64,000 nt of DNA from Limibacter armeniacum. GTDB taxonomy: Bacteria > Bacteroidota > Bacteroidia > Cytophagales > Flammeovirgaceae. The stretch spans positions 1,612,001 to 1,676,000 of the forward strand of contig NZ_JBAJNO010000009.1 of the NCBI RefSeq assembly GCF_036880985.1. The letters run 5' to 3'. This document shows, in pieces, positions 1-64,000 of this stretch (within the stretch, counting starts at the first letter, position 1; every line of letters begins with the position of its first letter). The notes beneath the pieces were generated by a model. The model had not been told where the DNA came from and searched no databases. It saw nothing but the letters and a program-made list of their open reading frames with translations. The translations under genes were made by a program, and so were the position numbers.

Positions 1-273
1 AAAATCACTCCTAAACCTACCTCTTCAAACAATTTCCCCTATCATGTTTTTACGGTAGCAGAAGATCACCAAGGCAACATTTGGTTTGGAGATAGAGATT
101 CTGGTGCATGGTGCTACAACGGTCAGACTTTAACCAATTACACTACTTCTGATGGTCTGACTAATATGTTTGTAAGAGTAATTTACAAGGATAAAAAGAA
201 TGATTTATGGTTTGGTTTAGCAGATGGTAGTGTCTGTAAATTCAATGGAAAATCATTCGATAAAATGTTTTAG
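1..273 (+). CDS. C-terminal part of a two-component-regulator-type beta-propeller protein
   Basis: The gene enters from outside the window and ends at TAG 271-273; 90 residues are visible. Two propeller blades are clear: one with GNIWFGDRDSGAWCYNG (about residues 26-42) and one with DLWFGLADGSVCKFNG near the end. The NxWFG...GxxxYNG pattern is typical of 'two component regulator propeller' (Reg_prop) repeats found in Bacteroidota sensor and secreted proteins. Nothing follows the last blade, so this may be a stand-alone propeller rather than a hybrid histidine kinase. It lies outside the mobile element and has its own terminator. The family is well supported; the substrate or signal is unknown. 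Confidence 0.75.
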   Translation, partial: KITPKPTSSNNFPYHVFTVAEDHQGNIWFGDRDSGAWCYNGQTLTNYTTSDGLTNMFVRVIYKDKKNDLWFGLADGSVCKFNGKSFDKMF

Positions 274-326
274 TTTAATTGAGTAACAATCTAGCTTCTT
301 AAACCAGACATTTCATTTATAAAACA

Positions 327-365
327 AACCCCTTGTAAGCTTTAAGAGTTTACAAGGGGGTTTAA
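327..365 (+). terminator. Rho-independent terminator after the propeller gene
   Basis: The inverted repeat CCCCTTGTAA / TTACAAGGGG (329-338 and 350-359) is followed by a T-rich stretch. It closes the chromosomal gene just before the left end of the mobile element. Confidence 0.75.
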
Positions 366-374
366 ATTTACAGT

Positions 375-398
375 AAGTGGCCTCGCCAAGAATCGAAC
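375..398 (-). other. attL: displaced 3' end of tRNA-Arg
   Basis: These 24 bases match 40973-40996, the 3' end of the intact tRNA-Arg(CCU), with a single mismatch (G/A at 385 vs 40983). On the minus strand the fragment is the 3' half of the T-arm plus the acceptor strand. The rest of a tRNA is absent, so it is not functional. Same orientation as the intact copy, next to an integrase gene: this is the usual footprint of integration into the 3' end of a tRNA gene. In this displaced copy the last acceptor-stem pair would be G-C; in the reconstituted tRNA it is G-U. Confidence 0.85.
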
Positions 399-506
399 CT
401 TTTTATATGTATTAACAATATCTTGATTTAACTTACTAAAAACACTACTTTTTCATCACTTATCCATATAGAATTAGGCTGTTTTTTGTAATTTTTATAC
501 AGATTT

Positions 507-525
507 TGTGCAACAACTGTGCAAC
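507..525 (+). repeat. TGTGCAAC direct repeat pair, left end (candidate integrase arm sites)
   Basis: TGTGCAAC occurs at 507-514 and 518-525 (11-bp period). The same octamer occurs twice at 40899-40906 and 40911-40918, just inside the other end of the element. Paired short direct repeats inside both ends are what arm-type integrase sites look like. The repeats lie upstream of the preferred integrase start at 574, which argues against the longer GTG-start reading at 508. Confidence 0.55.
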
Positions 526-573
526 ATTTTAAAAGCACAACTTCAGTGTGAACACTTACACAAGCCTAGACTG

Positions 574-1773
574 ATGATCAACTTCTATCTTAAAAATGTG
601 GGAAGGGGCAAGACTTCCTCCATTGCACTCTACATATCCATTAATGGAAAACGGATTTTCTTTGGTACCGGACATTCCTGCAAACCTGCCGATTGGCTGA
701 AGAAGCGTCAACGCACCCGCAATAATGAGGAAATCAATGCAAGGCTTTCACGTATGGAGACTGAGGTTATCCAATACTTCAGGAAACAGGAAGGCAAAGC
801 CCTGCCAATGGAGGAGGCCAAAGAGCATATTCGGGAGCTTATCCGTATGGTGAATGGAAAAGTGATACTGCAAGAGGATCACCATATGCAGTTTTGGGAT
901 GCCTGGAATGAATTTCTTAGGATCAAGCAGGTTGAGGTTTCGGCTGCCCGCATGAAAAAGCTTCGGTCTACTGAAAAACATATGAGGGCTTTTGAGCAAG
1001 GCCACCTCAAGTTTAAGTTTAACCGCCTTGACAGCAAGCTGTTTGAACTGATCACGGCTTTCCTTTTGATAGACCAGAACCTAACCAACAACTCTGCCAG
1101 CTCCTATATTGCCACATTCAAGACATTCCTGAACTGGACACGAAAACATGAGTACCACAACAGTAGTGCTTTTGAGGATTGGCATATCAAGCAGGAACAA
1201 GCGGACACCTTTGCCCTTACTGAACAAGAGTTGGAGCGTATTATTCAACTTCAACTTCCTGACCGACTCAGTCGTGTAAGGGACTTGTTTGTATTCCTAT
1301 GCCATACCGGACAGCGGTTCGGTGATACCCAAAAAGAACTGGACATCAGGGACGGACGTTTCTGGTACAATGTACAAGGTAAAGGGAGAAAAACTTTTCC
1401 TGTTGTAATACCCCTTTCGCCTACGGCACTGTCAATCCTGAAGAAGTATAACAATGCGTTGCCGAAAATTTCCAACCAGAAAGCAAATGAATACCTGAAG
1501 GAGATTGGCCAGTTGGCTGGAATGGATGCATCCTTTACCGTGATCCGTTACCAAGGCAGCCGTAAGTTGGAGCAAAAGCAACCAAGGTGGCAATTGCTCG
1601 GAACGCATACCGGCAGGCGTACCTTTACCACGTTATCACTGGCACGGGGAATGAACCCTGAGATGGTCAAGGCGGTTACGGGACACAGTGACCAGAGGAG
1701 CTTCCAGAAATATGTCAGGCTGGTAGACAGCCAGAAGCGGGAAGCGGGAAGCCATGGAGCAGTTCTGGGCTGA
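574..1773 (+). CDS. Tyrosine-type site-specific integrase of the 40-kb element
   Basis: This recombinase should catalyse integration and excision of the element at tRNA-Arg. The start at 574 (MINFYLKN) is chosen because it is the usual opening of Bacteroidetes integrases and leaves the TGTGCAAC repeats outside the gene; an in-frame GTG at 508 is the alternative. The 399-residue protein has an N-terminal arm-binding region, a SAM-like core-binding domain (about 110-200) and a catalytic domain. The catalytic set is visible: Arg248 (TGQRFGD), His345 and Arg348 (HTGRRTF), His371 (TGHSD) and Tyr380 (QKYVRL). It lies 175 bp from attL, the normal place for an element's own integrase. Confidence 0.93.
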   Translation: MINFYLKNVGRGKTSSIALYISINGKRIFFGTGHSCKPADWLKKRQRTRNNEEINARLSRMETEVIQYFRKQEGKALPMEEAKEHIRELIRMVNGKVILQEDHHMQFWDAWNEFLRIKQVEVSAARMKKLRSTEKHMRAFEQGHLKFKFNRLDSKLFELITAFLLIDQNLTNNSASSYIATFKTFLNWTRKHEYHNSSAFEDWHIKQEQADTFALTEQELERIIQLQLPDRLSRVRDLFVFLCHTGQRFGDTQKELDIRDGRFWYNVQGKGRKTFPVVIPLSPTALSILKKYNNALPKISNQKANEYLKEIGQLAGMDASFTVIRYQGSRKLEQKQPRWQLLGTHTGRRTFTTLSLARGMNPEMVKAVTGHSDQRSFQKYVRLVDSQKREAGSHGAVLG

Positions 1774-1917
1774 GTAGCCAAATGTATTTAGGCAAGGAAG
1801 GAGTAAGTATACAGTACCATTACAGCAGGTAGCCCCAAATGGGAGACAAATAGGAGAAAGGTACTAGTTAACCTAGTTTGTGTAATGGGGTAGTGTGTTG
1901 GACAATTACAATGTTGG

Positions 1918-2106
1918 TCAGTGGAGGAGGGGAAGAACCTGCTGCTCCTTCAGGCCGGTGTACAGGCAGAACTCCGTAATGGTGACGAGTTGCTTTGGCT
2001 CCTTGCCGTACTCCTTGCGGATGTCGGAGAGGATGCGGCGGGCAGTGCGTTCGCTTTTGCCGGTCAGGAGCTGGATGTCCTTGGGGTAGATGCAGATTCT
2101 TTTCAT
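1918..2106 (-). CDS. Small helix-turn-helix protein
   Basis: A 62-residue protein read on the minus strand, opposite to both neighbours. The stretch DIQLLTGKSERTARRIL reads as a helix-turn-helix recognition segment, followed by a lysine-rich linker and VTITEFCLYTGLK, a second helix typical of small Bacteroidetes MerR/excisionase-like or initiator-associated proteins. It probably binds DNA. Overlapping plus-strand frames have no family features and are taken as shadows. Function in the element (excision or regulation) is inference. Confidence 0.6.
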   Translation of the reverse strand: MKRICIYPKDIQLLTGKSERTARRILSDIRKEYGKEPKQLVTITEFCLYTGLKEQQVLPLLH

Positions 2107-2316
2107 ATGGTCGAGGTCAGGTTAACATTGATTACAAGATAAGGATCAGGGAGGTGAATCGGGAGGACAATGGCGGTAATTTCCTGCCAGAACGGTCAGG
2201 GTGGTCGGTGAGGTTTGGAGTTGTGGTGGCTGGCTGGGTATTATCGGGGAAAGGCTCCCAAAGGTGATGCCTTACTTTTTTTCAACCAGTGTTTAACCTA
2301 ATTACGACAACAGCCT

Positions 2317-2934
2317 ATGGCAACGGTACAGAACCCGATTATCGGCAGGGCAAGTGGCACAATGGCCAATGCGGTGTTTTCCACCTGGAAGGGCATCAAC
2401 GTGCTCAAGTCCAAGCCACTTTCCAACAACTCGAATACGGATGCGCAGCAGAAGCAGCGTGGCTTCTTCAAGACGGTGGTCTCGATGCTGAAGTATTTTT
2501 CACAGGCAGCAAGGATTGGTTTTTATGAAAGGGCGCAGGGTACTTCCTACACACCTTGGAACCTGTTTGTGAAGAGCAATACGGCGGCTTTCACTTGGGA
2601 TGAGGCCAACGGGACGGTGGTGCTTGATGCAACGAAGTTTACGGTAAGTGATCCGGCGGGTAATGTGCTGGACACGTCAGGTGGAACAGCCACTGGTGAC
2701 TATACCAATATTACGCTGAACTTCCCTGCCAATGCAAATGCCAACTACCATATCCTGATGCTGAACCAGAACAGCTACACGCCTGAGGCGGTGGTGGTGC
2801 ACGAAGGGCAGTTGGATGCCACAGGGCAGGCGGTGATTCCGAGGAACTGGGATGATTCGGATGAGTATGATGTATTCTACTTTTTGGATGATGGGGTGAA
2901 TGTGAGCCGCAGTGCGGGCTTCTTGATATCGTAA
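2317..2934 (+). CDS. DUF6266 family protein
   Basis: 205 residues opening with MATVQNPIIGRASGTMANAV and WKGINVLKSKP, which is the conserved N-terminus of DUF6266 proteins. The C-terminal half is beta-rich (NITLNFPANANANYHILML), like an immunoglobulin- or virion-type fold. There is no signal peptide or membrane segment. DUF6266 proteins are common in Bacteroidota, often beside a small helix-turn-helix gene as here, and their function is not established. A terminator follows directly. Confidence 0.7.
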   Translation: MATVQNPIIGRASGTMANAVFSTWKGINVLKSKPLSNNSNTDAQQKQRGFFKTVVSMLKYFSQAARIGFYERAQGTSYTPWNLFVKSNTAAFTWDEANGTVVLDATKFTVSDPAGNVLDTSGGTATGDYTNITLNFPANANANYHILMLNQNSYTPEAVVVHEGQLDATGQAVIPRNWDDSDEYDVFYFLDDGVNVSRSAGFLIS

Positions 2935-2970
2935 CAGTTTTTTGCTTGCATGGACATATGAATGGGCAAG

Positions 2971-3005
2971 ACCACAGGCTTCGGGAGGGGCTTGTGGTTT
3001 TTGTA
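2971..3005 (+). terminator. Terminator after the DUF6266 gene
   Basis: ACCACAGGC and GCTTGTGGT form a hairpin stem (2971-2979 with 2990-2998) followed by TTTTT. Confidence 0.65.
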
Positions 3006-3492
3006 TTTAGATTACAGTATTGAGTAATAGCATTTATCACAATTTCCATAATCTAGTAAGCCTTTTCAGTTTTCATCATTCTGAATAAAGTCATTTCTCC
3101 TCTAAGCTTGAATATACCCTTAGGGATTGTGTGTCTCTTGATGTCACTGCTTTATCTCTTCCGTGTCTAACTACAGCTATTATACAAAGGGTGCTTTTGC
3201 ATTGGATAGGGTGGTAATGAGTGGGAGGTGATCAGGGGGGCAGGTCACTATCTGGTGTGGGTGAACTTCAATATTAAAAGTAAATATAAGCCCGCTAATT
3301 AAAAGTTTACTTCGGCTATACTCAGCTACCACTACCAGATTTCTGAGTGGATTTATGCTGAGCCTGCCGAAGTAGTCAAAGGAAATTCGTCTAGTGCTTA
3401 ATTCAAGGGGCCGTCAATCCATTTGTCACTATTGAATGGGGCTATACCTGTATTTGCACTTGTGATGAAGGTATATCTCAAAGACTCCAAGA
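3006..3492. other. Intergenic region without a recognised gene
   Basis: About 490 bp between the DUF6266 terminator and the convergent quinone reductase gene. I see no convincing coding frame, RNA gene or long repeat here. Confidence 0.5.
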
Positions 3493-4101
3493 TTAAGAAG
3501 CGACTACCTCTGGATTTATTACATACTTGTCCAAGTGATCTTCAAATCGCTTAAAATCTTCCTCGATTGTTGGGTTTTTCCAAACATCGTAACATACGAA
3601 AGTTGGCAATGCTGTCATTCCAAAAAATCGGAAGTTCATATGTTGTGGAAAGAATAGGTCATCTACAGATTTACCTTGGAACAAATATTCCTCTTCGTTG
3701 TTAAAAGCTCCTTTTGGTGCATTAAATGTTAGCGAGAGCATATACTTTGAACCTTTTAAGCTTCCTCCTGTGCCATAATTGGTGTGTGGGTTAGATTCAT
3801 CTCTTCCATCATACAGACAGAGTTTACCGACCATACCTGCCGTAAAAACTTCATCCATATATTTTTTATAGCCCCATGTTATCCCCATCCAGTTAACGGG
3901 AGTCTGAAGCAAAACCATGTCAGCCCAAACGTGCTTCTCTACTTCTTCTTCTATGTCGTAAGCTTCATAAACCGTTGTCACTTTTACTTCAATGTCATTG
4001 GCCTCAAATTGTTGTTTCGCTCTTTCAACCAGTGAAGCCGTTAACTTCCCTTCAGAAAAGGAGTTAGGCTGGAACCCATTTACGATTAGTATTTTTTTCA
4101 T
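3493..4101 (-). CDS. mdaB: MdaB-like NAD(P)H:quinone oxidoreductase (flavodoxin fold)
   Basis: Expected to reduce quinones by two electrons with NAD(P)H and FMN/FAD, which avoids semiquinone radicals. The 202-residue protein starts with [18 protein letters not shown], the phosphate-binding strand-loop of the flavodoxin-like fold. It continues with [21 protein letters not shown], the signature of MdaB/DT-diaphorase-type reductases, then a GTGGSLKG loop. Length is right for MdaB (about 190-200). It lies directly downstream of an AraC-type regulator gene on the same strand (99-bp gap), which probably controls it. The gene name is by family resemblance. Confidence 0.8.
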
Positions 4102-4200
4102 TTGATTTACCTTGCTTAGGTTTTAATATTAAGTACCTCACAAAGGTATCTCACTGCTTGGGTTAAGCTGTTAAACAAAATACCGTATCAATTATACATT

Positions 4201-5064
4201 TTACTTGTTTCTAAATTTGGAAGGTGTAAAGCCTGTTTTCTTCTTAAAAAAATGGGTGAAGTATGAGGGGTATTCGAAACCAAGGCTATATCCAATTTGA
4301 CTGATGTTGGCGTTAGGTTCTGACAGTTTTATTTTAGCCAGCCGAATGATGTGATCATGGATATGCTCTACAGGTGGCCTGCCTGTAAAATGCTTAATAA
4401 CATCCCCAAAATAATTGGAAGAAAGGTTGGCTTTGTCTGCAAAAAATGTGACAGTTGGCAACTGGTATGACTCATTCTTTTCGTCAAAATACTGATCTAG
4501 ATACGAATTGAAATCGGAGACAATTTGATTATATATTTTTTGGCGTGTATCAAATTGCCTTTTGTAGAATGAATGAATGTATGAGAGGATTAAATTGGAG
4601 TAGGACAGTAAAATATCTTCGGAGAAATTGGGCTTTAGGTATTCCGCATAAGCTTTGTTGAAGATATCAGCCAACAGGGTTTCTTCTTCCTGATTTAAGA
4701 AAAGTGCTTCATGCCTATCATACCCTGAGAAATTATAATTCTTCGCATAATCCTTGAAAAGGCTCTTGTGTATTAGAATATGGAATCCTTTCCATGGTCT
4801 TTTCACATTCCAGCCAGTCAAGGTTTTGGGCTTGTCGAAGTAGGCAAAGGAATTGCGTCCATCATCGTATTCAGTTTTCCCGAAGTTTTCTTCCGTTTCA
4901 AAATCCATTTTTAAAGCTAAGAAATAGAAGTCGATCAGAACAGGTTCAGAGTATAGACGCAGGTCTGGGTGTGCATCATACTTTGATATATGAATCATGT
5001 CACTCTTATTACCCGAGATATTTAGGTACTTTAAAAACTGTGGAATTTGGTATTCTTTTATCAT
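4201..5064 (-). CDS. AraC family transcriptional regulator
   Basis: 287 residues. The C-terminal ~100 residues carry two helix-turn-helix motifs: ADKANLSSNYFGDVIKHFTG and the second with ISQIGYSLGFEYPSYFTHFF, ending KKKTGFTPSKFR, the classic AraC signature. The N-terminal half is a cupin-like sensor segment. It is a close paralogue of the regulator at 10744-11622 (shared NVK.PWKG and HEALFLNQ motifs), so the two may respond to related signals. The quinone reductase gene directly downstream is the obvious target. The ligand is unknown. Confidence 0.9.
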   Translation of the reverse strand: MIKEYQIPQFLKYLNISGNKSDMIHISKYDAHPDLRLYSEPVLIDFYFLALKMDFETEENFGKTEYDDGRNSFAYFDKPKTLTGWNVKRPWKGFHILIHKSLFKDYAKNYNFSGYDRHEALFLNQEEETLLADIFNKAYAEYLKPNFSEDILLSYSNLILSYIHSFYKRQFDTRQKIYNQIVSDFNSYLDQYFDEKNESYQLPTVTFFADKANLSSNYFGDVIKHFTGRPPVEHIHDHIIRLAKIKLSEPNANISQIGYSLGFEYPSYFTHFFKKKTGFTPSKFRNK

Positions 5065-5333
5065 GAGTATTGTTCACCTTAATTAACCTGCAAAGGTAAT
5101 CATCCAAATAGCACGAGTCATTATACATTTTAATGAAGGAATGACAGATTTTACTGTTCTTGAAAAGCTGCTTATGTCCTGTTGCCACATTCTCAAGCTT
5201 TCTATTAATAGGAACTGTACAGGTCAAGACTCATTCGACTACACCCTGCCGAGCCAATAATTTTACCTGTTGTTATTAGCGGTATCAGGATTTAAGTATT
5301 GCCCGGTTTGCTAGCAGGAAACAGTTTAGCATC

Positions 5334-5912
5334 TTATAGAACACTTCCATATATAAATAGTCCGACCATTACGGTAAACCCTAGCATAAATGCCCAGTAG
5401 GAAAGTTCCAGATGCAGGAATGCATCTCTTATGTATCTTTCCAGTATATAGGTGGTTCTGACCTGGTTACCTAATTGCAGGTCCTGACTCTTAAACACTT
5501 TATCGTAAGCTTCCAGGTACTTTTGCAGAGGAGTGCTGTCAAACATCCCTACCGAGAAAACTTTTTCTTCCAACCTGTGGTGACCTGTGCCTATCAACTG
5601 GTTAAACCTCCTGTAGAGTTTGAAGATGTGGGGCCTTGATGCATTGATAGCCAGTATTAAAGAGATAAAGGAAGCAATCACCATGACTGCACCGATATAC
5701 TCTCCCATTTCAATCCCTTTGATATATTCGAAAAACACGATGATGGCTGAAATAATTGTGGCATTGATCCTGATCATAATTGCCGCCTTCCGGTCAATCA
5801 TATTGAAAGCGTTAATGACCATCTTATTCTGGTTTCTCAGAAAAGTTTGCAGGGATTTACGTGGCTCCTTTTTGGTTATAAACAACCCTTCATCCAACTC
5901 TTTACTGTCCAT
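5334..5912 (-). CDS. Membrane protein resembling the Pycsar effector domain (DUF5706-like)
   Basis: About 192 residues; the start at ATG 5912 is preferred to an upstream TTG. Visible features are an amphipathic N-terminus, then IDRKAAIMIRINATIIS leading into a membrane hairpin (two segments, about residues 45-95), a conserved SRPHI motif, a charged middle with YLEAYDKV, and a C-terminal hydrophobic segment. The DxKA...N / xRP arrangement resembles DUF5706 (Pycsar 2TM effector-like) proteins, which in defence systems depolarise the membrane. No cyclase is nearby, so a defence role is inference. It follows the TMEM175-like gene by 12 bp, probably co-transcribed. Confidence 0.5.
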   Translation of the reverse strand: MDSKELDEGLFITKKEPRKSLQTFLRNQNKMVINAFNMIDRKAAIMIRINATIISAIIVFFEYIKGIEMGEYIGAVMVIASFISLILAINASRPHIFKLYRRFNQLIGTGHHRLEEKVFSVGMFDSTPLQKYLEAYDKVFKSQDLQLGNQVRTTYILERYIRDAFLHLELSYWAFMLGFTVMVGLFIYGSVL

Positions 5913-5924
5913 AGTCTTCAAGGT

Positions 5925-6482
5925 TTATATTACATTTTTAATCTGTTTACGGGGCAATAAGAAATATGCAGTCGGTACCAGTATAAATATAGCTGAAGAT
6001 AGGTAGATATTCACATAGCTTAGAGGTATTGCCGAAGTAAACAATAGCGTAGCGATCAGGTTCATCTTGCGTGTATCTGCCGTCCGTTTATCTCCGGACA
6101 GCTTGATGGCGCTTTCGTCCAGCAAAAAGTAGAACAGTGTTGCTGAACCGAGCACAATGGCAAACATGATATGACTCCTGTTGTCATAAAATGACTTGTC
6201 AATTGTTCTGGTAGCCAAAGGTATCAATGAGGTTGAGAACAGGAGCAGGAAGTTAATCCACAAGGTTGTGTGATCCACCATTTTTACATGCCTGAAAATA
6301 TTATGGTGGTTAATCCAGAGGATGGCAATAAAGGCATAGCTGACCATGTAAATGCCTATTTGAATCAGGAACTCATAAATCCCCTGTTCGTTGAAGTTAG
6401 GCAATTCAATTTCCAGTGCCATAATGGTGATGATGATGGCCATCACCGCATCAGTGATCGCCTCAAAGCGTTCTTTTTTCAT
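5925..6482 (-). CDS. TMEM175-like (DUF1211) potassium-channel family protein
   Basis: 185 residues with about six hydrophobic segments. The N-terminus RFEAITDAVMAIIITIMALE carries the RxxxFxDAVxAIxxTxxxLE-type signature of the DUF1211/TMEM175 family, and WINHHNIFRHV is the expected second-helix motif. Bacterial TMEM175 proteins are potassium-selective or leak channels in the inner membrane. Gaps of about 11-12 bp to both neighbours suggest one transcript with the outer-membrane-type protein upstream and the Pycsar-effector-like protein downstream. Confidence 0.8.
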   Translation of the reverse strand: MKKERFEAITDAVMAIIITIMALEIELPNFNEQGIYEFLIQIGIYMVSYAFIAILWINHHNIFRHVKMVDHTTLWINFLLLFSTSLIPLATRTIDKSFYDNRSHIMFAIVLGSATLFYFLLDESAIKLSGDKRTADTRKMNLIATLLFTSAIPLSYVNIYLSSAIFILVPTAYFLLPRKQIKNVI

Positions 6483-6493
6483 GGATTGACCTA

Positions 6494-7180
6494 TCAGTTC
6501 GTTTTATCTTTACTTTTGAAAACTCCAAAATTCTCTAACGGCACAGTCAGGATGAGATAAAACTGATGCCTTGGGAAAAGCCCTGTATCATTCTGCAGTA
6601 CATACCAGAATTGTGGTGAGAGCCAGTCAAATGCTTTGAGGGTCGCCCCAAGGATCACCCTGTTTCTGGTGAAGTTACCGTTGTCCAGACTCCAGAACAG
6701 GGCGTCATGTACAAAAATATCGGCAGGTTTGTTAAACAGCCTGGTTTGGTAGATCAGTCCGATCCGGTTTCTGTAGAACGATACGGCGTCTTGATTTTTT
6801 CTTTTCAGCCTGAAGTACATGTTTCTGTCGGTAAGGGTAAACCGCTTACCTAATTTGAAGTTTAAGATGAGGCTGGGCAGGAAGTGGTGCTGCAAGTTGG
6901 TGAATATATCATTGCCATCGGTTTTGGTCATCATGTAACCCGGCATCAACTGAATATTCTTATGCAGCTTGAAGAAAGGTAAGGCTACCAATGACTGAAA
7001 GTTGTCCGAAGGGCTGTAGCCATAATAAAACACGAACTTATTATTGCCTGGAATACCCATAGAGACCCCTGTAAAGAGAAATGTCCCTTTTTCATCCACT
7101 GCTACCTGTGCAGATGCAGCAAGTGAAAAAATACAAAGTACTATTGAAAGAAAGACTTTATGACATTTTCTGCTAGACAT
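6494..7180 (-). CDS. Putative outer-membrane beta-barrel protein, unknown function
   Basis: 228 residues. A signal peptide is clear (VFLSIVLCIFSLAASAQ, cleavage after ASA-Q). The mature part alternates aromatic and polar residues in short strands (KFVFYYGYSP, FWYVLQNDTGLFPRHQFYLI) as small outer-membrane barrels do. Only 5 bp separate it from the metallo-hydrolase stop-to-start junction upstream, so it is part of the same operon. I do not recognise a specific family. Confidence 0.55.
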   Translation of the reverse strand: MSSRKCHKVFLSIVLCIFSLAASAQVAVDEKGTFLFTGVSMGIPGNNKFVFYYGYSPSDNFQSLVALPFFKLHKNIQLMPGYMMTKTDGNDIFTNLQHHFLPSLILNFKLGKRFTLTDRNMYFRLKRKNQDAVSFYRNRIGLIYQTRLFNKPADIFVHDALFWSLDNGNFTRNRVILGATLKAFDWLSPQFWYVLQNDTGLFPRHQFYLILTVPLENFGVFKSKDKTN

Positions 7181-7185
7181 GTCGG

Positions 7186-8085
7186 CTATTCTGTAAAATC
7201 TATACTCCTGTACTCATACTCGCCATTTTCATTTTTCTTTACCTTGCCGAAGGATGGACTCTTGAAGTGTATACAGGTGTAGAGTGTTTCGGTGTCCGCA
7301 ATTTCCTTGAATATTCTCCGGCGGCTTTCTATTGACTGTTCCTTACTGAAATCGGCCGCCATCGCCCAATCTGGCTTGGCTATCTGACAAGGATGATGGC
7401 ACATGTCGCCTCCAATAATAAAGGTATGCCCCCCACTTTTAATCTGAACAGAAATGTGAGCGGCTGTATGCCCCGGTGTAGACAATAATGAAATCCCATC
7501 GCCTAGATCAGCATCCCTGTCGACAAAATTGGCTAACCCTGCACGAACTACAGGGTATACTGACTGCATCAGTACGTCCTTGTGTGTGATAAGGAAGTCA
7601 TTAACCGGTGCAACTTCATGCCACCAGTCATATTCGTCTTTTGCGAAATGGTATTTTGCTTTAGGAAATGTTGGGAGCCAGAGGCCACCTTTTTTGTAGG
7701 TGTTCCAGCCCACGTGGTCAAAGTGCAAATGGGTACACAGTACATCGGTCACGGAATTCCTGTCAAAACCTATTTCATCCAAGGTTTCCAGGAATTCAAG
7801 TTTCAGGTTTGTTAAGAGTGGGAACTCCAGTAACTGCTTCTCGTTACCGACACAGGTATCGACAACAAGCACCCGTTTGTTTACCTTGACAATAAACATC
7901 TGGGAGCTTCCTTTCAGGGAAAAGTCCTTATTGACATGGTGCGATGCTTTTAGCCAACTGATTTTCTGAATCTCTTCAGGAGTTGCCATTGGCAGAAACT
8001 TGGTGTAGTACTGGTCAATGGGTTGCTCTACCACTTGCATCACTTCCATGCTGCCTATTTCTGATCTGATTACTTCCAAAGCCAT
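7186..8085 (-). CDS. Metallo-beta-lactamase-fold hydrolase
   Basis: 299 residues of the N-acyl homoserine lactonase / Zn-hydrolase type. Metal ligands are visible: THLHFDHVGW (HxHxDH, about residue 118), a second histidine in STPGHTAAH, the aspartate in IIGGDMCHHP, and a late histidine in IHFKSP. The N-terminal strand FIVKVNKRVLVVDTCVGN is typical of family members that act on lactones or esters. Together with neighbouring quinone- and ester-acting genes it suggests detoxification or catabolism of an aromatic or lactone compound. Substrate unknown. Confidence 0.8.
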   Translation of the reverse strand: MALEVIRSEIGSMEVMQVVEQPIDQYYTKFLPMATPEEIQKISWLKASHHVNKDFSLKGSSQMFIVKVNKRVLVVDTCVGNEKQLLEFPLLTNLKLEFLETLDEIGFDRNSVTDVLCTHLHFDHVGWNTYKKGGLWLPTFPKAKYHFAKDEYDWWHEVAPVNDFLITHKDVLMQSVYPVVRAGLANFVDRDADLGDGISLLSTPGHTAAHISVQIKSGGHTFIIGGDMCHHPCQIAKPDWAMAADFSKEQSIESRRRIFKEIADTETLYTCIHFKSPSFGKVKKNENGEYEYRSIDFTE

Positions 8086-8108
8086 ACTTTACGGATTTAG
8101 TTGACTGA

Positions 8109-8747
8109 TTAAATTTTCAGTTTTTGTTCCACTTCATTCAAGAAAGTATTGATGTCCATTTGTTGGGTCATACGACCACGAATGATGTAAATATGCTGAA
8201 GGAAAGTGCCTCCATTTTTTTCAATCAGCTTTTTAAACTCATCAATGTAGTACTGCTCAAACTTGCTGTTCATGGTGTTGAACAGTACCACCACTTTACC
8301 TGAGAAATCATTGTTTCTTGCAAACTGAAAAGCAGGTGGAGCAGGGCTGTACAGCCATATGGGTGATCCAATATAGATGGTGTCGTATGGGGCTAAGTCT
8401 ATTTTGGAGGGCGTTATTTGGGCTTCAGTGTTTCGGGCATCCTGTAACGCCTGAACCCAACCTTTCACCCCGATACGGTACTGACTTGAAGTGATGGGGA
8501 AAACATGTGCTTTTTTTATATCGGCAATTTTCCTGGCCATCAGTTCGGTATTGCCTGAGCGGGAGAAAAATACCACTAAGGTATTGGAGGGTGTCACCGT
8601 TTCAGTTATTGACTGAATTATTTTCTGGTTCTGATGGTACTGATATCCATCAATTGATACAATGGTGATTACTGATCCTATCACTAACAACAGACAGAGT
8701 CCTGCCACTACCCAAATCATTCTTTTATATTTGTGTTTGAATTTCAA
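8109..8747 (-). CDS. Membrane-anchored flavodoxin-like protein
   Basis: 212 residues. An N-terminal membrane anchor (MIWVVAGLCLLLVIGSVITI, about residues 9-28) precedes a flavodoxin domain. The FMN phosphate loop is FFSRSGNTELMA, and YIGSPIWLYSPAP is the second FMN-binding loop of the Flavodoxin_4 family. It probably carries or passes electrons at the periplasmic or cytoplasmic face of the inner membrane; orientation is not certain. It sits in a same-strand run with the NAD(P)-binding protein upstream (19-bp gap) and the metallo-hydrolase downstream (23-bp gap). Confidence 0.8.
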   Translation of the reverse strand: MKFKHKYKRMIWVVAGLCLLLVIGSVITIVSIDGYQYHQNQKIIQSITETVTPSNTLVVFFSRSGNTELMARKIADIKKAHVFPITSSQYRIGVKGWVQALQDARNTEAQITPSKIDLAPYDTIYIGSPIWLYSPAPPAFQFARNNDFSGKVVVLFNTMNSKFEQYYIDEFKKLIEKNGGTFLQHIYIIRGRMTQQMDINTFLNEVEQKLKI

Positions 8748-8766
8748 TACTTGTCCAGTTAGTGAA

Positions 8767-9402
8767 TCAGTAAAATGCAGGTTTGTCCCCTTCAGTACCA
8801 GGTTTGTTTATGCCGACACTTGATCTGCTGTCTTTTTCAGGATGTAGAATGATATCCGCTATATAATGGCCTACACTTTTTCGGGACACTTCCGTACCTT
8901 TAAAGGCTTCTTCCTTCTGAGTGGTTTCAAAGCTAATTTCATCCTTGTTTGTTAGCCATGCAGGTCTGACAATAGTGTAGTCAAGCGCTGATGCCTCAAT
9001 AATGTCGGCTGCTTTTCGATAGGTTTTTAAGGCATCGCCAATCATGCTATTATTCCACTCACCAAACTTGCCTGGAACTTCATTGTAAATACCCAATGAG
9101 GAGACAAATAGCAGTCTTTTTGCCTTGCTTTCTTCCATCTGGTGAACAATTGCTTTGGCTAAGGCTTCCATTGGACCAGACAGGTTTGCATAGACGATGT
9201 CCTTGTCTTTTAGGGCTTCCTTTAAGGCAGTTTCATTCAATACATCCCCTTCCACAACCTGTGTACTGGGATTTTCGAACTGCTTTATTTTATTGGTATT
9301 TCTGGCAAAAAGCGTTAAGCTGATGTTACTATCTTTTTGTAACGCTTCTATTGCATGTTTAGCAATTGCTCCACTTGCCCCTAATATGAGAATGTTCTTC
9401 AT
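8767..9402 (-). CDS. NAD(P)-binding atypical SDR (NAD(P)H_bd family)
   Basis: About 211 residues from the start at 9402 (MKNILILGASGAIAKHAIEA); an ATG four codons earlier is possible. GASGAIA is the nucleotide-binding GxxGxxA motif, VEGDVLN the acidic strand end, and KRLLFVSSLGIYNEVPG the catalytic-strand region of atypical SDRs that resemble NmrA/YwnB proteins. Likely role is NAD(P)H-dependent reduction of a small molecule or redox sensing. It is the second gene of the presumed detoxification run, behind a terminator-like hairpin. Confidence 0.78.
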   Translation of the reverse strand: MKNILILGASGAIAKHAIEALQKDSNISLTLFARNTNKIKQFENPSTQVVEGDVLNETALKEALKDKDIVYANLSGPMEALAKAIVHQMEESKAKRLLFVSSLGIYNEVPGKFGEWNNSMIGDALKTYRKAADIIEASALDYTIVRPAWLTNKDEISFETTQKEEAFKGTEVSRKSVGHYIADIILHPEKDSRSSVGINKPGTEGDKPAFY

Positions 9403-9419
9403 TGTTATGTGCAATAAGT

Positions 9420-9446
9420 AAAGTCGGAGGAATACTCCGACTTTTG
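9420..9446 (-). terminator. Hairpin between hydrolase and SDR genes
   Basis: AAAGTCGGAG / CTCCGACTTT with a 5-nt loop and T/A-rich flanks on both sides, directly after the hydrolase stop. It could terminate the hydrolase message and so separate it from the downstream run. Confidence 0.6.
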
Positions 9447-9459
9447 TACTGATTCAATT

Positions 9460-10482
9460 TTATTTCATATGACTATCAAGGAAGGCCAATACTTTTTCAG
9501 GTGTTCTGCCAAAGTAGTTATAGCCATCTTTGAACCTGTGGGTGGTACCTTCAATCCAGAATAATTCTTTTTCAGTACTTGGAATGGTATCAAAGGTTGC
9601 CTGTGCATCACCCGGGTTCTCTACCCAAGCATCATCTTTTACTTGCCACATCAGCAAGGGCATTTTGATATTTTTGGTATACAGTTTAGGATCCATTTCA
9701 TCGCGGGTAAAGCCCCCTGCCCTGATGAGTTCAAAGTCCAATAGGTCAAGGTAGTCACTTACACCCAGCAGCTTTGAGAAGGCATTGTAAATAGAACGCA
9801 TGGAGGGTACCAACGGGCTGCACATGCATTTTACATTTTCAAATAATTCGGGTTTCTTGTCGATTGCCACATACTGTGAGCAACCACCCATACATTGGCT
9901 ATAGAGTGCTACCTTCATTTTACTTAATCGGGGGTGTGCGTCTACATATTTTTTCACGCCCACACAGTCTCGCCACTCCAGTAAGCCAATGCCACACATA
10001 CCGTCATTGGCAGTGCCACTCTGACCATGGTTTCGGATGTCATAGGCCAGCACGTTGTACCCTGCATCAGTCAGGTGTTTCATTTGGATGACGAAGTCGA
10101 TTTCAACCGCTTCAAAGCCACTCCAAGGTTCTCCCATATGACCTTGGAAACCTGCCCTACTCATAGGTAAAGCGTGATTGAAAATGACCAGCTTATCACT
10201 CTCCCCCCCTTTGGCAGGGATATACCATCCGTTTAAAGGGACACCATCATCGGCTTGAAAATAGATATCTTCCCAACCTTTCATTCCGTAATCGTCTGGG
10301 GTTTTGTGCAGGAGACTTCTCCATTCCCGTTTACAGACTTTGACCATTCCCATTATTTTAGCATAGTCTTCTTCAGAAATTCTGTTCATCTGGTCGACAG
10401 CATTTTCCATCATTTCCTTCGACATTCTGGCAGTACTTGTTGGCTGGTTTTCGATACCGTCTAGATTTATCTGATGTTCCAT
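9460..10482 (-). CDS. Alpha/beta hydrolase with Cys-containing nucleophile elbow
   Basis: 340 residues from ATG 10482 (MEHQINLDG); a longer reading to 10551 has no support. It has the alpha/beta-hydrolase features: LVIFNHALPMSRAG (oxyanion-hole strand), YDIRNHGQSG, and YSQCMGGCSQY at the nucleophile elbow. The usual GxSxG is SQCMG here, putting Cys in the nucleophile place as in dienelactone hydrolases. Catalytic Asp (VKDDAWVENPGD) and His (EGTTHRF) follow in order. It lies downstream of the AraC regulator at 10744-11622. Substrate unknown. Confidence 0.78.
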   Translation of the reverse strand: MEHQINLDGIENQPTSTARMSKEMMENAVDQMNRISEEDYAKIMGMVKVCKREWRSLLHKTPDDYGMKGWEDIYFQADDGVPLNGWYIPAKGGESDKLVIFNHALPMSRAGFQGHMGEPWSGFEAVEIDFVIQMKHLTDAGYNVLAYDIRNHGQSGTANDGMCGIGLLEWRDCVGVKKYVDAHPRLSKMKVALYSQCMGGCSQYVAIDKKPELFENVKCMCSPLVPSMRSIYNAFSKLLGVSDYLDLLDFELIRAGGFTRDEMDPKLYTKNIKMPLLMWQVKDDAWVENPGDAQATFDTIPSTEKELFWIEGTTHRFKDGYNYFGRTPEKVLAFLDSHMK

Positions 10483-10743
10483 AGTAGTTTTTTTAGTTTG
10501 TACGGGGAAGCCTAAGTAGTTCTTAAGCCGATTAATGAAGAAATGTCTCAAGCTTAAAAAGCTTCTAGAAGTTGTGATGTGATACCTGCAGAATGATCAG
10601 AAGCTTTTGCAGTTATGCGGCCTTCTTCATTGACCTACTGATTGTGTTATGCAAGTTAATTGTAAGCAGGATGGGAGTTGGATAAATATCCCGATAGAAT
10701 GGAAACATTTTACTTATGACCACATTGGCATATGTTCCGTGAT

Positions 10744-11622
10744 TTAAACCTTACTTATTTTTGACAGATTTTTTCTGTACTCGTTGGGGGAAAAGCGGGT
10801 GTATTTCTTGAAAACCTTTGCGAAGTAATTAGGGTATTCAAAGCCTAATTCATAGGCGATTTCGGAGTTGTTCAGCACCCCCTCCTTGATCATGGAAGTG
10901 GCTTTTTTGATCACATACTCATGGATGGTGGCTATAGCTGACTTACCGGTGTGGTGTTTGATGATGTCTCCCAAGTAGTTGGAGGTAAGGTCTAAATTAT
11001 CTGCAAAGTATTGAACGCTGGGTTGCTGTTTGACATCATGGTCATAATAGGTGTTCAGCAACACCTGAAACTCCATTACGATGCGGTTATACTTTTGTAT
11101 GTTTGTTGAGAACTGTCTTTTATAGAAGTTTTCAACCAATGAGACGAGTACTTGGACATAAGATAGTACTACCCCTGACCTGTCATTATACTGTTGGGAA
11201 TGGCTGATGATGAAGTCAAAAATTGTCTTGATTTCGTCTGCCTCCTGCTGGTTGAGGAACAAAGCCTCATGCTCCCCATATTCCATGTAGTTCTGGAAAA
11301 GGTAACGATGCTCATGAAGGAATTTCTTGGACAGCTGAAGGTATAACCCCTTCCAAGGTTTCTTGACGTTCCAGCCATATTCTTTTTCGGGACTGTTGAA
11401 AAAGACAATTGTTTTACCGAAAAGCTCTTCTGCATTTGGAAAAAACCGCTCATCGGGATAAAAATCTGACTTTATGGAAATCCGGTAAAAATCAACCGCT
11501 ACGCTACTGGAAGTCAGCTTCAGGTTATTTCCTTCATAAAACCCTACATCAATATCCTCACTTACCGGCTTTGGCAGACCAACGTACTCGTTGAATTCAG
11601 CTATAGTCTTGAATGTTATCAT
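10744..11622 (-). CDS. AraC family transcriptional regulator
   Basis: 292 residues. The C-terminal DNA-binding domain contains ADNLDLTSNYLGDIIKHHTG and NNSEIAYELGFEYPNYFAKV, then KKYTRFSPNEYRK. The N-terminal domain shares GWNVKKPWKG and EHEALFLNQ with the regulator at 4201-5064, so they are paralogues within the same element. It is the first minus-strand gene before the run of hydrolase, SDR, flavodoxin, metallo-hydrolase and membrane genes and probably controls it. It is divergent from the SDR at 12048. Confidence 0.9.
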   Translation of the reverse strand: MITFKTIAEFNEYVGLPKPVSEDIDVGFYEGNNLKLTSSSVAVDFYRISIKSDFYPDERFFPNAEELFGKTIVFFNSPEKEYGWNVKKPWKGLYLQLSKKFLHEHRYLFQNYMEYGEHEALFLNQQEADEIKTIFDFIISHSQQYNDRSGVVLSYVQVLVSLVENFYKRQFSTNIQKYNRIVMEFQVLLNTYYDHDVKQQPSVQYFADNLDLTSNYLGDIIKHHTGKSAIATIHEYVIKKATSMIKEGVLNNSEIAYELGFEYPNYFAKVFKKYTRFSPNEYRKNLSKISKV

Positions 11623-12047
11623 TTTGCACTATCTGTTTATAGTAACTCCAAGATTCAATTTATAGACCCTTGAGTTAAATTTAATGAAATATCCTTCGGC
11701 TACTTCGGCAGGATCGGTATAAATCCGCTCAGGAGCCTATTAACGGAGACTAAGTGGGTCGGAAACTGATAATTAGTAAATCTATAAAATGAGAAAATTA
11801 GTGTAAAAACCACACTGAAAGTTCCTTTGTAATCATACAACCTTCCTTCGTTTCCTAAATGTTTCATGTGACTGTAAAAAGAGCCCTACTTTTTTTGGCG
11901 GGTAAAAGTAATGACAAAAGATAACATGACTTTCGCATTGTTTGATATTCATACTTTCAGGTTTGACATTCATGCAGAATTACACTCACCTACATGCTAA
12001 TTTAGCGACATCACCTATTCGATTGACTGAAATATAAATCGTTACAT
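11623..12047. other. Divergent intergenic region
   Basis: About 425 bp between the divergent AraC and SDR genes. It must hold both promoters, but I cannot place them with confidence. No coding frame or RNA gene is evident. Confidence 0.45.
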
Positions 12048-12956
12048 ATGATGGAAGAAAGAAAAGTCTGGTTTATTACCGGAGCTTCGAAGGGATTAGG
12101 ACTCAGCATCGTAAAAGCTGCCCTGCTAATGGGCGACAAAGTGATTGCTACTGTACGCCAAGGTTCAGAAGGGTTGAACTTAGGCTACAGTACAGATCAG
12201 TTGTATATTCTGAAACTGGATGTCACCAATGAACAGCAGGTGAAAGCGGCTACAGCTAAGGCTTTAGACAAGTTTGGACGAATAGATGTCCTTGTCAATA
12301 ATGCTGGTGTCGGTTTGCTGGCGGGCGTGGAAGAGGCGTCAGCCAAAGAGGTATTTGACAACTTCAACACCAATGTTTTTGGGCTATTGAATGTGATCCG
12401 CAACATACTGCCTTACATGCGTGGGGCCAGGTCAGGTCATATCATCAATATTGCTTCTATAGGGGGGCTGGATGCTTACCCTGGCTGGGCGATCTATGAT
12501 GCGGCAAAAAATGCGGTAATAGGTATAACTGAGGGGTTATCTAAGGAGATGGATCAGTTTGGGATTAAAGCCACTGTCGTGATTCCTGGACTTTTCAGAA
12601 CAGGTTTTCTAGATAAATCATCACTTGTCAGAGGTGCCAAACCAATAGAAGACTACAGTAATACAGTAGGACAAATGAGATGGCTTACCACAGCAACAAA
12701 CCACAAACAGAGTGGGGATCCTGATAAGTTTGCCTGCGCCATTACCAAAATCGCCTACAGCCATAAACCACCTGTGCACTTATTGCTAGGGGCAGATGCG
12801 TTGGACCGTTATCGTACAAAAGCCATTAAAATGGATTATATGGTTGAGCAGTGGCTTCCGGTAACAATGGATACAGCATTTGACTTAGAGCTCCCCCTAA
12901 CCGATTCCAGCCATTCACAGACTGATTCAGAGACATCTCAGTACAATCTAAACTGA
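12048..12956 (+). CDS. Short-chain dehydrogenase/reductase
   Basis: 302 residues of the classical SDR type. FITGASKGLGLSIV is the TGxxxGxG cofactor loop, NNAGVG the NNAG motif, NIASIGG holds the catalytic Ser region, and YDAAKNAV gives the YxxxK pair. The C-terminus is extended as in oxidoreductases that act on larger hydrophobic substrates. Gap of 33 bp to the royal-jelly-type gene indicates co-transcription. It forms a plus-strand pair divergent from the AraC gene at 10744. Reaction specificity cannot be read from sequence. Confidence 0.88.
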   Translation: MMEERKVWFITGASKGLGLSIVKAALLMGDKVIATVRQGSEGLNLGYSTDQLYILKLDVTNEQQVKAATAKALDKFGRIDVLVNNAGVGLLAGVEEASAKEVFDNFNTNVFGLLNVIRNILPYMRGARSGHIINIASIGGLDAYPGWAIYDAAKNAVIGITEGLSKEMDQFGIKATVVIPGLFRTGFLDKSSLVRGAKPIEDYSNTVGQMRWLTTATNHKQSGDPDKFACAITKIAYSHKPPVHLLLGADALDRYRTKAIKMDYMVEQWLPVTMDTAFDLELPLTDSSHSQTDSETSQYNLN

Positions 12957-12989
12957 AGTGGACTACTGTAAAACCCAAAGAAAAAGACT

Positions 12990-14105
12990 ATGAAAATCAA
13001 TGTTATCCATTTCCTGCTGTCGCTCCTGTTACTTTTTGTGACAGGTCAATTTTCAGCTTATGGACAGCCTGAAAATGCGGAAGTCTATGCCATCACCCGA
13101 GAAGCAGTGGGTGATATCGCCTTTACTGCTAAAGGTGAATTAGTGGTGAGCTACCATCCCTTTTTCAATCCAGAAATCAGGGTGGCAAAAGTGATATCCG
13201 GAACTGACACAAAACCATTTCCCAATCTGGCATGGAATACACCATGTGAAGATAGTGATCGTTTCCTGTCTGCCGTATCCGCTGTACGAACCGATGCAAA
13301 TGGTGTGGTATGGATGCTTGACATGGGTACTGCCAACAATATTGCACCAAAAATGGTAGGATGGGATACGAAGAATGATAAGTTATTCAAGGTTTATAAT
13401 ATTCCTGATCAGGTTTGTCTAAAGACATCCCAGTTTGATGACTTTGTTGTAGACCTATTGCATGGTGTATTTATTATTGCCGACGTGGGGATTGCAAGTG
13501 AAGGCGACGGTAGTCAGGCGGGGCTTGTGGTACTGGATATGCAAACAGGCCAGAGCAGAAGGGTGTTGGAGGGGCACTACACGACAACCCCTGAGGAGGT
13601 ACCGTTACTTTACAAGCAGAAACACCTGTCAAGGAATGGGAAACCTATTCTTGTAGGTGTTGATGGCATTACGGCTGACAGGAAAAATGAATGGCTGTAC
13701 TTTGCCCCTCTGAATGGAAGACAAGTTTATAGGATGAAAATTGCAGCATTGATTGACCCGAACCTTTCCATTCAGCAAATGGAAGCTGGGATAGAAGTCT
13801 ATGCTGCCAAACCCAATAACAGTGGCTTAAGCATTGACCGTCAGAATAACCTTTACCTGACCAATCCGGAAAATGCCAGTGTGGATATTATTTTCCAGTC
13901 TGATAAGTCAGTGGATCAATATGCCATCAATGAACTGTTGGATTGGCCAACTTCGCTGAGCTTCAATGCCAACGATGGGTATATGTACATTTCTGATGCT
14001 CAGCTGCATCTGGGAGCTACCTTCAACGAGGGAAAAGACAGGACTACGTCGCCATTTTATATATTCAGGGTCAAGCCTTTGGCGAAAGGAATAGAAGGAC
14101 GATAG
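12990..14105 (+). CDS. Secreted major-royal-jelly/Yellow family protein
   Basis: 371 residues with an N-terminal signal peptide (FLLSLLLLFVTGQFSAYGQ). It is a six-bladed propeller of the MRJP/Yellow family. Supporting segments are WNTPCEDSDRFLSAVSAV, VWMLDMG, FVVDLLHGVFIIADVG and GVDGITADRKNEWLYFAPL, the last being the most typical. Bacterial members are often called L-dopachrome tautomerase-related; an enzymatic role on quinone-like compounds is plausible beside quinone-reductase-type genes but unproven. It follows the SDR by 33 bp. Confidence 0.8.
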   Translation: MKINVIHFLLSLLLLFVTGQFSAYGQPENAEVYAITREAVGDIAFTAKGELVVSYHPFFNPEIRVAKVISGTDTKPFPNLAWNTPCEDSDRFLSAVSAVRTDANGVVWMLDMGTANNIAPKMVGWDTKNDKLFKVYNIPDQVCLKTSQFDDFVVDLLHGVFIIADVGIASEGDGSQAGLVVLDMQTGQSRRVLEGHYTTTPEEVPLLYKQKHLSRNGKPILVGVDGITADRKNEWLYFAPLNGRQVYRMKIAALIDPNLSIQQMEAGIEVYAAKPNNSGLSIDRQNNLYLTNPENASVDIIFQSDKSVDQYAINELLDWPTSLSFNANDGYMYISDAQLHLGATFNEGKDRTTSPFYIFRVKPLAKGIEGR

Positions 14106-14272
14106 CCAACTCAGTACTGAATAGCAATACCACTATCAGCATTTATTACCAGTACATTTTAACTAATTGACTTTTTCTGTATCAATCAATTTAGGGAATG
14201 GGAAATTGATATCACGATTGATTTCCTATTTCCCTTTGTTATTTAAAAAAGCAACATCACTTGCCAAATTTT

Positions 14273-15235
14273 ATGAACATGATACCTGCCAATGAGTCTG
14301 CCGATGCGAAAGTCTTTACCATGCTAGAGAACCTCTCAGATCTTATTCCTATGTACAACAGCTACTTCAACGACTGGAACATCAAGGTTTTTAACAGGAC
14401 TCAATACCCTTGCCAGAACTACCTTTCCGCTAACCGACGTAACTTCTATAAAATACACCTGATTACCCAAGGAGAGGGTCTACTGACCATTGGGCTGAAT
14501 CATTACCATATCCATCAACCTACCATTTTATTTCTTCACCCAAATGATATCCTTTCATGGAGAAGTCTTGCTGCTCCAGGGGAAGAGAAAGGACATTTCC
14601 TGTTGATCAGGAAAAACTTTATAGGTCACCTCCCGATGTTGAAGCTTACCATTGATACATTGGGACTGTTTTCAAACAAAGCAAGAAGTGTGATCACACT
14701 GGGTAATGAGGTAATACCCAGATTTGAGAGGTTGTGGGTAAATATTCATCAAGAGGTTGAGTCCAATAAGGATTTTGTACTTGAATCTGTACAGGCTCAT
14801 CTACAGCTGCTACTAGTGGACAGTATGAGGGAAGGGAAATTTTCAAGTCCGGAACCAGTCAGAGGAGAGTATAGCCATGTACACAGGTTCTTCAGGCTGC
14901 TTGAGGAGCAAATCGCTGAAGCTGGGCTGGACAATCCATTGAAAATGCGTACCGCTAAAGAATATGCCGTATCCCTTGACTTACATCCTAACTATCTTAA
15001 CAAGATACTGAAGGAACAGACAGGTGAAAATGTGAGTACACATATCAGGAATCGTCTAATTGAACAGGTCAAGATTCTGCTAAGTCAAAGCTCTCTAGGA
15101 ATGCAGGATATAAGTTATATTGTAGGGTTTTCAGACTACTCGAACTTTCATTATTTTTTTAAGAATAATACGGGCATTACTCCTACCGAATTCAGGAAAG
15201 TGAATCAGGATAAGTTCGACACTCTTTCAGGATAG
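14273..15235 (+). CDS. AraC family transcriptional regulator
   Basis: About 320 residues from ATG 14273 (a TTG at 14261 is in frame but less likely). The N-terminal half is a cupin-like sensor (GEGLLTIGLNHYHIHQPTIL). The C-terminal half has EYAVSLDLHPNYLNKILKEQ and MQDISYIVGFSDYSNFHYFF followed by KNNTGITPTEFRK. It belongs to a different AraC subgroup from the two paralogues at 4201 and 10744. It follows the SDR/MRJP pair on the same strand and could regulate it. Confidence 0.9.
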   Translation: MNMIPANESADAKVFTMLENLSDLIPMYNSYFNDWNIKVFNRTQYPCQNYLSANRRNFYKIHLITQGEGLLTIGLNHYHIHQPTILFLHPNDILSWRSLAAPGEEKGHFLLIRKNFIGHLPMLKLTIDTLGLFSNKARSVITLGNEVIPRFERLWVNIHQEVESNKDFVLESVQAHLQLLLVDSMREGKFSSPEPVRGEYSHVHRFFRLLEEQIAEAGLDNPLKMRTAKEYAVSLDLHPNYLNKILKEQTGENVSTHIRNRLIEQVKILLSQSSLGMQDISYIVGFSDYSNFHYFFKNNTGITPTEFRKVNQDKFDTLSG

Positions 15236-15889
15236 CATGATGGATATTATGCTCGGCTGAATAAATGACGTGAACCATGGATTATGCTGCCCTTTCGGGG
15301 CTGAGAATATCATTTACATGACGATGGGATAATCGCGCTTGCAACAGCCATCGCTGATATATTTTGTCCTTTCGTGGGCAGGTGTGTATACCTCCAAATA
15401 AAAAGTCAATCTTAATTATCCCATTGACATGATGTATGCAATATTAAGCTCTAAAAGGAGTGAATAATGGTAATCTATAACCCAAGACTTATACATTTTT
15501 TACAGATTTCCTTAGTTTCTAGAAACATCATAAGCTATTCCTGTCTTGCAATAAGTTGACTGTTTGCAATATCGTTTTTAGTCCTTATAGGGTTGCGCCT
15601 AAAACGGTTATACACGTTAGGTTAAAATACATTCAACTCCTATGGAGTTGGGTCAATGTGATTTACTTATGCCACAGGCTTTTACCTGTGGCTACTATTG
15701 TTGAATCCCTTTGGGATTATCTTCTCTTACAGAAAACTCCAGATGGTAATCTGGTTTTACAGAATTCAATATATTAGATAAGCAAGAGCTCTGAAAGGGC
15801 ATTATTGAACAGTAATAGGGGTTACTACGCGCCATGTATTGGTATTTATAACCCATAGTCTATGTCAAATAGCAGTCAGCTAATGGAGA
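15236..15889. repeat. REP-like cluster of short hairpins, non-coding
   Basis: No credible gene lies in this stretch of about 650 bp. At least four perfect or near-perfect hairpins follow each other: CAACTCC/GGAGTTG (15634-15650), GCCACAGG/CCTGTGGC (15671-15692), AATCCC/GGGATT (15714-15728) and CCAGAT/ATCTGG (15749-15764). Similar palindrome strings are common between genes in Bacteroidota and look like REP/REPIN debris moved by IS200-like transposases. No transposase is present here. Confidence 0.55.
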
Positions 15890-15922
15890 TAAAAAAACCG
15901 TGAGAAAACTCTCACGGTTTCA
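15890..15922 (-). terminator. Terminator of the 15940-16857 hydrolase gene
   Basis: AAACCGTGAGA / TCTCACGGTTT stem with a 4-nt loop, followed on the minus strand by a run of T, 17 bp after the hydrolase stop. Confidence 0.8.
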
Positions 15923-15939
15923 ATCTATCAATAAGCTTC

Positions 15940-16857
15940 TTACAAATTGGAAGTAAAGAATGGGGCAAGTACAGAAGCCGCTTCATCTACATACTTTGGT
16001 ACATCATACAAAGACATATGATTTGCTCCCTCTACAACATGGAATTTTTTGTTGGTACTTGATGCTCGTTCGAACAGGTCATCACTCATCCATTTACTGC
16101 CGGCATTGCTACCTGCAATAACCTGAAGCGGTTGAGTAAGGAAAGCTTCTGCCTTATTGTAGGCATCATAGGTAATGATCTGATTTAAGCTTCTGGCTGT
16201 TGCATACCCTGGTGCAGTAGGATATTGACAACGATCAGTATGGTAGTACTCCCATGCTTCCTCCAGTTCGGCATTTGGTGCATCTTCTTTTCTCAATGGA
16301 GCCAATGGAATGGTAGCGATATCATTACCACTTGCATCACTTGTTCTTGCTTGAGAACCTGCATCCACGTAAGGAATCGCTTCTGCATCTTTTACATTGT
16401 TGTCCCATCCATTTCGGAACATGGAACCAATATTAACGGCGCTTACGGTTCCAACAGCTTTGATACGACGGTCATTGATTGCTGCATTGGCTGTATACCC
16501 GCCACCAGCACAAATCCCCATAGCGCCAATTCTGTCATTGTCAACATATGGAAGTGTAGTCAGGTAGTCTATGACAGCACTAACGTCCTCTGTCCTGATA
16601 TAAGGGTTTTCTAGCTGGCGAGGTTCACCTGTACTTTCGCCTTGATAGGATGCGTCATAAGCTATAGTGACAAAACCGTTCTCTGCCAACTTCTGAGCAT
16701 ACAGTCCTGCAGTTTGTTCTTTCACACCACCACCTGGGTGACTGACTACAACAGCGGGGTAATGCTTGTTTTTATCAAATCCTTCGGGAAAGTTGATAAC
16801 GGCAGACATAGTGATTTGCTCATTATTACTGTTCTTGAAATTTACTTTTTGAGCCAT
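15940..16857 (-). CDS. Dienelactone-hydrolase-like alpha/beta hydrolase
   Basis: 305 residues. AVVVSHPGGGVKEQTAGLYA is the oxyanion strand and loop, IAYDASYQGES follows, and MGICAGGGYT is the nucleophile elbow with Cys in GxCxG, as in dienelactone hydrolases. The late VVEGANHMSLYD supplies the catalytic His. The family is the DLH-like/YcjY type often seen beside AraC regulators and SDRs in stress-induced clusters. It stands alone on the minus strand between the hairpin cluster and the recombination module and has its own terminator. Confidence 0.82.
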   Translation of the reverse strand: MAQKVNFKNSNNEQITMSAVINFPEGFDKNKHYPAVVVSHPGGGVKEQTAGLYAQKLAENGFVTIAYDASYQGESTGEPRQLENPYIRTEDVSAVIDYLTTLPYVDNDRIGAMGICAGGGYTANAAINDRRIKAVGTVSAVNIGSMFRNGWDNNVKDAEAIPYVDAGSQARTSDASGNDIATIPLAPLRKEDAPNAELEEAWEYYHTDRCQYPTAPGYATARSLNQIITYDAYNKAEAFLTQPLQVIAGSNAGSKWMSDDLFERASSTNKKFHVVEGANHMSLYDVPKYVDEAASVLAPFFTSNL

Positions 16858-17176
16858 AATTGTTATTCAATTTGTTGACAATTAATTTATTACAGAAGCA
16901 AATCTACCATATATCACTTCAGAAGTCGGAAGACATTTTACACTTAAATGGAAACATTTTACTGATATGCTCAAGCAGTTTATTTTCATGTGTCGCATTT
17001 GGTAAGCTGGTGGTATTTTCGGGCTGTACTGTACGGTTTTGCCCGTTTCTATATAAACCTAAGGGGGAACGTGGTGGTAACATATAAATCAGTGTAGGTG
17101 CGAATAGATCTCTACTTCCACGGTGGCTTGCTGATATAGCCACGGCAAGATAAGTTTTGCAGTGGCTATTTTGTTG
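16858..17176. other. Intergenic stretch, nothing recognised
   Basis: About 320 bp between the hydrolase start and the nuclease stop. Small frames overlap on both strands but none shows family features. The hydrolase promoter must be here. Confidence 0.4.
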
Positions 17177-17845
17177 CTATTCCCTTGCCTGTAGTACTAG
17201 CCTGATGATGTCTGGTCTTTTCTGTAAATTTTGCAAAAGATGGATGGCTTTCTGTCTGCCTCTCATTATGAAACGGTCCTGATGGAAGTAGTGGATAAAA
17301 TACACAGTACCGAGTTTCTTTTTGCTGATACCCGCAAGCGTGTAGCGTTCGGGCTGTAGGATCATGCCGTAGAAGGCTAACTGCCTGTCATAGTCAAACT
17401 GTTCGGCGTGGTTAAGAAACTCGTTCCTACTGCTTGCCGAAGTGGTCTTGAGATCAGCTATAAACTGACGTTCTCTATAGAGGTCCAATCTGGCTTTACA
17501 AGCTATTCCTGTACTAGGGCATTGCCATAGCACTACCTGTTCCTTGCGAGTGTATGACTTGGCTAGCATTTTTTGAAGTGGAAAATTATGCATTGCGAAT
17601 GCAGCCAGTTCTTCGACCTTGGCGCATAGCTCCGGTTCTTTGTCCTGTGAGAATATCTTCCAACGTTCGGGTTCTAGTAATGCCATGTGTACGGCTCTGC
17701 CGAACTTGAATGCTACTTGAGGCTTGGGTTGGGGAATGCCTGCCAATAAATACTTGGCAGTGGTCAGGTCGCTATTGGAGATGGCAGGAAGGCGGCGGTA
17801 GTCTTCCTCGGGCATGGTGATGATCTTGTAGTTGACTTTTAGCAT
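17177..17845 (-). CDS. PD-(D/E)XK exonuclease-like protein (DUF3799/RecE-like)
   Basis: 222 residues of the phage RecE/Cas4-like fold. ISNSDLTTAKYL and FKFGRAVHMALLEPE form the N-terminal motif with the His; CKARLDLYRERQFIADLKTT contains the active-site Asp and the DLK (D-x-K) pair; YDRQLAFYGMI gives the QxxxY motif. Such nucleases process double-strand ends for recombination in phages and integrative elements. No single-strand annealing protein gene is recognisable beside it. The 5' end of the gene is duplicated upstream (copy at 18093-18313). Confidence 0.78.
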   Translation of the reverse strand: MLKVNYKIITMPEEDYRRLPAISNSDLTTAKYLLAGIPQPKPQVAFKFGRAVHMALLEPERWKIFSQDKEPELCAKVEELAAFAMHNFPLQKMLAKSYTRKEQVVLWQCPSTGIACKARLDLYRERQFIADLKTTSASSRNEFLNHAEQFDYDRQLAFYGMILQPERYTLAGISKKKLGTVYFIHYFHQDRFIMRGRQKAIHLLQNLQKRPDIIRLVLQARE

Positions 17846-18029
17846 TGGTATCTGTGGTTTTGTGTTGTTCTTTTTCCTTGATGGAAAAGAACCAAAAAAT
17901 CAAGGCTGTGAAGCTTGGGCTAAATTCTCTTTCCTTCGGCTAAAAATGCTGTAACTCGCTGCGCTCAAACAGCAGCATTTTCTTTACGCCTCTGTCTGTC
18001 GAATTCTTTACGCCCATGCTTCAAGGCCG
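17808..18029. repeat. Direct duplication, copy 1 (5' end of nuclease gene plus upstream)
   Basis: About 222 bp nearly identical to 18093-18313. It spans the first ~13 codons of the nuclease and about 185 bp upstream. It contains a long imperfect inverted region around TTGATTTTTTGGTTC / GAACCAAAAAATCAAG (both orientations visible within the repeat), a sequence type often found between genes in Bacteroidota. Confidence 0.8.
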
Positions 18030-18031
18030 TA

Positions 18032-18130
18032 TTATTTTATGTTTTCAATAATATGGGTCAGGTTGTAGCCTATAATAGGGGCTTGCTCTGCTTCGGGCAT
18101 GGTGATGATTTTGTAGTTGACTTTTAGCAT
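18032..18130 (-). pseudogene. Truncated copy of the nuclease gene start
   Basis: Reads MLKVNYKIITMPE, identical to the nuclease N-terminus at 17845, and then diverges into an unrelated tail and a stop after 32 codons. It comes from the upstream copy of the 222-bp duplication. It could be translated as a small peptide, but it is most simply a broken gene start left by duplication or deletion. Confidence 0.6.
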
Positions 18131-18313
18131 TGGTATCTGTGGTTTTGTGTTGTTCTTTTTCCTTGATGAAAAAGAACCAAAAAATCAAGGCTGTGGAGCT
18201 TGGGCTAAATTCTCTTTCCTTCGGCTAAAAATGCTGAAACTCGCTGCGCTCAGACAGCAGCATTTTTTTACGCCTTAGTCTGTCGAATTCTTTACGCCCA
18301 TGCTCCAAGGCCG
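18093..18313. repeat. Direct duplication, copy 2
   Basis: Second copy of the repeat described at 17808-18029, differing at only a few scattered positions. The 63 bp between the copies form the tail of the truncated reading frame. Confidence 0.8.
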
Positions 18314-18333
18314 ATTTCAATACTGTATACCGA

Positions 18334-18900
18334 CTAGGGGTTCAGTCGGTTAAGTTCCTCGCGGGCTGCTTCGATTTTTGTGATCTCGTAGCGGTAGAAG
18401 GCTTCGAGTTGGCAGGTTCCTGTGATGGTTTCGGTGCGGTAGAGTTTCATTCTGGCGGTGGCGGCTTTCAGCTTTTTGGTTGCTTCGGTGTCTGCCACTT
18501 CAAAGTCAAACTCGGCTATAAAGTACTTGGCATTGGCTTTCTCGTTTTTCTTTTCTGATAGGCTGCAATGCAGGATAATCTCTGCCATGGTCACTTCGGA
18601 ATAGAAGAGCTTGGCAGCCAACCCTTCAAGGTTTTCTCGGCTGTAGCCGTGAAAAAGCAGGGCGGAAAGGCAGCCTTCGGCGTCGACAAAAAACAGTTCG
18701 ACCCATTTTCTTCTGTCCATGCCGAGGATTTCATCGGTGAAGAAACGCCAAGCCACAGGCTGAAAGGTGAGTTGGTTGCCCAGTGGCTCTATGCCGTTGA
18801 GGTTAAACTGACCTGCCTTGCAGTCTGCTCGGTACTGTTTGGGGCTTCCTTCGTAATACTTTACGGTGTTTTGTGATTTGGTTCGTGTGATGTTTTTCAT
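18334..18900 (-). CDS. Hypothetical element protein
   Basis: 188 residues, no signal peptide or membrane segment, alpha/beta in character with a charged C-terminus. Segments such as GNQLTFQPVAWRFFTDEILGMDRRKWVELFF suggest a soluble protein, but I do not recognise a family. It is 2 bp from the next gene upstream on the same strand and is followed by the nuclease, so it is part of the recombination/replication operon of the element. Confidence 0.65.
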   Translation of the reverse strand: MKNITRTKSQNTVKYYEGSPKQYRADCKAGQFNLNGIEPLGNQLTFQPVAWRFFTDEILGMDRRKWVELFFVDAEGCLSALLFHGYSRENLEGLAAKLFYSEVTMAEIILHCSLSEKKNEKANAKYFIAEFDFEVADTEATKKLKAATARMKLYRTETITGTCQLEAFYRYEITKIEAAREELNRLNP

Positions 18901-18902
18901 TG

Positions 18903-19145
18903 TTATAGGTGTGTTTCGTAGAAGATTTCGGTAATGGCTTCTGTGAGGTTGAGGTTTTCTATGGTGTCGGTGATGTTGACGGGGTGGCCTGATGGGGTCA
19001 TGGCTTCTACGCTGTGGAGGTTGAAGAATGCCTTGTAGCCTGTTTGGGGGTCATCTTCATCGACATAACCGGAAATGCGGAGGGTGAAGTCAGCGCCAAG
19101 GATGTCGGCGCTGATCTCGAAGAGGTAAAAGCCTGGTATCAACAT
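18903..19145 (-). CDS. Hypothetical small protein, coupled to the SymE-like gene
   Basis: 80 residues from ATG 19145 (MLIPGFYLFEISADILG). This start overlaps the stop of the SymE-like gene in the sequence ATGTTGA, so translation is probably coupled. A longer frame back to 19253 runs through the SymE-like gene and is rejected. Content is beta-rich and acidic (SGYVDEDDPQTGYKAFFNLH). No family recognised. Confidence 0.6.
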   Translation of the reverse strand: MLIPGFYLFEISADILGADFTLRISGYVDEDDPQTGYKAFFNLHSVEAMTPSGHPVNITDTIENLNLTEAITEIFYETHL

Positions 19146-19312
19146 TTTTCGATGGTGATTTTGTGGTGCTCGATGCTGACCTTGACCTTTTCGCCTGCGG
19201 CAAAACCGGCGGTTTGGAGCTGTTTGCCTTCTAGGGCTAACGAAGGGAAGCATACCTCGCGGAAGCGGCGGCGGTAGTACTTGCGCTGCATAATCTTGAA
19301 GGTGGTTTTCAT
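19139..19312 (-). CDS. SymE-like small protein
   Basis: 57 residues, too short for routine gene lists. The core PSLALEGKQLQTAGFAAGEK and following VKVSIEHHKITI matches the SymE/SpoVT-AbrB-like pattern 'P.l.L.G.wL..AGF..G..v.V......itI'. E. coli SymE is an SOS-induced, RNA-associated toxin controlled by an antisense RNA. Here the gene lies inside a minus-strand operon, so it may be an ordinary element gene of the same fold rather than a toxin. The start at 19312 gives a basic leader (MQRKYYRRRF). Confidence 0.6.
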   Translation of the reverse strand: MKTTFKIMQRKYYRRRFREVCFPSLALEGKQLQTAGFAAGEKVKVSIEHHKITIEKC

Positions 19313-19375
19313 TTTGGTTGAGGGGGTGAGGGATGGGAAAATATAGGGCAGACCTGTAAGCCTGCCCCTGTGGGG

Positions 19376-19732
19376 CTAAAAAGGCAGCTCGTTGATGCCT
19401 GCTTTTTGGATGCTGACATAGTGGTCTTGCTCAAAGTCTGACCACTGGCGAAGCATCTTGATGGCATGGCGGCGGATGCTGTAACGTACCGATAGGTACA
19501 TGCGGTGGGGGGTGCCGATGGCTGTCAAACAGGTATGCAAGAGGGAGAGCCACTGCAACGCTTTTTCTCGCTTCTGCTTGGTGTAATCGTTGCCTCTGGT
19601 CTTGTAGTGCCGATCTGAGGCAAGGTTGTACAGGTAGGCGCACAGGCTGCGAATGGCGTGCTCTTCTACGACAGGCAATAAAACTTTAGCGTAAGAAGGT
19701 GTGAAAACTGCTGGAGATTGGTTATTTTTCAT
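19376..19732 (-). CDS. Hypothetical helical element protein
   Basis: 118 residues, helical and basic (KTRGNDYTKQKREKALQWLS). It is the first gene of the minus-strand operon that continues with the SymE-like gene, two hypotheticals and the nuclease. No motif links it to a known family. Start at ATG 19732, preceded by a purine-rich stretch on the minus strand. Confidence 0.6.
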   Translation of the reverse strand: MKNNQSPAVFTPSYAKVLLPVVEEHAIRSLCAYLYNLASDRHYKTRGNDYTKQKREKALQWLSLLHTCLTAIGTPHRMYLSVRYSIRRHAIKMLRQWSDFEQDHYVSIQKAGINELPF

Positions 19733-20702
19733 AACGATGAATTTTAAACGGGCTGCAAAACTTTGCCGAGGGATACAGTCCGTTTTTTTGTGGATTGAAA
19801 GTTGAACTATAAGAGGATAAAAGGAAGGTGATCGGGGTGCTTATTTCCTTAACCCTATACCCTAATATAGCTAAAAAATGCCACTTTTTCAATGTATAAA
19901 GCTGATTTATAATGAATTAAAGTTTGCTTTTTGATCGAAAATACTACCTTGAAAACTTGTACTAAAGAAAGAAAAGCTATACACTGAGGGAGGGCGGCGC
20001 ATCCCCTTCTTCTTAAGATATGAGCGAAGCGAATGCTGCTAACTGGGGTGGGTAATGCAAGGGCAAAAGCCCAGGAAAGAAAGCTACCCCGACGGAGCCA
20101 CGGCTGCAGAACCCCTATGCTGTACTTACTGTCCATGGCTTGGGCCAAAAGCAAAAGAAGTTGGGATTTTGGGGTGATTCTGTGCGGCTTTTGCTTTTGG
20201 AATTGCAGGGTTGGTATTTGGCGGCCATGGTTACCTTGCAGCATAATGGGGGTGCATGCCGTTGGTGCAGTGGGGATTAGCTTTTCGGGGGAGTATTGCA
20301 CTTGATAGTGTGTGGTGGTAGTTAGGGTGACTACTGTCCTGTCACGGGATACTGTCCTATGTGGTGGGTGGGTGTGGAACTGCTACATTACTGCGAGCTG
20401 TGTGTAGGGTGTCGGCGTGGGAGCCGCTGGCAGCAGGCGAATGGGAGCGGCAGACCGAAAGAGCTTTTTGAGGGTAGATTGGCTGCCGAAACCCGCCGGA
20501 TGACAGGGGCTGGAAGGGTTGGCAGTGGGGGCATGTAAGGTTGGGAATGATATTCTACCGCTGGTGTAAGGTATGTCTTTATAACAGGCAATGGATTTGT
20601 GTATCTTTTGTATGGCGCTTAGCTGTAAGAGGCTAATGCCGTTAACCTAATTTTGATGCTTGGGATACATGCGTGGTATCTCAATATTAACAACGTACAG
20701 CC
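19733..20702. other. 970-bp region without a supported gene
   Basis: Open frames exist on both strands (minus 19855-20301, plus 20033-20305, minus 20388-20591). They overlap each other, are rich in Pro/Ser/Arg and show no family features. The promoter of the minus-strand operon should lie near 19740-19860. The remainder could be an origin or regulatory region of the element, but I see no clear iterons. Confidence 0.45.
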
Positions 20703-20987
20703 ATGTCAGTTAACTTACAGAAAATCGATTTGCAAAATGTGATTACCACCTTGGGGATTATGTCCTTTTTGGTGACGATACAGGTACAGGTTTCTTCCAA
20801 CCAGGCTACCAGTGCAACGCAGCAGGCGACGCTTTCGGAGGTGACCGAGAAGGTGAGTGTACTGAAGGCGGAGATGGTGTCTCGGGAGGTGGTGGACTTG
20901 AAGCTTCAGAATATTGAGCAGAAGCAGGAAAGTACCATTTCGGAGATTAGGGAGCTGAAGGAGATGATAGAAAGGATGAGGAGGTAG
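20703..20987 (+). CDS. Small membrane-anchored coiled-coil protein
   Basis: 94 residues: one hydrophobic segment (VITTLGIMSFLVTIQVQV, about residues 13-30), then a heptad-rich helix (EVTEKVSVLKAEMVSREVVD, LKLQNIEQKQE...). No enzyme motif. The last 76 bp, including the stop, reappear as direct repeats at 25919-25994 (one mismatch) and in degenerate form at about 23823-23874. This suggests that the 3' end of this gene is a junction or target for cargo insertion. Function unknown; the architecture recalls small phage or element membrane proteins. Confidence 0.6.
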   Translation: MSVNLQKIDLQNVITTLGIMSFLVTIQVQVSSNQATSATQQATLSEVTEKVSVLKAEMVSREVVDLKLQNIEQKQESTISEIRELKEMIERMRR

Positions 20988-20989
20988 TG
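20914..20989 (+). repeat. 76-bp direct repeat, copy 1 (3' end of coiled-coil gene)
   Basis: Matches 25919-25994 at 75 of 76 positions by eye. Copy 1 is part of the intact gene; the others are detached tails. Confidence 0.85.
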
Positions 20990-21130
20990 GCTTTGGGGTG
21001 GGGTTATTTTTGCTTTGGGATTTATGAGGATCTATCGTGCTTCTACTAATACGGTTTATAACATTTAGTATCTGTTTATTCAATGTTGATATAGTCCTAT
21101 CTTGAAAAGGTTAAAGCCTGAATACACAAG

Positions 21131-21670
21131 CTAAAGGTCAATATTAATAATCTTCAAAAACCTATCTACTAGATAATTAGGCTCAAGGTCATTTCTATTA
21201 GTGAGCCACCACTCTATCAAACCTGCTCCTGCTGAAATAATAGCTTGCATCATTATTTCTTTGTCTATGGGGTCTTTGATGGTCTTACTTTCTACAAAGT
21301 CGGTTAAACCTATCCGAAGAATTTCTTCCATTCTTCTGCGGAAGAAAGTGTTGTCCTCCCCTGTGAGCATTACTTTATAAAATGAAGCATTGTCTTTCAA
21401 ATAGTCAAAAGTGGTAAGCATAGCTTTTTTGGATGTGAAGAGCTTCTGGTCTCCGCCTGTACAGCTAGTCATAAGCTGATTAAGGTGCATGTCAATACAT
21501 TGTTCTCTTAAATCAAATTTATCCTTAAAATGAAGGTAAAAAGTCCCTCTGTTTACATCGGCTTCTTCTGTAACCATAGCAATAGACAACTTTTGAAAAG
21601 GATGCTCAACCATTAGTTTAGTGAATGCATCAAATAATGCCTGCCTTGATTTTTTAACTCGTCTGTCCAT
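21131..21670 (-). CDS. TetR family transcriptional regulator
   Basis: 179 residues. The N-terminal helix-turn-helix is standard: SIAMVTEEADVNRGTFYLHF, with KDKFDLREQCID after it. The C-terminal ligand domain is helical. It is divergent from the DsbA-like/quinone-reductase pair and is the natural repressor of it and of itself; a TTGTTG-N6-CAACAA palindrome lies 38 bp upstream of its start. Confidence 0.92.
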   Translation of the reverse strand: MDRRVKKSRQALFDAFTKLMVEHPFQKLSIAMVTEEADVNRGTFYLHFKDKFDLREQCIDMHLNQLMTSCTGGDQKLFTSKKAMLTTFDYLKDNASFYKVMLTGEDNTFFRRRMEEILRIGLTDFVESKTIKDPIDKEIMMQAIISAGAGLIEWWLTNRNDLEPNYLVDRFLKIINIDL

Positions 21671-21707
21671 TGTTTACTGTTACTATTACTCAACAGTTTG
21701 ATCCATA

Positions 21708-21725
21708 TTGTTGATTAAACAACAA
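21708..21725. promoter_or_regulatory. Candidate TetR operator
   Basis: Perfect inverted repeat TTGTTG-N6-CAACAA in the divergent tetR/dsbA-like intergenic region. Further dyads (GTCTAT...ATAGAC) lie closer to the dsbA-like gene. Confidence 0.4.
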
Positions 21726-21850
21726 AAGATGTAAACCATTTCTTAAATCTTTCAGCAAAGGTAAATAAACGTTTGTTGATAAATAAACACCTGTCTATTA
21801 TTGTCTTACAACAATGCATATACGATAGACAATTATTCCAATTTTAGCTG

Positions 21851-22732
21851 ATGGGCATTACAAAATCTAATAAAAAGAACAGGTTAAGGATGGTATTTCT
21901 TCTGGGTAGTTGCCTTATAACCTTTGGCATTTTTGGAATTCTGAAGGCTCCAGCCAAGTCAATTAATCAAAATCAAGACGTGATGATAATAGGAGATAAA
22001 TCAATTCAGGCAGACATTAAAAGTGAGTCTACTGTACTTGTTGAAGTTTGGTCTGATTACCTATGCCCTTGGTGCTATATCGGTGAAGCAAACCTTGATA
22101 ATGCGATTACGGAATTGGGTATCAATGCTATAGTAGTATACAAGAGTTTTCAATCCAACCCTACATTGCAAGGTGCCTATACTGTAAGTGAAATTGCGAG
22201 GCAAAGCGGGTTTAGCTTGGAGGAAGCCAAGAAAAAGTCAAAATATATTGAGGACATGGCCAGTAGAGCCAATGTGGAACTACATATGGACTCGGTTATT
22301 ATGGTCAATACCATGGATGCGCACCGTTTGGCTTATATGGCCAAACAAAAAGGTTATGGAAAAGCAATGGCAAAGCGCCTTTTTGAAGCCTCCTACATGG
22401 AAGCTAAAAATATAGCCGACCCAAATGTATTGGCAGCAATAGGTGAGGAATTTGGCATTTCGAAAGAGGGAACCTTAGCCATGTTGAAAAGCGACCAATA
22501 TCGAACTGAAATCAAATCGGAAATACAAGAAGGTCTCAATAACGGCCTACAGGGTGTACCCTATTTTGTCATCAATAAGAAATACTCACTATCTGGTGCA
22601 CAACCTAAAGAGGTGTTTAAAGAAACGCTCTCAGGTATTTTAAAAGATGATGGTCCTTACAAGCCTCTGATAAGCAAAAGCCCATCCGGATATACATGCG
22701 ATGAAAATGGTTGTGAGGTTCCAAATAAATAA
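21851..22732 (+). CDS. DsbA/FrnE family thiol oxidoreductase with N-terminal membrane anchor
   Basis: 293 residues. A hydrophobic segment (LLGSCLITFGIFGIL) near residues 17-32 anchors or exports the protein. The thioredoxin-fold DsbA_FrnE domain begins with VEVWSDYLCPWCYIGEANL, giving a CPWC active site, and ends with GVPYFVINKKYSLSGAQPKE, the cis-proline loop. The family includes FrnE and 2-hydroxychromene-2-carboxylate isomerase; members are often induced by electrophiles. It is divergent from tetR and 26 bp ahead of the NmrA-type quinone reductase. Confidence 0.85.
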   Translation: MGITKSNKKNRLRMVFLLGSCLITFGIFGILKAPAKSINQNQDVMIIGDKSIQADIKSESTVLVEVWSDYLCPWCYIGEANLDNAITELGINAIVVYKSFQSNPTLQGAYTVSEIARQSGFSLEEAKKKSKYIEDMASRANVELHMDSVIMVNTMDAHRLAYMAKQKGYGKAMAKRLFEASYMEAKNIADPNVLAAIGEEFGISKEGTLAMLKSDQYRTEIKSEIQEGLNNGLQGVPYFVINKKYSLSGAQPKEVFKETLSGILKDDGPYKPLISKSPSGYTCDENGCEVPNK

Positions 22733-22758
22733 TAATCAACTTTAAATTCTCTAAAATC

Positions 22759-23625
22759 ATGATATTAATAACAGGAGCGACAGGTCATTTAGGTTATCTG
22801 ACCTTAACTGAACTATTAAAACAGAAATCAGCAGACGAAATAGCGGTGTTAGCTCGTAAGGAAAGTGACAAAACCAAGGAAATAACAGCTTTAGGTGTTG
22901 ATGTTAGAATTGGTGAATATGCCAATTATGATTCGTTAGTAAATGCCTTTAGTGGAATTGAAATCTTATTCTTTGTATCCACACATGAAGCCGCAATGGA
23001 CATTACAATTCATAAGAATGTGATTAGAGCTGCTGTCAGTTCAGGTGTTCAAAGAATTGTATATACCAGCACGCAAGGTGATAAGCCTATTGGTGGTGAT
23101 AACGCTAACGGCGCGGCTCGTATGCATGCATTGACTGAAGAAGCAATTAAGCAATCTGGGTTAATCTATACCATACTGCGTAATGCACCTTATATGGAGT
23201 CATTACCTATGATCTTAGGTGAAAATGTTTTGACCAATGGATATGCTATGCCTATGGGAAGTGGAAAACTGTCCTTTGCTACCAGAACTGATATGGCGAT
23301 TGGTTCAGCTAAAGTTTTAACCACAGAAGGACATGATAACAAGACCTATGAATTTGGAGGTATACATTCCTATGGCTTTGATGATATTTTGGGAATACTG
23401 TCTAAATTAATTGGAAAGAATCTGACTTATACTGCACTTACCTCAGATACCTATGAAAAGCAAAGTAAAGAAGCAGGTGTTCCTGAAATGTATGTTATAG
23501 CTAATCTTGACTTTGCGGCTCAGGTAAGAGAGATGTATTTTGATCATCCTACTCAAGATTTGGCTGAAATATTAGGAAGAGAACCTGTTTCAGTGGAAGA
23601 ATATTTGAAAAAAGTTTATGAATAA
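22759..23625 (+). CDS. qorB: QorB/NmrA-type NAD(P)H:quinone oxidoreductase
   Basis: 288 residues of the atypical SDR type. ITGATGHLGYLTL is the GxxGxxG loop, DVRIGEYANYDSL and RIVYTSTQ are the family strands, and YTILRNAPYMESL is typical of QOR2-like enzymes. It should reduce quinones with NADPH. It forms an operon with the DsbA-like gene under the TetR regulator. This three-gene block (21131-23625) sits between the intact coiled-coil gene and the first platform remnant, so it is probably a separately acquired cargo. Confidence 0.78.
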   Translation: MILITGATGHLGYLTLTELLKQKSADEIAVLARKESDKTKEITALGVDVRIGEYANYDSLVNAFSGIEILFFVSTHEAAMDITIHKNVIRAAVSSGVQRIVYTSTQGDKPIGGDNANGAARMHALTEEAIKQSGLIYTILRNAPYMESLPMILGENVLTNGYAMPMGSGKLSFATRTDMAIGSAKVLTTEGHDNKTYEFGGIHSYGFDDILGILSKLIGKNLTYTALTSDTYEKQSKEAGVPEMYVIANLDFAAQVREMYFDHPTQDLAEILGREPVSVEEYLKKVYE

Positions 23626-23692
23626 TAGCGTTTAAATTTTTTTATGGAAAAATAAGAAACACTACTAAATAAACAATGTGTAAAAGGTGATG

Positions 23693-23716
23693 TAGTTGAA
23701 AGACGTCTTTCAACTA
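23693..23716. repeat. 24-bp perfect palindrome
   Basis: Each arm is TAGTTGAAAGAC and its reverse complement, with no loop. In integron terms it is a GTTGAAAGAC core joined directly to its complementary GTCTTTCAAC core, as if a cassette had no content. It stands immediately before the platform remnant terminator. Confidence 0.7.
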
Positions 23717-23720
23717 GTTG

Positions 23721-23750
23721 AGCCAGCCCCTGATGGGTTTGGCTTTTTTT
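23721..23750 (+). terminator. Platform terminator, remnant copy
   Basis: AGCCAGCCCC-TGAT-GGGTTTGGCT with a run of seven T. Homologous terminators lie at 25817-25847 and 37846-37873. Confidence 0.8.
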
Positions 23751-23878
23751 GTGACCAATTGTGCCTACATGTCTGAACCTTGATCTTAAAGATCTAAAGG
23801 ATTGGGAGGATGAGGGAGGGTGTTGAGCAGAGGTAGGAAAGTACCATTTCGGAGATTAGGAAGTTGAAAGGGGGAGTG
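23751..23878 (+). repeat. Platform remnant: segment homologous to 25848-25974
   Basis: After the terminator the sequence follows 25848 onwards closely (GTGACCAATTGT, CTGAACCTTGATCTTAAA, GGATTGGGAGGATGAGGGAG) up to a degenerate copy of the coiled-coil gene tail at about 23823-23874. There it jumps straight to the last codons of the recombinase gene. The roughly 1.6 kb that separates these in the intact platform is missing. Confidence 0.8.
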
Positions 23879-23881
23879 AGA

Positions 23882-23914
23882 AATTTGAACAAAAGTAAGA
23901 ATCCGCTAGGTTAA
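23882..23914 (+). pseudogene. Last codons of a deleted integron-type recombinase
   Basis: Reads NLNKSKNPLG-stop, matching NLNKIKNPLD at the C-terminus of the intact recombinase (27614-27646). The rest of the gene is absent. The homology continues past the stop into the attI-like region. Confidence 0.8.
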
Positions 23915-23996
23915 AGAAGTTTTTGATATAGTGTGTATAATATAATTTTTCTTTTATCCTTGAAATAGACGGCTATGTGTCACTGTGCTCAATTCA
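23915..23996 (+). other. attI-like region of the deleted platform
   Basis: Aligns with 27647-27736: GTTTTTGA, then AGTGTGTATA, and finally CACTGTGC...CAATTG. In the intact copy CAATTG is followed by the first cassette core TTACGGC; here it is followed at 23997 by the HxlR/SDR/NTF2 cargo. The insertion point is therefore the same in both copies. Confidence 0.65.
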
Positions 23997-24026
23997 CAAT
24001 TGACCTCACGTTTAAAAATAAAACTA

Positions 24027-24392
24027 TTAACTTTCGGGCTTTAAACGCTTTAAAATGACCGATCGTAAACGGTCTTCATTTTTATCGCCCCACTCTCCTA
24101 GCGCAGAAATTACGGGAATCAATGTCTTGCCAAATTCCGTTAAACGGTATTCCACTTTGGGGGGTACTACCGGATAGATTTTTTTGGTAACTAATTCGTG
24201 TTCTTCGAGTTCTTTCAGTTGAATATTCAGTACACGTCTAGTCGCATCGGGTATTTTGCGTTGCAGTTCACTTGGCCGTAAAAATCCTTCATTGATAAAC
24301 CACAGCAAGCGGATTTTCCATTTGCCATACAACACTTCGCCAATCAAATCCAAACCGCAATTTAGGTTCGGTAAAGTTTTCCTTTCGTACAT
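24027..24392 (-). CDS. HxlR family winged-helix regulator
   Basis: 121 residues. The HxlR pattern is complete: NCGLDLIGEVLYGKWKIRLL, LQRKIPDATRRVLNIQLKEL and VTKKIYPVVPPKVEYRLTEF, then GKTLIPVISAL. Members sense electrophiles or quinones, often through an N-terminal Cys; Cys12 is in the right place. It is divergent from the SDR/NTF2 pair and probably represses it. Confidence 0.92.
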   Translation of the reverse strand: MYERKTLPNLNCGLDLIGEVLYGKWKIRLLWFINEGFLRPSELQRKIPDATRRVLNIQLKELEEHELVTKKIYPVVPPKVEYRLTEFGKTLIPVISALGEWGDKNEDRLRSVILKRLKPES

Positions 24393-24518
24393 AAGACAAA
24401 AATAAACCTATGTTCTAAAATGCGCAATAGGGGAATAGTTTATCCCTATATGAATCGTATTTCCGTACTTGTGAGAACAGTACATAAGACTGAAATTTGC
24501 CCTAAACATTTCAATCAT

Positions 24519-24567
24519 TGGAACAAGTATTTAATTACAACAATGGAACAAGTATTTAATTTCAACA
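24519..24567 (+). repeat. Tandem duplication of about 24 bp over the SDR start
   Basis: GGAACAAGTATTTAATTACAAC is repeated as GGAACAAGTATTTAATTTCAAC directly downstream, so the first eight codons of the SDR have a near copy just upstream of the start ATG. Confidence 0.75.
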
Positions 24568-25337
24568 ATGAATTATCGGGCAAAATTGCATTGGTAACTG
24601 GCGGAACAAAAGGAGCAGGAAAAGCCATTGCAGAACGACTTTCAAATGCAGGTGCAACGGTAATTATTACGGCAAGAAATGCACCTGAAACCACCAACAA
24701 AGTATTACATTTTATTTCAGCGGACTTAAGTACTTCAACCGGAACACAAAAAGTAGTTGAAGAAGTTTTAGTGAAATATGGCAGATTAGACATTTTGATA
24801 AACAACTTGGGCGGTTCTGAAACAAAAGGTGGAGGTTTTTCTGCTTTGACCGATGAAGATTGGGAATATTCAATTCAGACTAATTTGCTTGTGCCGGTTC
24901 GTTTAGATAGGGGCTTTTTGCCAAAAATGATTGAGCAAAAAAGAGGTGTGATTATTCACATTGCATCAATCCAAGGAAGGTTGCCACTGTATGATTCTAC
25001 TTTGCCTTACGCTGCTGCAAAAGCAGGGTTAATCAATTATAGCAAAGGTTTGTCCAATGAAGTTTCATCAAAAGGTGTAAGAGTATTGACGGTTTCACCT
25101 GGTTGGATTATGACTACTGCAGCAGACAGAATGATGGAACGAATTGCTGACAGTTCAAACATAACCAAAGAACAAGCTATACAAAGCGTAATGGACGCAT
25201 TGGGTGGAATACCTATAGGCAGACCTGCGCAACCTCAAGAAGTTGCTGAATTGGTAGGCTTCTTAGTTTCACCAAGAGCCAATTATTTGACAGGGACAGA
25301 ATTTGTAATCGATGGTGGAACGGTCCCAACTATTTAA
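24543..25337 (+). CDS. Short-chain dehydrogenase/reductase
   Basis: 264 residues from ATG 24543; an in-frame extension to 24420 overlaps the promoter region and is rejected. Motifs: LVTGGTKGAGKAIAERL (TGxxxGxG), INNLGGSE (NNxG), IHIASIQGRLPLYD (Ser), YAAAKAGLINY (YxxxK) and the C-terminal GRPAQPQEVAEL...TGTEFVIDGG typical of classical SDRs. It is co-transcribed with the NTF2-like gene (22-bp gap) and divergent from hxlR. The AT-rich codon use differs from the backbone genes and supports transfer. Confidence 0.9.
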   Translation: MEQVFNFNNELSGKIALVTGGTKGAGKAIAERLSNAGATVIITARNAPETTNKVLHFISADLSTSTGTQKVVEEVLVKYGRLDILINNLGGSETKGGGFSALTDEDWEYSIQTNLLVPVRLDRGFLPKMIEQKRGVIIHIASIQGRLPLYDSTLPYAAAKAGLINYSKGLSNEVSSKGVRVLTVSPGWIMTTAADRMMERIADSSNITKEQAIQSVMDALGGIPIGRPAQPQEVAELVGFLVSPRANYLTGTEFVIDGGTVPTI

Positions 25338-25359
25338 TAAAAATCAAAAAATATAAACC

Positions 25360-25674
25360 ATGAACTTACCAAAAGTAATCGCAGACTTAGTAAAAGCACA
25401 AGACGATTTTGACAGTACGGCTTATGCCAATTGTTTTACTGAAACAGCTGTGGTTTTTGACGAAAGGAAAACTTATACGGGGAAAGCAGAAATAAAAAAT
25501 TGGATAGCAAAAGCCAACAAAGAATATCAAGTGACAATGAAACCGCTTGAATATCTGGAAACAGAACAAAGACTAAAAGCCGAAATCACAGGTACTTTCC
25601 CAGGAAGTCCGCTTGTATTGACTTACCATTATGAATTTAAGGGTGAGCTAATTCAATCTTTGGAAATTGTATAG
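25360..25674 (+). CDS. NTF2-like (SnoaL-type) protein
   Basis: 104 residues. The cone-shaped NTF2 fold is suggested by the N-terminal helix VKAQDDFDSTAYANCFTETA followed by VVFDERKTYTGKAEIKNWI and two beta strands ending in LTYHYEFKGELIQSLEI. Such small proteins are often partners or isomerase-like enzymes beside SDRs. It is the last gene of the cargo block placed between two platform copies. Confidence 0.82.
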   Translation: MNLPKVIADLVKAQDDFDSTAYANCFTETAVVFDERKTYTGKAEIKNWIAKANKEYQVTMKPLEYLETEQRLKAEITGTFPGSPLVLTYHYEFKGELIQSLEIV

Positions 25675-25730
25675 AAGTCGTCTGTATGAAAATAGTTAAC
25701 AAGGACTATAATATATTATAGTCACATCGC

Positions 25731-25816
25731 TATAAGCTATTCGGAATAGTCCTGTGTTTTGAGGATATAAAGAAATATAGCTGTAAGGAAGTTATTTAAA
25801 GGAAAGAATAAAGTTT
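25731..25816 (+). repeat. Array-end segment, first copy
   Basis: CGCTATAAGCTATTCGGA...AGTCCTG and GTAAGGAAGTTATTTAAAGG are shared in order with 37752-37845, the sequence just after the last cassette of the large array (CGTTATAAGCCATTCGGA...). It therefore marks the end of a second, smaller array whose content is the HxlR/SDR/NTF2 block. The core reads GCTATAAGC instead of GTTATAAGC. Confidence 0.75.
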
Positions 25817-25847
25817 AGCCAGACCCTGATGGGTTTGGCTTTTTTTG
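25817..25847 (+). terminator. Platform terminator upstream of the intact recombinase
   Basis: AGCCAGACCC-TGAT-GGGTTTGGCT followed by seven T. It closes the upstream cargo and insulates the recombinase region. Confidence 0.85.
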
Positions 25848-25918
25848 TGACCAATTGTACCTAAATGTCTGAACCTTGATCTTAAATATTTAAAGGATTG
25901 GGAGGATGAGGGAGAGTG

Positions 25919-25994
25919 TTGAGCAGAAGCAGGAAAGTACCATTTCGGAGATTCGGGAGCTGAAGGAGATGATAGAAAGGATGAGGAGGTAGTG
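25919..25994 (+). repeat. 76-bp direct repeat, copy 2 (detached coiled-coil gene tail)
   Basis: One mismatch to 20914-20989. It contains only the last ~24 codons and stop of the coiled-coil gene and is not a gene itself. Confidence 0.85.
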
Positions 25995-26039
25995 TATAGG
26001 CTAATGCCTTCTTTAAGGCATATAGGAGGTTTCTCTTTT

Positions 26040-26432
26040 TTAGCTGTTACCGGCTTTCATATATGCTTGCCACTGTACCAGCACGTATTTATTTCGGTCA
26101 TGTTCGGTGATTTTCAGAAAGCCATACTCAAAGACAAAGAGGTACACCTCCCCTTTTGCATTTTTCCAGTAATGGGTAAAGAAATTAGGGTCAAACCCTT
26201 CAGCCAATAGCGCCTCACAACGTACTGTTGCCTTTCCTGCCTTGTTGTATTCTTTCAGGATCCTTCGGTTCTGTCTTAACTGCTGACTTACCTGATGGTA
26301 GAAATCGGGGGCATCTTCCTTTGTTTTCTGATAGTGATAGACACTTTTGCAGTAATTGTCGCAGAATTTCTTGCCAGCTCTGCCTGTAAGCGATTTACCA
26401 CAGGATAGGCAATGTTTTTCGATGTGATCCAT
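26040..26432 (-). CDS. Zinc-ribbon protein divergent from the recombinase
   Basis: 130 residues. The N-terminus has a treble-clef or zinc-ribbon arrangement, HCLSCGKSLTGRAGKKFCDNY then C, i.e. CxxC-N13-CxxxC. The middle is basic and helical (QLRQNRRILKEYNKAGK) and the C-terminus is aromatic (GEVYLFVFEYGFLKI). It is divergent from the recombinase, sharing an 89-bp intergenic region with a 15-bp inverted repeat. It may be a DNA-binding partner or regulator of the recombinase; that is inference from position. Confidence 0.65.
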   Translation of the reverse strand: MDHIEKHCLSCGKSLTGRAGKKFCDNYCKSVYHYQKTKEDAPDFYHQVSQQLRQNRRILKEYNKAGKATVRCEALLAEGFDPNFFTHYWKNAKGEVYLFVFEYGFLKITEHDRNKYVLVQWQAYMKAGNS

Positions 26433-26447
26433 AAATGGTTTTAGAAT

Positions 26448-26494
26448 GCTAACCGTTGATTATACGTATATTAAACGTTTAATCAACGGTTAGC
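26448..26494. promoter_or_regulatory. 15-bp perfect inverted repeat between zinc-ribbon gene and recombinase
   Basis: GCTAACCGTTGATTA (26448-26462) and its exact complement (26480-26494), with a 17-nt spacer. The outer ends are GCTAAC...GTTAGC, the same shape as the cassette cores (R'' and R'). It may be an operator for both divergent genes or a recombinase-binding site. Confidence 0.6.
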
Positions 26495-26521
26495 CTATTA
26501 TGGTTTTGTATCTTATCAGGT

Positions 26522-27646
26522 ATGAAAACACGCCAAATTACGCTCAAGCATCTGCTGATAGCGGGCAGAAAGTATATCGGGTTGCAGTTCTACCCGGACA
26601 AGGTGGTACAGGCACTTGTCAAGGAGCTGCCCAGTCCGAGGTGGAGCGAGCAGTACCGGATGGTATTTATTCCCAACACCAAGGAAAATGTGCAACTGAT
26701 ATTTCGGAGGTTTAAGGGAGTGGCTTGGGTGAATGGGCAGTATTTTTTCCGTACAGGAGGAGCCAAAAAGGGAAATCCGTTTCCTGATGTGGAGGCATAC
26801 CGGCATCGCAAGCTCAGCGAAGGATACCGTCCATGTCCTGAATCCTATCTGGAAAAACTTGAGTTGAAGCGGTATGCCATGAACACGGTCAGGACCTATG
26901 TAGGCTGTTTTGAGGCATTTATCAACCATTTTAAGGACAGGGAACTGCTAGAGATCAATGAACTGGAAATCAGGACTTATCTCCAGCAGCTGATTCGTGA
27001 AGGGAAATCCGACTCAACTGTCAATCAGGCACTCAATAGCATTAAGTTCTACTATGAAGTTGTGGAGGGTATGCCCAACCGATTTTACGAAGTCGAACGG
27101 CCACACAAGAAAGAGCGACTGCCGGAGGTATTAAGCCAAGAGCAGGTACTGTCCATGATCAGGAAAACAAGGAACCTGAAGCACCGCTACATCATTAGCC
27201 TGCTTTACTCGGCAGGATTAAGAAGGGGGGAGCTGCTGAACCTTGAACCACGTGATATAGAAAGTAATCGGATGCTGATCAGGGTAAGGGAAGGCAAGGG
27301 AGGAAAAGACCGTTACACCATTCTTTCGGAAAAGCTATTATTGGAACTGAGAGCCTATTATAAAGAACACAGACCCAAAAAGTACTTGTTTGAGGGTGAG
27401 CAGGGAGGACAGTACAGTACCACAAGTGTCGCCAGGATTGTCAGCCGAGCTGCCAAGTGGGCAGGAATCCGTAAAAGAGTGACGCCCCATATGCTTCGCC
27501 ACTCATTTGCCACACATCTATTGGAAAATGGGACAGACCTACGATACATTCAGTCGTTGCTGGGGCATAACTCAAGCCAGACAACAGAAATTTATACGCA
27601 TGTGGCAACAAAAAATTTGAACAAAATCAAGAATCCGCTAGATTAA
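26522..27646 (+). CDS. Integron-type tyrosine recombinase of non-canonical form
   Basis: 374 residues, proposed to integrate and excise the cassettes that follow. Catalytic residues: Arg234 (AGLRRGEL), a Lys in GKGGKDR, His323 and Arg326 (TPHMLRHSFA), His349 (LLGHNSS), Tyr358 (TEIYTHV). The C-terminus NKIKNPLD resembles the IntI ending (...RSPLD). Differences from IntI: residues 265-305 run straight from KDRYTILSEKLLLEL to YSTTSVARI without the IntI insertion, and the first ~100 residues form an extra N-terminal domain (QFYPDKVVQALVKELP...). It is in the same orientation as the cassettes. It could also be a XerC/D-like phage integrase next to an unrelated array, but position and repeats argue otherwise. 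Confidence 0.88.
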   Translation: MKTRQITLKHLLIAGRKYIGLQFYPDKVVQALVKELPSPRWSEQYRMVFIPNTKENVQLIFRRFKGVAWVNGQYFFRTGGAKKGNPFPDVEAYRHRKLSEGYRPCPESYLEKLELKRYAMNTVRTYVGCFEAFINHFKDRELLEINELEIRTYLQQLIREGKSDSTVNQALNSIKFYYEVVEGMPNRFYEVERPHKKERLPEVLSQEQVLSMIRKTRNLKHRYIISLLYSAGLRRGELLNLEPRDIESNRMLIRVREGKGGKDRYTILSEKLLLELRAYYKEHRPKKYLFEGEQGGQYSTTSVARIVSRAAKWAGIRKRVTPHMLRHSFATHLLENGTDLRYIQSLLGHNSSQTTEIYTHVATKNLNKIKNPLD

Positions 27647-27743
27647 AGGAGTTTTTGACACAGTGCGTATATCAACCATGGTGCTTTTACCCCCTGATTT
27701 TACGGAATATATACCACTGTGCATTATATACAATTGTTACGGC
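27647..27743 (+). other. attI-like site
   Basis: Lies between the recombinase stop and the first cassette. It contains the inverted pair CACAGTG (27659-27665) and CACTGTG (27715-27721) and ends in the core G^TTACGGC (27736-27743). The region is conserved in the deleted platform at 23915-23996 up to CAATTG, exactly where the two copies diverge into different cargo. Exact recombinase-binding sites are inferred. Confidence 0.65.
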
Positions 27744-27770
27744 TAATCAAGCAAAGAAGATTTTTTATAT

Positions 27771-29273
27771 ATGATTAAGGAAACAGATGCATATGTGATT
27801 GTAAATCATTTACAGTTTCATTTCGGGGATGTATTAGAGAGAACAAAGAAAATTAATATTTTTAATGCAGCAGATGTCTGTGGAGTTTGTTTGCATGTTG
27901 AGTATTATTATAGATATCAAGGAATTTATGAACTAAGTACTGGTCCTGCTCAATATCTAGGTTGGGAAACAATTGATACTGTTTTTAAGCTTATAAATGC
28001 AGATGATTATATATCACTCCTTAATCGTTCTAAAGCTATTAATGTACTTGATGAGAGTGATGAAGTGAGTAAAAAAGACAGTGAGATATTATTTGAGTGG
28101 AATTCAAAGCCTCTAGATACAATATTCAATAAATGTGTGGATTTTCTATCAAAAAATTCACAACCACATTTACTTGAAGAAACAATGTCTCTTTTACCTC
28201 CTTTACCTAATAAAGAAAGAGAAATCCTAGAAGCCGCTGGTATGGCTGATTATGAATGGATCAAACGATTATTAGATGCTGGAGCAAATCCTAACATTAC
28301 TGATGGAGATAATACCCCTCTAAGTATAGCTTGGTATATGTACAGTGCTTCATATGCACCTCCTGAAACATCTATGGCATGTGTAAAATTACTAATTGAA
28401 TCAGGATCAGATCCTCTTTTGGGAGATAATAAGAGAATGCTTAGGGAAAGTCTGTTCCCTTTTGAGGAAGATCTCTTTAAAATGCTACTAGAATATGGGT
28501 GGGATATAAATTATTACACGGATGAATCGCCTGTATTTATCCTAGTTAGACAAATACCATCGATAAATAAGTACTACGGTAGCAATTTTGAAGCAGATAA
28601 ACAAAAGTATATAGATCGTTTAGATTACTTTCTTCAGAAGAGTCCAAATCTCAATGACCCGACCCTAACAGATGATAGATTATTACCTTTATCGATTTCA
28701 GAATATAAAGAAGTATCTGAGAAATTATTAAATCATGGAGCAAAATTGCAAGTAGAAGCTCAAGATGGATTTTATTATTTAACTCCCTTGATGATGGCTG
28801 TTTCCAATGGGAAGTTAGATGATGTGAAATATTGGGTTGAGAAAGGAGTTGGAATAAACTGTAGACTTGGGAATCGCTGTTACTTTCCACTTAGAGATAA
28901 TAAAATGATTCCTGCAGGTTTTACGGCTTTAGATATAGCTAAAGTGGAAGATAAAACTGAAATAGTCAATTATTTAGAAAGTCATGGAGCAATTTCTGGT
29001 GAACAAATTTCATGGAAAATTAAGATTGTTAGATATAATGGTAATCTGATGAATGTAAAAGACATTGAGTCATTAGCTAAAGATTTTAGTTCTGAAATTC
29101 AACAGGTGGTAGGCGATGATTATAAACTAAATAATTTAGAGTGGAATATAAAATATATGTTAGAAGAGGATACGGCTATAAAAACAAATGTTTTAGAGAG
29201 TTCAGATAAAAGTCTAATTGAAGCATTAGGTGAAAAATTAAAACAGTTAGATTTTGATTTTGAAGTTTCATAG
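27771..29273 (+). CDS. Cassette 1: ankyrin-repeat protein
   Basis: 500 residues. The N-terminal 150 residues are of unknown fold. From about residue 155 ankyrin-type helices follow: EREILEAAGMADYEWIKRLL, DAGANPNITDGDNTPLSIAW, CVKLLIESGSDPLLGDNK, SEKLLNHGAKLQVEAQDG and LDIAKVEDKTEIVNYLESHG. Ankyrin repeats bind other proteins; no catalytic domain is seen. It begins 35 bp after the attI core and is the first cassette. AT-rich compared with the element backbone. Confidence 0.82.
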   Translation: MIKETDAYVIVNHLQFHFGDVLERTKKINIFNAADVCGVCLHVEYYYRYQGIYELSTGPAQYLGWETIDTVFKLINADDYISLLNRSKAINVLDESDEVSKKDSEILFEWNSKPLDTIFNKCVDFLSKNSQPHLLEETMSLLPPLPNKEREILEAAGMADYEWIKRLLDAGANPNITDGDNTPLSIAWYMYSASYAPPETSMACVKLLIESGSDPLLGDNKRMLRESLFPFEEDLFKMLLEYGWDINYYTDESPVFILVRQIPSINKYYGSNFEADKQKYIDRLDYFLQKSPNLNDPTLTDDRLLPLSISEYKEVSEKLLNHGAKLQVEAQDGFYYLTPLMMAVSNGKLDDVKYWVEKGVGINCRLGNRCYFPLRDNKMIPAGFTALDIAKVEDKTEIVNYLESHGAISGEQISWKIKIVRYNGNLMNVKDIESLAKDFSSEIQQVVGDDYKLNNLEWNIKYMLEEDTAIKTNVLESSDKSLIEALGEKLKQLDFDFEVS

Positions 29274-29296
29274 GTTTTTTATACCAAAATAAACTA

Positions 29297-29370
29297 GCCG
29301 TAACAAGGGGCATAGTTCACTGTCAGTTGCGACGCAACCTGCCAGCGATACCATGCCCGATTCGTTAGGC
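29297..29370 (+). repeat. attC-like site 1
   Basis: Starts GCCGTAAC (reverse complement of the cassette's own first core GTTACGGC) and ends GTTAGGC. Inner arms GGGGCAT / ATGCCC and a GTTGC-GAC-GCAAC hairpin fold it on itself. 74 bp. Confidence 0.85.
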
Positions 29371-29379
29371 ATAACTAAA

Positions 29380-30207
29380 ATGAAAGATTTTAAATTTTCT
29401 GGAAATTGGAGCTCGTACATTAATCTCCACCATTTTGACACTTATTATTCAAAAAAATATTCTGCAAGTGGAGTTGAACTGGAACAGAAACAAGGAAATG
29501 AAATAAAATTAGTATTTGCCGATGAATACCAAGATTTTGACCCTGACCCTAAAAAGGAACAAATTAATACCATCAATTTTCTTCTTGACGAAAAGAATCA
29601 ATTAAGTATCATTGAATCGATAATTGGCTATTTAAAAGAAGTAATTTATCCATATTATAAAGAAGAAATTTTTCTAGAAGAGGAATATCCTCAATTCTAC
29701 CCTGAAATTGTTACTATTGACGATTTTCAGAGGTATTTTAGACTTTATCAGATTTCGATTTACACACTGAACAGAGATAATCAAGCATATTACTGTCTTT
29801 ATTTTGACATTAAATTACTTGATAGTGAACATGGTTTATCCATTGAAGTTCACAAGGACAGAAGTGTGGATCATGGTGCTAGTGACGGAACAGACGGTTA
29901 TATAATTGCAGAAGAATTAAACCTGGAAAACAATGTTCGTGATCTTATGCATCAAATAATAGATAATGAAAAACCTGTTTTACATAAACCTGACCCAAAA
30001 TACGGTGTATTAAAGCCTTGGCAAATTGATTCGAATGATCGTTTTGCTTTCAATGCATACAGAACAAATGAAGACGACTTATTAGTTGAATACATTAATT
30101 CAGGTATTAGGGATATAGGTTATTTCAAACGTTTCTATGAACTAGCGAAGAAAGATGGTCGAGAAAAAATAATTTCCGCTTTGAAAGATTACGAAGAACT
30201 AAATTAA
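29380..30207 (+). CDS. Cassette 2: hypothetical protein
   Basis: 275 residues from ATG 29380 (MKDFKFSGNWSS), which lies just after the core TTAGGC; an upstream start at 29353 falls inside the attC site and is rejected. The middle has LYFDIKLLDSEHGLSIEVHK, resembling the 'D.EHGL.i' motif of small DUF6985-type proteins, which supports only a weak guess. No signal or membrane segment. Function unknown. Confidence 0.7.
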   Translation: MKDFKFSGNWSSYINLHHFDTYYSKKYSASGVELEQKQGNEIKLVFADEYQDFDPDPKKEQINTINFLLDEKNQLSIIESIIGYLKEVIYPYYKEEIFLEEEYPQFYPEIVTIDDFQRYFRLYQISIYTLNRDNQAYYCLYFDIKLLDSEHGLSIEVHKDRSVDHGASDGTDGYIIAEELNLENNVRDLMHQIIDNEKPVLHKPDPKYGVLKPWQIDSNDRFAFNAYRTNEDDLLVEYINSGIRDIGYFKRFYELAKKDGREKIISALKDYEELN

Positions 30208-30212
30208 AATAT

Positions 30213-30368
30213 GCCTAACCTCACCTATGACACCATGGCGTGTCAGTGGGTTACGATAGGTTTGTGGTTACTTGATATCCCGCGAATTCTCTGAATTCGC
30301 TACTTAGATAAACGAAACGAAATACGAACTTAAACACGCCACGGAGCATAGCTACGGCGTTGTAGTTC
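30213..30368 (+). repeat. attC-like site 2
   Basis: Starts GCCTAAC (complement of core GTTAGGC) and ends GTTGTAGTTC. Long arms CTATG...TGGCGTGT and ACACGCCA...CATAG pair with each other. 156 bp. Confidence 0.8.
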
Positions 30369-30377
30369 ATTAGAAAA

Positions 30378-30827
30378 ATGATAAGAAGACTTATAAATAC
30401 TCTGAAAACTCAGGCCATTAAGGATTCTTACTTCGGTGAGATGGGTTCGACCTATGACAAAATTGAAAGTTGCTATTATCTTGATAAGGATATTGTACTT
30501 GAATCGATACATACACCTGTAATCTTATACATTGTATCAAATGATCAGAGGTCAAATAATAACCAGCAGAGAGCTTTTGAAGAAATCAAAAAGGAATTTC
30601 CTAAAATCTGGATTAACATAAAATCGTTCCTTGCAAAGAGTGAACACATAATTACTGAAGAGCAACTTAGAAAAGAATATAGACTTGAATCTCTGACAAT
30701 CCCCATTGACATTGAGAGGGATAAAATGGAGTGGGAAATTGACTTATTAAACTTAAAGGACGGGTTTTCAAAAATAATAGTTGAAATGAAAGGTGATGAA
30801 CCTTTTCACTTTTCTGTAGAATCTTAA
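30378..30827 (+). CDS. Cassette 3: hypothetical protein
   Basis: 149 residues, soluble, starting 10 bp after the core. The sequence alternates helices and strands (YDKIESCYYLDKDIVLESI, PVILYIVSNDQRSNN, KMEWEIDLLNLKDGFSKIIV). No recognised family. The C-terminal strand order resembles small immunity- or DUF2004-like proteins, but I do not press this. Confidence 0.65.
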   Translation: MIRRLINTLKTQAIKDSYFGEMGSTYDKIESCYYLDKDIVLESIHTPVILYIVSNDQRSNNNQQRAFEEIKKEFPKIWINIKSFLAKSEHIITEEQLRKEYRLESLTIPIDIERDKMEWEIDLLNLKDGFSKIIVEMKGDEPFHFSVES

Positions 30828-30838
30828 AAAATAAAAAC

Positions 30839-30914
30839 GAACTACAACAATGGCTAAAATGCATACCCAACCAACCTAACCGTTGCACGACATCTTAGCC
30901 GGAACGTTGGTAGC
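30839..30914 (+). repeat. attC-like site 3
   Basis: Starts GAACTACAAC (exact 10-base complement of core GTTGTAGTTC) and ends GTTGGTAGC. Arms TGGCTAAAATGC and GACATCTTAGCC pair. Nearly the same sequence as site 5. Confidence 0.88.
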
Positions 30915-30923
30915 TATTAAAGA

Positions 30924-31271
30924 ATGAAAGAAAAAGTCAAAGAGTTTGTTTCATCGAGGTTAGGTGTTCCCAAAAAACAGATAACAATGGACTCCAAAAT
31001 TGAGTCTGATTTTGGAATGGCAGGACTTGACACCATCAGTTTCTACCATGAATTCTTTAAAGAATTTGAAATAGAGAATCCTCAAGATTTTGATTTAGAT
31101 AGATATGTTACTTCGGAAAACTTGGAAATTTGGTTAATAGTGAAATCTATTTTTTCAAAATCTGCTCGTGAAAAACTAAGAATTGAAGAGGTCTCTATTA
31201 ATCACTTGATTAACGTGGCTGAGACAAAATTTTGGACTGAAGAAAGAAAAACAGCTACCAACAAAACCTAA
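30924..31271 (+). CDS. Cassette 4: DUF1493-type protein
   Basis: 115 residues. DSKIESDFGMAGLDTISFYH is the diagnostic 'DLG..GDDA' region of DUF1493, a helical family distantly related to acyl carrier proteins; FKEFEIENPQDFDLDRYVTSE follows as expected. The usual GDD is GLD here, and no Ser for phosphopantetheine is evident. The last codons overlap the start of its attC site (GCTACCAAC), as happens in compact cassettes. DUF1493 function is not established. Confidence 0.75.
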   Translation: MKEKVKEFVSSRLGVPKKQITMDSKIESDFGMAGLDTISFYHEFFKEFEIENPQDFDLDRYVTSENLEIWLIVKSIFSKSAREKLRIEEVSINHLINVAETKFWTEERKTATNKT

Positions 31272-31311
31272 AACTGCATTAAAACGCATTTTACATTAAC
31301 CGTTGTAGCGC
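31254..31311 (+). repeat. attC-like site 4
   Basis: Starts GCTACCAAC (complement of core GTTGGTAGC), within the cassette-4 gene, and ends GTTGTAGCGC. Arms around ACTGCATTAAAA / ACGCATTTTAC are weak. 58 bp. Confidence 0.78.
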
Positions 31312-31319
31312 ATTGGAAA

Positions 31320-31598
31320 ATGAAAATCACCAAAGACACATATAACCTCTTCTGCAAACATGGTAGTGAATTGCTATGGGTAAGTGACCCAATAAGAGAA
31401 CCAAGACCAAAAGGGACTAGTGAAAAAACGGACGAGGAGTTTGTTGTCTTAGCAAATTTGGACAAATGCATGGAATTGTTTCATAACGATTTCTATAGTC
31501 AAAAAATGAAAATGGAATATGCAGATAGAATCGAGAGTCTAAAGGTCAAAGTGACTGATGAAGTATTCCAATTAATAGAAAATAAATACAAAAAATAA
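31320..31598 (+). CDS. Cassette 5: hypothetical protein
   Basis: 92 residues, starting 8 bp after the core. Helical, charged (LANLDKCMELFHNDFYSQKM). No signal peptide or known motif; unknown function. One gene, one cassette, framed by sites 4 and 5. Confidence 0.65.
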   Translation: MKITKDTYNLFCKHGSELLWVSDPIREPRPKGTSEKTDEEFVVLANLDKCMELFHNDFYSQKMKMEYADRIESLKVKVTDEVFQLIENKYKK

Positions 31599-31599
31599 C

Positions 31600-31663
31600 G
31601 CGCTACAACAAGAGCTAAAATGCATACCCAGCCGCACGACATTTTAGCCGGAACGTTGAGTGT
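31600..31663 (+). repeat. attC-like site 5
   Basis: Starts GCGCTACAAC (exact complement of core GTTGTAGCGC) and ends GTTGAGTGT. Arms GAGCTAAAATGC / GACATTTTAGCC. Internal sequence shared with site 3. Confidence 0.88.
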
Positions 31664-31683
31664 AATAGTTGAAATTTAAAAAC

Positions 31684-32439
31684 ATGGATGACTTTGAAAG
31701 CCAAAAACAGAAAATAGAGATTCGAGAGAAAAGATTAAAAAATAGCACGATATGGGTATCAACATTGATTCCTTTATTGACTGTTATTATATCAATTGTA
31801 ACAACAAATTTGACTATTCAAAATAAGATAGATATAGAGAAATTGAATTTCACTCAAGAAAGAATAAAAACTCTACTAAATGAAGACGATATTTCAGAGT
31901 CTAGAAAAAAGTTGAAATTTCTTATTGAAAGTGGATTGATTGGCGAAAAGAATAATGAGGGAAATTTGTTAAAAGCTTTGAACTCAAACTTAATTAATGA
32001 AAGTGAAAGTACTTTGCAATTTCTTTTAGGAGTAAAGAGTTTTGACAGAGCTTTTAATAGTAAAAATCTGGATACAGTGATGACGTTTTATACTTCATCA
32101 ATTAATTATTTTATGAAAGCTTTAGATTTGAACCCCAATAATTATGAAGCAAGATCATATTTAGGGGCATCCTACAATAATTTAGGGATGGAACTTGGCT
32201 TATATACCCTATATGAAAAAGCATTAATAGAGTATGACCGGGCACTCAAATTAGATTCAACCATAATGTATGTTCATGTTGATAAGGCCAAAACTTTTGA
32301 GAATTTGGAGAAGTATAATGAACTATGTAATGAATTAGGTATGGTTGGTTCTCTGATTGGATTGGATTCATTTAGAATAAATGAGGTTAGTAGAATGAGA
32401 CTCCTATACTGCAATCAAGATACTACTCACAACAAATAA
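31684..32439 (+). CDS. Cassette 6: membrane-anchored TPR protein
   Basis: 251 residues from ATG 31684 (a TTG at 31669 is possible). One membrane segment (TIWVSTLIPLLTVIISIVTT) lies near the N-terminus, followed by a basic-acidic linker. TPR-like helices come next: FYTSSINYFMKALDLNPNNY, EARSYLGASYNNLGMELGLY, EKALIEYDRALKLDSTIMYV, HVDKAKTFENLEKYNELCNE. It probably binds a protein partner at the membrane. Function unknown. Confidence 0.72.
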   Translation: MDDFESQKQKIEIREKRLKNSTIWVSTLIPLLTVIISIVTTNLTIQNKIDIEKLNFTQERIKTLLNEDDISESRKKLKFLIESGLIGEKNNEGNLLKALNSNLINESESTLQFLLGVKSFDRAFNSKNLDTVMTFYTSSINYFMKALDLNPNNYEARSYLGASYNNLGMELGLYTLYEKALIEYDRALKLDSTIMYVHVDKAKTFENLEKYNELCNELGMVGSLIGLDSFRINEVSRMRLLYCNQDTTHNK

Positions 32440-32546
32440 TAAGCTCAATGAACAGGCTTAGTCATAATCAAATTTCAGTATGAAAGAGTAACTTTAGAAT
32501 TAATTTGAAAGGGTATGCTCACTGAGCTTATCTGGACGTTGGCACC
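32425..32546 (+). repeat. attC-like site 6
   Basis: Starts ACTCACAAC, only partly complementary to the core GTTGAGTGT, and ends GTTGGCACC. Arms AATAAGCTCA / TGAGCTTAT pair well. 122 bp. Confidence 0.7.
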
Positions 32547-32561
32547 AATTAAAATAAAACT

Positions 32562-33183
32562 ATGGCAAACCAAGACAACATTGACAATCCTGAAGAAGAA
32601 TTCGATAAGGATTTAAGCTTCGAATTGCCGAATGCAATTAAAAGGACTATCAGTATTCCCACAATTATTCTGATAGCTTTAATACTTGGAATTTATGCGT
32701 ATAATAATTGTTTGCAACCCCGGTCATATAGACCCTGAAAAATTTGGGCTGCCGACAACTCTCATTGCTCTGATAGTAATCTTGATAGTAATCAATTTAC
32801 CTTGGGACAAAATGGGATTTAGGGTTAAGAAAATAGGAATGATTGAACTCGAAAATGTAGTCAAAACTCAGGCTCGTGGGAACTCAAAAGAACTTGCTGA
32901 CTTACAGCGACAAATTGACGAACTAAAAGCAAAACTTCCAGAAAAAACTGAAGATAATGATAGTAGTTTGGACGATTTAGTGACGAAGTTTTTAAACCAA
33001 TACAGTCAATGGGCTTTCTCAGCTTTAAGAATTAAAAAATGGGGAGCATTACAAAGTGGCTTTGAAGGTTTAAAAAATTATGAGACTCAAGAAATAAGGG
33101 AAAGCCTTAGAAGATTACTATCAAAGAATATTGTCGTGACCAGAATTAGTAAAAAAGGAAACACGATTTACAAAATAAAATAA
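32562..33183 (+). pseudogene. Cassette 7: membrane protein gene with a one-base frameshift
   Basis: An ATG at 32562, 16 bp after the core, opens MANQDNIDNPEEEFDKDLSF... and runs to a stop at 32736-32738. The downstream part continues in the next frame: (C)NPGHIDPEKFGLPTTLIALI, a second membrane segment, and a coiled coil (LADLQRQIDELKAKLPEK) to 33183. The whole span is 3n+1 long, so one extra base near 32695-32720 would join both parts into one two-membrane-segment protein with a cytoplasmic winged-helix-like tail (RESLRRLLSKNIVVTRI). Either a decayed cassette, a sequencing slip or a frameshifted product. Confidence 0.65.
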
Positions 33184-33185
33184 CT

Positions 33186-33319
33186 GGTGCCAACACGGCA
33201 TATAGCTTATGGTGGATGAACGGCTGCCAGCAAGGTTTTCGCTCCGTAGCCAGCTTTGGTTTCGGTGGACAGGAAAGTCCTTCGAAACCGCCACAAGCCA
33301 TATGCAAACCGTTAGCATC
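33186..33319 (+). repeat. attC-like site 7
   Basis: Starts GGTGCCAAC (complement of core GTTGGCACC) and ends GTTAGCATC. Arms GGCATATAGCTT / AAGCCATATGC. Contains GGACAGGAAAGTCC, a motif recurring in site 10 and after site 12. Confidence 0.85.
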
Positions 33320-33333
33320 AATAGATCAGAATA

Positions 33334-34392
33334 ATGGATTTTTCATTTGGTGAAATATATAAGCATCGCTACTTTCCAAAGCAAATTCTAACTGGAATAG
33401 AGTTCTACTACACTTTGCTGGATTACTGTGATCCTTTCAAGATAAATGAAGAACAATGTCCTATTTCCAGAAATGATATCCAATCTTCAATACTAAATCT
33501 AAAAAGAATTCCTGAAGACCACCAAGTTCATAATTTAAGTCATAGTCACCCGTTTCTATCCGAACCCCTTGAGTCAATCGAATTCTACCAGAAAAAAATG
33601 GAGGAAAAAGCAGATTTGGGGATGTTGGATATGATGATTTTAACATGGTTAATTAACCTTGTTCATACTTCATCACACATTGTTTACGAAAAATTCCGAC
33701 TGGATTACGAGAGAATAACTGACGAATTGAGTCCTGTTGAGACCCTGAAAAAACTATACGAATATAAGGCAGCATGTCAAAAGAACAAGCAGAACTATAC
33801 GAAAAAAGTTATCGAGGACTGTCTCAACCTAATTTCAATTGAGATTGAAAAAAACAAGTCCTTGACAGAGGTGGATAACTCCAACATCAGTGCAGAGATC
33901 AATAATATAGTTCAATCCTACCTGAATAAATTAAATGAACTACTTGATAAAAATGACCTGTTAGACTCTCTTAAAAATGAGAGATATGAAGAGTTTATAT
34001 TTAAGATTAAACGAGTTCTCTATATACCAAGTTATTATGATATCAGTTCAACTGATAAAGAGAAAGTATTCCATGTGTATCTCTTAGGGGTCCTTCAAGG
34101 GCGCTTAGAAGAGTACCTTGTGAAATCAAACAAAGAGTCAGGAACCGGTCGCTATGATATTTGCCTAAATCCAATGGACAAGCGAAATCCCGGTGTAATA
34201 TTCGAAATAAAGAAGGTGCCTGAAAACTCAAATACCATGTTAATCGAAAAAGAGTTAGATGCCGCAATGTCGCAAATAGACGAACGTGAATATGTGTTTG
34301 AGCTTAAAGAAGATGGCATACATCAGATTCTTTTCATATCATTAGTCTTTAATGGAATAGAGCCTGTTGTTAAATGGCAAATATCGAAATGA
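33334..34392 (+). CDS. Cassette 8: PD-(D/E)XK nuclease-like protein (DUF1703 type)
   Basis: 352 residues. The C-terminal domain carries GTGRYDICLNPMDKRNPGVI then FEIKKVPE, i.e. the D-(x)n-ExK active site of the PDDEXK_9 nuclease-like domain. LGVLQGRLEEYLVKSNKESG precedes it as in AAA-ATPase/DUF1703 proteins. The usual N-terminal AAA ATPase is missing; the first 220 residues are helical and unlike it. A stand-alone nuclease-like domain would fit a defence or addiction role, but that is inference. Confidence 0.72.
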   Translation: MDFSFGEIYKHRYFPKQILTGIEFYYTLLDYCDPFKINEEQCPISRNDIQSSILNLKRIPEDHQVHNLSHSHPFLSEPLESIEFYQKKMEEKADLGMLDMMILTWLINLVHTSSHIVYEKFRLDYERITDELSPVETLKKLYEYKAACQKNKQNYTKKVIEDCLNLISIEIEKNKSLTEVDNSNISAEINNIVQSYLNKLNELLDKNDLLDSLKNERYEEFIFKIKRVLYIPSYYDISSTDKEKVFHVYLLGVLQGRLEEYLVKSNKESGTGRYDICLNPMDKRNPGVIFEIKKVPENSNTMLIEKELDAAMSQIDEREYVFELKEDGIHQILFISLVFNGIEPVVKWQISK

Positions 34393-34508
34393 TGCTAACA
34401 TATACTATCATTCCATAAGCTTTCTGAGCTATTTGCAAAGACTGGTGCTATCCTTTTATAGAAATTTGAAAAGTCCAGCTTACGGATGATAGTTGGTCGT
34501 TATCTATA
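34391..34508 (+). repeat. attC-like site 8
   Basis: Starts GATGCTAAC (complement of core GTTAGCATC), overlapping the cassette-8 stop, and ends GTTATCTATA. Arms ACTATCATTCCATAAGCT / AGCTTACGGATGATAGT. Confidence 0.85.
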
Positions 34509-34515
34509 AGAAAAT

Positions 34516-35239
34516 ATGAAGATCTGTAAACTCTGCGATAAACAAAAACCTTTGATAAAAAAAATCCCATATCATATCTAATTTTATGTACAAGGATATG
34601 AAAGATGAAAAAGGAAGGTTAAATAAGCTAACTTTTGATGGTAGTGGTAAGATTAACCATGCTATTCTTCAATCAGGAGAATTTGAAGGTGGGATATTAT
34701 GTGAGGAGTGCGATAATAATATTTTAGGAGGTGAAGAAAGATACGTTGCAAAAATCTTATACGGGAAAAATTTTGAAAACCCTCCTATTCGTGAATCATA
34801 TAATTTTAATGGCTCAAGAGAATTATTAAAGTTCTCAAATTTTGATTATAAACGGTTCAAATTATTCATATTATGGAGGTCTAGTATTTCTTCAAGGCCA
34901 ATGTTTAACTACCTATCACTAGGTGAAACACTTGAAGATGAAATTAAGAAGGTGATTAATGATGGAGATGCTAGAGAAGATACGAAATTTCCAATAATAT
35001 TGTCAACTTGGAGATATTCATCAAAAGAGGAAAGAGGAATTGTCTCCTCACCAATCAGTATAGAGATTTCAGGAGGTATTTCATATTTGTATATAATTAA
35101 TGGTCTAGCATATTGGGTTTTTTCTTCGGAAGAAATTATTCCAAAAGAATTAAAGGAATTAAGGTTGAAATCAGATGGGACAGTAATATTATATGACTTA
35201 CCTGAAATACTTAAAAAATATATAGATAACAAGGCCTAA
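34516..35239 (+). pseudogene. Cassette 9: Cys-cluster protein gene with a one-base frameshift in an A8 run
   Basis: ATG 34516 opens MKICKLCDKQKPLIKK, then stops after 21 codons. Removing one A from the A8 run near 34558 gives ...IKKSHIISNFMYKDMKDEKG, which continues in frame to 35239. 'CxxC...SHIIxxFMYKD' is a known N-terminal pattern of small zinc-binding HNH-like or phage-exclusion-type proteins, and CEECDN at about residue 60 supplies a second Cys pair. The gene thus looks intact except for this homopolymer. Homopolymer slippage, a read error or phase variation are all possible. Confidence 0.7.
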
Positions 35240-35387
35240 AAAAGCATAGCGTTATTAGTGAAATTGGTGGGTTGTTGTGTGAAAGAAATCCCACTACAAA
35301 ATGAAAAAAAATTTAAAAGTCTTGTAGCTATTTAGTAGACGGAACATAAGTTCTTTTCAATGCTTTTTAGTCGAGTCGTTGTGGTGC
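35221..35387 (+). repeat. attC-like site 9
   Basis: Starts TATAGATAAC (exact complement of core GTTATCTATA), inside the gene end, and ends GTTGTGGTGC. Arms GGCCTAAAAAAGCATAG / CAATGCTTTTTAGTCGAG. 167 bp. Confidence 0.85.
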
Positions 35388-35404
35388 ATTAAAAAGAACA
35401 AGAA

Positions 35405-36214
35405 ATGAGTAATCTATCAGATATAGGTTTTGACATACAAAGTGAAGAAGACTTTTATTCTTTACTTGAGAGAGCATATGAAAAGTCGACTCCTTTAAAT
35501 ACGACAAAGGGTACTTACTTTCAATTTTCCGATAAATCTGGAGCTGAATTGTGGATTCAAATGAGTAAAAAGAATGAATTACTAGGAGCAAATCCGCATT
35601 TCAAAGGAAAAAGTAAGAGAAAGATTTCAATAACAGCCAGTATTGATAGATCTGAAAGTGTTTTAGATGGTGCATTTCATTCTTGGGCAGACCCGTTGGA
35701 TAATGAAAATCCTGAAAGTGGAGCCTACCCGTTTGTTTTTGATGTTCCAAATCACAAGAAATATGTAGGAATTGAAACACCTCAAATAATCGAGATTCAG
35801 CTTTCGGCATTTGCTCAGGAATTTGATTATTATGATTCTGAAGAAGCTTTCGCCAATGGACAGGAAGGCGAACCTAAATGGGCTTCACAATCATTTGTAC
35901 CAAGTGGATTATTTAATCCAGGAGAAAGAGATGACCCAAATCCACCAGAAGCTTTAGGACTATTTGCTGGTATAATCAAACAAACCGAAAAAAGAAAAAA
36001 TGAATTTACAGGTCAGGAGTTCTATTGGATGCTTGTTGACACCCTTGGTGGTGAAATTGATGTACTAGCAGACCTTCGATTTTTTGAAAATTCTACACCT
36101 AGAGTCGGTGGAGTTGTGCACGGTCAATTTTGGCTTTCGGGTAAATTGTTAAGTGAACCAAAAATTGGAGATAAACCAAAAGCAGGATTTTTGAAACGAC
36201 TGTTTGGAAACTAA
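35405..36214 (+). CDS. Cassette 10: hypothetical protein
   Basis: 269 residues, soluble and acidic. The first half is beta-rich (GAELWIQMSKKNELLGANPH, RKISITASIDRSESVLDGAF) and the second half contains GLFAGIIKQTEKRKNEFTGQ and WMLVDTLGGEIDVLADLRFF, which looks like an OB-like barrel. No signal peptide, no catalytic motif, family not recognised. The C-terminus is basic (KPKAGFLKRLFGN). Confidence 0.68.
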   Translation: MSNLSDIGFDIQSEEDFYSLLERAYEKSTPLNTTKGTYFQFSDKSGAELWIQMSKKNELLGANPHFKGKSKRKISITASIDRSESVLDGAFHSWADPLDNENPESGAYPFVFDVPNHKKYVGIETPQIIEIQLSAFAQEFDYYDSEEAFANGQEGEPKWASQSFVPSGLFNPGERDDPNPPEALGLFAGIIKQTEKRKNEFTGQEFYWMLVDTLGGEIDVLADLRFFENSTPRVGGVVHGQFWLSGKLLSEPKIGDKPKAGFLKRLFGN

Positions 36215-36220
36215 AATTAC

Positions 36221-36419
36221 GACACCACAACACGGTATATAGCAAATAGGGCGTTCATTGGGTTAGGAAAGTCCTATGGTTATTTGAAACACCGCCAAAT
36301 CGTTGATTTGGCTTTTAAGAATGAATAAATTAAAAACAAAATAAACGATTTGGCTCGAAGTAACTCGAAAGTTCAGTGCTTTCTACTGCCCTACTTGCCA
36401 TATACAAATCGTTATCCAC
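36221..36419 (+). repeat. attC-like site 10
   Basis: Starts GACACCACAAC (9 bases complementary to core GTTGTGGTG) and ends GTTATCCAC. Arms GGTATATAGCAAATAGG / CCTACTTGCCATATAC. 199 bp, the longest. Confidence 0.82.
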
Positions 36420-36428
36420 AATTATACA

Positions 36429-37076
36429 ATGAGACAGATAATACTTCTATTGGTTATTTTGACTATTAGTTGCAGCCAACAAACCGCGAAGGAAGACAAG
36501 GTGCAGAATGATTCTATTGCAAAACCAGATCTCGTGACTGAACCAATTCAGGTGGAACAAACTAAAAAGATACAAGCTGACTATAGCACTATAGTTAACA
36601 ACTTCCCCGAAATCAATTCTCTTGATATTGATTCAGAGCAACTACAGAAATCTAGATATACGAAGTACCACTCTGAACGTGGCCTGAATAATTACTATTT
36701 CGAACTTTCTGAGCTAACAACTGCTGACAAAAAAATCATCGACATTGAAGACAAGGAAAACTCAAGATTGTTTTATTTCGGAAGAACGGCAATTGGCGAC
36801 TCTAATATAGTGTTGATTTTGAAAAACGACACAACTAGTGAAGGAATCAAAGACACATACTATGCACAGGTGCTAAACTCAAGCAATGAGGTTGAGAAAA
36901 CATTTGAACTTGCCAAGATTGATGCGCCTGAAATCGAAGAATCAACAGAAACAACTTCCAAGCAAATTGATGGAAAGGTTCTACGGACAACAATTTACGA
37001 ACTATATGAAACTCCAGTTGACGAAGAACCTTTGAAGCGAACTGAAAGGCAGGACACCATATCATTGAAGAAATAA
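36429..37076 (+). CDS. Cassette 11: hypothetical lipoprotein
   Basis: 215 residues with a lipoprotein signal peptide: MRQIILLLVILTISCSQQ, lipobox LTIS-C at residue 15. The mature part is acidic and mostly beta (FEKNNYYFEL-like strands, RLFYFGRTAIGDSNIVLILK, TYYAQVLNSSNEVEKTF). It would be anchored in the inner or outer membrane, facing the periplasm. Function unknown; one gene between sites 10 and 11. Confidence 0.72.
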   Translation: MRQIILLLVILTISCSQQTAKEDKVQNDSIAKPDLVTEPIQVEQTKKIQADYSTIVNNFPEINSLDIDSEQLQKSRYTKYHSERGLNNYYFELSELTTADKKIIDIEDKENSRLFYFGRTAIGDSNIVLILKNDTTSEGIKDTYYAQVLNSSNEVEKTFELAKIDAPEIEESTETTSKQIDGKVLRTTIYELYETPVDEEPLKRTERQDTISLKK

Positions 37077-37078
37077 AA

Positions 37079-37251
37079 GTGGATAACAAATGCTATGAAT
37101 GAATGAGGTTTCATCGGTCAGGAAATTTTCGTGAGGATTGGAAAGTCGGGGACGCCCAGTCTACCACAATTTTTAATCAAGGCGTGGCTATTTGTGAGAC
37201 GAGAGGTTAGTGCTTTTTAATCCTCACTCATCATAGCTGATCGTTATAGGC
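37079..37251 (+). repeat. attC-like site 11
   Basis: Starts GTGGATAAC (complement of core GTTATCCAC) and ends GTTATAGGC. Arms GCTATGAATGAATGAGG / CCTCACTCATCATAGC. 173 bp. Confidence 0.88.
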
Positions 37252-37261
37252 AAGCAGAAGA

Positions 37262-37732
37262 ATGGAAAAGTTTTCAAATAATAGAGAGAATTATTGGAAT
37301 CAGATTAAAAAGGAGTTATCGGATGTAAATGATTCCGGAGATTTTCGATTTCAATATCTCGAAATTGGACAACTCTTGTCTCACGGGTTTTCGGTTACTC
37401 TAACTGAAAAGAATCCTCGAGAGCTGGTTCTGAAAACTTGGAATGCTGAATATGACAACCAAAGATTTGATAAAGGGATTTTTAATCTTGATAGGTTGGC
37501 AATAACTGACAGAAAAGTTGAATTGAATTCACAAGAGTCAAAAACGATTAATAAATTATTAGATTCTAAACTTGAACTGACCAATTGGGGAGGAATAGTT
37601 CTCGATGGATTATTCTGCCAGTTTGAAACTAATGACAGAAAATTGGATTGGAATACTAATGAAGAAATTAATGACGACTTGATTGAGTTAGTCGAATTAT
37701 TAAGAAATAAAGCAATCCATAACACTGTGTAA
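37262..37732 (+). CDS. Cassette 12: hypothetical protein
   Basis: 156 residues, soluble, starting 10 bp after the core GTTATAGGC. Mixed helices and strands (FRFQYLEIGQLLSHGFSVTL, LNLDRLAITDRKVELN-like region). No family recognised. Its end overlaps the last attC-like site. It is the last cassette before the array-end segment. Confidence 0.68.
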   Translation: MEKFSNNRENYWNQIKKELSDVNDSGDFRFQYLEIGQLLSHGFSVTLTEKNPRELVLKTWNAEYDNQRFDKGIFNLDRLAITDRKVELNSQESKTINKLLDSKLELTNWGGIVLDGLFCQFETNDRKLDWNTNEEINDDLIELVELLRNKAIHNTV

Positions 37733-37761
37733 AAATTCATTTTACACTAAACGTTATAAGC
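37715..37761 (+). repeat. attC-like site 12 (last)
   Basis: Starts ATCCATAAC (imperfect complement of GTTATAGGC) and ends GTTATAAGC. Compact hairpin AGTGTAAAA-type arms: TGTGTAAAA / TTTTACACT. 47 bp. Confidence 0.72.
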
Positions 37762-37845
37762 CATTCGGAAAGTCCTGCATTTTGGTGGAGAGGTGGCAAG
37801 CATGGAGGTAAGGAAGTTATTTAAAGGCAATAATAAAGCTTAGCT
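37762..37845 (+). repeat. Array-end segment, second copy
   Basis: CATTCGGAAAGTCCTG...GTAAGGAAGTTATTTAAAGG matches the segment at 25740-25816. It is found after the last cassette in both arrays and so is part of the platform, not of a cassette. Confidence 0.75.
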
Positions 37846-37873
37846 AAGCCAGACCTAATAGGTTTGGCTTTTT
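37846..37873 (+). terminator. Terminator closing the cassette array
   Basis: AAGCCAGACC-TAATA-GGTTTGGCTT followed by T. Third copy of the platform terminator. Confidence 0.85.
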
Positions 37874-38070
37874 GTTTTGATGGGTTATTGTCAAAAGAGA
37901 GGCAGAGGGCAAGATGCCTTCTGCTTCTACTTTTATTTCAGTTGCACTGGCAGCTGGAGGAAGTAACCCACTGTCCTTGGCTGCCTTGATACTGGCTGAG
38001 AGAAAACCCACTGTTCACTAAATCCAAATGGAGTCCTTTGGTGTTGGGATGCCATTTGGAATACCAACTC
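37874..38070. other. Short intergenic stretch between array and replication genes
   Basis: Convergent end region between the array terminator and the minus-strand DnaC-like gene. Nothing further recognised. Confidence 0.4.
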
Positions 38071-38739
38071 CTATGGGGAGCGGCGGTAGGAGGTGGTTCT
38101 GTTGAGGTGGATGATATTGACCATCTCGTGGAGGCGGTCCACCATGCGGATATCGTAGCGCTGTTCCATCTCTGTGATGGTGAGGTTTGTGGTGAAGTGG
38201 CTAGCGACCTGATGCTGTGTGAAGAGCCTGTGGCGGATATAGAGGATCTCGTCCATGGCGTTGATGTCGTTGCCGTAACGCTTGACTTTGTGTTCGATGC
38301 CGAGGTCGTCAAAGATCATGGGTTGTTTCTTGCGGTAGCCTTCCAGGTACTGGTCTGAGGCGCGTGCCTCGTTCATGATGTCGTGGCAGTAGTAGAGCTG
38401 TCCTGAGAGTTTCCTGAACTTGCGTCGGAAATGGCTGATGGCGGCTGTCTTGCCAATGCCCGGTGCGCCAGAGAGCAGCAGTCCCTTGTGGGGCTGGATG
38501 TCGTACTGCTTGCAGAGGGAGATGCTGCCGACACAGTAAGCGGTCAGGATGGTGTAGAGTTCCCTTGTCCAGTCGTCAATGGTGCCGTATCGTGAGCGAG
38601 CTTCCTCGATCATAATGCTGAAATACTGGTTGGCGAAGTCACGGGCTACCTGTTCGCTAGCATACGCTGATGTAGTTGCCGATGACTTTTCCTGTGAATG
38701 GGTTGATGTTGGTATTGAATTTTTTGGGTACTTCTCCAT
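38071..38739 (-). CDS. DnaC/IstB-like AAA+ ATPase
   Basis: 222 residues from ATG 38739 (MEKYPKNSIPTSTHSQ); longer readings are unsupported. GLLLSGAPGIGKTAAISHF is the Walker A, KKQPMIFDDLGIEHK the Walker B, and the sensor region ASHFTTNLTITEMEQRYDIR with RMVDRL is typical of DnaC-type helicase loaders. It overlaps the end of the upstream DNA-binding protein gene by 83 bp, so the two are translated from one message. Likely role is loading the host replicative helicase at the element's origin. Confidence 0.85.
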   Translation of the reverse strand: MEKYPKNSIPTSTHSQEKSSATTSAYASEQVARDFANQYFSIMIEEARSRYGTIDDWTRELYTILTAYCVGSISLCKQYDIQPHKGLLLSGAPGIGKTAAISHFRRKFRKLSGQLYYCHDIMNEARASDQYLEGYRKKQPMIFDDLGIEHKVKRYGNDINAMDEILYIRHRLFTQHQVASHFTTNLTITEMEQRYDIRMVDRLHEMVNIIHLNRTTSYRRSP

Positions 38740-39646
38740 GTCTTGCTTGTCTGTTTGCTTGTTGATGGTCTTCGAGGTTAAGCTGTATGAGCTGCTGTAT
38801 ATTGGCGGCGATCTGCACCAGGCGGGTCTGCCGTGAGAGGAAGGCATCTTTCTGTTTGATGGTGTTCCACTCGGTGAGGACCTTTTGCCAGAGGGTCAGT
38901 TTCTTTTCTGCGATCAGCTGCCTTGATGCCTTTGGGTAGTGGTGCCAGGCGACGGCTTCCAGGTAGCTTTCGATGCTGCGGAGTGCCTTGCGGTCTGCTG
39001 CAGGTGAGGCATGGCGGTTGGGTGGTATGCCCAGTTGCTTGTGGCAGAAGCTGTCGTAAGCCTGGAGGTATGGGTTGCTTTTTTCTTTTGGCGGCACTTT
39101 TCTTTTTTCCTGCGGTGTGGGTTTCTCTTCTTCCCTTTCCTTGGTCTGTATCGATTTATTGAAATCAATCTGTTTTTGTGGTGAGGTCGGTGCGAAAGCA
39201 CCCTTGCTTAAGTCAGTATTTGCTTTAGGTAAGTCTTTGCTAACGTCAGTATTTACTATAGGTGCAGGTAAACCGATATTCGGGTTTTCTGAATGTCGGC
39301 TGAGCTGAGTATCGGTTTTGCTGACGGTTGGTTTCTGAAGCATAGCACGCTGTGGTTTCTCGTGGATGATCCACTCCTTTCCGGTGACCCTGCCGCTTCG
39401 GGTGCGGAGGGTACGCATCTCGGCATAACCAAACTGCTGCAATTCCTTGAGTCCGGAGCGGATGGCGGTGGTGCCGTCTGGGGATTGCTTTTCAAGGTCC
39501 TTGAGGTTGATGCGCCAGTGGTCGGGCTTGGTCATGATGTAGATCATAATGCCCTTTGCCTTGTAGGACAGGCGTCGGTCTGTGGCAAAGGAGTTGTCTA
39601 CGGTGGTGAAGCCGTGGGTACGGTTGGGAAGTCTTACGATGGACAT
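38657..39646 (-). CDS. Helix-turn-helix replication-type protein
   Basis: 329 residues from ATG 39646 (MSIVRLPNRTHGFTTVDNSF). The first ~90 residues, ATDRRLSYKAKGIMIYIMTK, PDHWRINLKDLEKQSPDGTT, AIRSGLKELQQFGYAEMRTL, are the winged-helix 'helix-turn-helix domain' found in plasmid and phage replication initiators (RepA_N/DnaD-like). The middle is a low-complexity basic linker and the last 120 residues resemble a DnaD-like helicase-loader interaction domain. With the DnaC-like ATPase it forms the element's replication module. Confidence 0.78.
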   Translation of the reverse strand: MSIVRLPNRTHGFTTVDNSFATDRRLSYKAKGIMIYIMTKPDHWRINLKDLEKQSPDGTTAIRSGLKELQQFGYAEMRTLRTRSGRVTGKEWIIHEKPQRAMLQKPTVSKTDTQLSRHSENPNIGLPAPIVNTDVSKDLPKANTDLSKGAFAPTSPQKQIDFNKSIQTKEREEEKPTPQEKRKVPPKEKSNPYLQAYDSFCHKQLGIPPNRHASPAADRKALRSIESYLEAVAWHHYPKASRQLIAEKKLTLWQKVLTEWNTIKQKDAFLSRQTRLVQIAANIQQLIQLNLEDHQQANRQARHGEVPKKFNTNINPFTGKVIGNYISVC

Positions 39647-39710
39647 GGGATATTGGGTTTGGAATGGGCAATGGCAGGCAGGTATTGTTACCTGCCTGCT
39701 GTAGACAAAA

Positions 39711-40019
39711 TCAGAATAGGCTTTCAGTAGATTCAGGTGGATACAGGATCGTCCACTCATGGGAAGTGGTCGTCTTGCTGTGCTTAAGCTGGTGTGTGGC
39801 CAAGCCATGCCTGACCAGTTCCTCAAAGCCCTCGACTGGGTAGATGTCTGGGTTCAGGGAAATGCTGGGTAAATAACGGATGCGCCAATGGGGAAGCCTT
39901 TTGGCTACATAGGCATAGATAAGTCTGGCCTTTTGGGAAACGTTGTCGGATGCTAGTAACTGTTTTACCTTCCTGGTTTTAAGTTTTGGGCTGACGCCTT
40001 TGGCAATTAGGTGTACCAT
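39711..40019 (-). CDS. Small DNA-binding-type protein of the replication module
   Basis: 102 residues, basic. SQKARLIYAYVAKRLPHWRI and EELVRHGLATHQLKH look like the same winged-helix type as the N-terminus of the next gene downstream, so it may be a regulator or a small initiator relative. It starts at 40019 and lies between the excisionase-like gene and the replication protein, all on the minus strand. No firm family. Confidence 0.55.
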   Translation of the reverse strand: MVHLIAKGVSPKLKTRKVKQLLASDNVSQKARLIYAYVAKRLPHWRIRYLPSISLNPDIYPVEGFEELVRHGLATHQLKHSKTTTSHEWTILYPPESTESLF

Positions 40020-40065
40020 AAAAGTGATTAGGTTTTAAAACATGAAAAAATATTGGAGTGGCCCA

Positions 40066-40320
40066 TCAAAGCTCGCTCCTGCGAATAAAGATCTTCTTTC
40101 CTCTTTTCTTGGAAGGAATCTTCCCTTGCTTCAGCAAACTGTAGACGGTTGGCAGGCTGATGTTGAGGATCCTTGCGGCTTCTGCCGGGGTAATAATGTC
40201 ATCGCTGTTGATGCTCCACCCCTCACTTTGCTGATATAGCTCGATGGCTTTCCGGGCAGAGGACTCTACCAGTTCGTTAAGTTCACTCTCCGATAGGGTT
40301 ATATAGGTTATCGTTCTCAT
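40066..40320 (-). CDS. Excisionase-family DNA-binding protein
   Basis: 84 residues. DDIITPAEAARILNISLPTV then YSLLKQGKIPSKKRGKKIFI is the HTH_17/MerR-like excisionase fold complete with the wing. Proteins of this type direct excision (Xis) or regulate element genes. It is the first gene of the minus-strand replication run and divergent from the XRE-like gene. Confidence 0.85.
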   Translation of the reverse strand: MRTITYITLSESELNELVESSARKAIELYQQSEGWSINSDDIITPAEAARILNISLPTVYSLLKQGKIPSKKRGKKIFIRRSEL

Positions 40321-40432
40321 GATAAAGTTAGTTAATAATATTAAGCGTTATAAATATATATTTGAGATATATAAAATCAAACAAATTTAATTATAACTTG
40401 TATATGGTAAATTAACTACACATTTTAAATGT

Positions 40433-40894
40433 ATGGAGGTGAATACAACAACAGAATTCCGGAAACTGGTGGAAACAGCCCTTGAGCGGGCAGGCATGCG
40501 TAAGTCTGCACTGGCCCGAGGCATGGGCATTACGCCGCAGAACCTCAATATCATGCTCAACAACGGCAACCCAAGGCTGGAGACGATGCTGATGATCTGG
40601 CGTGTGCTGGCTTCTGAAGGGGTGGAATTCAATGAGGTGGTGCCCAGTGATCGGCTGGATGACCCACTGGTGGTCTTTATCATGTCGTATGAGTTTGAGC
40701 AGGGGATTTCCGGGACACCGGAAGATGGGGAGCGTCGCAAGAGTCGCAGGGAACTCGAGGAGGAGCTTTCGGAGTGCAGGGAAAAGATGGCTAAAGATGG
40801 GGAGGAATTGCAGGACCTGAGGGCGCTGGTGGCTGAGCAGCAACTGGAGATTTACCGACTGAAGAGACAGCTGGAGGCAAGGTCAGGACTATGA
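40433..40894 (+). CDS. XRE-like regulator with C-terminal coiled coil
   Basis: 153 residues. The N-terminal helix-turn-helix is AGMRKSALARGMGITPQNLN then IMLNNGNPRLETMLMIWRVL. The C-terminal third is a long heptad helix (RRELEEELSECREKMAKDGE), suggesting dimerisation. It is divergent from the excisionase-like gene and is the last gene before the right end of the element. A role as the element's master repressor is inference from position. Confidence 0.8.
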   Translation: MEVNTTTEFRKLVETALERAGMRKSALARGMGITPQNLNIMLNNGNPRLETMLMIWRVLASEGVEFNEVVPSDRLDDPLVVFIMSYEFEQGISGTPEDGERRKSRRELEEELSECREKMAKDGEELQDLRALVAEQQLEIYRLKRQLEARSGL

Positions 40895-40898
40895 AAAG

Positions 40899-40918
40899 TG
40901 TGCAACAAACTGTGCAAC
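40899..40918 (+). repeat. TGTGCAAC direct repeat pair, right end
   Basis: TGTGCAAC at 40899-40906 and 40911-40918 (12-bp period), mirroring the pair at 507-525 next to attL, in the same strand orientation. Confidence 0.55.
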
Positions 40919-40928
40919 AATAAAAATA

Positions 40929-40961
40929 AAAACCCTATAAATTGTTGATTTACAGAGTTTT
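40929..40961. terminator. Imperfect hairpin next to attR
   Basis: AAAACCCTATAAAT / ATTTACAGAGTTTT, with two mismatches and a 5-nt loop. It may terminate the XRE-like gene, the tRNA transcript, or both. Confidence 0.5.
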
Positions 40962-40972
40962 AAATTTGACGA

Positions 40973-40996
40973 AAGTGGCCTCACCAAGAATCGAAC
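40973..40996 (-). other. attR: element boundary within tRNA-Arg 3' end
   Basis: Right copy of the 24-bp direct repeat (see 375-398). It overlaps the last 21 bases of the intact tRNA, which was rebuilt by the element on integration. Confidence 0.85.
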
Positions 40997-41047
40997 TTGG
41001 ATCTAGAGTTTAGGAAACTCCTATTCTATCCATTGAACTACGAGGCC
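40976..41047 (-). tRNA. tRNA-Arg (anticodon CCU)
   Basis: 72 nt on the minus strand with a complete cloverleaf. Acceptor GGCCTCG with TGAGGCC (last pair G-U), discriminator A, anticodon arm GGAGT-TTCCTAA-ACTCT giving anticodon CCU, and T-arm CCAAG-TTCGATT-CTTGG. CCA is not encoded. It reads AGG. The 3' end is the element's integration site. Confidence 0.95.
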
Positions 41048-41147
41048 TAAATGAGTTAGCTACTGTCCCATTTAGTATATTCAAATATACATTCCCCCAA
41101 TTGTTAATGCAAATACTACCTAACGGATATAAATATCCACTTTTCTA

Positions 41148-42164
41148 TTATTCATAATACTTAAAAGCATTTAAAACCCTATTTCTAATCCGCTCTCGTA
41201 ACTTCTCAGGTCCCAGTACTTCTATACGGTCTCCATAACTCAGTAACTTAGATTCCAGCTCCAAATTCAGTTGAACCTCAAACTCCAATACAACGCCATT
41301 CTCACGTTCTTCTACCTGCTTTTGGGTATTATGAAATGGCTTAGTTAAAAGATAAGGAGCATCTTTTTTACCGACCCAAATACGAACCATTTCTGTTTTT
41401 TGTCCCGGATTCGCTGATACACCAATCACCTTGCTGAATAGTTCCTTCAGATCAATAGTTGTGTTTTCTCGGTAAGCATGGTGTTGGGAGTAGCCCACAT
41501 TTTCAATACGGTCAATCGCTAGAAATACCAAAGGCGCTTTCTTCTTGTTTCCCTTTGCTCCTACCACAAACCACCTACCATTATATTCCTTCAATAGGTA
41601 AGGATGAAATAGAATTCTGCCTGGCTTTTTTGCCTTAAAGGACTGATAAGAAATATCCAACGCCTTTTGATGGATAATCGACTGATACAGGAAATCAAGG
41701 TACTCTAGTCCTTTTAGGTTCTCATTGGTATCAAGGTCAATAACGGAGTCCTCTTTCTTTGCCTGCGTATGTACCTTGTCTTCCAATTTGGAAATCATGC
41801 CATTCAATTCCTGAAAATGCGAGAATCCCTTGAACTGCTTTAGAATGGATACAGCTTCGTTAATGGTATGCAAATCCTGAGAAGACAGGCCCAGATTAGT
41901 AATGGTATAGTCAGGGTCTTCATAGGTGTAGTACTTCTTTTCCACCACCACAATGGGCGCATTGTAGCCCAGTTTTTCACTGCGCATCATTTGGATATCA
42001 GCCTGTACTGTCCTCCTGCTTACCCCTTTCTCTATTCCTTCATATTCATACAGGGCTTCTGAGCAAGCTTCAATCAGATCAGGCATCGTCCACTTTCTAT
42101 AGCGGTTTCTCAGACAGCTGTCAATGGTACGGTATCGTATAAGGGCATTTCGGTTGATTGGCAT
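41148..42164 (-). CDS. WYL-domain transcriptional regulator
   Basis: 338 residues from ATG 42164 (MPINRNALIRYRTIDSCL). The N-terminus is a winged helix (LIEACSEALYEYEGIEKGVS then RRTVQADIQMMRSEKLG), the middle is the WYL domain (KPGRILFHPYLLKEYNGRWF then VVGAKG), and the C-terminus is the WCX extension. WYL proteins bind nucleic-acid-derived ligands and control damage or defence genes. It is divergent from the RNA-repair operon and probably controls it; a 10-bp dyad sits between them. Confidence 0.9.
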   Translation of the reverse strand: MPINRNALIRYRTIDSCLRNRYRKWTMPDLIEACSEALYEYEGIEKGVSRRTVQADIQMMRSEKLGYNAPIVVVEKKYYTYEDPDYTITNLGLSSQDLHTINEAVSILKQFKGFSHFQELNGMISKLEDKVHTQAKKEDSVIDLDTNENLKGLEYLDFLYQSIIHQKALDISYQSFKAKKPGRILFHPYLLKEYNGRWFVVGAKGNKKKAPLVFLAIDRIENVGYSQHHAYRENTTIDLKELFSKVIGVSANPGQKTEMVRIWVGKKDAPYLLTKPFHNTQKQVEERENGVVLEFEVQLNLELESKLLSYGDRIEVLGPEKLRERIRNRVLNAFKYYE

Positions 42165-42204
42165 AGGTTCTGAAAAATTTTTCACTAAAAATCGGAAATA
42201 AATC

Positions 42205-42231
42205 CATGTGTGCAAAAAGATTGCGCACATG
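42205..42231. promoter_or_regulatory. Candidate WYL operator
   Basis: CATGTGTGCA-N7-TGCGCACATG, a dyad with one mismatch, in the 107-bp region between the divergent WYL and hen1 genes. Confidence 0.5.
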
Positions 42232-42271
42232 CTTATTTGCTTTACAAGCGTAAACAAAGAGAAAAGAAATT

Positions 42272-43609
42272 ATGCTATTGACGATCACAACTACTCACTA
42301 CCCTGCCACTGACTTGGGATATCTACTGCACAAGCATCCGGACAGGATGCAGTCAGTACCATTGTCATGCGGAAAGGCACATATATTTTACCCAAAAGCT
42401 TCAGAACAGAAATGTACGGTGGCATTACTGCTTGAACTTGATACTGTAGAAATGGTTCGAAACAGGAAAGGTCCGGCAGGTGACAGGCTACAGCTCACTC
42501 ATTATGTAAATGACCGTCCTTATGTGGCATCGTCCTTTATGGGAACGGCACTTTCTAAGGCTTTTTCTTCAGCCATGAACGGTACATGTAATGCAAAACC
42601 TGAATTGACAACAACCGATATTCCACTTGAAGTGGAAATTGCCGTACTGAAATCAACTGGTGGTGAACAGCTTATTCGTGATCTCTTTGAACCGCTTCAA
42701 TATGAGGTAGAGCTCAAGGAACATATGTTGGACGAGCAATTTCCAACTTGGGGCAAAAGCCCTTACTATACAGTCAAACTAAAGAAAAAGGAAAAACTGA
42801 AACGTGTGCTTTCACACCTATATGTGCTACTTCCTGTTTTGGACAATGACAAACATTACTGGATTGATCAGTCTGAAAAGGAGAAGCTGATACAGAAAGG
42901 GAAAGGCTGGCTGGATACACATCCGCTGAAGGAAATGATCACAAAAAGGTATTTGAAACATTTGCAGAAGTATACCTCCGATCTGCTTGAAACGGATGAA
43001 AGTTTCAGTCAGCCTGTCCATGAATACAGATTAGAACAGATCGTAAATCAGCTCAAAACGCTCGGCATCCAATCAGTCATTGATTTGGGTTGTGGCGATG
43101 GCAAACTACTGGAGTTACTGATCAGGGAGAAGCAGTTCAAAAGAATAGCAGGCATGGACATTTCCATCAGGGAACTGGAAAAAGCCAAAAGAAGGCTTCA
43201 CTATGATCAGCTTCCCGAACGGGTAAAAGACCGTCTCACGCTGATGGCAGGTGCATTGAACTATCGGGATGAGCGAACCAAAGGCTACGAGGCTGCCATT
43301 CTTTCTGAGGTAATTGAGCATATAAATGAAAACAGACTGCCTGTTCTGGAGGAGAATGTATTCGGGTTTGCACAGCCTCAGTATGTGATCGTAACCACAC
43401 CCAATGCGGAATACAATGCCCTGTTTGAGGAGTCTCAGGGATTCAGACATCAGGATCACCGCTTCGAGTGGAACAGGATGCAATTCAAGGAATGGACAAA
43501 GAAGGTTGCCTTGCAGTTCGGCTATATGGTTGAAGTATTTCCATTGGGTCCTGAAGAAAACCCAACATTCGGTACCATCTCTCAGATGGCTGTATTTACC
43601 AAAAAATAG
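42272..43609 (+). CDS. hen1: Hen1 3'-terminal RNA ribose 2'-O-methyltransferase
   Basis: 445 residues, the usual bacterial Hen1 length. The N-terminal domain (MLLTITTTHYPATDLGYLLH...) is the bacterial-specific part that contacts Pnkp. The C-terminal methyltransferase has VIDLGCGDGKLLELL (SAM loop), LSEVIEHI and FRHQDHRFEW, which supply the metal-binding Glu/Glu/His/His set of Hen1 enzymes. It methylates the 2'-OH at a cut RNA end before ligation so that the repaired RNA resists re-cleavage. Start of the operon; 7-bp gap to pnkp. Confidence 0.95.
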   Translation: MLLTITTTHYPATDLGYLLHKHPDRMQSVPLSCGKAHIFYPKASEQKCTVALLLELDTVEMVRNRKGPAGDRLQLTHYVNDRPYVASSFMGTALSKAFSSAMNGTCNAKPELTTTDIPLEVEIAVLKSTGGEQLIRDLFEPLQYEVELKEHMLDEQFPTWGKSPYYTVKLKKKEKLKRVLSHLYVLLPVLDNDKHYWIDQSEKEKLIQKGKGWLDTHPLKEMITKRYLKHLQKYTSDLLETDESFSQPVHEYRLEQIVNQLKTLGIQSVIDLGCGDGKLLELLIREKQFKRIAGMDISIRELEKAKRRLHYDQLPERVKDRLTLMAGALNYRDERTKGYEAAILSEVIEHINENRLPVLEENVFGFAQPQYVIVTTPNAEYNALFEESQGFRHQDHRFEWNRMQFKEWTKKVALQFGYMVEVFPLGPEENPTFGTISQMAVFTKK

Positions 43610-43616
43610 CAAAAAC

Positions 43617-46163
43617 ATGAAAATCAATATACCCAATATATCGCTGGTGGCACTGGTAGGCATATCCGGCTCCGGAAAATCCACCTTTGCCAGAAAGCAT
43701 TTCAAGGACACAGAAATTGTCTCTTCTGACCGATGCAGGGCAATGATTGCCGATGACGAAAATGAAAAAACTGCTACCAACGAAGCTTTTCAGCTCTTGC
43801 ATCAGATCGTTTCCCTGCGCCTGAAACGTGGTAAGTTGACAGTTGTGGACGCCACCAACACACAGAATACGGGCAGAAAAGAACTTGTGGCATTGGCTAA
43901 AAAGCATCATGTATTGCCTGTTGCCATTGTTTTGGATATTCCTGTCGAAACTTGTCTGGAGCGAAACCTCAACAGGACAGACCGTGAAATTCCGGACTAT
44001 GCAATCAGAAGACAGCACAAGGAACTGAAAAGGTCATTACGTCAACTGAAAAAAGAAGGATTCCGTCAGATTCAGGTGATCCGCTCTGTAGAAGAAATGG
44101 AAGCGGTAGAGGAAATCATCAGAACCAAGCTATACAATGACAAGACAGAGCTGACCGGTCCGTTTGATATCATCGGAGATGTCCACGGCTGTTTTGATGA
44201 ACTGGTACTACTACTTGACAAACTGGGATACCAAATCACAGAAGTACCGGAAGCCAATGGTAACTACGGACTTCAGGTAATACCTCCTCAGGGCAGACAA
44301 GCCATATTTCTAGGCGACCTTGTGGACCGTGGTCCAAAATCACCTGAAGTACTGAAACTGGTTATCAGCATGGTTCGCTCAGGGGCAGCACTCTGCGTTC
44401 CCGGTAATCATGACATCAAACTGATGAGAAAACTGAAAGGAAACCCAGTACAGGTAAAGCATGGATTGGAAAAAACGATGGAACAGCTGGAAGGTGCCTC
44501 TCCTGAGTTCCTGCATGATATCCGTTCATTTATAGATCAGCTGATCAGCCATTTTGTTTTGGATGGGGGGAACCTTGTCGTGGCACATGCTGGACTGAAA
44601 GAGGAGATGCAAGGCAAGACATCTGGCGCTGTCCGGTCATTCTGCCTGTTCGGTGATACCACAGGAGAAACGGATGAATTGGGATTGCCTGTCCGTTATG
44701 ACTGGACACAGGATTACAAGGGAGCTGCATTGGTTGCTTACGGTCATACACCGGTTGCAGCAGCCGAGTTCTCCAACAATACCATTAACCTTGATACAGG
44801 CTGCGTATTCGGTGGAGAACTCTCCGCCATGCGATACCCTGAAAAGGAGATTATCTCAGTTGAGGCTTTGGATACTTATGCCGTTTCTTCCCGACCATTC
44901 AAGGAAGTAATCAATCAGGATACCATTCCAAACATACAGGATGTGGTAGGCAAAAAAGTGGTCAGCACTTCCCTAATGGGAAATGTTACCATCAAAGAAG
45001 AAAACAACTGGGCTGCACTAGAAACCATCGGACGGTTTGCAGTAAACCCAAAATGGTTGATCTACCTGCCTCCAACGATGTCTCCAGCAGAGACTTCTTC
45101 CTTACCTGATATGCTTGAACACCCCGACGAGGTCTTTAAATACTTTGCCAATCGGGAAGTGAAACAGGTAATCTGTCAAGAAAAGCATATGGGTTCAAGG
45201 GCAGTTGTCATTGTCTGCCGTAACGAAGCCGTGGTCAGAAAAAGGTTCGGCATTGAAGGGGAAGGAATCGGAACCTGCTATACCCGATCAGGAAGGGCAT
45301 TCTTTGACAACAAAGACACCGAACAGGCATTACTGAAAAGACTTCAGGAAGCGCTGACCAAGGTAAACTTCTGGGAGCAAATGCAGACAGATTGGGTTTG
45401 CCTGGACTGCGAACTGATGCCTTGGTCTGTCAAAGCAGGTGAGCTACTCGAAAAGCAGTATGCAGCCGTCGGCTGTGCTGCCAATACAGGACTGGAAATG
45501 GCTATAGCAGCATTGCAAAATACAGCAGAACGGGGCATAGATGTAGGAGATTTACTTCATGACTTTCAGTATAAAAAAGATTCGGCTGCCTTGTTTACAG
45601 ATGCATACAGACACCATTGCTGGGAAGTCAAATCCTTGGAAGATTACAAGCTGGCTCCGTTCCATATTTTGGCTACAGAAGGAAAAGTCCATACAGATAA
45701 AACACACTTATGGCATATGGAACAGTTACATCAGCTATGCGCAGCAGACCCTGCCATCCTGAAAGCCACTACTTACAAAGTGGTAAATCTGGATTCAGAA
45801 GAAGCATGTAAACAGGCTACCAATTGGTGGATGGAGATGACCTCACAAGGTGGAGAAGGAATGGTGGTAAAACCCCTTGACTTTATCAGCCTTGAGGATG
45901 GAAAACTCCTGCAACCTGCCCTGAAGTGCAGAGGAAAGGAATACCTGAGAATCATCTACGGACCTGATTACACACATCCTGATAAGATCAGTGTGCTGAA
46001 GCAAAGAAGACTTTCCCATAAACGTTCCTTGGCGGTTCGGGAATTTGCACTGGGCATTGAAGGATTGCAACGATTTGTTGCCAAACAGTCATTTGCCAAG
46101 GTACACGAATGTACATTTTCAGTATTGGCACTTGAAAGCGAAGCCATTGACCCTAGACTTTAA
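43617..46163 (+). CDS. pnkp: Polynucleotide kinase-phosphatase-ligase Pnkp
   Basis: 848 residues from ATG 43617; a longer frame inside hen1 is rejected. Three domains are visible: a 5'-kinase with P-loop GISGSGKST (residues 15-23), a metallophosphatase (IIGDVHGCFDEL near 187, GDLVDRGP, VPGNHD near 263, AYGHTP), and an ATP-dependent ligase/adenylyltransferase with Lys523 in EKHMGSR and later WVCLDCELMPW and GGEGMVVKP. It heals and seals broken RNA together with Hen1. Length and order match the clostridial enzyme type. Confidence 0.95.
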   Translation: MKINIPNISLVALVGISGSGKSTFARKHFKDTEIVSSDRCRAMIADDENEKTATNEAFQLLHQIVSLRLKRGKLTVVDATNTQNTGRKELVALAKKHHVLPVAIVLDIPVETCLERNLNRTDREIPDYAIRRQHKELKRSLRQLKKEGFRQIQVIRSVEEMEAVEEIIRTKLYNDKTELTGPFDIIGDVHGCFDELVLLLDKLGYQITEVPEANGNYGLQVIPPQGRQAIFLGDLVDRGPKSPEVLKLVISMVRSGAALCVPGNHDIKLMRKLKGNPVQVKHGLEKTMEQLEGASPEFLHDIRSFIDQLISHFVLDGGNLVVAHAGLKEEMQGKTSGAVRSFCLFGDTTGETDELGLPVRYDWTQDYKGAALVAYGHTPVAAAEFSNNTINLDTGCVFGGELSAMRYPEKEIISVEALDTYAVSSRPFKEVINQDTIPNIQDVVGKKVVSTSLMGNVTIKEENNWAALETIGRFAVNPKWLIYLPPTMSPAETSSLPDMLEHPDEVFKYFANREVKQVICQEKHMGSRAVVIVCRNEAVVRKRFGIEGEGIGTCYTRSGRAFFDNKDTEQALLKRLQEALTKVNFWEQMQTDWVCLDCELMPWSVKAGELLEKQYAAVGCAANTGLEMAIAALQNTAERGIDVGDLLHDFQYKKDSAALFTDAYRHHCWEVKSLEDYKLAPFHILATEGKVHTDKTHLWHMEQLHQLCAADPAILKATTYKVVNLDSEEACKQATNWWMEMTSQGGEGMVVKPLDFISLEDGKLLQPALKCRGKEYLRIIYGPDYTHPDKISVLKQRRLSHKRSLAVREFALGIEGLQRFVAKQSFAKVHECTFSVLALESEAIDPRL

Positions 46164-46170
46164 AATTGAG

Positions 46171-46950
46171 ATGGAAAAGAAAATACAAGCACAACTTGAT
46201 ACAATCGAAAAGACTTACAATATCCGCATCCTGTACGCCTGCGAAAGCGGCAGCCGTGCATGGGGCATGCATTCTCCCGACAGTGACTATGATATCCGGT
46301 TTATCTATGTCCGTGAACCGGAATGGTATTGGAGCATTTCGGAAGGAAAAAAGGACACCATTGAAACCATCACACCTGATAATCTCGATCTTGTGGGATG
46401 GGATATCCGAAAGGTATTGCAACTGACTGCCAAGTCCAATGTCGCATCAATGGAACACCTGAACTCCCCGATCATTTATAGAGAAACACCACAGATTAGA
46501 GAGTTGCTGAAAGCCGCAACTACTGACTGTTTCTCTCCCAAGGCAGTAATATACCATTACCTTGGACTGGCAAAAAACTTCAGCGAACTGCTACTAGAGG
46601 AGAAAGTCAGCGCCAAAAAAGTGCTGTACATTATCAGGTCTTTACTGGCTGCCAATTGGGTGGCAACCTATCAGACCATTCCTCCTATTGAAATTGAAGA
46701 GTTGAGAAAACTGATCGTATCAGAAGTACAGTCAAAGGAATTGGACAGGCTGCTTGCCGAAAAAATGAAAGCTGGAGAACAGGAAAAAACAGTCTTACCT
46801 ACCGCCATTGCAATCCTGATTCAGGAATTGATGGCAAAAGCGTCAGAAGCCGTTAATACCGCTGCCACCAAGAAGGCTAATTACATAAAACTGGACGACA
46901 TTTTCAGACTTATACTGAAAGAATATGGAAACACGATTGCTGTCAATTGA
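46171..46950 (+). CDS. RlaP-like nucleotidyltransferase 1
   Basis: 259 residues from ATG 46171, 7 bp after pnkp. CESGSRAWGMHSPDSDYDIR is the nucleotidyltransferase GS...DxD signature, FIYVREPEWYW follows, and the C-terminal half is helical. Proteins of this YcgL/RlaP group have been linked by genome context to RNA repair, where they could add or tailor nucleotides at damaged ends. It overlaps the next gene by 26 bp. Confidence 0.85.
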   Translation: MEKKIQAQLDTIEKTYNIRILYACESGSRAWGMHSPDSDYDIRFIYVREPEWYWSISEGKKDTIETITPDNLDLVGWDIRKVLQLTAKSNVASMEHLNSPIIYRETPQIRELLKAATTDCFSPKAVIYHYLGLAKNFSELLLEEKVSAKKVLYIIRSLLAANWVATYQTIPPIEIEELRKLIVSEVQSKELDRLLAEKMKAGEQEKTVLPTAIAILIQELMAKASEAVNTAATKKANYIKLDDIFRLILKEYGNTIAVN

Positions 46951-48001
46951 ACAACTGAAAAAGGGCGGGCACCTGATCTTTGAATGCATCAGCGGAAGTA
47001 GGGCGTACGGATTGGACACACCCACTTCTGATACGGATATCAAAGGTATTTACCTATTGCCTGAAGCGATGTACTTCGGACTGGACTATGTACCACAAGT
47101 CAGCAATGACACCCAAGACCTGATGTATTTCGAGTTGGGACGTTTTGTGGAGCTATTGGCTGCCAACAATCCAACAGCGCTCGAAGTCCTGAACACTTCC
47201 GAAGATAAGGTGCTTTACCGGCATCCGCTGATGGACAAACTGGAAACCCGTCTGTTCCTGACCAAAAAATGTAAAGACTCTTTTGCCGGTTATGCAAACT
47301 CTCAGGTCAAGAAAGCCAAAGGACTGAACAAGAAAATCCATAACCCGATGGAGAAGGAACGTAAAAGCATCCTACATTTCTGTTATGTCACTGTTGAAGG
47401 GAAAACCCTTCCGCTGATCAAATGGCTAGAGACCAACGGACTGACACAGGAACAGTGTGGACTGGTCAACCTTGCCAATATGAAAGACCTGTATGCCCTC
47501 TATACTGATACCGATGGCGCTTATGGTTTTAAGGGAATCATGCAAAAGGAAACCGCCAATGCCGTAAGCCTAAGCAGTATACCAAAAGGACTGGAACCTG
47601 CCACTTACCTGTACTTCAACAAGGATGGCTATACCAAGTATTGCAAAGACCATAAGGCGTATTGGGATTGGGTAAAAGACCGAAATGAGGCAAGGTATCA
47701 ATCCACCTTGGAGCATGGCAAAAACTACGATGCCAAGAATATGATGCATACGTTCCGCCTGCTGAATATGGCTGAGGAAATACTGCGAGACGGTCAGGTC
47801 AATGTCAAGAGAGCAGACCGTGAGTTTCTGCTGGCTGTCAAAAGCGGGACTTTCAGCTATCAGGAATTGGTGGAAATGGCACAGGAAAAGCTGCAACATA
47901 TCGAGCAGCTGGCAGCCACTTCTCCCCTACCTGATGAGGTGGATTTGCTACATATCAAACAAGTGGTGTATCAGATACGAAAGGCATGGTATACCCAATA
48001 A
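46925..48001 (+). CDS. RlaP-like nucleotidyltransferase 2
   Basis: 358 residues. FECISGSRAYGLDTPTSDTD holds the same GS...DxD active site as its neighbour; the C-terminal domain (GKNYDAKNMMHTFRLLNMAE) is the conserved helical part of the group. Two different RlaP-like genes in tandem after hen1-pnkp suggest either division of labour or a heteromer. It is the last gene of the operon, closed by a terminator shared with the convergent gene. Confidence 0.85.
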   Translation: METRLLSIEQLKKGGHLIFECISGSRAYGLDTPTSDTDIKGIYLLPEAMYFGLDYVPQVSNDTQDLMYFELGRFVELLAANNPTALEVLNTSEDKVLYRHPLMDKLETRLFLTKKCKDSFAGYANSQVKKAKGLNKKIHNPMEKERKSILHFCYVTVEGKTLPLIKWLETNGLTQEQCGLVNLANMKDLYALYTDTDGAYGFKGIMQKETANAVSLSSIPKGLEPATYLYFNKDGYTKYCKDHKAYWDWVKDRNEARYQSTLEHGKNYDAKNMMHTFRLLNMAEEILRDGQVNVKRADREFLLAVKSGTFSYQELVEMAQEKLQHIEQLAATSPLPDEVDLLHIKQVVYQIRKAWYTQ

Positions 48002-48002
48002 A

Positions 48003-48039
48003 AAAAAGGCTGTCAACTACATCGGTTCACAGCCTTTTC
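48003..48039. terminator. Bidirectional terminator
   Basis: AAAAGGCTGT...ACAGCCTTTT between the convergent RNA-repair operon and the DUF4625-like lipoprotein gene. Confidence 0.7.
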
Positions 48040-48058
48040 AATATTTCCAATTCAGTTT

Positions 48059-48601
48059 TTATTGTTCATTCTCCAAATGCAACACCTGCTCTTTCATTGC
48101 ATCCCTGCCATTGGCATCCAATGCAAATAACAACAAGTGGTAATCTCCTTCAGGAGTAGCCATCTTATTTTCTTCACCATCCTCTTCTTTCCACTCAAGT
48201 CCAGTCGCTGAGTTGATGTACAATGGAATTGCAATCTCATCCTCTACATCTACCAAAGTTGTACCTGTAAGGTCTACATTGCTATTAAAGTTCCAACCTA
48301 TGTTGTCAACAGCTACACGGTGGCTATGTCCATCAAATGCTGGGTGAATAGTGATTTTGTAAGCTGTCACACCTGCTTCTCCTGAAATAACCGCTTCTAC
48401 GTCCATTGTGCTTCCAATCGTAACATGTACCTCCTCTTCGTCATGTTCCTCTTCTTCTCCTTCATGATTGTGTTCGCCTTCAGCCGCATGAACAGCAAAC
48501 TGTTCAATGACAGGTCCATCTGCTATTTCATCATCAGAGTCATCACAAGCCCAAATCACCATTGTAGCTAACAGTATAGTAAGGATGTTTCTTAGTTTCA
48601 T
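48059..48601 (-). CDS. DUF4625-like lipoprotein with His/Glu-rich segment
   Basis: 180 residues from ATG 48601. Lipoprotein signal peptide MKLRNILTILLATMVIWACD with Cys19. Residues 36-60 are rich in His and Glu (GEHNHEGEEEEHDEEEVHV), a likely metal-binding stretch. The remainder (ITIHPAFDGHSHRVAVDN, MATPEGDYHLLLFALDANG) fits the Ig-like DUF4625 fold. It is divergent from the DUF6607/TonB receptor locus, so a metal-related periplasmic or surface role is plausible. Confidence 0.75.
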   Translation of the reverse strand: MKLRNILTILLATMVIWACDDSDDEIADGPVIEQFAVHAAEGEHNHEGEEEEHDEEEVHVTIGSTMDVEAVISGEAGVTAYKITIHPAFDGHSHRVAVDNIGWNFNSNVDLTGTTLVDVEDEIAIPLYINSATGLEWKEEDGEENKMATPEGDYHLLLFALDANGRDAMKEQVLHLENEQ

Positions 48602-48810
48602 CTTGTTTCTGAGGTTAGTGTTATAAATACAATGCAATTATATCTCTTTTGCGACACAATTGCAAACATGAAATAAAAATCAAATCAGTTCTGAAAAACA
48701 GCAATAAAACTATCACTTCAGCCAAAACAGCAATATTTAAATAAAAATTTGATTACCAACATCTTAAAACCCAATAATGGAGTTTTCAAAATTTAATCTC
48801 AATTTCTTAT

Positions 48811-48825
48811 TTAGAATAATTCTAA
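48811..48825. promoter_or_regulatory. Perfect 15-bp palindrome, candidate Fur-type operator
   Basis: TTAGAAT-A-ATTCTAA (7-1-7) upstream of the DUF6607 gene, in the layout of Fur boxes. It lies about 75 bp before the start codon and just ahead of the -33 element. Confidence 0.5.
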
Positions 48826-48833
48826 TATCTTAT

Positions 48834-48863
48834 TTGTAATTAATCTAAATTAAAGTACATTTG
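48834..48863 (+). promoter_or_regulatory. Bacteroidetes-type promoter of the DUF6607 gene
   Basis: TTG at 48834-48836 and TACATTTG at 48856-48863 match the -33 TTG and -7 TAnnTTTG elements with 19-bp spacing; the start codon is 38 bp downstream. Confidence 0.6.
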
Positions 48864-48900
48864 CATCACAAACATTGGAAAAATCATCATAACTAAATCA

Positions 48901-49794
48901 ATGAGAACGACTATTATTTCTGCCCTGATGCTTGCGTTATCTGTAAGCTTCTCATTTGCACAAAAGAAAAAGATCAAGGAAGATCAAGAGGCCATCAAAG
49001 ACATGTGTGGCTGTTACGAAGTAACCTTTAACTACAGTGAGACATTTGCACCAGACACAGCATATCAATTCCATGACAACTACAAAACTGGTGGATTGGA
49101 ATGGGTAGAACTGGTAGAAGACACTGACAAGAAAATTGTCATGCAGCACTTACTTATTGTTGGTGACACGATGATCATCAAACACTGGAGACAAGACTGG
49201 CTGTATGAAAACACTGACCTGTATATGTTCAGCGCCAATAATACTTGGGAGTATGTTTCACTACCTAAAGATCAGGTAAAAGGTCAGTGGACACAGAAAG
49301 TATTCCAAGTAGATGACAGCCCACGCTACGAAGGCACAGCTTCTTGGGTACACGTGGATGGCAAACACTATTGGGAAAACGCAACTCCAAGTCCACTACC
49401 AAGAAGAGAATTCTCTAAAAGAAGTGACTATAACCTGATGGTCAGAGGTAACCGTCATGAAATCACAAGCGCTGGTTGGGTACATGAACAAGACAACAAA
49501 AAAATCATCCGTTCAGAAGCTGGTGATGAGCTATTGGCTGAAGAAAAAGGCATGAACACTTACCACAAGGTGGATGATAGCCGTTGTGCAGTTGCTCAGA
49601 AATGGTGGAAAGAAAACCAAGAATTCTGGGGTACTGTCAGAAACGAGTGGGATGAAGTATTTGCTAAAAAGCAGAAACTGGAACTGAACAGCAAAGTGGA
49701 AGGCAAGAAGCTTTTCATGTACCTGTTCCCACTACCAACTGAAACTCCTAAAGAAGAGATCAAGGGTATCATCAATTCATTCGTGAAAAAATAA
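48901..49794 (+). CDS. DUF6607 family protein
   Basis: 297 residues with a signal peptide (MRTTIISALMLALSVSFSFA). The conserved N-terminus DQEAIKDMCGCYEVTFNYSETF is the DUF6607 signature, and YHKVDDSRCAVAQKWWKENQ is a second conserved block with His and Cys. The family is often found beside TonB receptors and HmuY-like lipoproteins in Bacteroidota, as here, which suggests heme or iron acquisition. Direct function is not established. Confidence 0.82.
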   Translation: MRTTIISALMLALSVSFSFAQKKKIKEDQEAIKDMCGCYEVTFNYSETFAPDTAYQFHDNYKTGGLEWVELVEDTDKKIVMQHLLIVGDTMIIKHWRQDWLYENTDLYMFSANNTWEYVSLPKDQVKGQWTQKVFQVDDSPRYEGTASWVHVDGKHYWENATPSPLPRREFSKRSDYNLMVRGNRHEITSAGWVHEQDNKKIIRSEAGDELLAEEKGMNTYHKVDDSRCAVAQKWWKENQEFWGTVRNEWDEVFAKKQKLELNSKVEGKKLFMYLFPLPTETPKEEIKGIINSFVKK

Positions 49795-49823
49795 TCCTAT
49801 TCCTCTCGTTGAGACAGGAACTA

Positions 49824-49855
49824 TTGTTGAGACAGGGAATGTCCTGTCTCAACAA
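49824..49855. terminator. 13-bp perfect inverted repeat
   Basis: TTGTTGAGACAGG / CCTGTCTCAACAA with a 6-nt loop between the DUF6607 and receptor genes. There is no T run, so it may be an attenuator or mRNA-processing hairpin rather than a full stop. A partial third copy (GTTGAGACAGG) precedes it at 49809. Confidence 0.55.
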
Positions 49856-49935
49856 TATACACCAACCACTTTTTTGGCTGTATGCATACAGCAACACTCG
49901 CAATTTATCTCAAAAACTGATAACCAAATAATGTC

Positions 49936-52143
49936 ATGCGCTGGATTATACTTTCCACTGTCGTGCTGCTATGCAGTTTGACACAGGTGAACTATGCCCA
50001 AAGAGTAGCGATAAAGGTAATCGACAAGGTGACCCAAGAGCCTTTGCCATCAGCGCATATCTGTTTGGAAGATACGCTGACCCATAACCAAAGTTACTAT
50101 AGTACTTCAACTCAAGGCAAGACCGAAATCACTTGGCATAACAATATGCACTGTGCCATATCATTTGTCGGATATAAAACTCTATGGCTAAAAACTAAAC
50201 CCAATCAAACCATCACGGTGGCTTTAGAACCGAACCTGTTTATGCTCGATCAGGTAGTATTGACAGGCTCCTATACACCAAGGACCAAGGACCAATCCAT
50301 TTATCAAGTAAACGTGATTGACAATAAGAGACTGGAACTGATGGGAGCCAACACCTTGGGTGACGCATTACAGTTTACAAGCAACATTCAAATGCAACAG
50401 GACCCTGCCCTAGGCAAGTCTATCCTAATGCAAGGACTAAGCTCCCAATATGTCAAGATTCTGGTAGATGGCATTCCTCTTGTCGGAAGGCAGGACGGGA
50501 ACATTGACCTCAACCAGATCAATATTGCCAACATTGAGCGTATAGAGGTAGTAGAAGGTCCGTTATCCGTAATTTACGGAACGGATGCACTAGCAGGAAC
50601 CATCAATATCATTACCAAAGAGAACAAACACTCGAAGCTAAAGGGCAATATCAGCTCCTACTACGAGTCTATTGGAGAATGGAATAACAACTTGCACCTT
50701 TCTACCAAACTTAACAAACATGAGATTGGCATTGGCGCCAACCATAAGAACTTTGCAGGCATTACTAGAGAAGGAAATGACCGAAGCCAAAGTTGGAAAC
50801 AAAAAAATCAGTTGGGGTTTCAGCCCTACTACAAATACAATAGCCACAACTTTTGGGTAAAAACAGGCGTCAACCTGTGGCATGAGGAACTCGAAGCCTT
50901 GGGCGAGCCTGTTAACCTGAATACATTTGACACCCTATTTACGACCCAAAGAATGATTGCCTACGTAAGCAGTAGCCATGCAATCAGAAAACAATCTGTG
51001 CTGACTTCACAGTTGTCCTACAGTCTTTATAACAGGAAGTCTAACCTGTATAACTGGAACAGACTCAATGATACATCAAAACTGATTGAAGACAACACAA
51101 AGCATGATACCACAACCCTTTACCGATATGAGGGCAGAGTGAATTTCTCTCATGACACGGAAAAACTACTGTGGCAGTCAGGAATAGAGGCAAGCAATGA
51201 AAATGGCAAGGGCAAACGCTTCACTGATACAGAAAATATGTATGAAGCAGCTCTTTGGAGTACAATAGAATGGCGTATCAACGACAAGTGGAGTATTCAG
51301 CCTGGGGTTCGCCTTATTCATCACTCCACATATTCAGCGCCAATAATCCCAACCATACATGGCAAATGGAAACTGGATGACAGGTGGACAGCCCGTCTCT
51401 CTTACGGACGAGGTTTCAGAGCCCCTACACTGAAGGAACGCTTTATGGAGTTTGTGGACAGTAACCACAATATCTATGGGTACAAGGACCTAAAAGCGGA
51501 GACATCCCATAGTCTGTCGGGACAACTGCTAAGAAGGCTGAACCTTTCAGCTGGCACAGGTCTGGAACTGGAAGCTAAAGCCTATTTCAATGATCTCAAT
51601 AACGTCATTGAACTGGTAAGTATAGGCGATGACAACACCTTATACACTTACCGTAACCTTTTGAAAAAACAAACTGCTGGAGGAAATATCTCTTTCAACT
51701 TTCAGTCAAACCAAAGGTGGCGATGGACAGCTTCCTTCAACCTGACAGGAAGAAACTATAATGATGTAATAGACCAATTCTATTTCGGTCAGGACCTGAC
51801 AAGTCAGCTATCATATACGTTCAAACGCTATGATATGACACTTCAGGCTGATTACAGAATATTCGGTAAGCAAAACACTCCCCGAGTATACAATACAGAA
51901 GAAAGTGAATCGATTGAAGTTGGTGAACGAGAAGGTTATCAGATACTGAATTTCAGTATCAACAAGCATTTCCTAAATAAGAAAGTCATGTTGAGAACAG
52001 GGGTCAAAAACCTGTTGGACATTACGGATATACAGAATACTGGCAGCTCCAATACAGCCCACTCCAGTGGCAGCAGCTCACAACCTGTCAGCTGGGGAAG
52101 AAGCTTTTTTGTCAGCCTTAAATTTAATTTTCAACAACTATAA
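49936..52143 (+). CDS. TonB-dependent outer-membrane receptor (heme/iron type)
   Basis: 735 residues. Signal peptide (ILSTVVLLCSLTQVNYAQ), then a carboxypeptidase-regulatory-like domain (VIDKVTQEPLPSAHICLED), a plug domain (YQVNVIDNKRLELMGANTLG, VKILVDGIPLVGRQDGNIDL, IERIEVVEGPLSVIYGTDAL), and a beta-barrel ending in FFVSLKFNFQQL with terminal aromatic pattern. It imports a substrate using TonB energy. Position before the HmuY-like gene points to heme. Confidence 0.93.
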   Translation: MRWIILSTVVLLCSLTQVNYAQRVAIKVIDKVTQEPLPSAHICLEDTLTHNQSYYSTSTQGKTEITWHNNMHCAISFVGYKTLWLKTKPNQTITVALEPNLFMLDQVVLTGSYTPRTKDQSIYQVNVIDNKRLELMGANTLGDALQFTSNIQMQQDPALGKSILMQGLSSQYVKILVDGIPLVGRQDGNIDLNQINIANIERIEVVEGPLSVIYGTDALAGTINIITKENKHSKLKGNISSYYESIGEWNNNLHLSTKLNKHEIGIGANHKNFAGITREGNDRSQSWKQKNQLGFQPYYKYNSHNFWVKTGVNLWHEELEALGEPVNLNTFDTLFTTQRMIAYVSSSHAIRKQSVLTSQLSYSLYNRKSNLYNWNRLNDTSKLIEDNTKHDTTTLYRYEGRVNFSHDTEKLLWQSGIEASNENGKGKRFTDTENMYEAALWSTIEWRINDKWSIQPGVRLIHHSTYSAPIIPTIHGKWKLDDRWTARLSYGRGFRAPTLKERFMEFVDSNHNIYGYKDLKAETSHSLSGQLLRRLNLSAGTGLELEAKAYFNDLNNVIELVSIGDDNTLYTYRNLLKKQTAGGNISFNFQSNQRWRWTASFNLTGRNYNDVIDQFYFGQDLTSQLSYTFKRYDMTLQADYRIFGKQNTPRVYNTEESESIEVGEREGYQILNFSINKHFLNKKVMLRTGVKNLLDITDIQNTGSSNTAHSSGSSSQPVSWGRSFFVSLKFNFQQL

Positions 52144-52158
52144 TACGCTATTTCAAAA

Positions 52159-52776
52159 ATGAAAAAATTCTATTTCATCGCATTGGCTTTTCTTGGTTTC
52201 GCTTGTTCAGAAGAGGATACCGCCCCTGAGCTTTCTTATGATAGAAACATTATGCAGGTAGAACTGGATACAGGCTACAGCACACAGGTATTTATAGACT
52301 TTGACCTTGATCAAAACAATACCGTTTCTGTATCAAAAACAGAAAGTAACTATACCACTTTCGACTTTTCAGAAGAGACAACAGTTGAAGCCAATATCCT
52401 TGACAGCTGGGATGTAGTATTTACTCAGTACCATATTCTTATCCCAATGGGTGAAGGTGAATATTACCCTTACGATGTGACGGGTGCACTGGTTAATACT
52501 TTAGGAGGTGCTAAAGCTGTTGCCATTAACGATACAAACTTCGAGACGCTGACGCTAGAAGAAGCCATGACACTAGAGCTTACTGATGATATGCAATCTA
52601 TTGGTTATAACTGGAAACAACTGGATTTTGCTACTTATAAATACGCAATGGTAGAAAACATGTACTATGTGATCAAAACAGAAAAGGGTGAGTTTCTAAA
52701 ACTACGTTTCATTGATTTCTACAATGAAAATGGTGACAAAGGATACCCAGCCTTTGAATATCAAAGACTACAATAA
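52159..52776 (+). CDS. HmuY-like lipoprotein
   Basis: 205 residues. Lipobox in MKKFYFIALAFLGFACSEED (Cys16). The domain matches HmuY: TGYSTQVFIDFDLDQN, NILDSWDVVFTQYHI and YVIKTEKGEFLKLRFIDFYN, the last two being the family's signature blocks. HmuY of P. gingivalis captures heme outside the cell and hands it to the HmuR receptor. The gene follows the receptor by 15 bp. Confidence 0.85.
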   Translation: MKKFYFIALAFLGFACSEEDTAPELSYDRNIMQVELDTGYSTQVFIDFDLDQNNTVSVSKTESNYTTFDFSEETTVEANILDSWDVVFTQYHILIPMGEGEYYPYDVTGALVNTLGGAKAVAINDTNFETLTLEEAMTLELTDDMQSIGYNWKQLDFATYKYAMVENMYYVIKTEKGEFLKLRFIDFYNENGDKGYPAFEYQRLQ

Positions 52777-52920
52777 GTCTGTCGTTTTTAGATAGAGAAT
52801 GTATAAACCGTGATCGATAAAAAGCTAAGACCTAGACCCATTATTATGATAAGTGTGACTTGATTTTTCCACATAACTAATCTGTGGTCTATCAATTCAA
52901 TAGCCCAAAACCCCTTAAAG

Positions 52921-52947
52921 CGACATAGATTTTCTATGTCGTTTTTT
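52921..52947 (+). terminator. Terminator of the heme-uptake locus
   Basis: CGACATAGA-TTT-TCTATGTCG followed by seven T. Confidence 0.85.
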
Positions 52948-53000
52948 TATTTAAAAATGATTTACCTTTATACATTACCAACTTTTTAAATCTTGAACCG

Positions 53001-53543
53001 ATGAATGAAACATCAATCCTTTCCGTCCGTGAGCTACAAGCAGAAGATATAGAACTGGTAGCTAATTATTGGGTAAACTCAGACCCTGACTTTCTTGCAG
53101 GCATGGGGGTTGACCTTAACAAGATGTTTACCAAAGAAGAATTCACTCAAATGCTGAAGGGGCAACTTGCTCTCCCTATTGAGAAAAGAAAATCCTATGC
53201 CTTAATTTGGACTGTGGATGGTATACCTGTAGGGCATTGTAACGTCAGCAACATTGATTTTGGGAAAAAAGCCTTTATGCACCTTCACCTTTGGAAGTCT
53301 GATAAAAGGCAACGAGGCTTTGGTACAGAGCTGGTCAAAAAATCGCTTCCCTTTTATTTTGAAAAGCTCCAACTGAAAACGCTTTACTGCGAACCGTATG
53401 CCCTGAATCCAGCACCCAACAAAACACTGGAAAAGGTAGGATTCGAGTTTGTCAAGAAACGTACAACAACTCCCGGTTCCCATACCTTTGAACAAGAAGT
53501 AAACCGTTGGAAAATGGAGGTAGATACTTACCTAAAAATATAA
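53001..53543 (+). CDS. GNAT family N-acetyltransferase
   Basis: 180 residues. LWKSDKRQRGFGTELVKKSL is the acetyl-CoA loop (R/QxxGxG/A), preceded by IPVGHCNVSNIDFGKKAFMH and followed by TLEKVGFEFVKKRTT, all in GNAT order. It acetylates an amine of unknown identity. Single gene with its own terminator. Confidence 0.88.
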   Translation: MNETSILSVRELQAEDIELVANYWVNSDPDFLAGMGVDLNKMFTKEEFTQMLKGQLALPIEKRKSYALIWTVDGIPVGHCNVSNIDFGKKAFMHLHLWKSDKRQRGFGTELVKKSLPFYFEKLQLKTLYCEPYALNPAPNKTLEKVGFEFVKKRTTTPGSHTFEQEVNRWKMEVDTYLKI

Positions 53544-53544
53544 A

Positions 53545-53586
53545 CAAAGCCCCTATGCAAAATATCAGGTTGCACAGGGGCTTTGT
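53545..53586. terminator. Bidirectional terminator
   Basis: AAAGCCCCTATGCAA / TTGCACAGGGGCTTT between the convergent GNAT and porin genes. Confidence 0.85.
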
Positions 53587-53605
53587 TCTTGAAGATTTTA
53601 TACGC

Positions 53606-54193
53606 TTATCTTCCCATAAAATATCCCACACTAACCGAGACTACATTATTTCTGTATTCATTATCTGAAGCATTGCCCTGCATAATATCTTTCATTCCTA
53701 AAGTATAGCGCCCTTCCAGGTAAAAGCCTTCCCTACCCTCAATGGCAGCGCCAAAGTTGACACCATAATCTATTTCATTTGTATTATCCTCAAAGTCCGT
53801 ATTCAGTCCCAAACTTCCACTTTCAGCTTCCAATTTGGAATCCAACAAAAAACCAACCTGAGGTCCCATCTGTAGGTTAAAACCATCAGTCAGGTAAAAC
53901 TTCAGCATTACGGGCACATTCAAATAATTTAATCTTGATTTCACCGTCACATTGTTTTCTTCTCTCTTGGCTCCCTGCTGGGAATAAATTACTTCGGGCT
54001 GGATTCCTACCCCTTCTGACATTCTAAAAGATAACATACCACCAGCATTCAAGCCGACTAACCGTTCAGCCTCCAGATTTTTAATATTGGCAAAGTTAGC
54101 ACCACCCTTGATACCAAAACGGGCTGTCTGGGCATTGGCAGTAGCGGCAATTCCTAACACAGTAGCGATTACAAAAAACAGTTTCTTAGTCAT
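53606..54193 (-). CDS. Small outer-membrane beta-barrel protein (porin family)
   Basis: 195 residues with a signal peptide (MTKKLFFVIATVLGIAATANA). FGIKGGANFANIKN is the first strand of the PorT/OMP_b-brl_2 family; GIQPEVIYSQQGAK, LNYLNVPVMLKFYL and NLQMGPQVGFLLDSK are its other conserved strands. Eight-stranded barrels of this kind are common in Bacteroidota; substrate unknown. Confidence 0.88.
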   Translation of the reverse strand: MTKKLFFVIATVLGIAATANAQTARFGIKGGANFANIKNLEAERLVGLNAGGMLSFRMSEGVGIQPEVIYSQQGAKREENNVTVKSRLNYLNVPVMLKFYLTDGFNLQMGPQVGFLLDSKLEAESGSLGLNTDFEDNTNEIDYGVNFGAAIEGREGFYLEGRYTLGMKDIMQGNASDNEYRNNVVSVSVGYFMGR

Positions 54194-54363
54194 AATACAG
54201 TTAAAGGTTTTTGGTTTATAAAGTGATAGTTTGGCAGCCTTCTAGTGGCAGTTGGCTACCAAAGTGAGAAAACCATTCCTCCAATCTGTTTTTTAACCTT
54301 TGAAAAGAATTTTAGCAGTAATTAGGTCAAGAGCTGTTAAGGAATTGAAAAAATATTTAAGCA

Positions 54364-54400
54364 AAAAAGCGTTCTTGACTTTTGCCAAGAACGCTTCCTT
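54364..54400. terminator. Terminator after the 54419-55891 gene
   Basis: AAGCGTTCTTG / CAAGAACGCTT stem with flanking A and T runs. Confidence 0.8.
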
Positions 54401-54418
54401 TATTATTCGTGTATCTTT

Positions 54419-55891
54419 TTAGTTTACCTGTGGTGAGTCTGTAAATTTCCTAAAATCATAGGTACCATTCATATAATAGCCCAGTAAATAATAATCATTC
54501 CACCTGAAGATTGTCTGTGCTTTTGATACCTGATCACCATACTTATCTGTAAACTCCTTAGCCTTATCAAAAGCATTCATCTGTATATTTCCATTTATAT
54601 GTTCGAAGCTTTCCTTCTCAAATATGCTTTTAAAATAAGTTGCTTTTGTCATTGTATAATTAACTGAAAAAGAAAATGATGCCGAATAAAAGAAATTTCC
54701 TGCAGGAATACCTGGTCCAAATCCTCCCATCATAGGAGCATTTCCTTTCATTTCTTTATAGCTTCCAATAGTTACCTCTAAATAGTTATCCATCGGGTAA
54801 ACCGAAACACCTGGTTTAGAATCAACCATCTTTCGCAAGATTTTTCGGGTTTTGGTTAGTTCTCTCTTACTGCCTTGTGAAAAAATTGTACTACCTCCTT
54901 CTTGTACCAATGGAGAATTTTTAAAGGAAATTTCATCGTCTTTCTTTACTCTATGTTCTTTTAATCTGACACCCTTTACCAAGTCTGTTACTGATAAGCA
55001 CATCTCATCACTTGAAACTACTACTTGATATAGCTTTCCCTGCTGATAGAATGAATTTGATTCAAGTGCCAATGGGTTCATTGCTGTAATACCTCGATGA
55101 AAAACCTGTGTCCCTCTTGGTACATACTCGTTAAGATCAAAGCTAAGTATAATTGTCTTGGCTTCCTCATGATCTAATGTTATCCATACCTTACTATCTT
55201 CTACATAAAGTTTATGTTCAGCACCGACCACCTCTATAGAATTAGGCATATGATTATCCACTTTCTTGATTTTAGGAGATAAGGTTAACCTTAACAAAGA
55301 CTTGTTAGACTCCAATAACCTAGATAAATCCTTCTCCTGTCCCATTGTCTTTAGTTGATCCTCAAAGTCGACAACATCAAACGACTGAAAACCCTTCTTT
55401 GTCAAATTGTAAACCTTCACCCTTGAAGATTTATGTTCAATATTCAGCAAGAACATCTCATTGTTATAGGTGAATGCCTCCAAAAATGTTTCCTTGGGCA
55501 TTTGATAGGGCATCTCTGAGATTTTAGAAGTATTCGCTTCTGCATTTATAGTTACGATACACAATGATGTCTTTCGATCCTCAAGAAAAAATAAAGTGTA
55601 ATCGTTCCCTTCAATACATCCACCTAAAAGCGTTGTATACTTTTTCAGGGGCCTGTCTATGATAAATTCATTTACCGTATTCACCTCCTCATCTAACACA
55701 GATAAATAGATACTTTGATTATCCATCAAAAATACCAACAGCTCTCCCTTCTCTTTATTCTCAAGCGCATACGCCTCCCTCTTATCGTTTACACCACTAC
55801 TTAACTTTATAGGTTTTTGCCAAAGCAACTCCTGGGCAAATAAATTAGTACTCAAAAATGTCAGTAGAATAAAAAATAATGTTCTTATCAT
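54419..55891 (-). CDS. Secreted hypothetical protein
   Basis: About 490 residues from ATG 55891 (MIRTLFFILLTFLSTNLFAQ), which gives a clean signal peptide; an upstream frame to 55969 is not needed. The mature protein has many short beta strands with aspartates and turns (DYTLFFLEDRKTSLCIVTIN, GKLYQVVVSSDEMCLSVTDL) and may form a propeller, but no family is recognised. Monocistronic, divergent from the WD-like gene at 56051. Confidence 0.72.
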   Translation of the reverse strand: MIRTLFFILLTFLSTNLFAQELLWQKPIKLSSGVNDKREAYALENKEKGELLVFLMDNQSIYLSVLDEEVNTVNEFIIDRPLKKYTTLLGGCIEGNDYTLFFLEDRKTSLCIVTINAEANTSKISEMPYQMPKETFLEAFTYNNEMFLLNIEHKSSRVKVYNLTKKGFQSFDVVDFEDQLKTMGQEKDLSRLLESNKSLLRLTLSPKIKKVDNHMPNSIEVVGAEHKLYVEDSKVWITLDHEEAKTIILSFDLNEYVPRGTQVFHRGITAMNPLALESNSFYQQGKLYQVVVSSDEMCLSVTDLVKGVRLKEHRVKKDDEISFKNSPLVQEGGSTIFSQGSKRELTKTRKILRKMVDSKPGVSVYPMDNYLEVTIGSYKEMKGNAPMMGGFGPGIPAGNFFYSASFSFSVNYTMTKATYFKSIFEKESFEHINGNIQMNAFDKAKEFTDKYGDQVSKAQTIFRWNDYYLLGYYMNGTYDFRKFTDSPQVN

Positions 55892-56050
55892 AGTCATCAG
55901 CAAAGCCTTTAATTTTACGCAAGTGATTTTATAAGCGGACAAGATAAAAGTTTGAAAGCTAATATTCATCCCTGATATTAGCAGATAGACTTAACTTCTT
56001 AAAAATTTCACATATATAGCATAATAAGCTATCCCCAAAAACATAAAGAA

Positions 56051-56623
56051 ATGCCTAAATTTTTAATTATCATCTTACTGAGCTATTTCGGTTGTACAAA
56101 TGACTTATTTAGTCAAGTAACTCCTTCAGTTTATAAAACTGTCTTAAAGAATGAAACACCAAATTGTGCCGAGTTTTCAAATAACGGAAAGTATATTGCT
56201 GCGGGAGTGTATGGTGCTGTTAGAGTTTGGAATACCGACTCAAGTTCGTTTAAAGACTATAAGACAAAACTGAAAAATGAAACTCCTTCATTCGTATGCT
56301 TCTCTCCTGATAGCAAACACGTTACTACTGGAGTTTATGGTGCTGTAAGAATCTGGGAAATAAACACAGAGAAGTTTACAGATTATAAAGTGAAGTTAAA
56401 AAATGAGACTCCTAACTTTGTTTGCTTTTCTCCCAATGGAAAATATATAGCAACAGGTATATATGGTGCTGTTAGAGTATGGAACCTTCAAACTGGAAAG
56501 GCTGTAGATTATCCAGCAAGGCTAAAGAATGAAACGCCTAATTTTGTGAAATTCTCCTCAGATAGCCGTTTTATTGTTACTGGATTATATGGTGAAATAC
56601 GCACTTGGGAAGTAGTTCACTAA
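56051..56623 (+). CDS. Secreted WD40-like repeat protein
   Basis: 190 residues with a signal peptide (IIILLSYFGCTNDLFSQ). Four near-identical repeats of about 43 residues follow, each with LKNETPxFxxFS, a turn, (A/T)xGxYGAVRxW and a spacer; they are WD40-like blades. Four blades are few for a closed propeller, so either two molecules pair or the gene is a shrunken or growing repeat gene. Function unknown. Confidence 0.75.
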   Translation: MPKFLIIILLSYFGCTNDLFSQVTPSVYKTVLKNETPNCAEFSNNGKYIAAGVYGAVRVWNTDSSSFKDYKTKLKNETPSFVCFSPDSKHVTTGVYGAVRIWEINTEKFTDYKVKLKNETPNFVCFSPNGKYIATGIYGAVRVWNLQTGKAVDYPARLKNETPNFVKFSSDSRFIVTGLYGEIRTWEVVH

Positions 56624-56751
56624 ATCCTAACAAGGAAATACAATAAAACTCCCAACTTTAGGCAAGTACTTCAACAAAAAAGGAATTAAATAAAGCCCTA
56701 CACTATTTAAAATCAAACAACGACTAGCTTACAAAAACTATCTATTTTTAA

Positions 56752-57282
56752 ATGATTACTCAAATACCTTATAAGCCTGAAATAATTAAAGAGAAACAAG
56801 ATGATGCCTTACGGTTTTTATGTATTGGGATATTGGTCACACTTATGGGGATATTTACAGATGCCATTCTTTTCACTTCCATAGGAGGTATTACAAGCTT
56901 TGTGTCTGGTTTATCATTCTTATCTCACTTAAAAAGGGAAAAGTCCGCTTCACTTGAGCTTAATAAAAAGGGCTTGGTTGATCATATAGAATGGGTAAAT
57001 TATGGACTTATTGAATGGTGTGACATCACAGGTATTAGAGTCGACAATCGATTTGAGAATATGATATTGATTGATGTCAAAAACGAGGAGAAATACCTGA
57101 AACAGCTAAAGGTTAGCAAGCGATATGGAGGAACATATAAAATGCAATTGAAGCATAACGACTTTGGCTATGGCACTGCTGTCTTTATTAAAGTTCAAAA
57201 CCTAGATGAAGCCCCTGATATTATTCTAGCGACAATCACAAGCCATTGGAAGCAGTTCAGAATAGAAACTGATAATAACTAA
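56752..57282 (+). CDS. Hypothetical membrane protein with PH-like domain
   Basis: 176 residues. Two adjacent membrane segments (FLCIGILVTLMGIFTDAILF, then SIGGITSFVSGLSFLSHL) are followed by a cytoplasmic beta-rich domain (ASLELNKKGLVDHIEWVNYG, LIEWCDITGIRVDNRFENMI) like bacterial PH or STM3941-type proteins. Function unknown. Terminator downstream. Confidence 0.7.
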   Translation: MITQIPYKPEIIKEKQDDALRFLCIGILVTLMGIFTDAILFTSIGGITSFVSGLSFLSHLKREKSASLELNKKGLVDHIEWVNYGLIEWCDITGIRVDNRFENMILIDVKNEEKYLKQLKVSKRYGGTYKMQLKHNDFGYGTAVFIKVQNLDEAPDIILATITSHWKQFRIETDNN

Positions 57283-57300
57283 ACAATAGTTATAAAATTG

Positions 57301-57348
57301 AAAAATCCCCTATAAGTAGAAAGCTCACTTATAGGGGATTTTCTTTTT
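57301..57348. terminator. Bidirectional terminator
   Basis: AAAATCCCCTATAAGT / ACTTATAGGGGATTTT with T run, between convergent genes. Confidence 0.9.
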
Positions 57349-57359
57349 ATTTTCCAAAA

Positions 57360-57926
57360 CTAAGCATTCTTCACTTCCTCAATGCTTACCACTTCTGCGA
57401 ATTCTTTATGCAGACTAGCCAGTGCGGTATCATGAATCAGCTGTGCCGTATATTTTTCGCCATTGACACCAACCTTATCAAAAGTGGCTGTTGCATCTTC
57501 CACCAAAAACACCTCATAACCAAAGTTCCCTGCCATACGGGTCGTCGTTGATACACAATGGTCAGTCGTCAGTCCGGCAATAACCAGCTGGGTGATCCCT
57601 AAGCTTTCAAGCCTTTCCTGCAAGTCAGTTCCTATAAAGGCACTGTTTACATTCTTTTTGATTACAGACTCTTCGCCCTGAGGTTTAACCTCCTCCCTGA
57701 AAGCATTACCCAGATGTGATGGGTGCAAACGGGACCCAGGTGTTGTAGAGCAATGCTGAATATGAAATACAGGCAAATCCTTCTCTCGCCATATCTGCAG
57801 CAGTTCACCTGCTTTTTTCTCAGCATCAGGGTTATTACGCCCGCCACCCCAATAGGCAACATCATCAAAGCCCTGCTGGATATCGATTAGCAACAGAGCA
57901 GGTTTGGATTGAAAGTTCAGTGTCAT
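57360..57926 (-). CDS. Isochorismatase-like cysteine hydrolase
   Basis: 188 residues. The catalytic triad is readable: Asp in [11 protein letters not shown], Lys in [10 protein letters not shown] and Cys in [15 protein letters not shown]; the latter block is the family signature. Members hydrolyse amides or vinyl ethers (nicotinamidase, isochorismatase and others). 70 bp downstream of hrpB on the same strand. Substrate unknown. Confidence 0.9.
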
Positions 57927-57996
57927 TTTAGTTTTTAAATTACAGCTATTACAAAAGTTATTCCTGAGATTTTAACCATCAATGTTATAAAAAGTT

Positions 57997-60486
57997 TTAA
58001 TCCTTAGTCTTCCTCTTTACGCCCCTTACTGCTTCAGCAGTCCAAGGGTCTTCTGGCCATGCATGTTTCGGATAGCGGCGCTTCAGCTCCTTCTTTACTT
58101 CAAAGTAGGTATTCTCCCAGAAGCTTTTCAGGTCTGCTGTTACCTGTACAGGCTTAAACCCCGGAGACAGCAAGTGCATCAGCAATGACGTTTGCCCTTC
58201 GTTGATACGAGGGGTTTCTGCCAAACCAAAAACCTCCTGTAAGCGAACTGCCAATATTGGCACTTCTCCATCCATTCGGTATTCCAATTTGATATTGGAA
58301 CCACTTGGTACCTCAATACGTTCAGGTGCCAGTTTTTCCAATGCCTCCTGCTTCTCCCAATCCAAACTGTGGTGCAATATATCTTTTAGCTTCAGCTTTC
58401 TCAGGTCATCAGGGCGTTTGACGCCATCCAAATATGGCGTCAACCACTCATCACAAGTCATTAACAACGTATCCACAGTCACATCTGGCCACTGGTCTTG
58501 CGGTCTCCATTTACGGAGACTCATGATTCTTGACTGCCATTGCGTCACTTCCTCATCAAAAGACAGTAATCGCTTTCCTTCTTTCTTGATAGCATCACAT
58601 ATGGCTTTGGTCAGGTGCTCCTCATCAGGATCCGGCAAAGGTTTACTGCTCAGCACAATGCTTCCTATTCGAAGGTCACGTGTAGCAACCAGTCCACCAT
58701 CATCTGTATCCCATGTGATAATTTCCTTTTCCTTGACCATCGGCGCCAAGTCACGAGGGTTTAAAGGTGAAGCCATAAAGATCTTACCCAATCCATCACG
58801 GGCATCAATATGCGCTACGGCTAGCCAAGGCTCATAGGCTAGTTCATCCTTATGTCCAGCCGCAGCAATCTTCCCATTGGAAAGCTGGAACTGTGCATTG
58901 TTGCCCGGTCTCGCACAGGCAATTCTTTCCGGATAGGCATATGCCAGCAACACACCAGTCGCATAAGGATCAACAGGACCATTTTCCGCTTCCAGATCAA
59001 ACAGCTTTCGGTACGAAGCAGCCACCTTCTCGATGCGTGCCATTTTACCTCCCTGCCTGTTTTCTTTACGGAAACGTCTTAAAGCTTCTATTCTCAGGTT
59101 AATATCAATGCCTGCCTCCCTTGGCAATGGGTCACGCTCTTCCAGAATAGCTGCAATATCGGTAGCCAATGCCAAGTGATCGTTCTCTTCCGCATTGACC
59201 AACATATGGGCAATCCTCGGATGACAAGGTAACTTATGAATGGATTTACCATGTTCCGTCAGCCTGTTACTATCCAAAGCTTCCAGCTGATGCAACATAT
59301 CGGAAGCCTGTGCCAGCGAACCTCTTGGTGGAGGTGTCAGCCAGGTCAGTTCCATTGCATTCACAATTCCCCATTGTGCCATATCAAGAACCAATGGAGC
59401 TAAGTCAGCCTGCTCAATCTCAGGGCTTCGGTGTTCCGCTAGCCTGTCATGTGTTCCCTTTGTCCACATACGGTAACATACACCAGGACCTAATCTTCCT
59501 GCACGACCTGCACGCTGGTCGGCGGCATCTTTGGAAACCTGAACGGTTTCCAATCTTGAAAGTCCTGTGTTTGGATCAAATTGTGATGTCCTTCCCAATC
59601 CGGTATCCACCACGATAGATACCCCTTCAATAGTCAAACTGGTTTCGGCGATAGAAGTAGCCAATACCACCTTTCTCTTCCCTTGCCTGTTGGGCATAAT
59701 TGCCGCATGCTGTTTTCCCTGTGGCAACTGACCATACAAAGGATGGATCGCAAAGTCCTTCAGTTCGTTTCTCAGAATTGCTTCACACTTCTTGATTTCA
59801 CCTTCTCCCGGAAGAAATACCAATGTATCTCCCTCATGTTTACGGACTGCATTCAACACAGCCCGAGACGTCAGTTCCGGCAACAGGTAACGGTCTGCTT
59901 CCCCTACATATTCCATTTGTACAGGGTACATTCTGCCTTCACTCTCCACTACTGGGGCTTTAAGCAATGCAGACAAACGTGACATATCCAGTGTCGCGGA
60001 CATAACCAAAATCCTGAGATCAGAACGTAATACCTGCTGCGACTCACGGCAAAGTGCCATGGCCACATCGGCATGCAAGCTTCGCTCATGAAACTCATCA
60101 AATATCACCATCCCCACACCTTCCAGTTCATTGTCAGAATGCAGCATTCGGGTTAGAATACCTTCTGTAAGTACCTCAATCCGGGTATCCTTGCTTACCT
60201 TGTTATCGAAGCGTACACGGTAGCCCACTGTTTGCCCCACATCTTCTCCCAACATGGATGCCATACGGGTAGCGATAGACTTAGCCGCTAACCTCCTTGG
60301 CTCCAGCATCAGGATTTTCCTGCCTCCTAGCCATTCTTCTTCCAATAAAGCAAGTGGCAGCAGGGTACTCTTACCTGCACCTGGAGGGGCTTTTACGATC
60401 AGGGTTACATTATCGGTTAGCTGCTGCTGCACGTCAGAAACAATCTCCTTTACAGGCAGATCAAAGCGGGATATATCAATTGTCAT
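57997..60486 (-). CDS. hrpB: ATP-dependent helicase HrpB
   Basis: 829 residues, normal for HrpB. Motifs: APPGAGKSTLLPLALL (Walker A), FDEFHERSLHADVA (DExH), VMSATLD (SAT), LATSIAETSLTIEGV and DQRAGRAGRLGPG (motif VI), then the HA2-like and HrpB C-terminal domains (WAVAHIDARDGLGKIF-type strands). DExH helicases of this type act on RNA; the precise bacterial role of HrpB is still unclear. Confidence 0.95.
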   Translation of the reverse strand: MTIDISRFDLPVKEIVSDVQQQLTDNVTLIVKAPPGAGKSTLLPLALLEEEWLGGRKILMLEPRRLAAKSIATRMASMLGEDVGQTVGYRVRFDNKVSKDTRIEVLTEGILTRMLHSDNELEGVGMVIFDEFHERSLHADVAMALCRESQQVLRSDLRILVMSATLDMSRLSALLKAPVVESEGRMYPVQMEYVGEADRYLLPELTSRAVLNAVRKHEGDTLVFLPGEGEIKKCEAILRNELKDFAIHPLYGQLPQGKQHAAIMPNRQGKRKVVLATSIAETSLTIEGVSIVVDTGLGRTSQFDPNTGLSRLETVQVSKDAADQRAGRAGRLGPGVCYRMWTKGTHDRLAEHRSPEIEQADLAPLVLDMAQWGIVNAMELTWLTPPPRGSLAQASDMLHQLEALDSNRLTEHGKSIHKLPCHPRIAHMLVNAEENDHLALATDIAAILEERDPLPREAGIDINLRIEALRRFRKENRQGGKMARIEKVAASYRKLFDLEAENGPVDPYATGVLLAYAYPERIACARPGNNAQFQLSNGKIAAAGHKDELAYEPWLAVAHIDARDGLGKIFMASPLNPRDLAPMVKEKEIITWDTDDGGLVATRDLRIGSIVLSSKPLPDPDEEHLTKAICDAIKKEGKRLLSFDEEVTQWQSRIMSLRKWRPQDQWPDVTVDTLLMTCDEWLTPYLDGVKRPDDLRKLKLKDILHHSLDWEKQEALEKLAPERIEVPSGSNIKLEYRMDGEVPILAVRLQEVFGLAETPRINEGQTSLLMHLLSPGFKPVQVTADLKSFWENTYFEVKKELKRRYPKHAWPEDPWTAEAVRGVKRKTKD

Positions 60487-61054
60487 GTATGTTGCTGATT
60501 ATTAAAACGGCAGCAAAGTTAGCGTTTTTTTCGGTGGGATATCCTAACAAAGGAAAAGCCCCCGATATTTGGATATATAGCAAAGCACTATAGATATCAA
60601 AGACTCCATGCACTTTTCCTTCTGTCATGATCAATAGTTTCAACTAAAGATTAACCTTTAATTTTTCTGAGGTTGGATCGGTGTATACAGTAGGCGCGGT
60701 AAAATTCTATAATCAGTAGGAAAATATTCTCCGAAAACCATTCTTGAGAATCCCTAAAATTGGGTACTGTCCTACCATTTGTGGATTTTAGTATTAAAAT
60801 AATGATATACAGAGTGTTAAAAACAGCACAATATTAACCGAAAAGTCCTATTTATTCCATAATAACAAGAAGTATTAAAATAATTATCCTTAAGAAAATT
60901 CTAAAAGCAAAAACTAATTAAAACTCGTAAGAGTAAACTTAATAGAGTTTAACATAACAAAAGTCATTAACAAAAGGTGGCTTTTGTCAGCACACACATA
61001 TAGGGTTAAATTCGTAAACTGCACTATTATTCTAATAGCAACAATAAAGTAACC
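60487..61054. other. Intergenic region between hrpB and the cupin gene
   Basis: About 570 bp, AT-rich, with divergent promoters presumably at both ends. A minus-strand frame at 60914-61321 is the shadow of the cupin gene. Nothing else recognised. Confidence 0.45.
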
Positions 61055-61432
61055 ATGGCCAAAGTAATTGCTAAACCAACAGTCATAGAAGCAGCTGGCA
61101 ATAAAATCAAGTTGATCGAAGAATTTGTCGGCAGAGTTAACACTGGTACACCTGAAATAAGCATTGCCAAAATGGTAAGCCCCGAAGGGTGGGAAGAGCC
61201 TGGTCAAACGCCAGAATTCGATGAATACACACTCGTACTTAGCGGAATGCTCCATATCAAGACCAAAGAAGGTAACTTTGATGTGAGAGCAGGACAAGCT
61301 TTTGTAGCACCGAAATATCAATGGGTACAGTACAGCTCACCTTATGAAGGTGGTGCTGAGTATATTGCAGTCTGTTTGGATGCATTCTCCGTTGAAACCG
61401 TTCACCGTGATGATCATGAGTTAAAAAAATAA
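61055..61432 (+). CDS. Cupin-domain protein
   Basis: 125 residues, one cupin barrel: GWEEPGQTPEFDEYTLVLSG contains the first motif with E and H replaced by E/Y, and GQAFVAPKYQWVQYSSP the second. The canonical metal-binding histidines are largely missing, so it may bind a ligand without metal. No neighbours in operon. Confidence 0.8.
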   Translation: MAKVIAKPTVIEAAGNKIKLIEEFVGRVNTGTPEISIAKMVSPEGWEEPGQTPEFDEYTLVLSGMLHIKTKEGNFDVRAGQAFVAPKYQWVQYSSPYEGGAEYIAVCLDAFSVETVHRDDHELKK

Positions 61433-61571
61433 GTTCAGTAATCCTTATTAAATAACTCTATGAGAATGAGTATTTAATCATTCTCCACATTGCTATGTGA
61501 ATATTTTAAGATATAGTTAGGTTTTAACGAAGCTAAAACTTTTCTATATTCGCATTGCTTTTTTAGGCAAT

Positions 61572-61643
61572 GGCACCATGGTGTAATGGATAACACGCGG
61601 GTTTCCGGAGCCTTAGATCCAGGTTCGATTCCTGGTGGTGCTA
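61572..61643 (+). tRNA. tRNA-Arg (anticodon CCG)
   Basis: 72 nt, cloverleaf complete: acceptor GGCACCA with TGGTGCT, discriminator A, anticodon loop TTCCGGA giving CCG, T-arm CCAGG-TTCGATT-CCTGG. Reads CGG. CCA is not encoded. Two tyrosine recombinase genes follow, so its 3' end is probably the attachment site of another element. Confidence 0.95.
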
Positions 61644-61665
61644 CTGAACCATTGATTTTGAGACA

Positions 61666-61707
61666 AAAACAGCTATTTGGCCCCTCGCTAAATAGCTGTT
61701 TTTTTAT
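61666..61707 (+). terminator. Terminator after tRNA-Arg(CCG)
   Basis: AACAGCTATTT / AAATAGCTGTT hairpin followed by seven T. Confidence 0.85.
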
Positions 61708-61762
61708 GCAAATAGCTCCCACATAGCTGTATTCCAACCTTTTATGGATTTGTAATTTTCGA

Positions 61763-61828
61763 GGTTACAGATTCGGTTACATGCGCTTTCAGGTTACGGC
61801 TGAGGTTACGGCAGCCGATTTAGGTTAC
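61763..61828 (+). repeat. Five GGTTAC repeats upstream of the integrase
   Basis: GGTTAC at 61763, 61775, 61792, 61804 and 61823, the last three extended to AGGTTACGGC or similar. Regular spacings of 12, 17, 12 and 19 bp suggest arm-type binding sites of the adjacent recombinase. Confidence 0.55.
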
Positions 61829-61895
61829 GGCAAAATTTCTGAGCAGATCATGTGACTGTTTCACCTCAATTTTTCTTACAAAACAGTCCATAGAA

Positions 61896-63116
61896 ATGAC
61901 TATTAGTTTCTGGAAAAGAGCTTCGGAAGGGAAACATGCCGGAGACAACTTTCATATTTCTTGTCGCATTTCCATTGGGAATAAGCGATCAGAAATCTCA
62001 ACGGGTATTTCTGTCAAAGGAGAAGATTGGGATCAGGACAAAAAGAAAGTAAAGAAGTCTGAACCACTACATACTAGCTACAATCAGCAACTACTAATGA
62101 TGGAAGCTCAATTATTCGAGATTCATCAGGAACAGTTGCGGAGAGGCAAAACAGTCACACCTGCTCTTATCTCTAAGATTTACCGCAAGGGAACTGAAGA
62201 GCCGCTTAAAATGATCGATGCCTATGATCAGCTGATTGAATATAAAATCAATATTGAGCAGCTCAGAAAGAGTACCCTTAAAAAATACTATACTTTCCGT
62301 CGGGTATTGGTGCGGTACCTGGAAGAACAAGAATATCCCAGTATGCTGGCACTTGAAGTTGTACCGGCACATGGGTTACGGATCTTTACCTGGTATGCTA
62401 AGCAAAGCACGCATGAATCACTTTTCAACAGCAAACTCTTTGTGCGTTCCATCAGTGCGGCTTTGCGATTGGCAGCTCAGAATGGGCATATTCCTTTCAA
62501 TCCTTTGAGTGATTTACGCTTTCCAACAGTGAAGGGAAAGAAAACAGTCGATGCGTTAAGCAAAGAAGAGCTGAAATTGATTGAAGATTATCATCCTAAA
62601 ACGGAAGATATTCGCAGAGTGCGGGACCTGTTCCTGTTTCAGTGCTATACCGGGCTCAGCTATGAGGCATTAGCCCGCTTTGAGTACGATGAGCATGTCC
62701 ACCTGGAAGAAGGTATTGAATATATCATTATGACCAGGGCCAAAACAGAGCGGGACTTTGTCGTACCTTTATTCCATCCAGCCAAAACAATCCTGTTGCG
62801 GTGGGGCAAAAGATTGCCGCCTGCTTCCAACCGTCCTTCCAAGCATAAAATTTACCACAACACCAATTATAACCGCAAACTGAAAGAGCTTGCCATTGAC
62901 TGTTCGATTGAACCTCAGCGCATGACGACACATATGGGAAGGCGTACTTTTGCCACTCGAATGTTGAATGATAAGGGTGTCAGTCTGGAGGTCGTTGCGG
63001 AAATGTTGGGGCATGCAGACACCCGGATTACACAGTCTCATTACGCCAAAGTGACTATCGAAAGACTGAAGTTTGAGCTTGAAAAAATGCTGGAAGAGCA
63101 GAAAAGGGACCGTTAA
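61896..63116 (+). CDS. Tyrosine integrase beside tRNA-Arg(CCG)
   Basis: 406 residues of the Bacteroidetes phage_int_SAM_5 type. N-terminal arm domain (SIGNKRSEISTGISVKGEDW), SAM-like core-binding domain (about 105-205), catalytic domain with His346/Arg349 (HMGRRTFATRML), His373 (EMLGHADTRITQ) and Tyr383 (SHYAKV). The first catalytic Arg is replaced: TGLSYEAL has Ser255 where TGLR is usual, as in the IntDOT-like group. Next to the tRNA and to the GGTTAC repeats; probably the integrase of an element extending to the right. Confidence 0.92.
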   Translation: MTISFWKRASEGKHAGDNFHISCRISIGNKRSEISTGISVKGEDWDQDKKKVKKSEPLHTSYNQQLLMMEAQLFEIHQEQLRRGKTVTPALISKIYRKGTEEPLKMIDAYDQLIEYKINIEQLRKSTLKKYYTFRRVLVRYLEEQEYPSMLALEVVPAHGLRIFTWYAKQSTHESLFNSKLFVRSISAALRLAAQNGHIPFNPLSDLRFPTVKGKKTVDALSKEELKLIEDYHPKTEDIRRVRDLFLFQCYTGLSYEALARFEYDEHVHLEEGIEYIIMTRAKTERDFVVPLFHPAKTILLRWGKRLPPASNRPSKHKIYHNTNYNRKLKELAIDCSIEPQRMTTHMGRRTFATRMLNDKGVSLEVVAEMLGHADTRITQSHYAKVTIERLKFELEKMLEEQKRDR

Positions 63117-63335
63117 CGTTCATTTAACAAAATATAACTAAAACACACTACTATCAGCATCCATAAAATATTTTGCTTTTTGACTTGCAAGGTCTTTTCC
63201 AGGAACTCAAAAAAGGAAAAAGTACAAGTTTAGAGGCTTCACCTAATTAACAAAGCTCACTACAAATAAACATATCAAACAATGCATATTTGATGTTTCA
63301 AACCCATTTATATTTTTACTCCCACTTAATCATCA
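63117..63335. other. Intergenic region between two recombinase genes
   Basis: About 220 bp, AT-rich, no gene seen. Confidence 0.4.
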
Positions 63336-64000
63336 ATGATTATGAAGAGTAAGAAAATAGAAAAAATGCAATTACTTTTTTGGCTTAGGAAAGCTGGAGG
63401 AGCATCAGTAAAATCGATCATTACGTGTCGAATTACGATCAATGGTAACAGAACAGAAGTGTCAACTGGGATTAAAATATGCCCAGCATATTGGGATAAG
63501 TTGAGACAGCAGGTGAGTAAGAAACTAAAGGAGGCGGACCAGTATAATCAGCAACAGCAAGTGATGAGTTCAGAGTTGCTGAGAGTGTTTACAGAATTAC
63601 GAATCAAGGAAGAAAATATAACAGCCAGAAGAGTGGGTATGGTGTACAGAAAAGGTTTTCAGAAGCCACCTACACTGCTGAATGCATACGATGACCTGAT
63701 TGAGCTGAAGCAAAAGGTAGAGGGCTTGGAGCCGGTATCGCTAAAGCGTTATCACACTTTTAAGGGATTGCTGCAGAAATACCTCTCGGAGCATAAGCTA
63801 TTGAGTTTGGGTGTACAGGAAATGACCATTCAGGAAGGACGAAAAATGCTGTCCTGGTATATGGATTTCCAAACACACACCTCGCTGGTGACCGCTCGAC
63901 TGTTTATTGGATCAATCAGAGCGGCATTGCGTCTGGCAGTAGAGAATGGATATATGGCTTCTAACCCACTTATCCAATTAAGTTTGCCGAAGGCGAAGCG
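63336..64000 (+). CDS. Second tyrosine recombinase, cut by the window edge
   Basis: An open frame with ATG at 63336 or 63342 runs to the window end without a stop; about 220 residues are visible. It reads LLFWLRKAGGASVKSIITCR, ITINGNRTEVSTGIKICPAY, then a SAM-like domain (LLNAYDDLIELKQKVEG, SIRAALRLAVENGYMASNPL). It shares architecture and motifs with the preceding integrase (STGI, IRAALRLA.NG), so the two are paralogues in tandem. The catalytic domain lies beyond the window. Confidence 0.85.
   Translation, partial: MIMKSKKIEKMQLLFWLRKAGGASVKSIITCRITINGNRTEVSTGIKICPAYWDKLRQQVSKKLKEADQYNQQQQVMSSELLRVFTELRIKEENITARRVGMVYRKGFQKPPTLLNAYDDLIELKQKVEGLEPVSLKRYHTFKGLLQKYLSEHKLLSLGVQEMTIQEGRKMLSWYMDFQTHTSLVTARLFIGSIRAALRLAVENGYMASNPLIQLSLPKAK

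Follow-up and report, generated by a model that had tools for sequence, protein, structure and literature searches.

The twelve single-gene units downstream of a tyrosine recombinase in Limibacter armeniacum very probably form a chromosomal integron of a separate class, with the recombinase moving cassettes at attI and attC. The array is an integron in anatomy and, we infer from its sequence, in mechanism. We analysed it in a window of 64,000 nucleotides (C9:1612001–1676000) of the 8.04-Mb genome, on a contig of 3.5 Mb; positions are those of the window, and features lie on the plus strand unless noted. A sister class of integrons is the most economical reading, the array being integron-like in every feature tested except the IntI domain. 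In the proposed mechanism, the recombinase would insert circular single-gene cassettes at attI (27736^27737) and would excise or reshuffle them at attC via a folded bottom-strand hairpin. Each attC would be split when a circular cassette opens, so the lead of a cassette would match its own R'' core.

Anatomy of the array

The recombinase gene (26522–27646) is followed by a 95-bp block and then by twelve single-gene units, all in the orientation of the recombinase. Their boundaries fall on the G of GTT, at 27736, 29364, 30359, 30906, 31302, 31655, 32538, 33311, 34499, 35378, 36411 and 37243, and the last unit ends at 37753. Both the recombinase and the twelve co-oriented units had been recognized in an earlier note on this DNA, and the repeats of 47–199 bp given there are close to our measured attC lengths of 46–196 bp. 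The same note had placed an integron-like array in a mobile element; the integron-like array stands, but this support does not extend to a mobile element, as the array itself lies on the 3.5-Mb contig of a genome with about ten attI copies on several contigs.

Cassette 1 (27737–29364) carries an ankyrin-repeat gene (27771–29273) and has its attC at 29295–29370; cassette 2 (29365–30359) encodes a DUF6985 protein (attC 30210–30365), cassette 3 (30360–30906) a protein of 149 aa (attC 30839–30912) and cassette 4 (30907–31302) a DUF1493 or acyl-carrier-like protein of 115 aa (attC 31253–31308). The attC (31600–31661) of cassette 5 (31303–31655), which encodes 92 aa, has a canonical predicted fold, and cassette 6 (31656–32538) encodes a TPR protein. 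Cassette 7 (32539–33311) has an apparently frameshifted gene and an attC (33185–33317) of the same family as a Persicobacter attC and the blaVEB attC. The remaining cassettes encode a PD-(D/E)XK nuclease-superfamily protein (cassette 8, 33312–34499; attC 34390–34505), proteins of 217 aa (cassette 9, 34500–35378; attC 35221–35384) and 269 aa (cassette 10, 35379–36411; attC 36222–36417), a lipoprotein-like protein of 215 aa (cassette 11, 36412–37243; attC about 37078–37249) and a protein of 156 aa (cassette 12, 37244–37753), the last with a short, diverged attC (37714–37759). The apparent frameshifts, in the genes of cassette 7 (32563–33183) and perhaps cassette 9 (34517–35239), lie at short homopolymers and appear to be sequencing error or decay.

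The array closes with a block (37753–37876) that starts exactly at GTT, ends in a terminator-like hairpin and has 17 matches in the genome; where these were read, homology begins exactly at GTT after unrelated sequence. Its start is common to a longer, 598-bp form, an ORF-less cassette with its own R'' that occurs in four places in the genome, once directly at attI. We considered C8:1363565 as an empty attI and rejected it, because what stands there, the 598-bp block, is itself a cassette and carries an R'' of its own. Upstream of the recombinase, 25693–25850 consists of an attC-like hairpin and, after it, a diverged array-end block; this is probably the end of a preceding array. The earlier note had begun its span at 25731, but 25731–25850 is a 77% copy of 37753–37876 and therefore looks like the end of that preceding array, not part of this one.

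A palindrome with 23-bp arms (26448–26494), located between the recombinase and a divergent DUF2116-like gene (26040–26432, minus strand), is a possible operator; as a conserved operator it was rejected, occurring in both of the genome's own copies and not being found in other genera. On the 3' side of the array, 38071–41047 holds an AAA ATPase, HTH proteins and a tRNA (40976–41047), and further tyrosine recombinases lie at about 62820; that region and the recombinases near 62.8 kb are perhaps a separate integrated element.

Recombination sites and breakpoints

Cassette leads are exactly complementary to their own R'' cores over 9–10 bases in 10 of the 12 units, the match that the earlier note had claimed for ten of twelve cassettes; no complementarity of lead to own R'' core was found in units 6 and 12. 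In unit 11, R'' GTGGATAAC pairs with GTTATCCAC as 6+3. The own-core total is 65, a figure understated by counting unit 11 as 0, versus a mean of 0.59 bases beyond GTT per off-diagonal pair, and 0 of 200,000 permutations reach it. Only 0–2 bases match between a core and the neighbour's lead. An independent chain detector, requiring a lead, R'', L''/L' pairing and CGTT, scored the array at 34, with 100 shuffles at or below 6 and eight control strands of the window at or below 2.

If there were no recombination, and unrelated genes simply stood in tandem between terminator hairpins of one repeat family, the spacers would be inverted repeats, as they are, and one of them is indeed followed by a T run. 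Such an arrangement does not predict that the start of a unit should match the sequence after its own stop, and we consider it almost certainly wrong, refuted as it is by GTT breakpoints in attI copies and duplicated cassettes.

The attI (27644–27738) is a conserved block of about 95 bp 3' of the recombinase, with its crossover at 27736^27737 (G^TT); this site and the absence of an IntI domain from the recombinase go beyond the earlier note. Of its ten matches in the genome nine are complete, and these nine copies are alike up to ...TATATACAATT|GTT (AATT|GTT) and diverge exactly there. Different cassette starts follow, including GTTACGG, GTTATGG, GTTATGA, GTTATCA, GTTAGCT, GTTAGGC and GTTATAA. 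All six aligned attI copies are joined to the 3' end of a recombinase gene of this family. A distant blastn search for attI in plasmids returned no match. Just 5' of one attI copy lies a different, distant tyrosine recombinase gene (C8:1359119; L087, 5119–5981).

Whole cassettes recur with precise ends in relatives as well as in this genome. In one relative, G026, copies of one 680-bp cassette stand in two places and are 99.7% identical across 689 bases, the matching block ending at −2/+6 relative to the boundaries; duplicated cassettes in G012 and G052 also end at predicted boundaries, and on the Persicobacter plasmid pPP2 three cassettes are present two or three times each, flanked by different neighbours. 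Breakpoints away from GTT had been named in advance as grounds for refutation; those observed, in attI copies and duplicated cassettes, are at GTT. Because the copies are cassette-precise and the attI breakpoint is common, neither tandem duplication nor terminators explain them, and on sequence comparison the unit boundaries are recombination boundaries.

Predicted folding of the circular-form attC bottom strands gave an R box and an L box with an unpaired spacer between them, and in 12 of 12 units the fold was more stable than those of shuffled sequences (z −2.3 to −7.1). For the unit 5 attC the prediction is an R box of 11 bp and an L box of 9 bp around a 5/3 unpaired spacer, with a single bulged base, the one clear extrahelical base in checks that covered some of the sites. 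Short attC from G012 and from G026, like two class 1 sites, give a similar predicted fold. These models point to classical attC folding potential. We infer that the adjacent recombinase is the acting enzyme, for which the folded bottom strand would be the substrate, and that the cassettes may still be mobile.

The recombinase family and its distribution

The recombinase (374 aa) has R234, K259, H323, R326, H349 and Y358 all intact, with an extra N-terminal domain at about residues 1–75 and no IntI additional domain. Aligned to IntI1, it is without about 42 residues that hold this domain, and its spacing from GKGxKDR to HxLRH is 58 aa, compared with 66 in XerC/D and 100 in IntI1. The IntI model TIGR02249 matches it only at 7–180 and 240–313, below the 265-bit cut-off, and no IntI over this curated cut-off was found among the proteins of the genome. 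It passes NF040815 (233 over 220 bits), a model tried and rejected as a clade marker: NF040815 also matches Bacteroidota XerC/D-like proteins and some control genomes and thus does not define the clade. The predicted structure (mean pLDDT 80, pTM 0.47) matched XerA, IntI4 and XerH in Foldseek.

Across a midpoint-rooted tree of 87 proteins, the family forms one clade (99/89), joined to IntI (100/98) and apart from XerC/D, and no grouping of the recombinase with XerC/D was found. A recombinase clade sister to IntI and separate from XerC/D is supported with this rooting. Two short-spaced proteins (G402, G149) fall outside the clade, so short spacing alone does not define it. An N-terminal domain of about 75 residues is present in many members; a 285-aa member without such a domain heads the 15-cassette chain of G026.

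At E ≤ 1e-60, the family occurs in 54 of 99 evenly drawn Bacteroidia genomes and 44 of 75 genera. IntI over the cut-off was found in 105 genomes out of 395 across the phylum, against 1 of 98 in the same order or class. Among unselected family loci with at least 3.4 kb available, 11 of 19 have a cassette chain (score of 9 or more) directly downstream, versus 0 of 20 control strands (scores ≤4.5), and these chains nearly always begin within a few hundred bases of the recombinase. The other eight loci may have no cassettes or have lost them, or the detector may be blind to other attC forms, such as the ATT form of Bacteroides. Many other family members lie 0.1–0.9 kb short of a contig end on the side of the array, which would be expected if assemblies tend to break at arrays. 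Among the carriers are Gillisia limnaea, Flagellimonas onchidii, Cytophagales bacterium Alg240-R148, Persicobacter and Chryseobacterium.

This distribution bears on two further explanations. A true IntI, at home in a former host or encoded by a gene since lost, might have assembled the cassettes elsewhere and left a fossil array beside an unrelated Xer-like bystander. Partial, frameshifted recombinase copies in the genome (the second full copy is frameshifted and others are 3' fragments) and true IntI in other classes of the phylum would fit such a history, yet we find it unlikely: the genome has no IntI and, of 98 genomes in the same order or class, just one has it, whereas arrays directly follow the family in 11 of 19 loci, and attI is joined to the recombinase 3' end in 6 of 6 aligned copies. 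Decay of recombinase copies is common in this genome, and the copy at 26522–27646, though intact, may be silent. Alternatively, housekeeping XerC/XerD or another tyrosine recombinase could move the cassettes while the adjacent recombinase only binds or regulates. The genome also carries XerC- and XerD-like genes, and attI has inverted motifs reminiscent of Xer sites; this seems highly unlikely all the same, as arrays follow this recombinase family and not the genome's own XerC/D-like loci, the clade is sister to IntI and not XerC/D, and the sites are attC-like, not dif-like.

Members of the clade also occur beside resistance genes. In Klebsiella michiganensis (NZ_CP084417.1; L109, 5241–6862) an attI-like stretch and then blaVEB-3 come directly after a truncated member, and the same blaVEB cassette occurs in a class 1 cassette array of E. 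coli, with homology beginning at G^TT. Lead and R'' of this cassette pair over ten bases. Its attC resembles that of unit 7 of the window (78% over 50 bases, E 7e-5) and a Persicobacter attC (83% over 42, E 4e-8), with no match in the reversed control, suggesting a Bacteroidota origin of the cassette. In Acinetobacter indicus (NZ_CP041297.1; L105, 4025–6046) a truncated member lies directly upstream of tet(X3), with an attI-like stretch between them; no own-core match was found that would make tet(X3) a cassette, the lead GTTATGTGCC not pairing with the downstream GGCTACTAAC. What sets these tet(X) and blaVEB contexts of Gram-negative pathogens apart from the array in the window is a truncated recombinase and carriage of the region by IS elements.

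We think it likely that a second class of integrons, whose recombinase is a sister of IntI and has no IntI domain, is widespread in Bacteroidota; that this class is the common gene-capture system of Bacteroidia, gut rAID arrays included; that it has traded cassettes with class 1 integrons (blaVEB); and that attC-based capture can do without the IntI domain. If so, it points to a Bacteroidota source of the blaVEB cassette.

Comparison with known systems

Strictly defined, an integron has an IntI with an additional domain near patch III, an adjacent attI and cassettes that each end in attC, the attC bottom strand forming a hairpin with an unpaired spacer and extrahelical bases; a Pc promoter for the first cassettes and cassette movement that depends on the integrase also belong to the definition. 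Here attI adjoins the recombinase, attC-ended cassettes have G^TT boundaries and a bottom-strand hairpin is predicted; the IntI additional domain near patch III was looked for and is absent (TIGR02249; spacing of 58 versus 100 aa), so by strict membership the array is not an IntI integron. IntegronFinder, which needs the IntI domain, should report such arrays as CALIN at best. Genome searches for integrons look for an IntI that has the additional domain. Surveys of this kind consequently find almost no integrons in Bacteroidetes: only In0 in 2016 and, in 2022, a single complete integron, from Salinibacter (PMC9024848). Should patch-less recombinases run integrons, a main gene-capture route in Bacteroidia has been overlooked.

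Against this reading, the IntI domain is given as necessary for IntI activity by Messier and Roy (2001), in the passages of PMC9668308 and PMC2426708 that cite their work, so how a domain-less enzyme would read folded attC is unexplained, which raises a testable structural question. Smyshlyaev et al. describe the IntI insertion as not fully conserved in an integron-like subgroup, yet essential for function (PMC8138268); patch-less relatives may thus be present in earlier trees without their arrays having been noticed.

The best solved-structure matches of the recombinase are to archaeal XerA, which differs in acting on dif. Classical integrons (IntI; class 1, the Vibrio superintegron and other sedentary chromosomal integrons) share with the array an attI beside the recombinase, tandem and co-oriented single-gene cassettes, R'' of the form ..YAAC, R' of GTTR, a G^TT crossover, own-core complementarity and bottom-strand hairpins with an unpaired spacer, predicted here. 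In contrast to theirs, the recombinase of the array is without the IntI additional domain, belongs to a sister clade and, in its family, often has an extra N-terminal domain.

The recombinase-associated acquired interbacterial defence (rAID) arrays of Bacteroidales have a tyrosine recombinase of the same clade, small co-oriented genes, conserved intergenic motifs and own-core complementarity of cassettes. On a plasmid of Bacteroides ovatus (NZ_CP081918.1; L107, 5728–12807), a clade member that is 44% identical in the alignment to the recombinase of the window array is followed by immunity-type genes in the rAID layout. Leads there are complementary to their own R'' in 7 of 9 cassettes by a fixed-distance rule (4 of 200,000 permutations), which picked the wrong R'' in the other two, and in 9 of 9 by eye. 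The strict chain detector found no chain in this array because R' there is CATT. The cargo of the array in the window (ankyrin, DUF6985, DUF1493, TPR and PD-(D/E)XK proteins) may be immunity-like. The account of rAID leaves its gene-acquisition mechanism and biogenesis unclear and does not use the word integron (PMC12247911); our reading, if true, would supply a mechanism. Compared with the array in the window, rAID arrays have CATT in place of CGTT leads (junction C^ATT versus C^GTT), short stems and a cargo of T6SS immunity genes.

Follow-up and report, generated by a model that had tools for sequence, protein, structure and literature searches.

A family of patch-less IntI relatives associated with cassette arrays in Bacteroidia

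INTRODUCTION

In integrons run by IntI, attC sites are recombined preferentially as bottom strands, and the I2 domain of the integrase and attC sites have been called a "chicken-egg paradox" (Escudero et al., PMC4792948). The integron surveys that we consulted identify the integrase via its IntI-specific domain (PMC2426708, PMC9668308), and for Bacteroidetes proper, IntegronFinder 2.0 lists a single complete integron (PMC9024848). In the open-access literature, we found no Bacteroidota integron with a non-IntI recombinase. Two related cases have been described. The first is the rAID arrays, whose assembly mechanism was left open by the authors (PMC12247911). In the second, an aph(3')-IVb gene with an attC-like 3′ UTR was captured in Riemerella anatipestifer independently of homology by a recombinase unknown to the authors (PMC13148043).

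Here, we analyze a 64,000-nt stretch of DNA from Limibacter armeniacum (assembly GCF_036880985.1, contig NZ_JBAJNO010000009.1, positions 1,612,001 to 1,676,000; hereafter, the window), which contains a tyrosine recombinase gene, int, followed by an array of gene cassettes. Our analysis of the sequence argues, with a probability of roughly 0.87, that Int is the recombinase of a chromosomal integron run by a patch-less relative of IntI and that the array is built by cassette capture at G^TT.

RESULTS

Int has the catalytic residues of tyrosine recombinases and lacks the IntI insertion

The recombinase gene and the part encoding its N-terminal domain are located as follows:

26522..27646, + strand: int, patch-less tyrosine recombinase of 374 amino acids (aa) with R234, K259/K262, H323, R326, H349, and Y358 and the C terminus NPLD
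26522..26743, + strand: candidate HARP/XPB-DRD-like N-terminal domain of Int, residues 1-74, based on an AlphaFold model, structural neighbors, and a Pfam HARP match in a relative

The gene is a single unbroken frame whose translation ends in KIKNPLD, and all the catalytic residues listed above are invariant in an alignment of Int with five relatives. Pfam places a Phage_integrase domain at residues 203-363, preceded by a SAM-like core-binding domain that begins at residue ~107. The top NCBIfam model is NF040815, named "site-specific tyrosine recombinase/integron integrase" (233 bits, cutoff 220). The XerD model TIGR02225 and the XerC model TIGR02224 scored 204 bits (cutoff 329.6) and 198.5 bits (cutoff 335), respectively. 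The IntI model TIGR02249 scored 202 bits, below its cutoff of 265, and matched in two pieces, with the break at the missing insertion.

When Int was compared with the Vibrio cholerae integrase VchIntIA (2A3V), residues 111-278 paired with 11-179 and residues 300-373 with 244-317, and the gap at Int 278-300 corresponds to 64 residues in VchIntIA. Across 177 aligned recombinases, the length of the segment is 23 aa in Int, 23 to 28 aa in the Int family, 30 to 31 aa in XerD, and 65 aa in every canonical IntI. Int thus lacks the insertion known as I2, or the patch, that separates the Lys strand from the H-x-x-R box, and is not a canonical IntI.

Residues 1-74 modeled alone form a compact beta-beta-alpha-beta-beta-alpha-beta fold (AlphaFold, pLDDT 84.6). 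A Foldseek search of the PDB with this domain alone returned nothing significant (best E 0.41). In a second structural comparison, several XPB damage-recognition domains came first, with a Z of ~6 that is under the safe level of the tool, and the HARP domain of SMARCAL1 ranked lower. The Pfam HARP model matched the N terminus of one relative, which has several tandem copies of the motif, at 24.6 bits (cutoff 25, E = 1.8e-5). Because Foldseek gave no match and Z was only ~6, the likeness to HARP/DRD is a lead with one sequence match rather than proof. Members of the Int family often have one or more such HARP-like domains at the N terminus. Several tandem HARP-like motifs ahead of the core-binding domain were seen in some family members, proteins of 450 to 600 aa (loci L085, L024, L026, and L181). 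HARP and DRD domains are known to act on DNA that is branched or distorted, and the N-terminal domain of Int may help to recognize folded attC sites.

An earlier note on this DNA, made from the sequence alone, had credited the protein with a full catalytic set, an IntI-like C-terminal NPLD, and an additional domain ahead of the SAM-like domain and had described the IntI insertion as missing; the alignments, models, and predicted fold bear out this description.

The Int family groups with IntI

The Int family forms one clade in two trees (support 97/87 and 93/86). It is excluded from the IntI clade (100/100), and Int is excluded from the separate XerC/D clade (99/93). The family and IntI are joined at 100/99, with archaeal XerA as the nearest outgroup. 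A long-branched row, L251, wrongly assigned to the family at first, grouped with Xer in this tree and was left out later. With sphingomonad and phage recombinases added, the branching order of the family and IntI received support of 50 to 57. These sequence comparisons support a placement of the Int family closest to IntI among the sampled recombinases; an exact sister relationship is likely. The sphingomonad recombinases are encoded on plasmids (L282 5001-5822 and L283 3950-4864), are ~38% identical, end in SPLDKL, and branch near IntI and the family; the flanks examined contained no cassette array.

The earlier note had proposed a phylogeny as a check and had reasoned that the enzyme, if it works on the adjacent attC-like sites, would be independently evolved or early-branching. 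The trees place Int outside ordinary phage integrases, in a family clade (93 to 97% bootstrap) that lies with IntI and outside XerC/XerD. Early branching fits better than independent evolution, since the family resembles Xer in having no insertion and IntI in its C-terminal SPLD/NPLD.

Int could also be a degenerate IntI that lost its patch secondarily, which would make the system a standard integron whose enzyme has been reduced. Insertions are easily lost, and the SPLD C terminus is common to IntI. However, the short segment is uniform, at 23 to 28 aa, in more than 100 diverse family members, where no intermediate length was seen, and the IntI clade excludes the family. Since Xer outgroups also lack the insertion, its absence is more simply explained as the ancestral state, which it probably is. 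We therefore regard secondary loss as unlikely.

The cassettes of the array carry a circular-cassette footprint

Downstream of int, 12 co-directional cassettes occupy positions 27737-37753. The attachment site and the cassettes are as follows:

27561..27738, + strand: attI, which begins within int (its final ~85 nt) and runs another 89 nt up to the crossover G27736^TT
27737..29364, + strand: cassette 1, ankyrin-repeat protein; core GTTACGGCTA, own R'' TAGCCGTAAC; attC 29295-29370
29365..30359, + strand: cassette 2, DUF6985 protein; core GTTAGGCATA, R'' TGCCTAAC; attC 30210-30365
30360..30906, + strand: cassette 3, 149-aa protein; core GTTGTAGTTC; attC 30839-30912
30907..31302, + strand: cassette 4, DUF1493-like protein; core GTTGGTAGCT; attC 31253-31308
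31303..31655, + strand: cassette 5, 92-aa protein; core GTTGTAGCGC; attC 31600-31661
31656..32538, + strand: cassette 6, TPR protein; core GTTGAGTG, R'' imperfect; attC 32424-32544
32539..33311, + strand: cassette 7; core GTTGGCACCA; attC 33185-33317
33312..34499, + strand: cassette 8, PD-(D/E)XK nuclease PDDEXK_9; core GTTAGCATCA; attC 34390-34505
34500..35378, + strand: cassette 9; core GTTATCTATA; attC 35221-35384
35379..36411, + strand: cassette 10; core GTTGTGGTG; attC 36222-36417
36412..37243, + strand: cassette 11; core GTTATCCAC; attC 37078-37249
37244..37753, + strand: cassette 12; core GTTATAGG, R'' CCATAAC; terminal attC 37715-37759

Protein matches were obtained for ankyrin, DUF6985, DUF1493, TPR, and PDDEXK_9; the rest are unknowns. 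The attC sites have R''/R' and L''/L' pairs and, in addition, a complement to their own cassette: the core GTTNNN of each cassette (GTTNNNNNN) is the reverse complement of R'' in its own attC and not in that of its neighbor. This complementarity extends over 8 to 12 nt in 12 of 12 cassettes, two of them imperfect, against a mean of 6.4 for other pairs (p = 3.8e-9). Such a match within a linear array is expected of cassettes that derive from circles opened at G^TT. Opening of a circle at G^TT is the integron reaction.

Linked cassette chains in the array reach five at k = 9 and eight at k = 8, while in four other stretches of the window used as controls they do not exceed two and four, respectively, and those in shuffled sequences are likewise shorter. 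The attC-like sites that the earlier note had reported next to the gene are thus far above chance. An Rfam scan of the array matched no family.

The predicted folding of attC sites was compared between strands for 98 sites from the window and 18 other loci. The bottom strand is predicted to fold more stably in 78 sites and less stably in 19 (mean difference of −2.3 kcal/mol, p = 1e-9); the corresponding numbers are 56 and 40 for shuffled sites and 44 and 49 for random segments. In vivo, attC sites presumably fold as single strands.

Copies of attI define the crossover point

The attI stretch, which consists of the end of int and the adjoining 89 nt, recurs several times elsewhere in the genome. 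One further copy follows a second, frameshifted copy of int that is 98% identical over its first part; the remaining ones follow short int 3′ ends. The five further copies that we compared agree as far as ATATACAATT^GTT, with near identity in some and ~78% identity over this stretch in one. Past this point, each continues into a different cassette start, which fixes the crossover at position 27736. The locus thus combines a tyrosine recombinase gene beside an array with an attI that has a defined crossover. Unlike in canonical integrons, attI lies at the 3′ end of int, and int and the cassettes are therefore co-directional. In 35 aligned loci of relatives, the first core is located 25 to 142 nt past the int stop codon, and in close relatives it mostly follows a short palindrome.

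Flanks of the main array are repeated in the genome, including at a remnant of a second integron located upstream of int:

37754..37873, + strand: flank at the end of the array, also present at 25765-25844 and beside other copies of the integron in the genome
23881..25764, + strand (noted over 23716-25994): second-integron remnant, with an int 3′ end and attI remnant at 23881-24003, then genes and a terminal attC

The genes of the remnant, named by eye, are of the HxlR type, SDR, and SnoaL type and are followed by a degenerate terminal attC; the remnant shares its flanks with the main array (repeats D1, D3, D6, and D9). In the promoter region of int, a 23-bp inverted repeat (26448-26494, 91%, GCTAACCGTTGATTA...TAATCAACGGTTAGC) is kept at the second int copy, and the ends of this repeat look like attC core sites.

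The association of Int homologs with arrays recurs across Bacteroidia

Int was searched against genome samples at the levels of order, phylum, and class, with a membership cutoff of E <= 1e-60. The family is present in 130 of 295 genomes of the class Bacteroidia (44% of the sampled species). Canonical IntI was found above the cutoff of its own model in 1 of these 295 genomes and not at all in the genome of L. armeniacum; in the phylum sample, it occurs in 93 of 345 genomes, nearly all outside the class Bacteroidia. Some of the canonical IntI genes in Bacteroidota outside Bacteroidia (loci L215 and L234) have cassettes downstream, co-directional with intI.

Arrays directly downstream of Int homologs are found across Cytophagales and Flavobacteriia and, in small numbers, in other Bacteroidota classes. 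To quantify the association, which the earlier note had set as a test, we used the 75 distinct loci of the family for which 1.5 kb or more of downstream DNA was available. A test based on single verified cassettes was dropped, as shuffled sequences contained 9 to 17 of these per 64 kb; linked chains and near-attI cores were used instead. A verified cassette starts less than ~200 nt from the int stop codon in 44 of 75 loci (1.8 expected from shuffles), and long linked chains are present in 32 (0.8 expected). One or the other is found in 54 of 75 loci, compared to 2.6 expected, while none of 57 upstream flanks contains a long chain. Similar arrays thus do accompany the family elsewhere, among them those of Gillisia limnaea, Flagellimonas onchidii, and Cytophagales bacterium Alg240-R148. 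Of the 21 loci without an array by this strict test, some are of the rAID type, with a different core, some are truncated, and some are unexplained. Many draft contigs stop just past the recombinase gene (L066, L069, L077, L088, and others). Such contig ends fit assemblies that break at similar attC sites, and arrays are therefore probably undercounted.

Two rAID-like arrays with immunity genes, from plasmids of Bacteroides (ovatus) and Parabacteroides, were examined (L278 6728-14807 and L279 6725-14813). In agreement with the published description of rAID (PMC12247911), the gene for a recombinase of the same clade precedes short genes that share one orientation and have conserved motifs between them. 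These arrays also have the own-cassette footprint, with the core CCA^TTANNN (own mean of 7.8 versus 5.6, p = 1.7e-5; p = 0.004 for L279).

Truncated family members were also observed next to resistance genes. The truncated tpnF/"xerD" directly upstream of tet(X3) on plasmids of Acinetobacter and others (L276 5025-7200 and L277 5025-7046) belongs to the Int family; in the own-core test, the attC-like segment downstream of tet(X3) and the upstream core gave no match. Another truncated member lies directly ahead of blaVEB-3 on an IncC plasmid of Klebsiella (L280 6241-7862), with the typical core GTTAGCGGTAAT between them.

The array could alternatively be recombined in trans by canonical IntI or XerCD, with the adjacent int being an unrelated resident recombinase. 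Clusters of attC sites without intI are common in bacteria (PMC9668308), and the genome has other Xer-type recombinases that could act in this way. Yet, canonical IntI is absent from the genome and nearly so from the class, tens of loci repeat the family-array association with the same placement and orientation, no array accompanies the XerD and XerC genes of this genome, and none of its other Xer-type recombinases shows such an association. Recombination in trans is therefore quite improbable. That Int is an ordinary phage or ICE integrase next to unrelated intergenic repeats, such as transposable repeats or terminators, can be dismissed with near certainty: the repeats do occur outside the array too, but the complementarity is specific to the own cassette, attI copies part exactly at G^TT, and in the tree, Int is separate from the remaining recombinases that the genome encodes.

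DISCUSSION

The anatomy of the locus, the footprint in its cassettes, and the association across genomes point to Int as the probable catalyst. In the mechanism that we propose, Int would bind the folded bottom strand of cassette attC sites and recombine it at G^TT, the partner being either attI, with its crossover (27736) 89 nt past the int stop codon, or another attC site. Repeated reactions of this kind would build and reshuffle the co-directional array at 27737-37753. The N-terminal HARP-like domains may carry out part of the structure recognition in place of the I2 patch.

On balance, we lean toward a broader reading, in which a patch-less integrase lineage sister to all IntI drives integrons, including rAID, in nearly half of Bacteroidia, captures cassettes via attC sites without I2, and may represent the state that preceded I2. 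Standard integron searches keyed to the patch would not recognize the Int family, widespread as it is in Bacteroidia. A living family that has attC arrays and lacks I2 would make the paradox of I2 and attC testable. The family also offers a mechanism for the assembly of rAID arrays and is a candidate for the enzyme that captures resistance genes without homology in Bacteroidota, as in the case described in PMC13148043.

Among known systems, XerA/XerD-type recombinases (NF040815 and TIGR02225) provide the best curated match of Int, NF040815, but XerC/D form another clade, do not end in SPLD, and have no long cassette chain where tested. The Riemerella anatipestifer case (PMC13148043), likened here by description only, is likewise a Bacteroidota cassette with an attC-like hairpin. 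The rAID recombinase is 50 to 52% identical and falls inside the Int-family clade. Its N terminus has no HARP-like signature by eye, and its arrays have the core CCA^TTANNN instead of the G^TTRNNN of Int arrays; they have short spacers, and their cassettes are mostly immunity genes. With canonical integrons (class 1 and V. cholerae IntIA, 2A3V), the locus shares the R''-L''-L'-R' layout of attC and the G^TT crossover, and likewise has a predicted bottom-strand bias, an attI beside the recombinase gene, and co-directional cassettes. Int itself has the catalytic domain and the C-terminal SPLD in common with canonical IntI, from which it differs in scoring below the TIGR02249 cutoff, in having no I2 patch, and in carrying one or more HARP-like domains at its N terminus.
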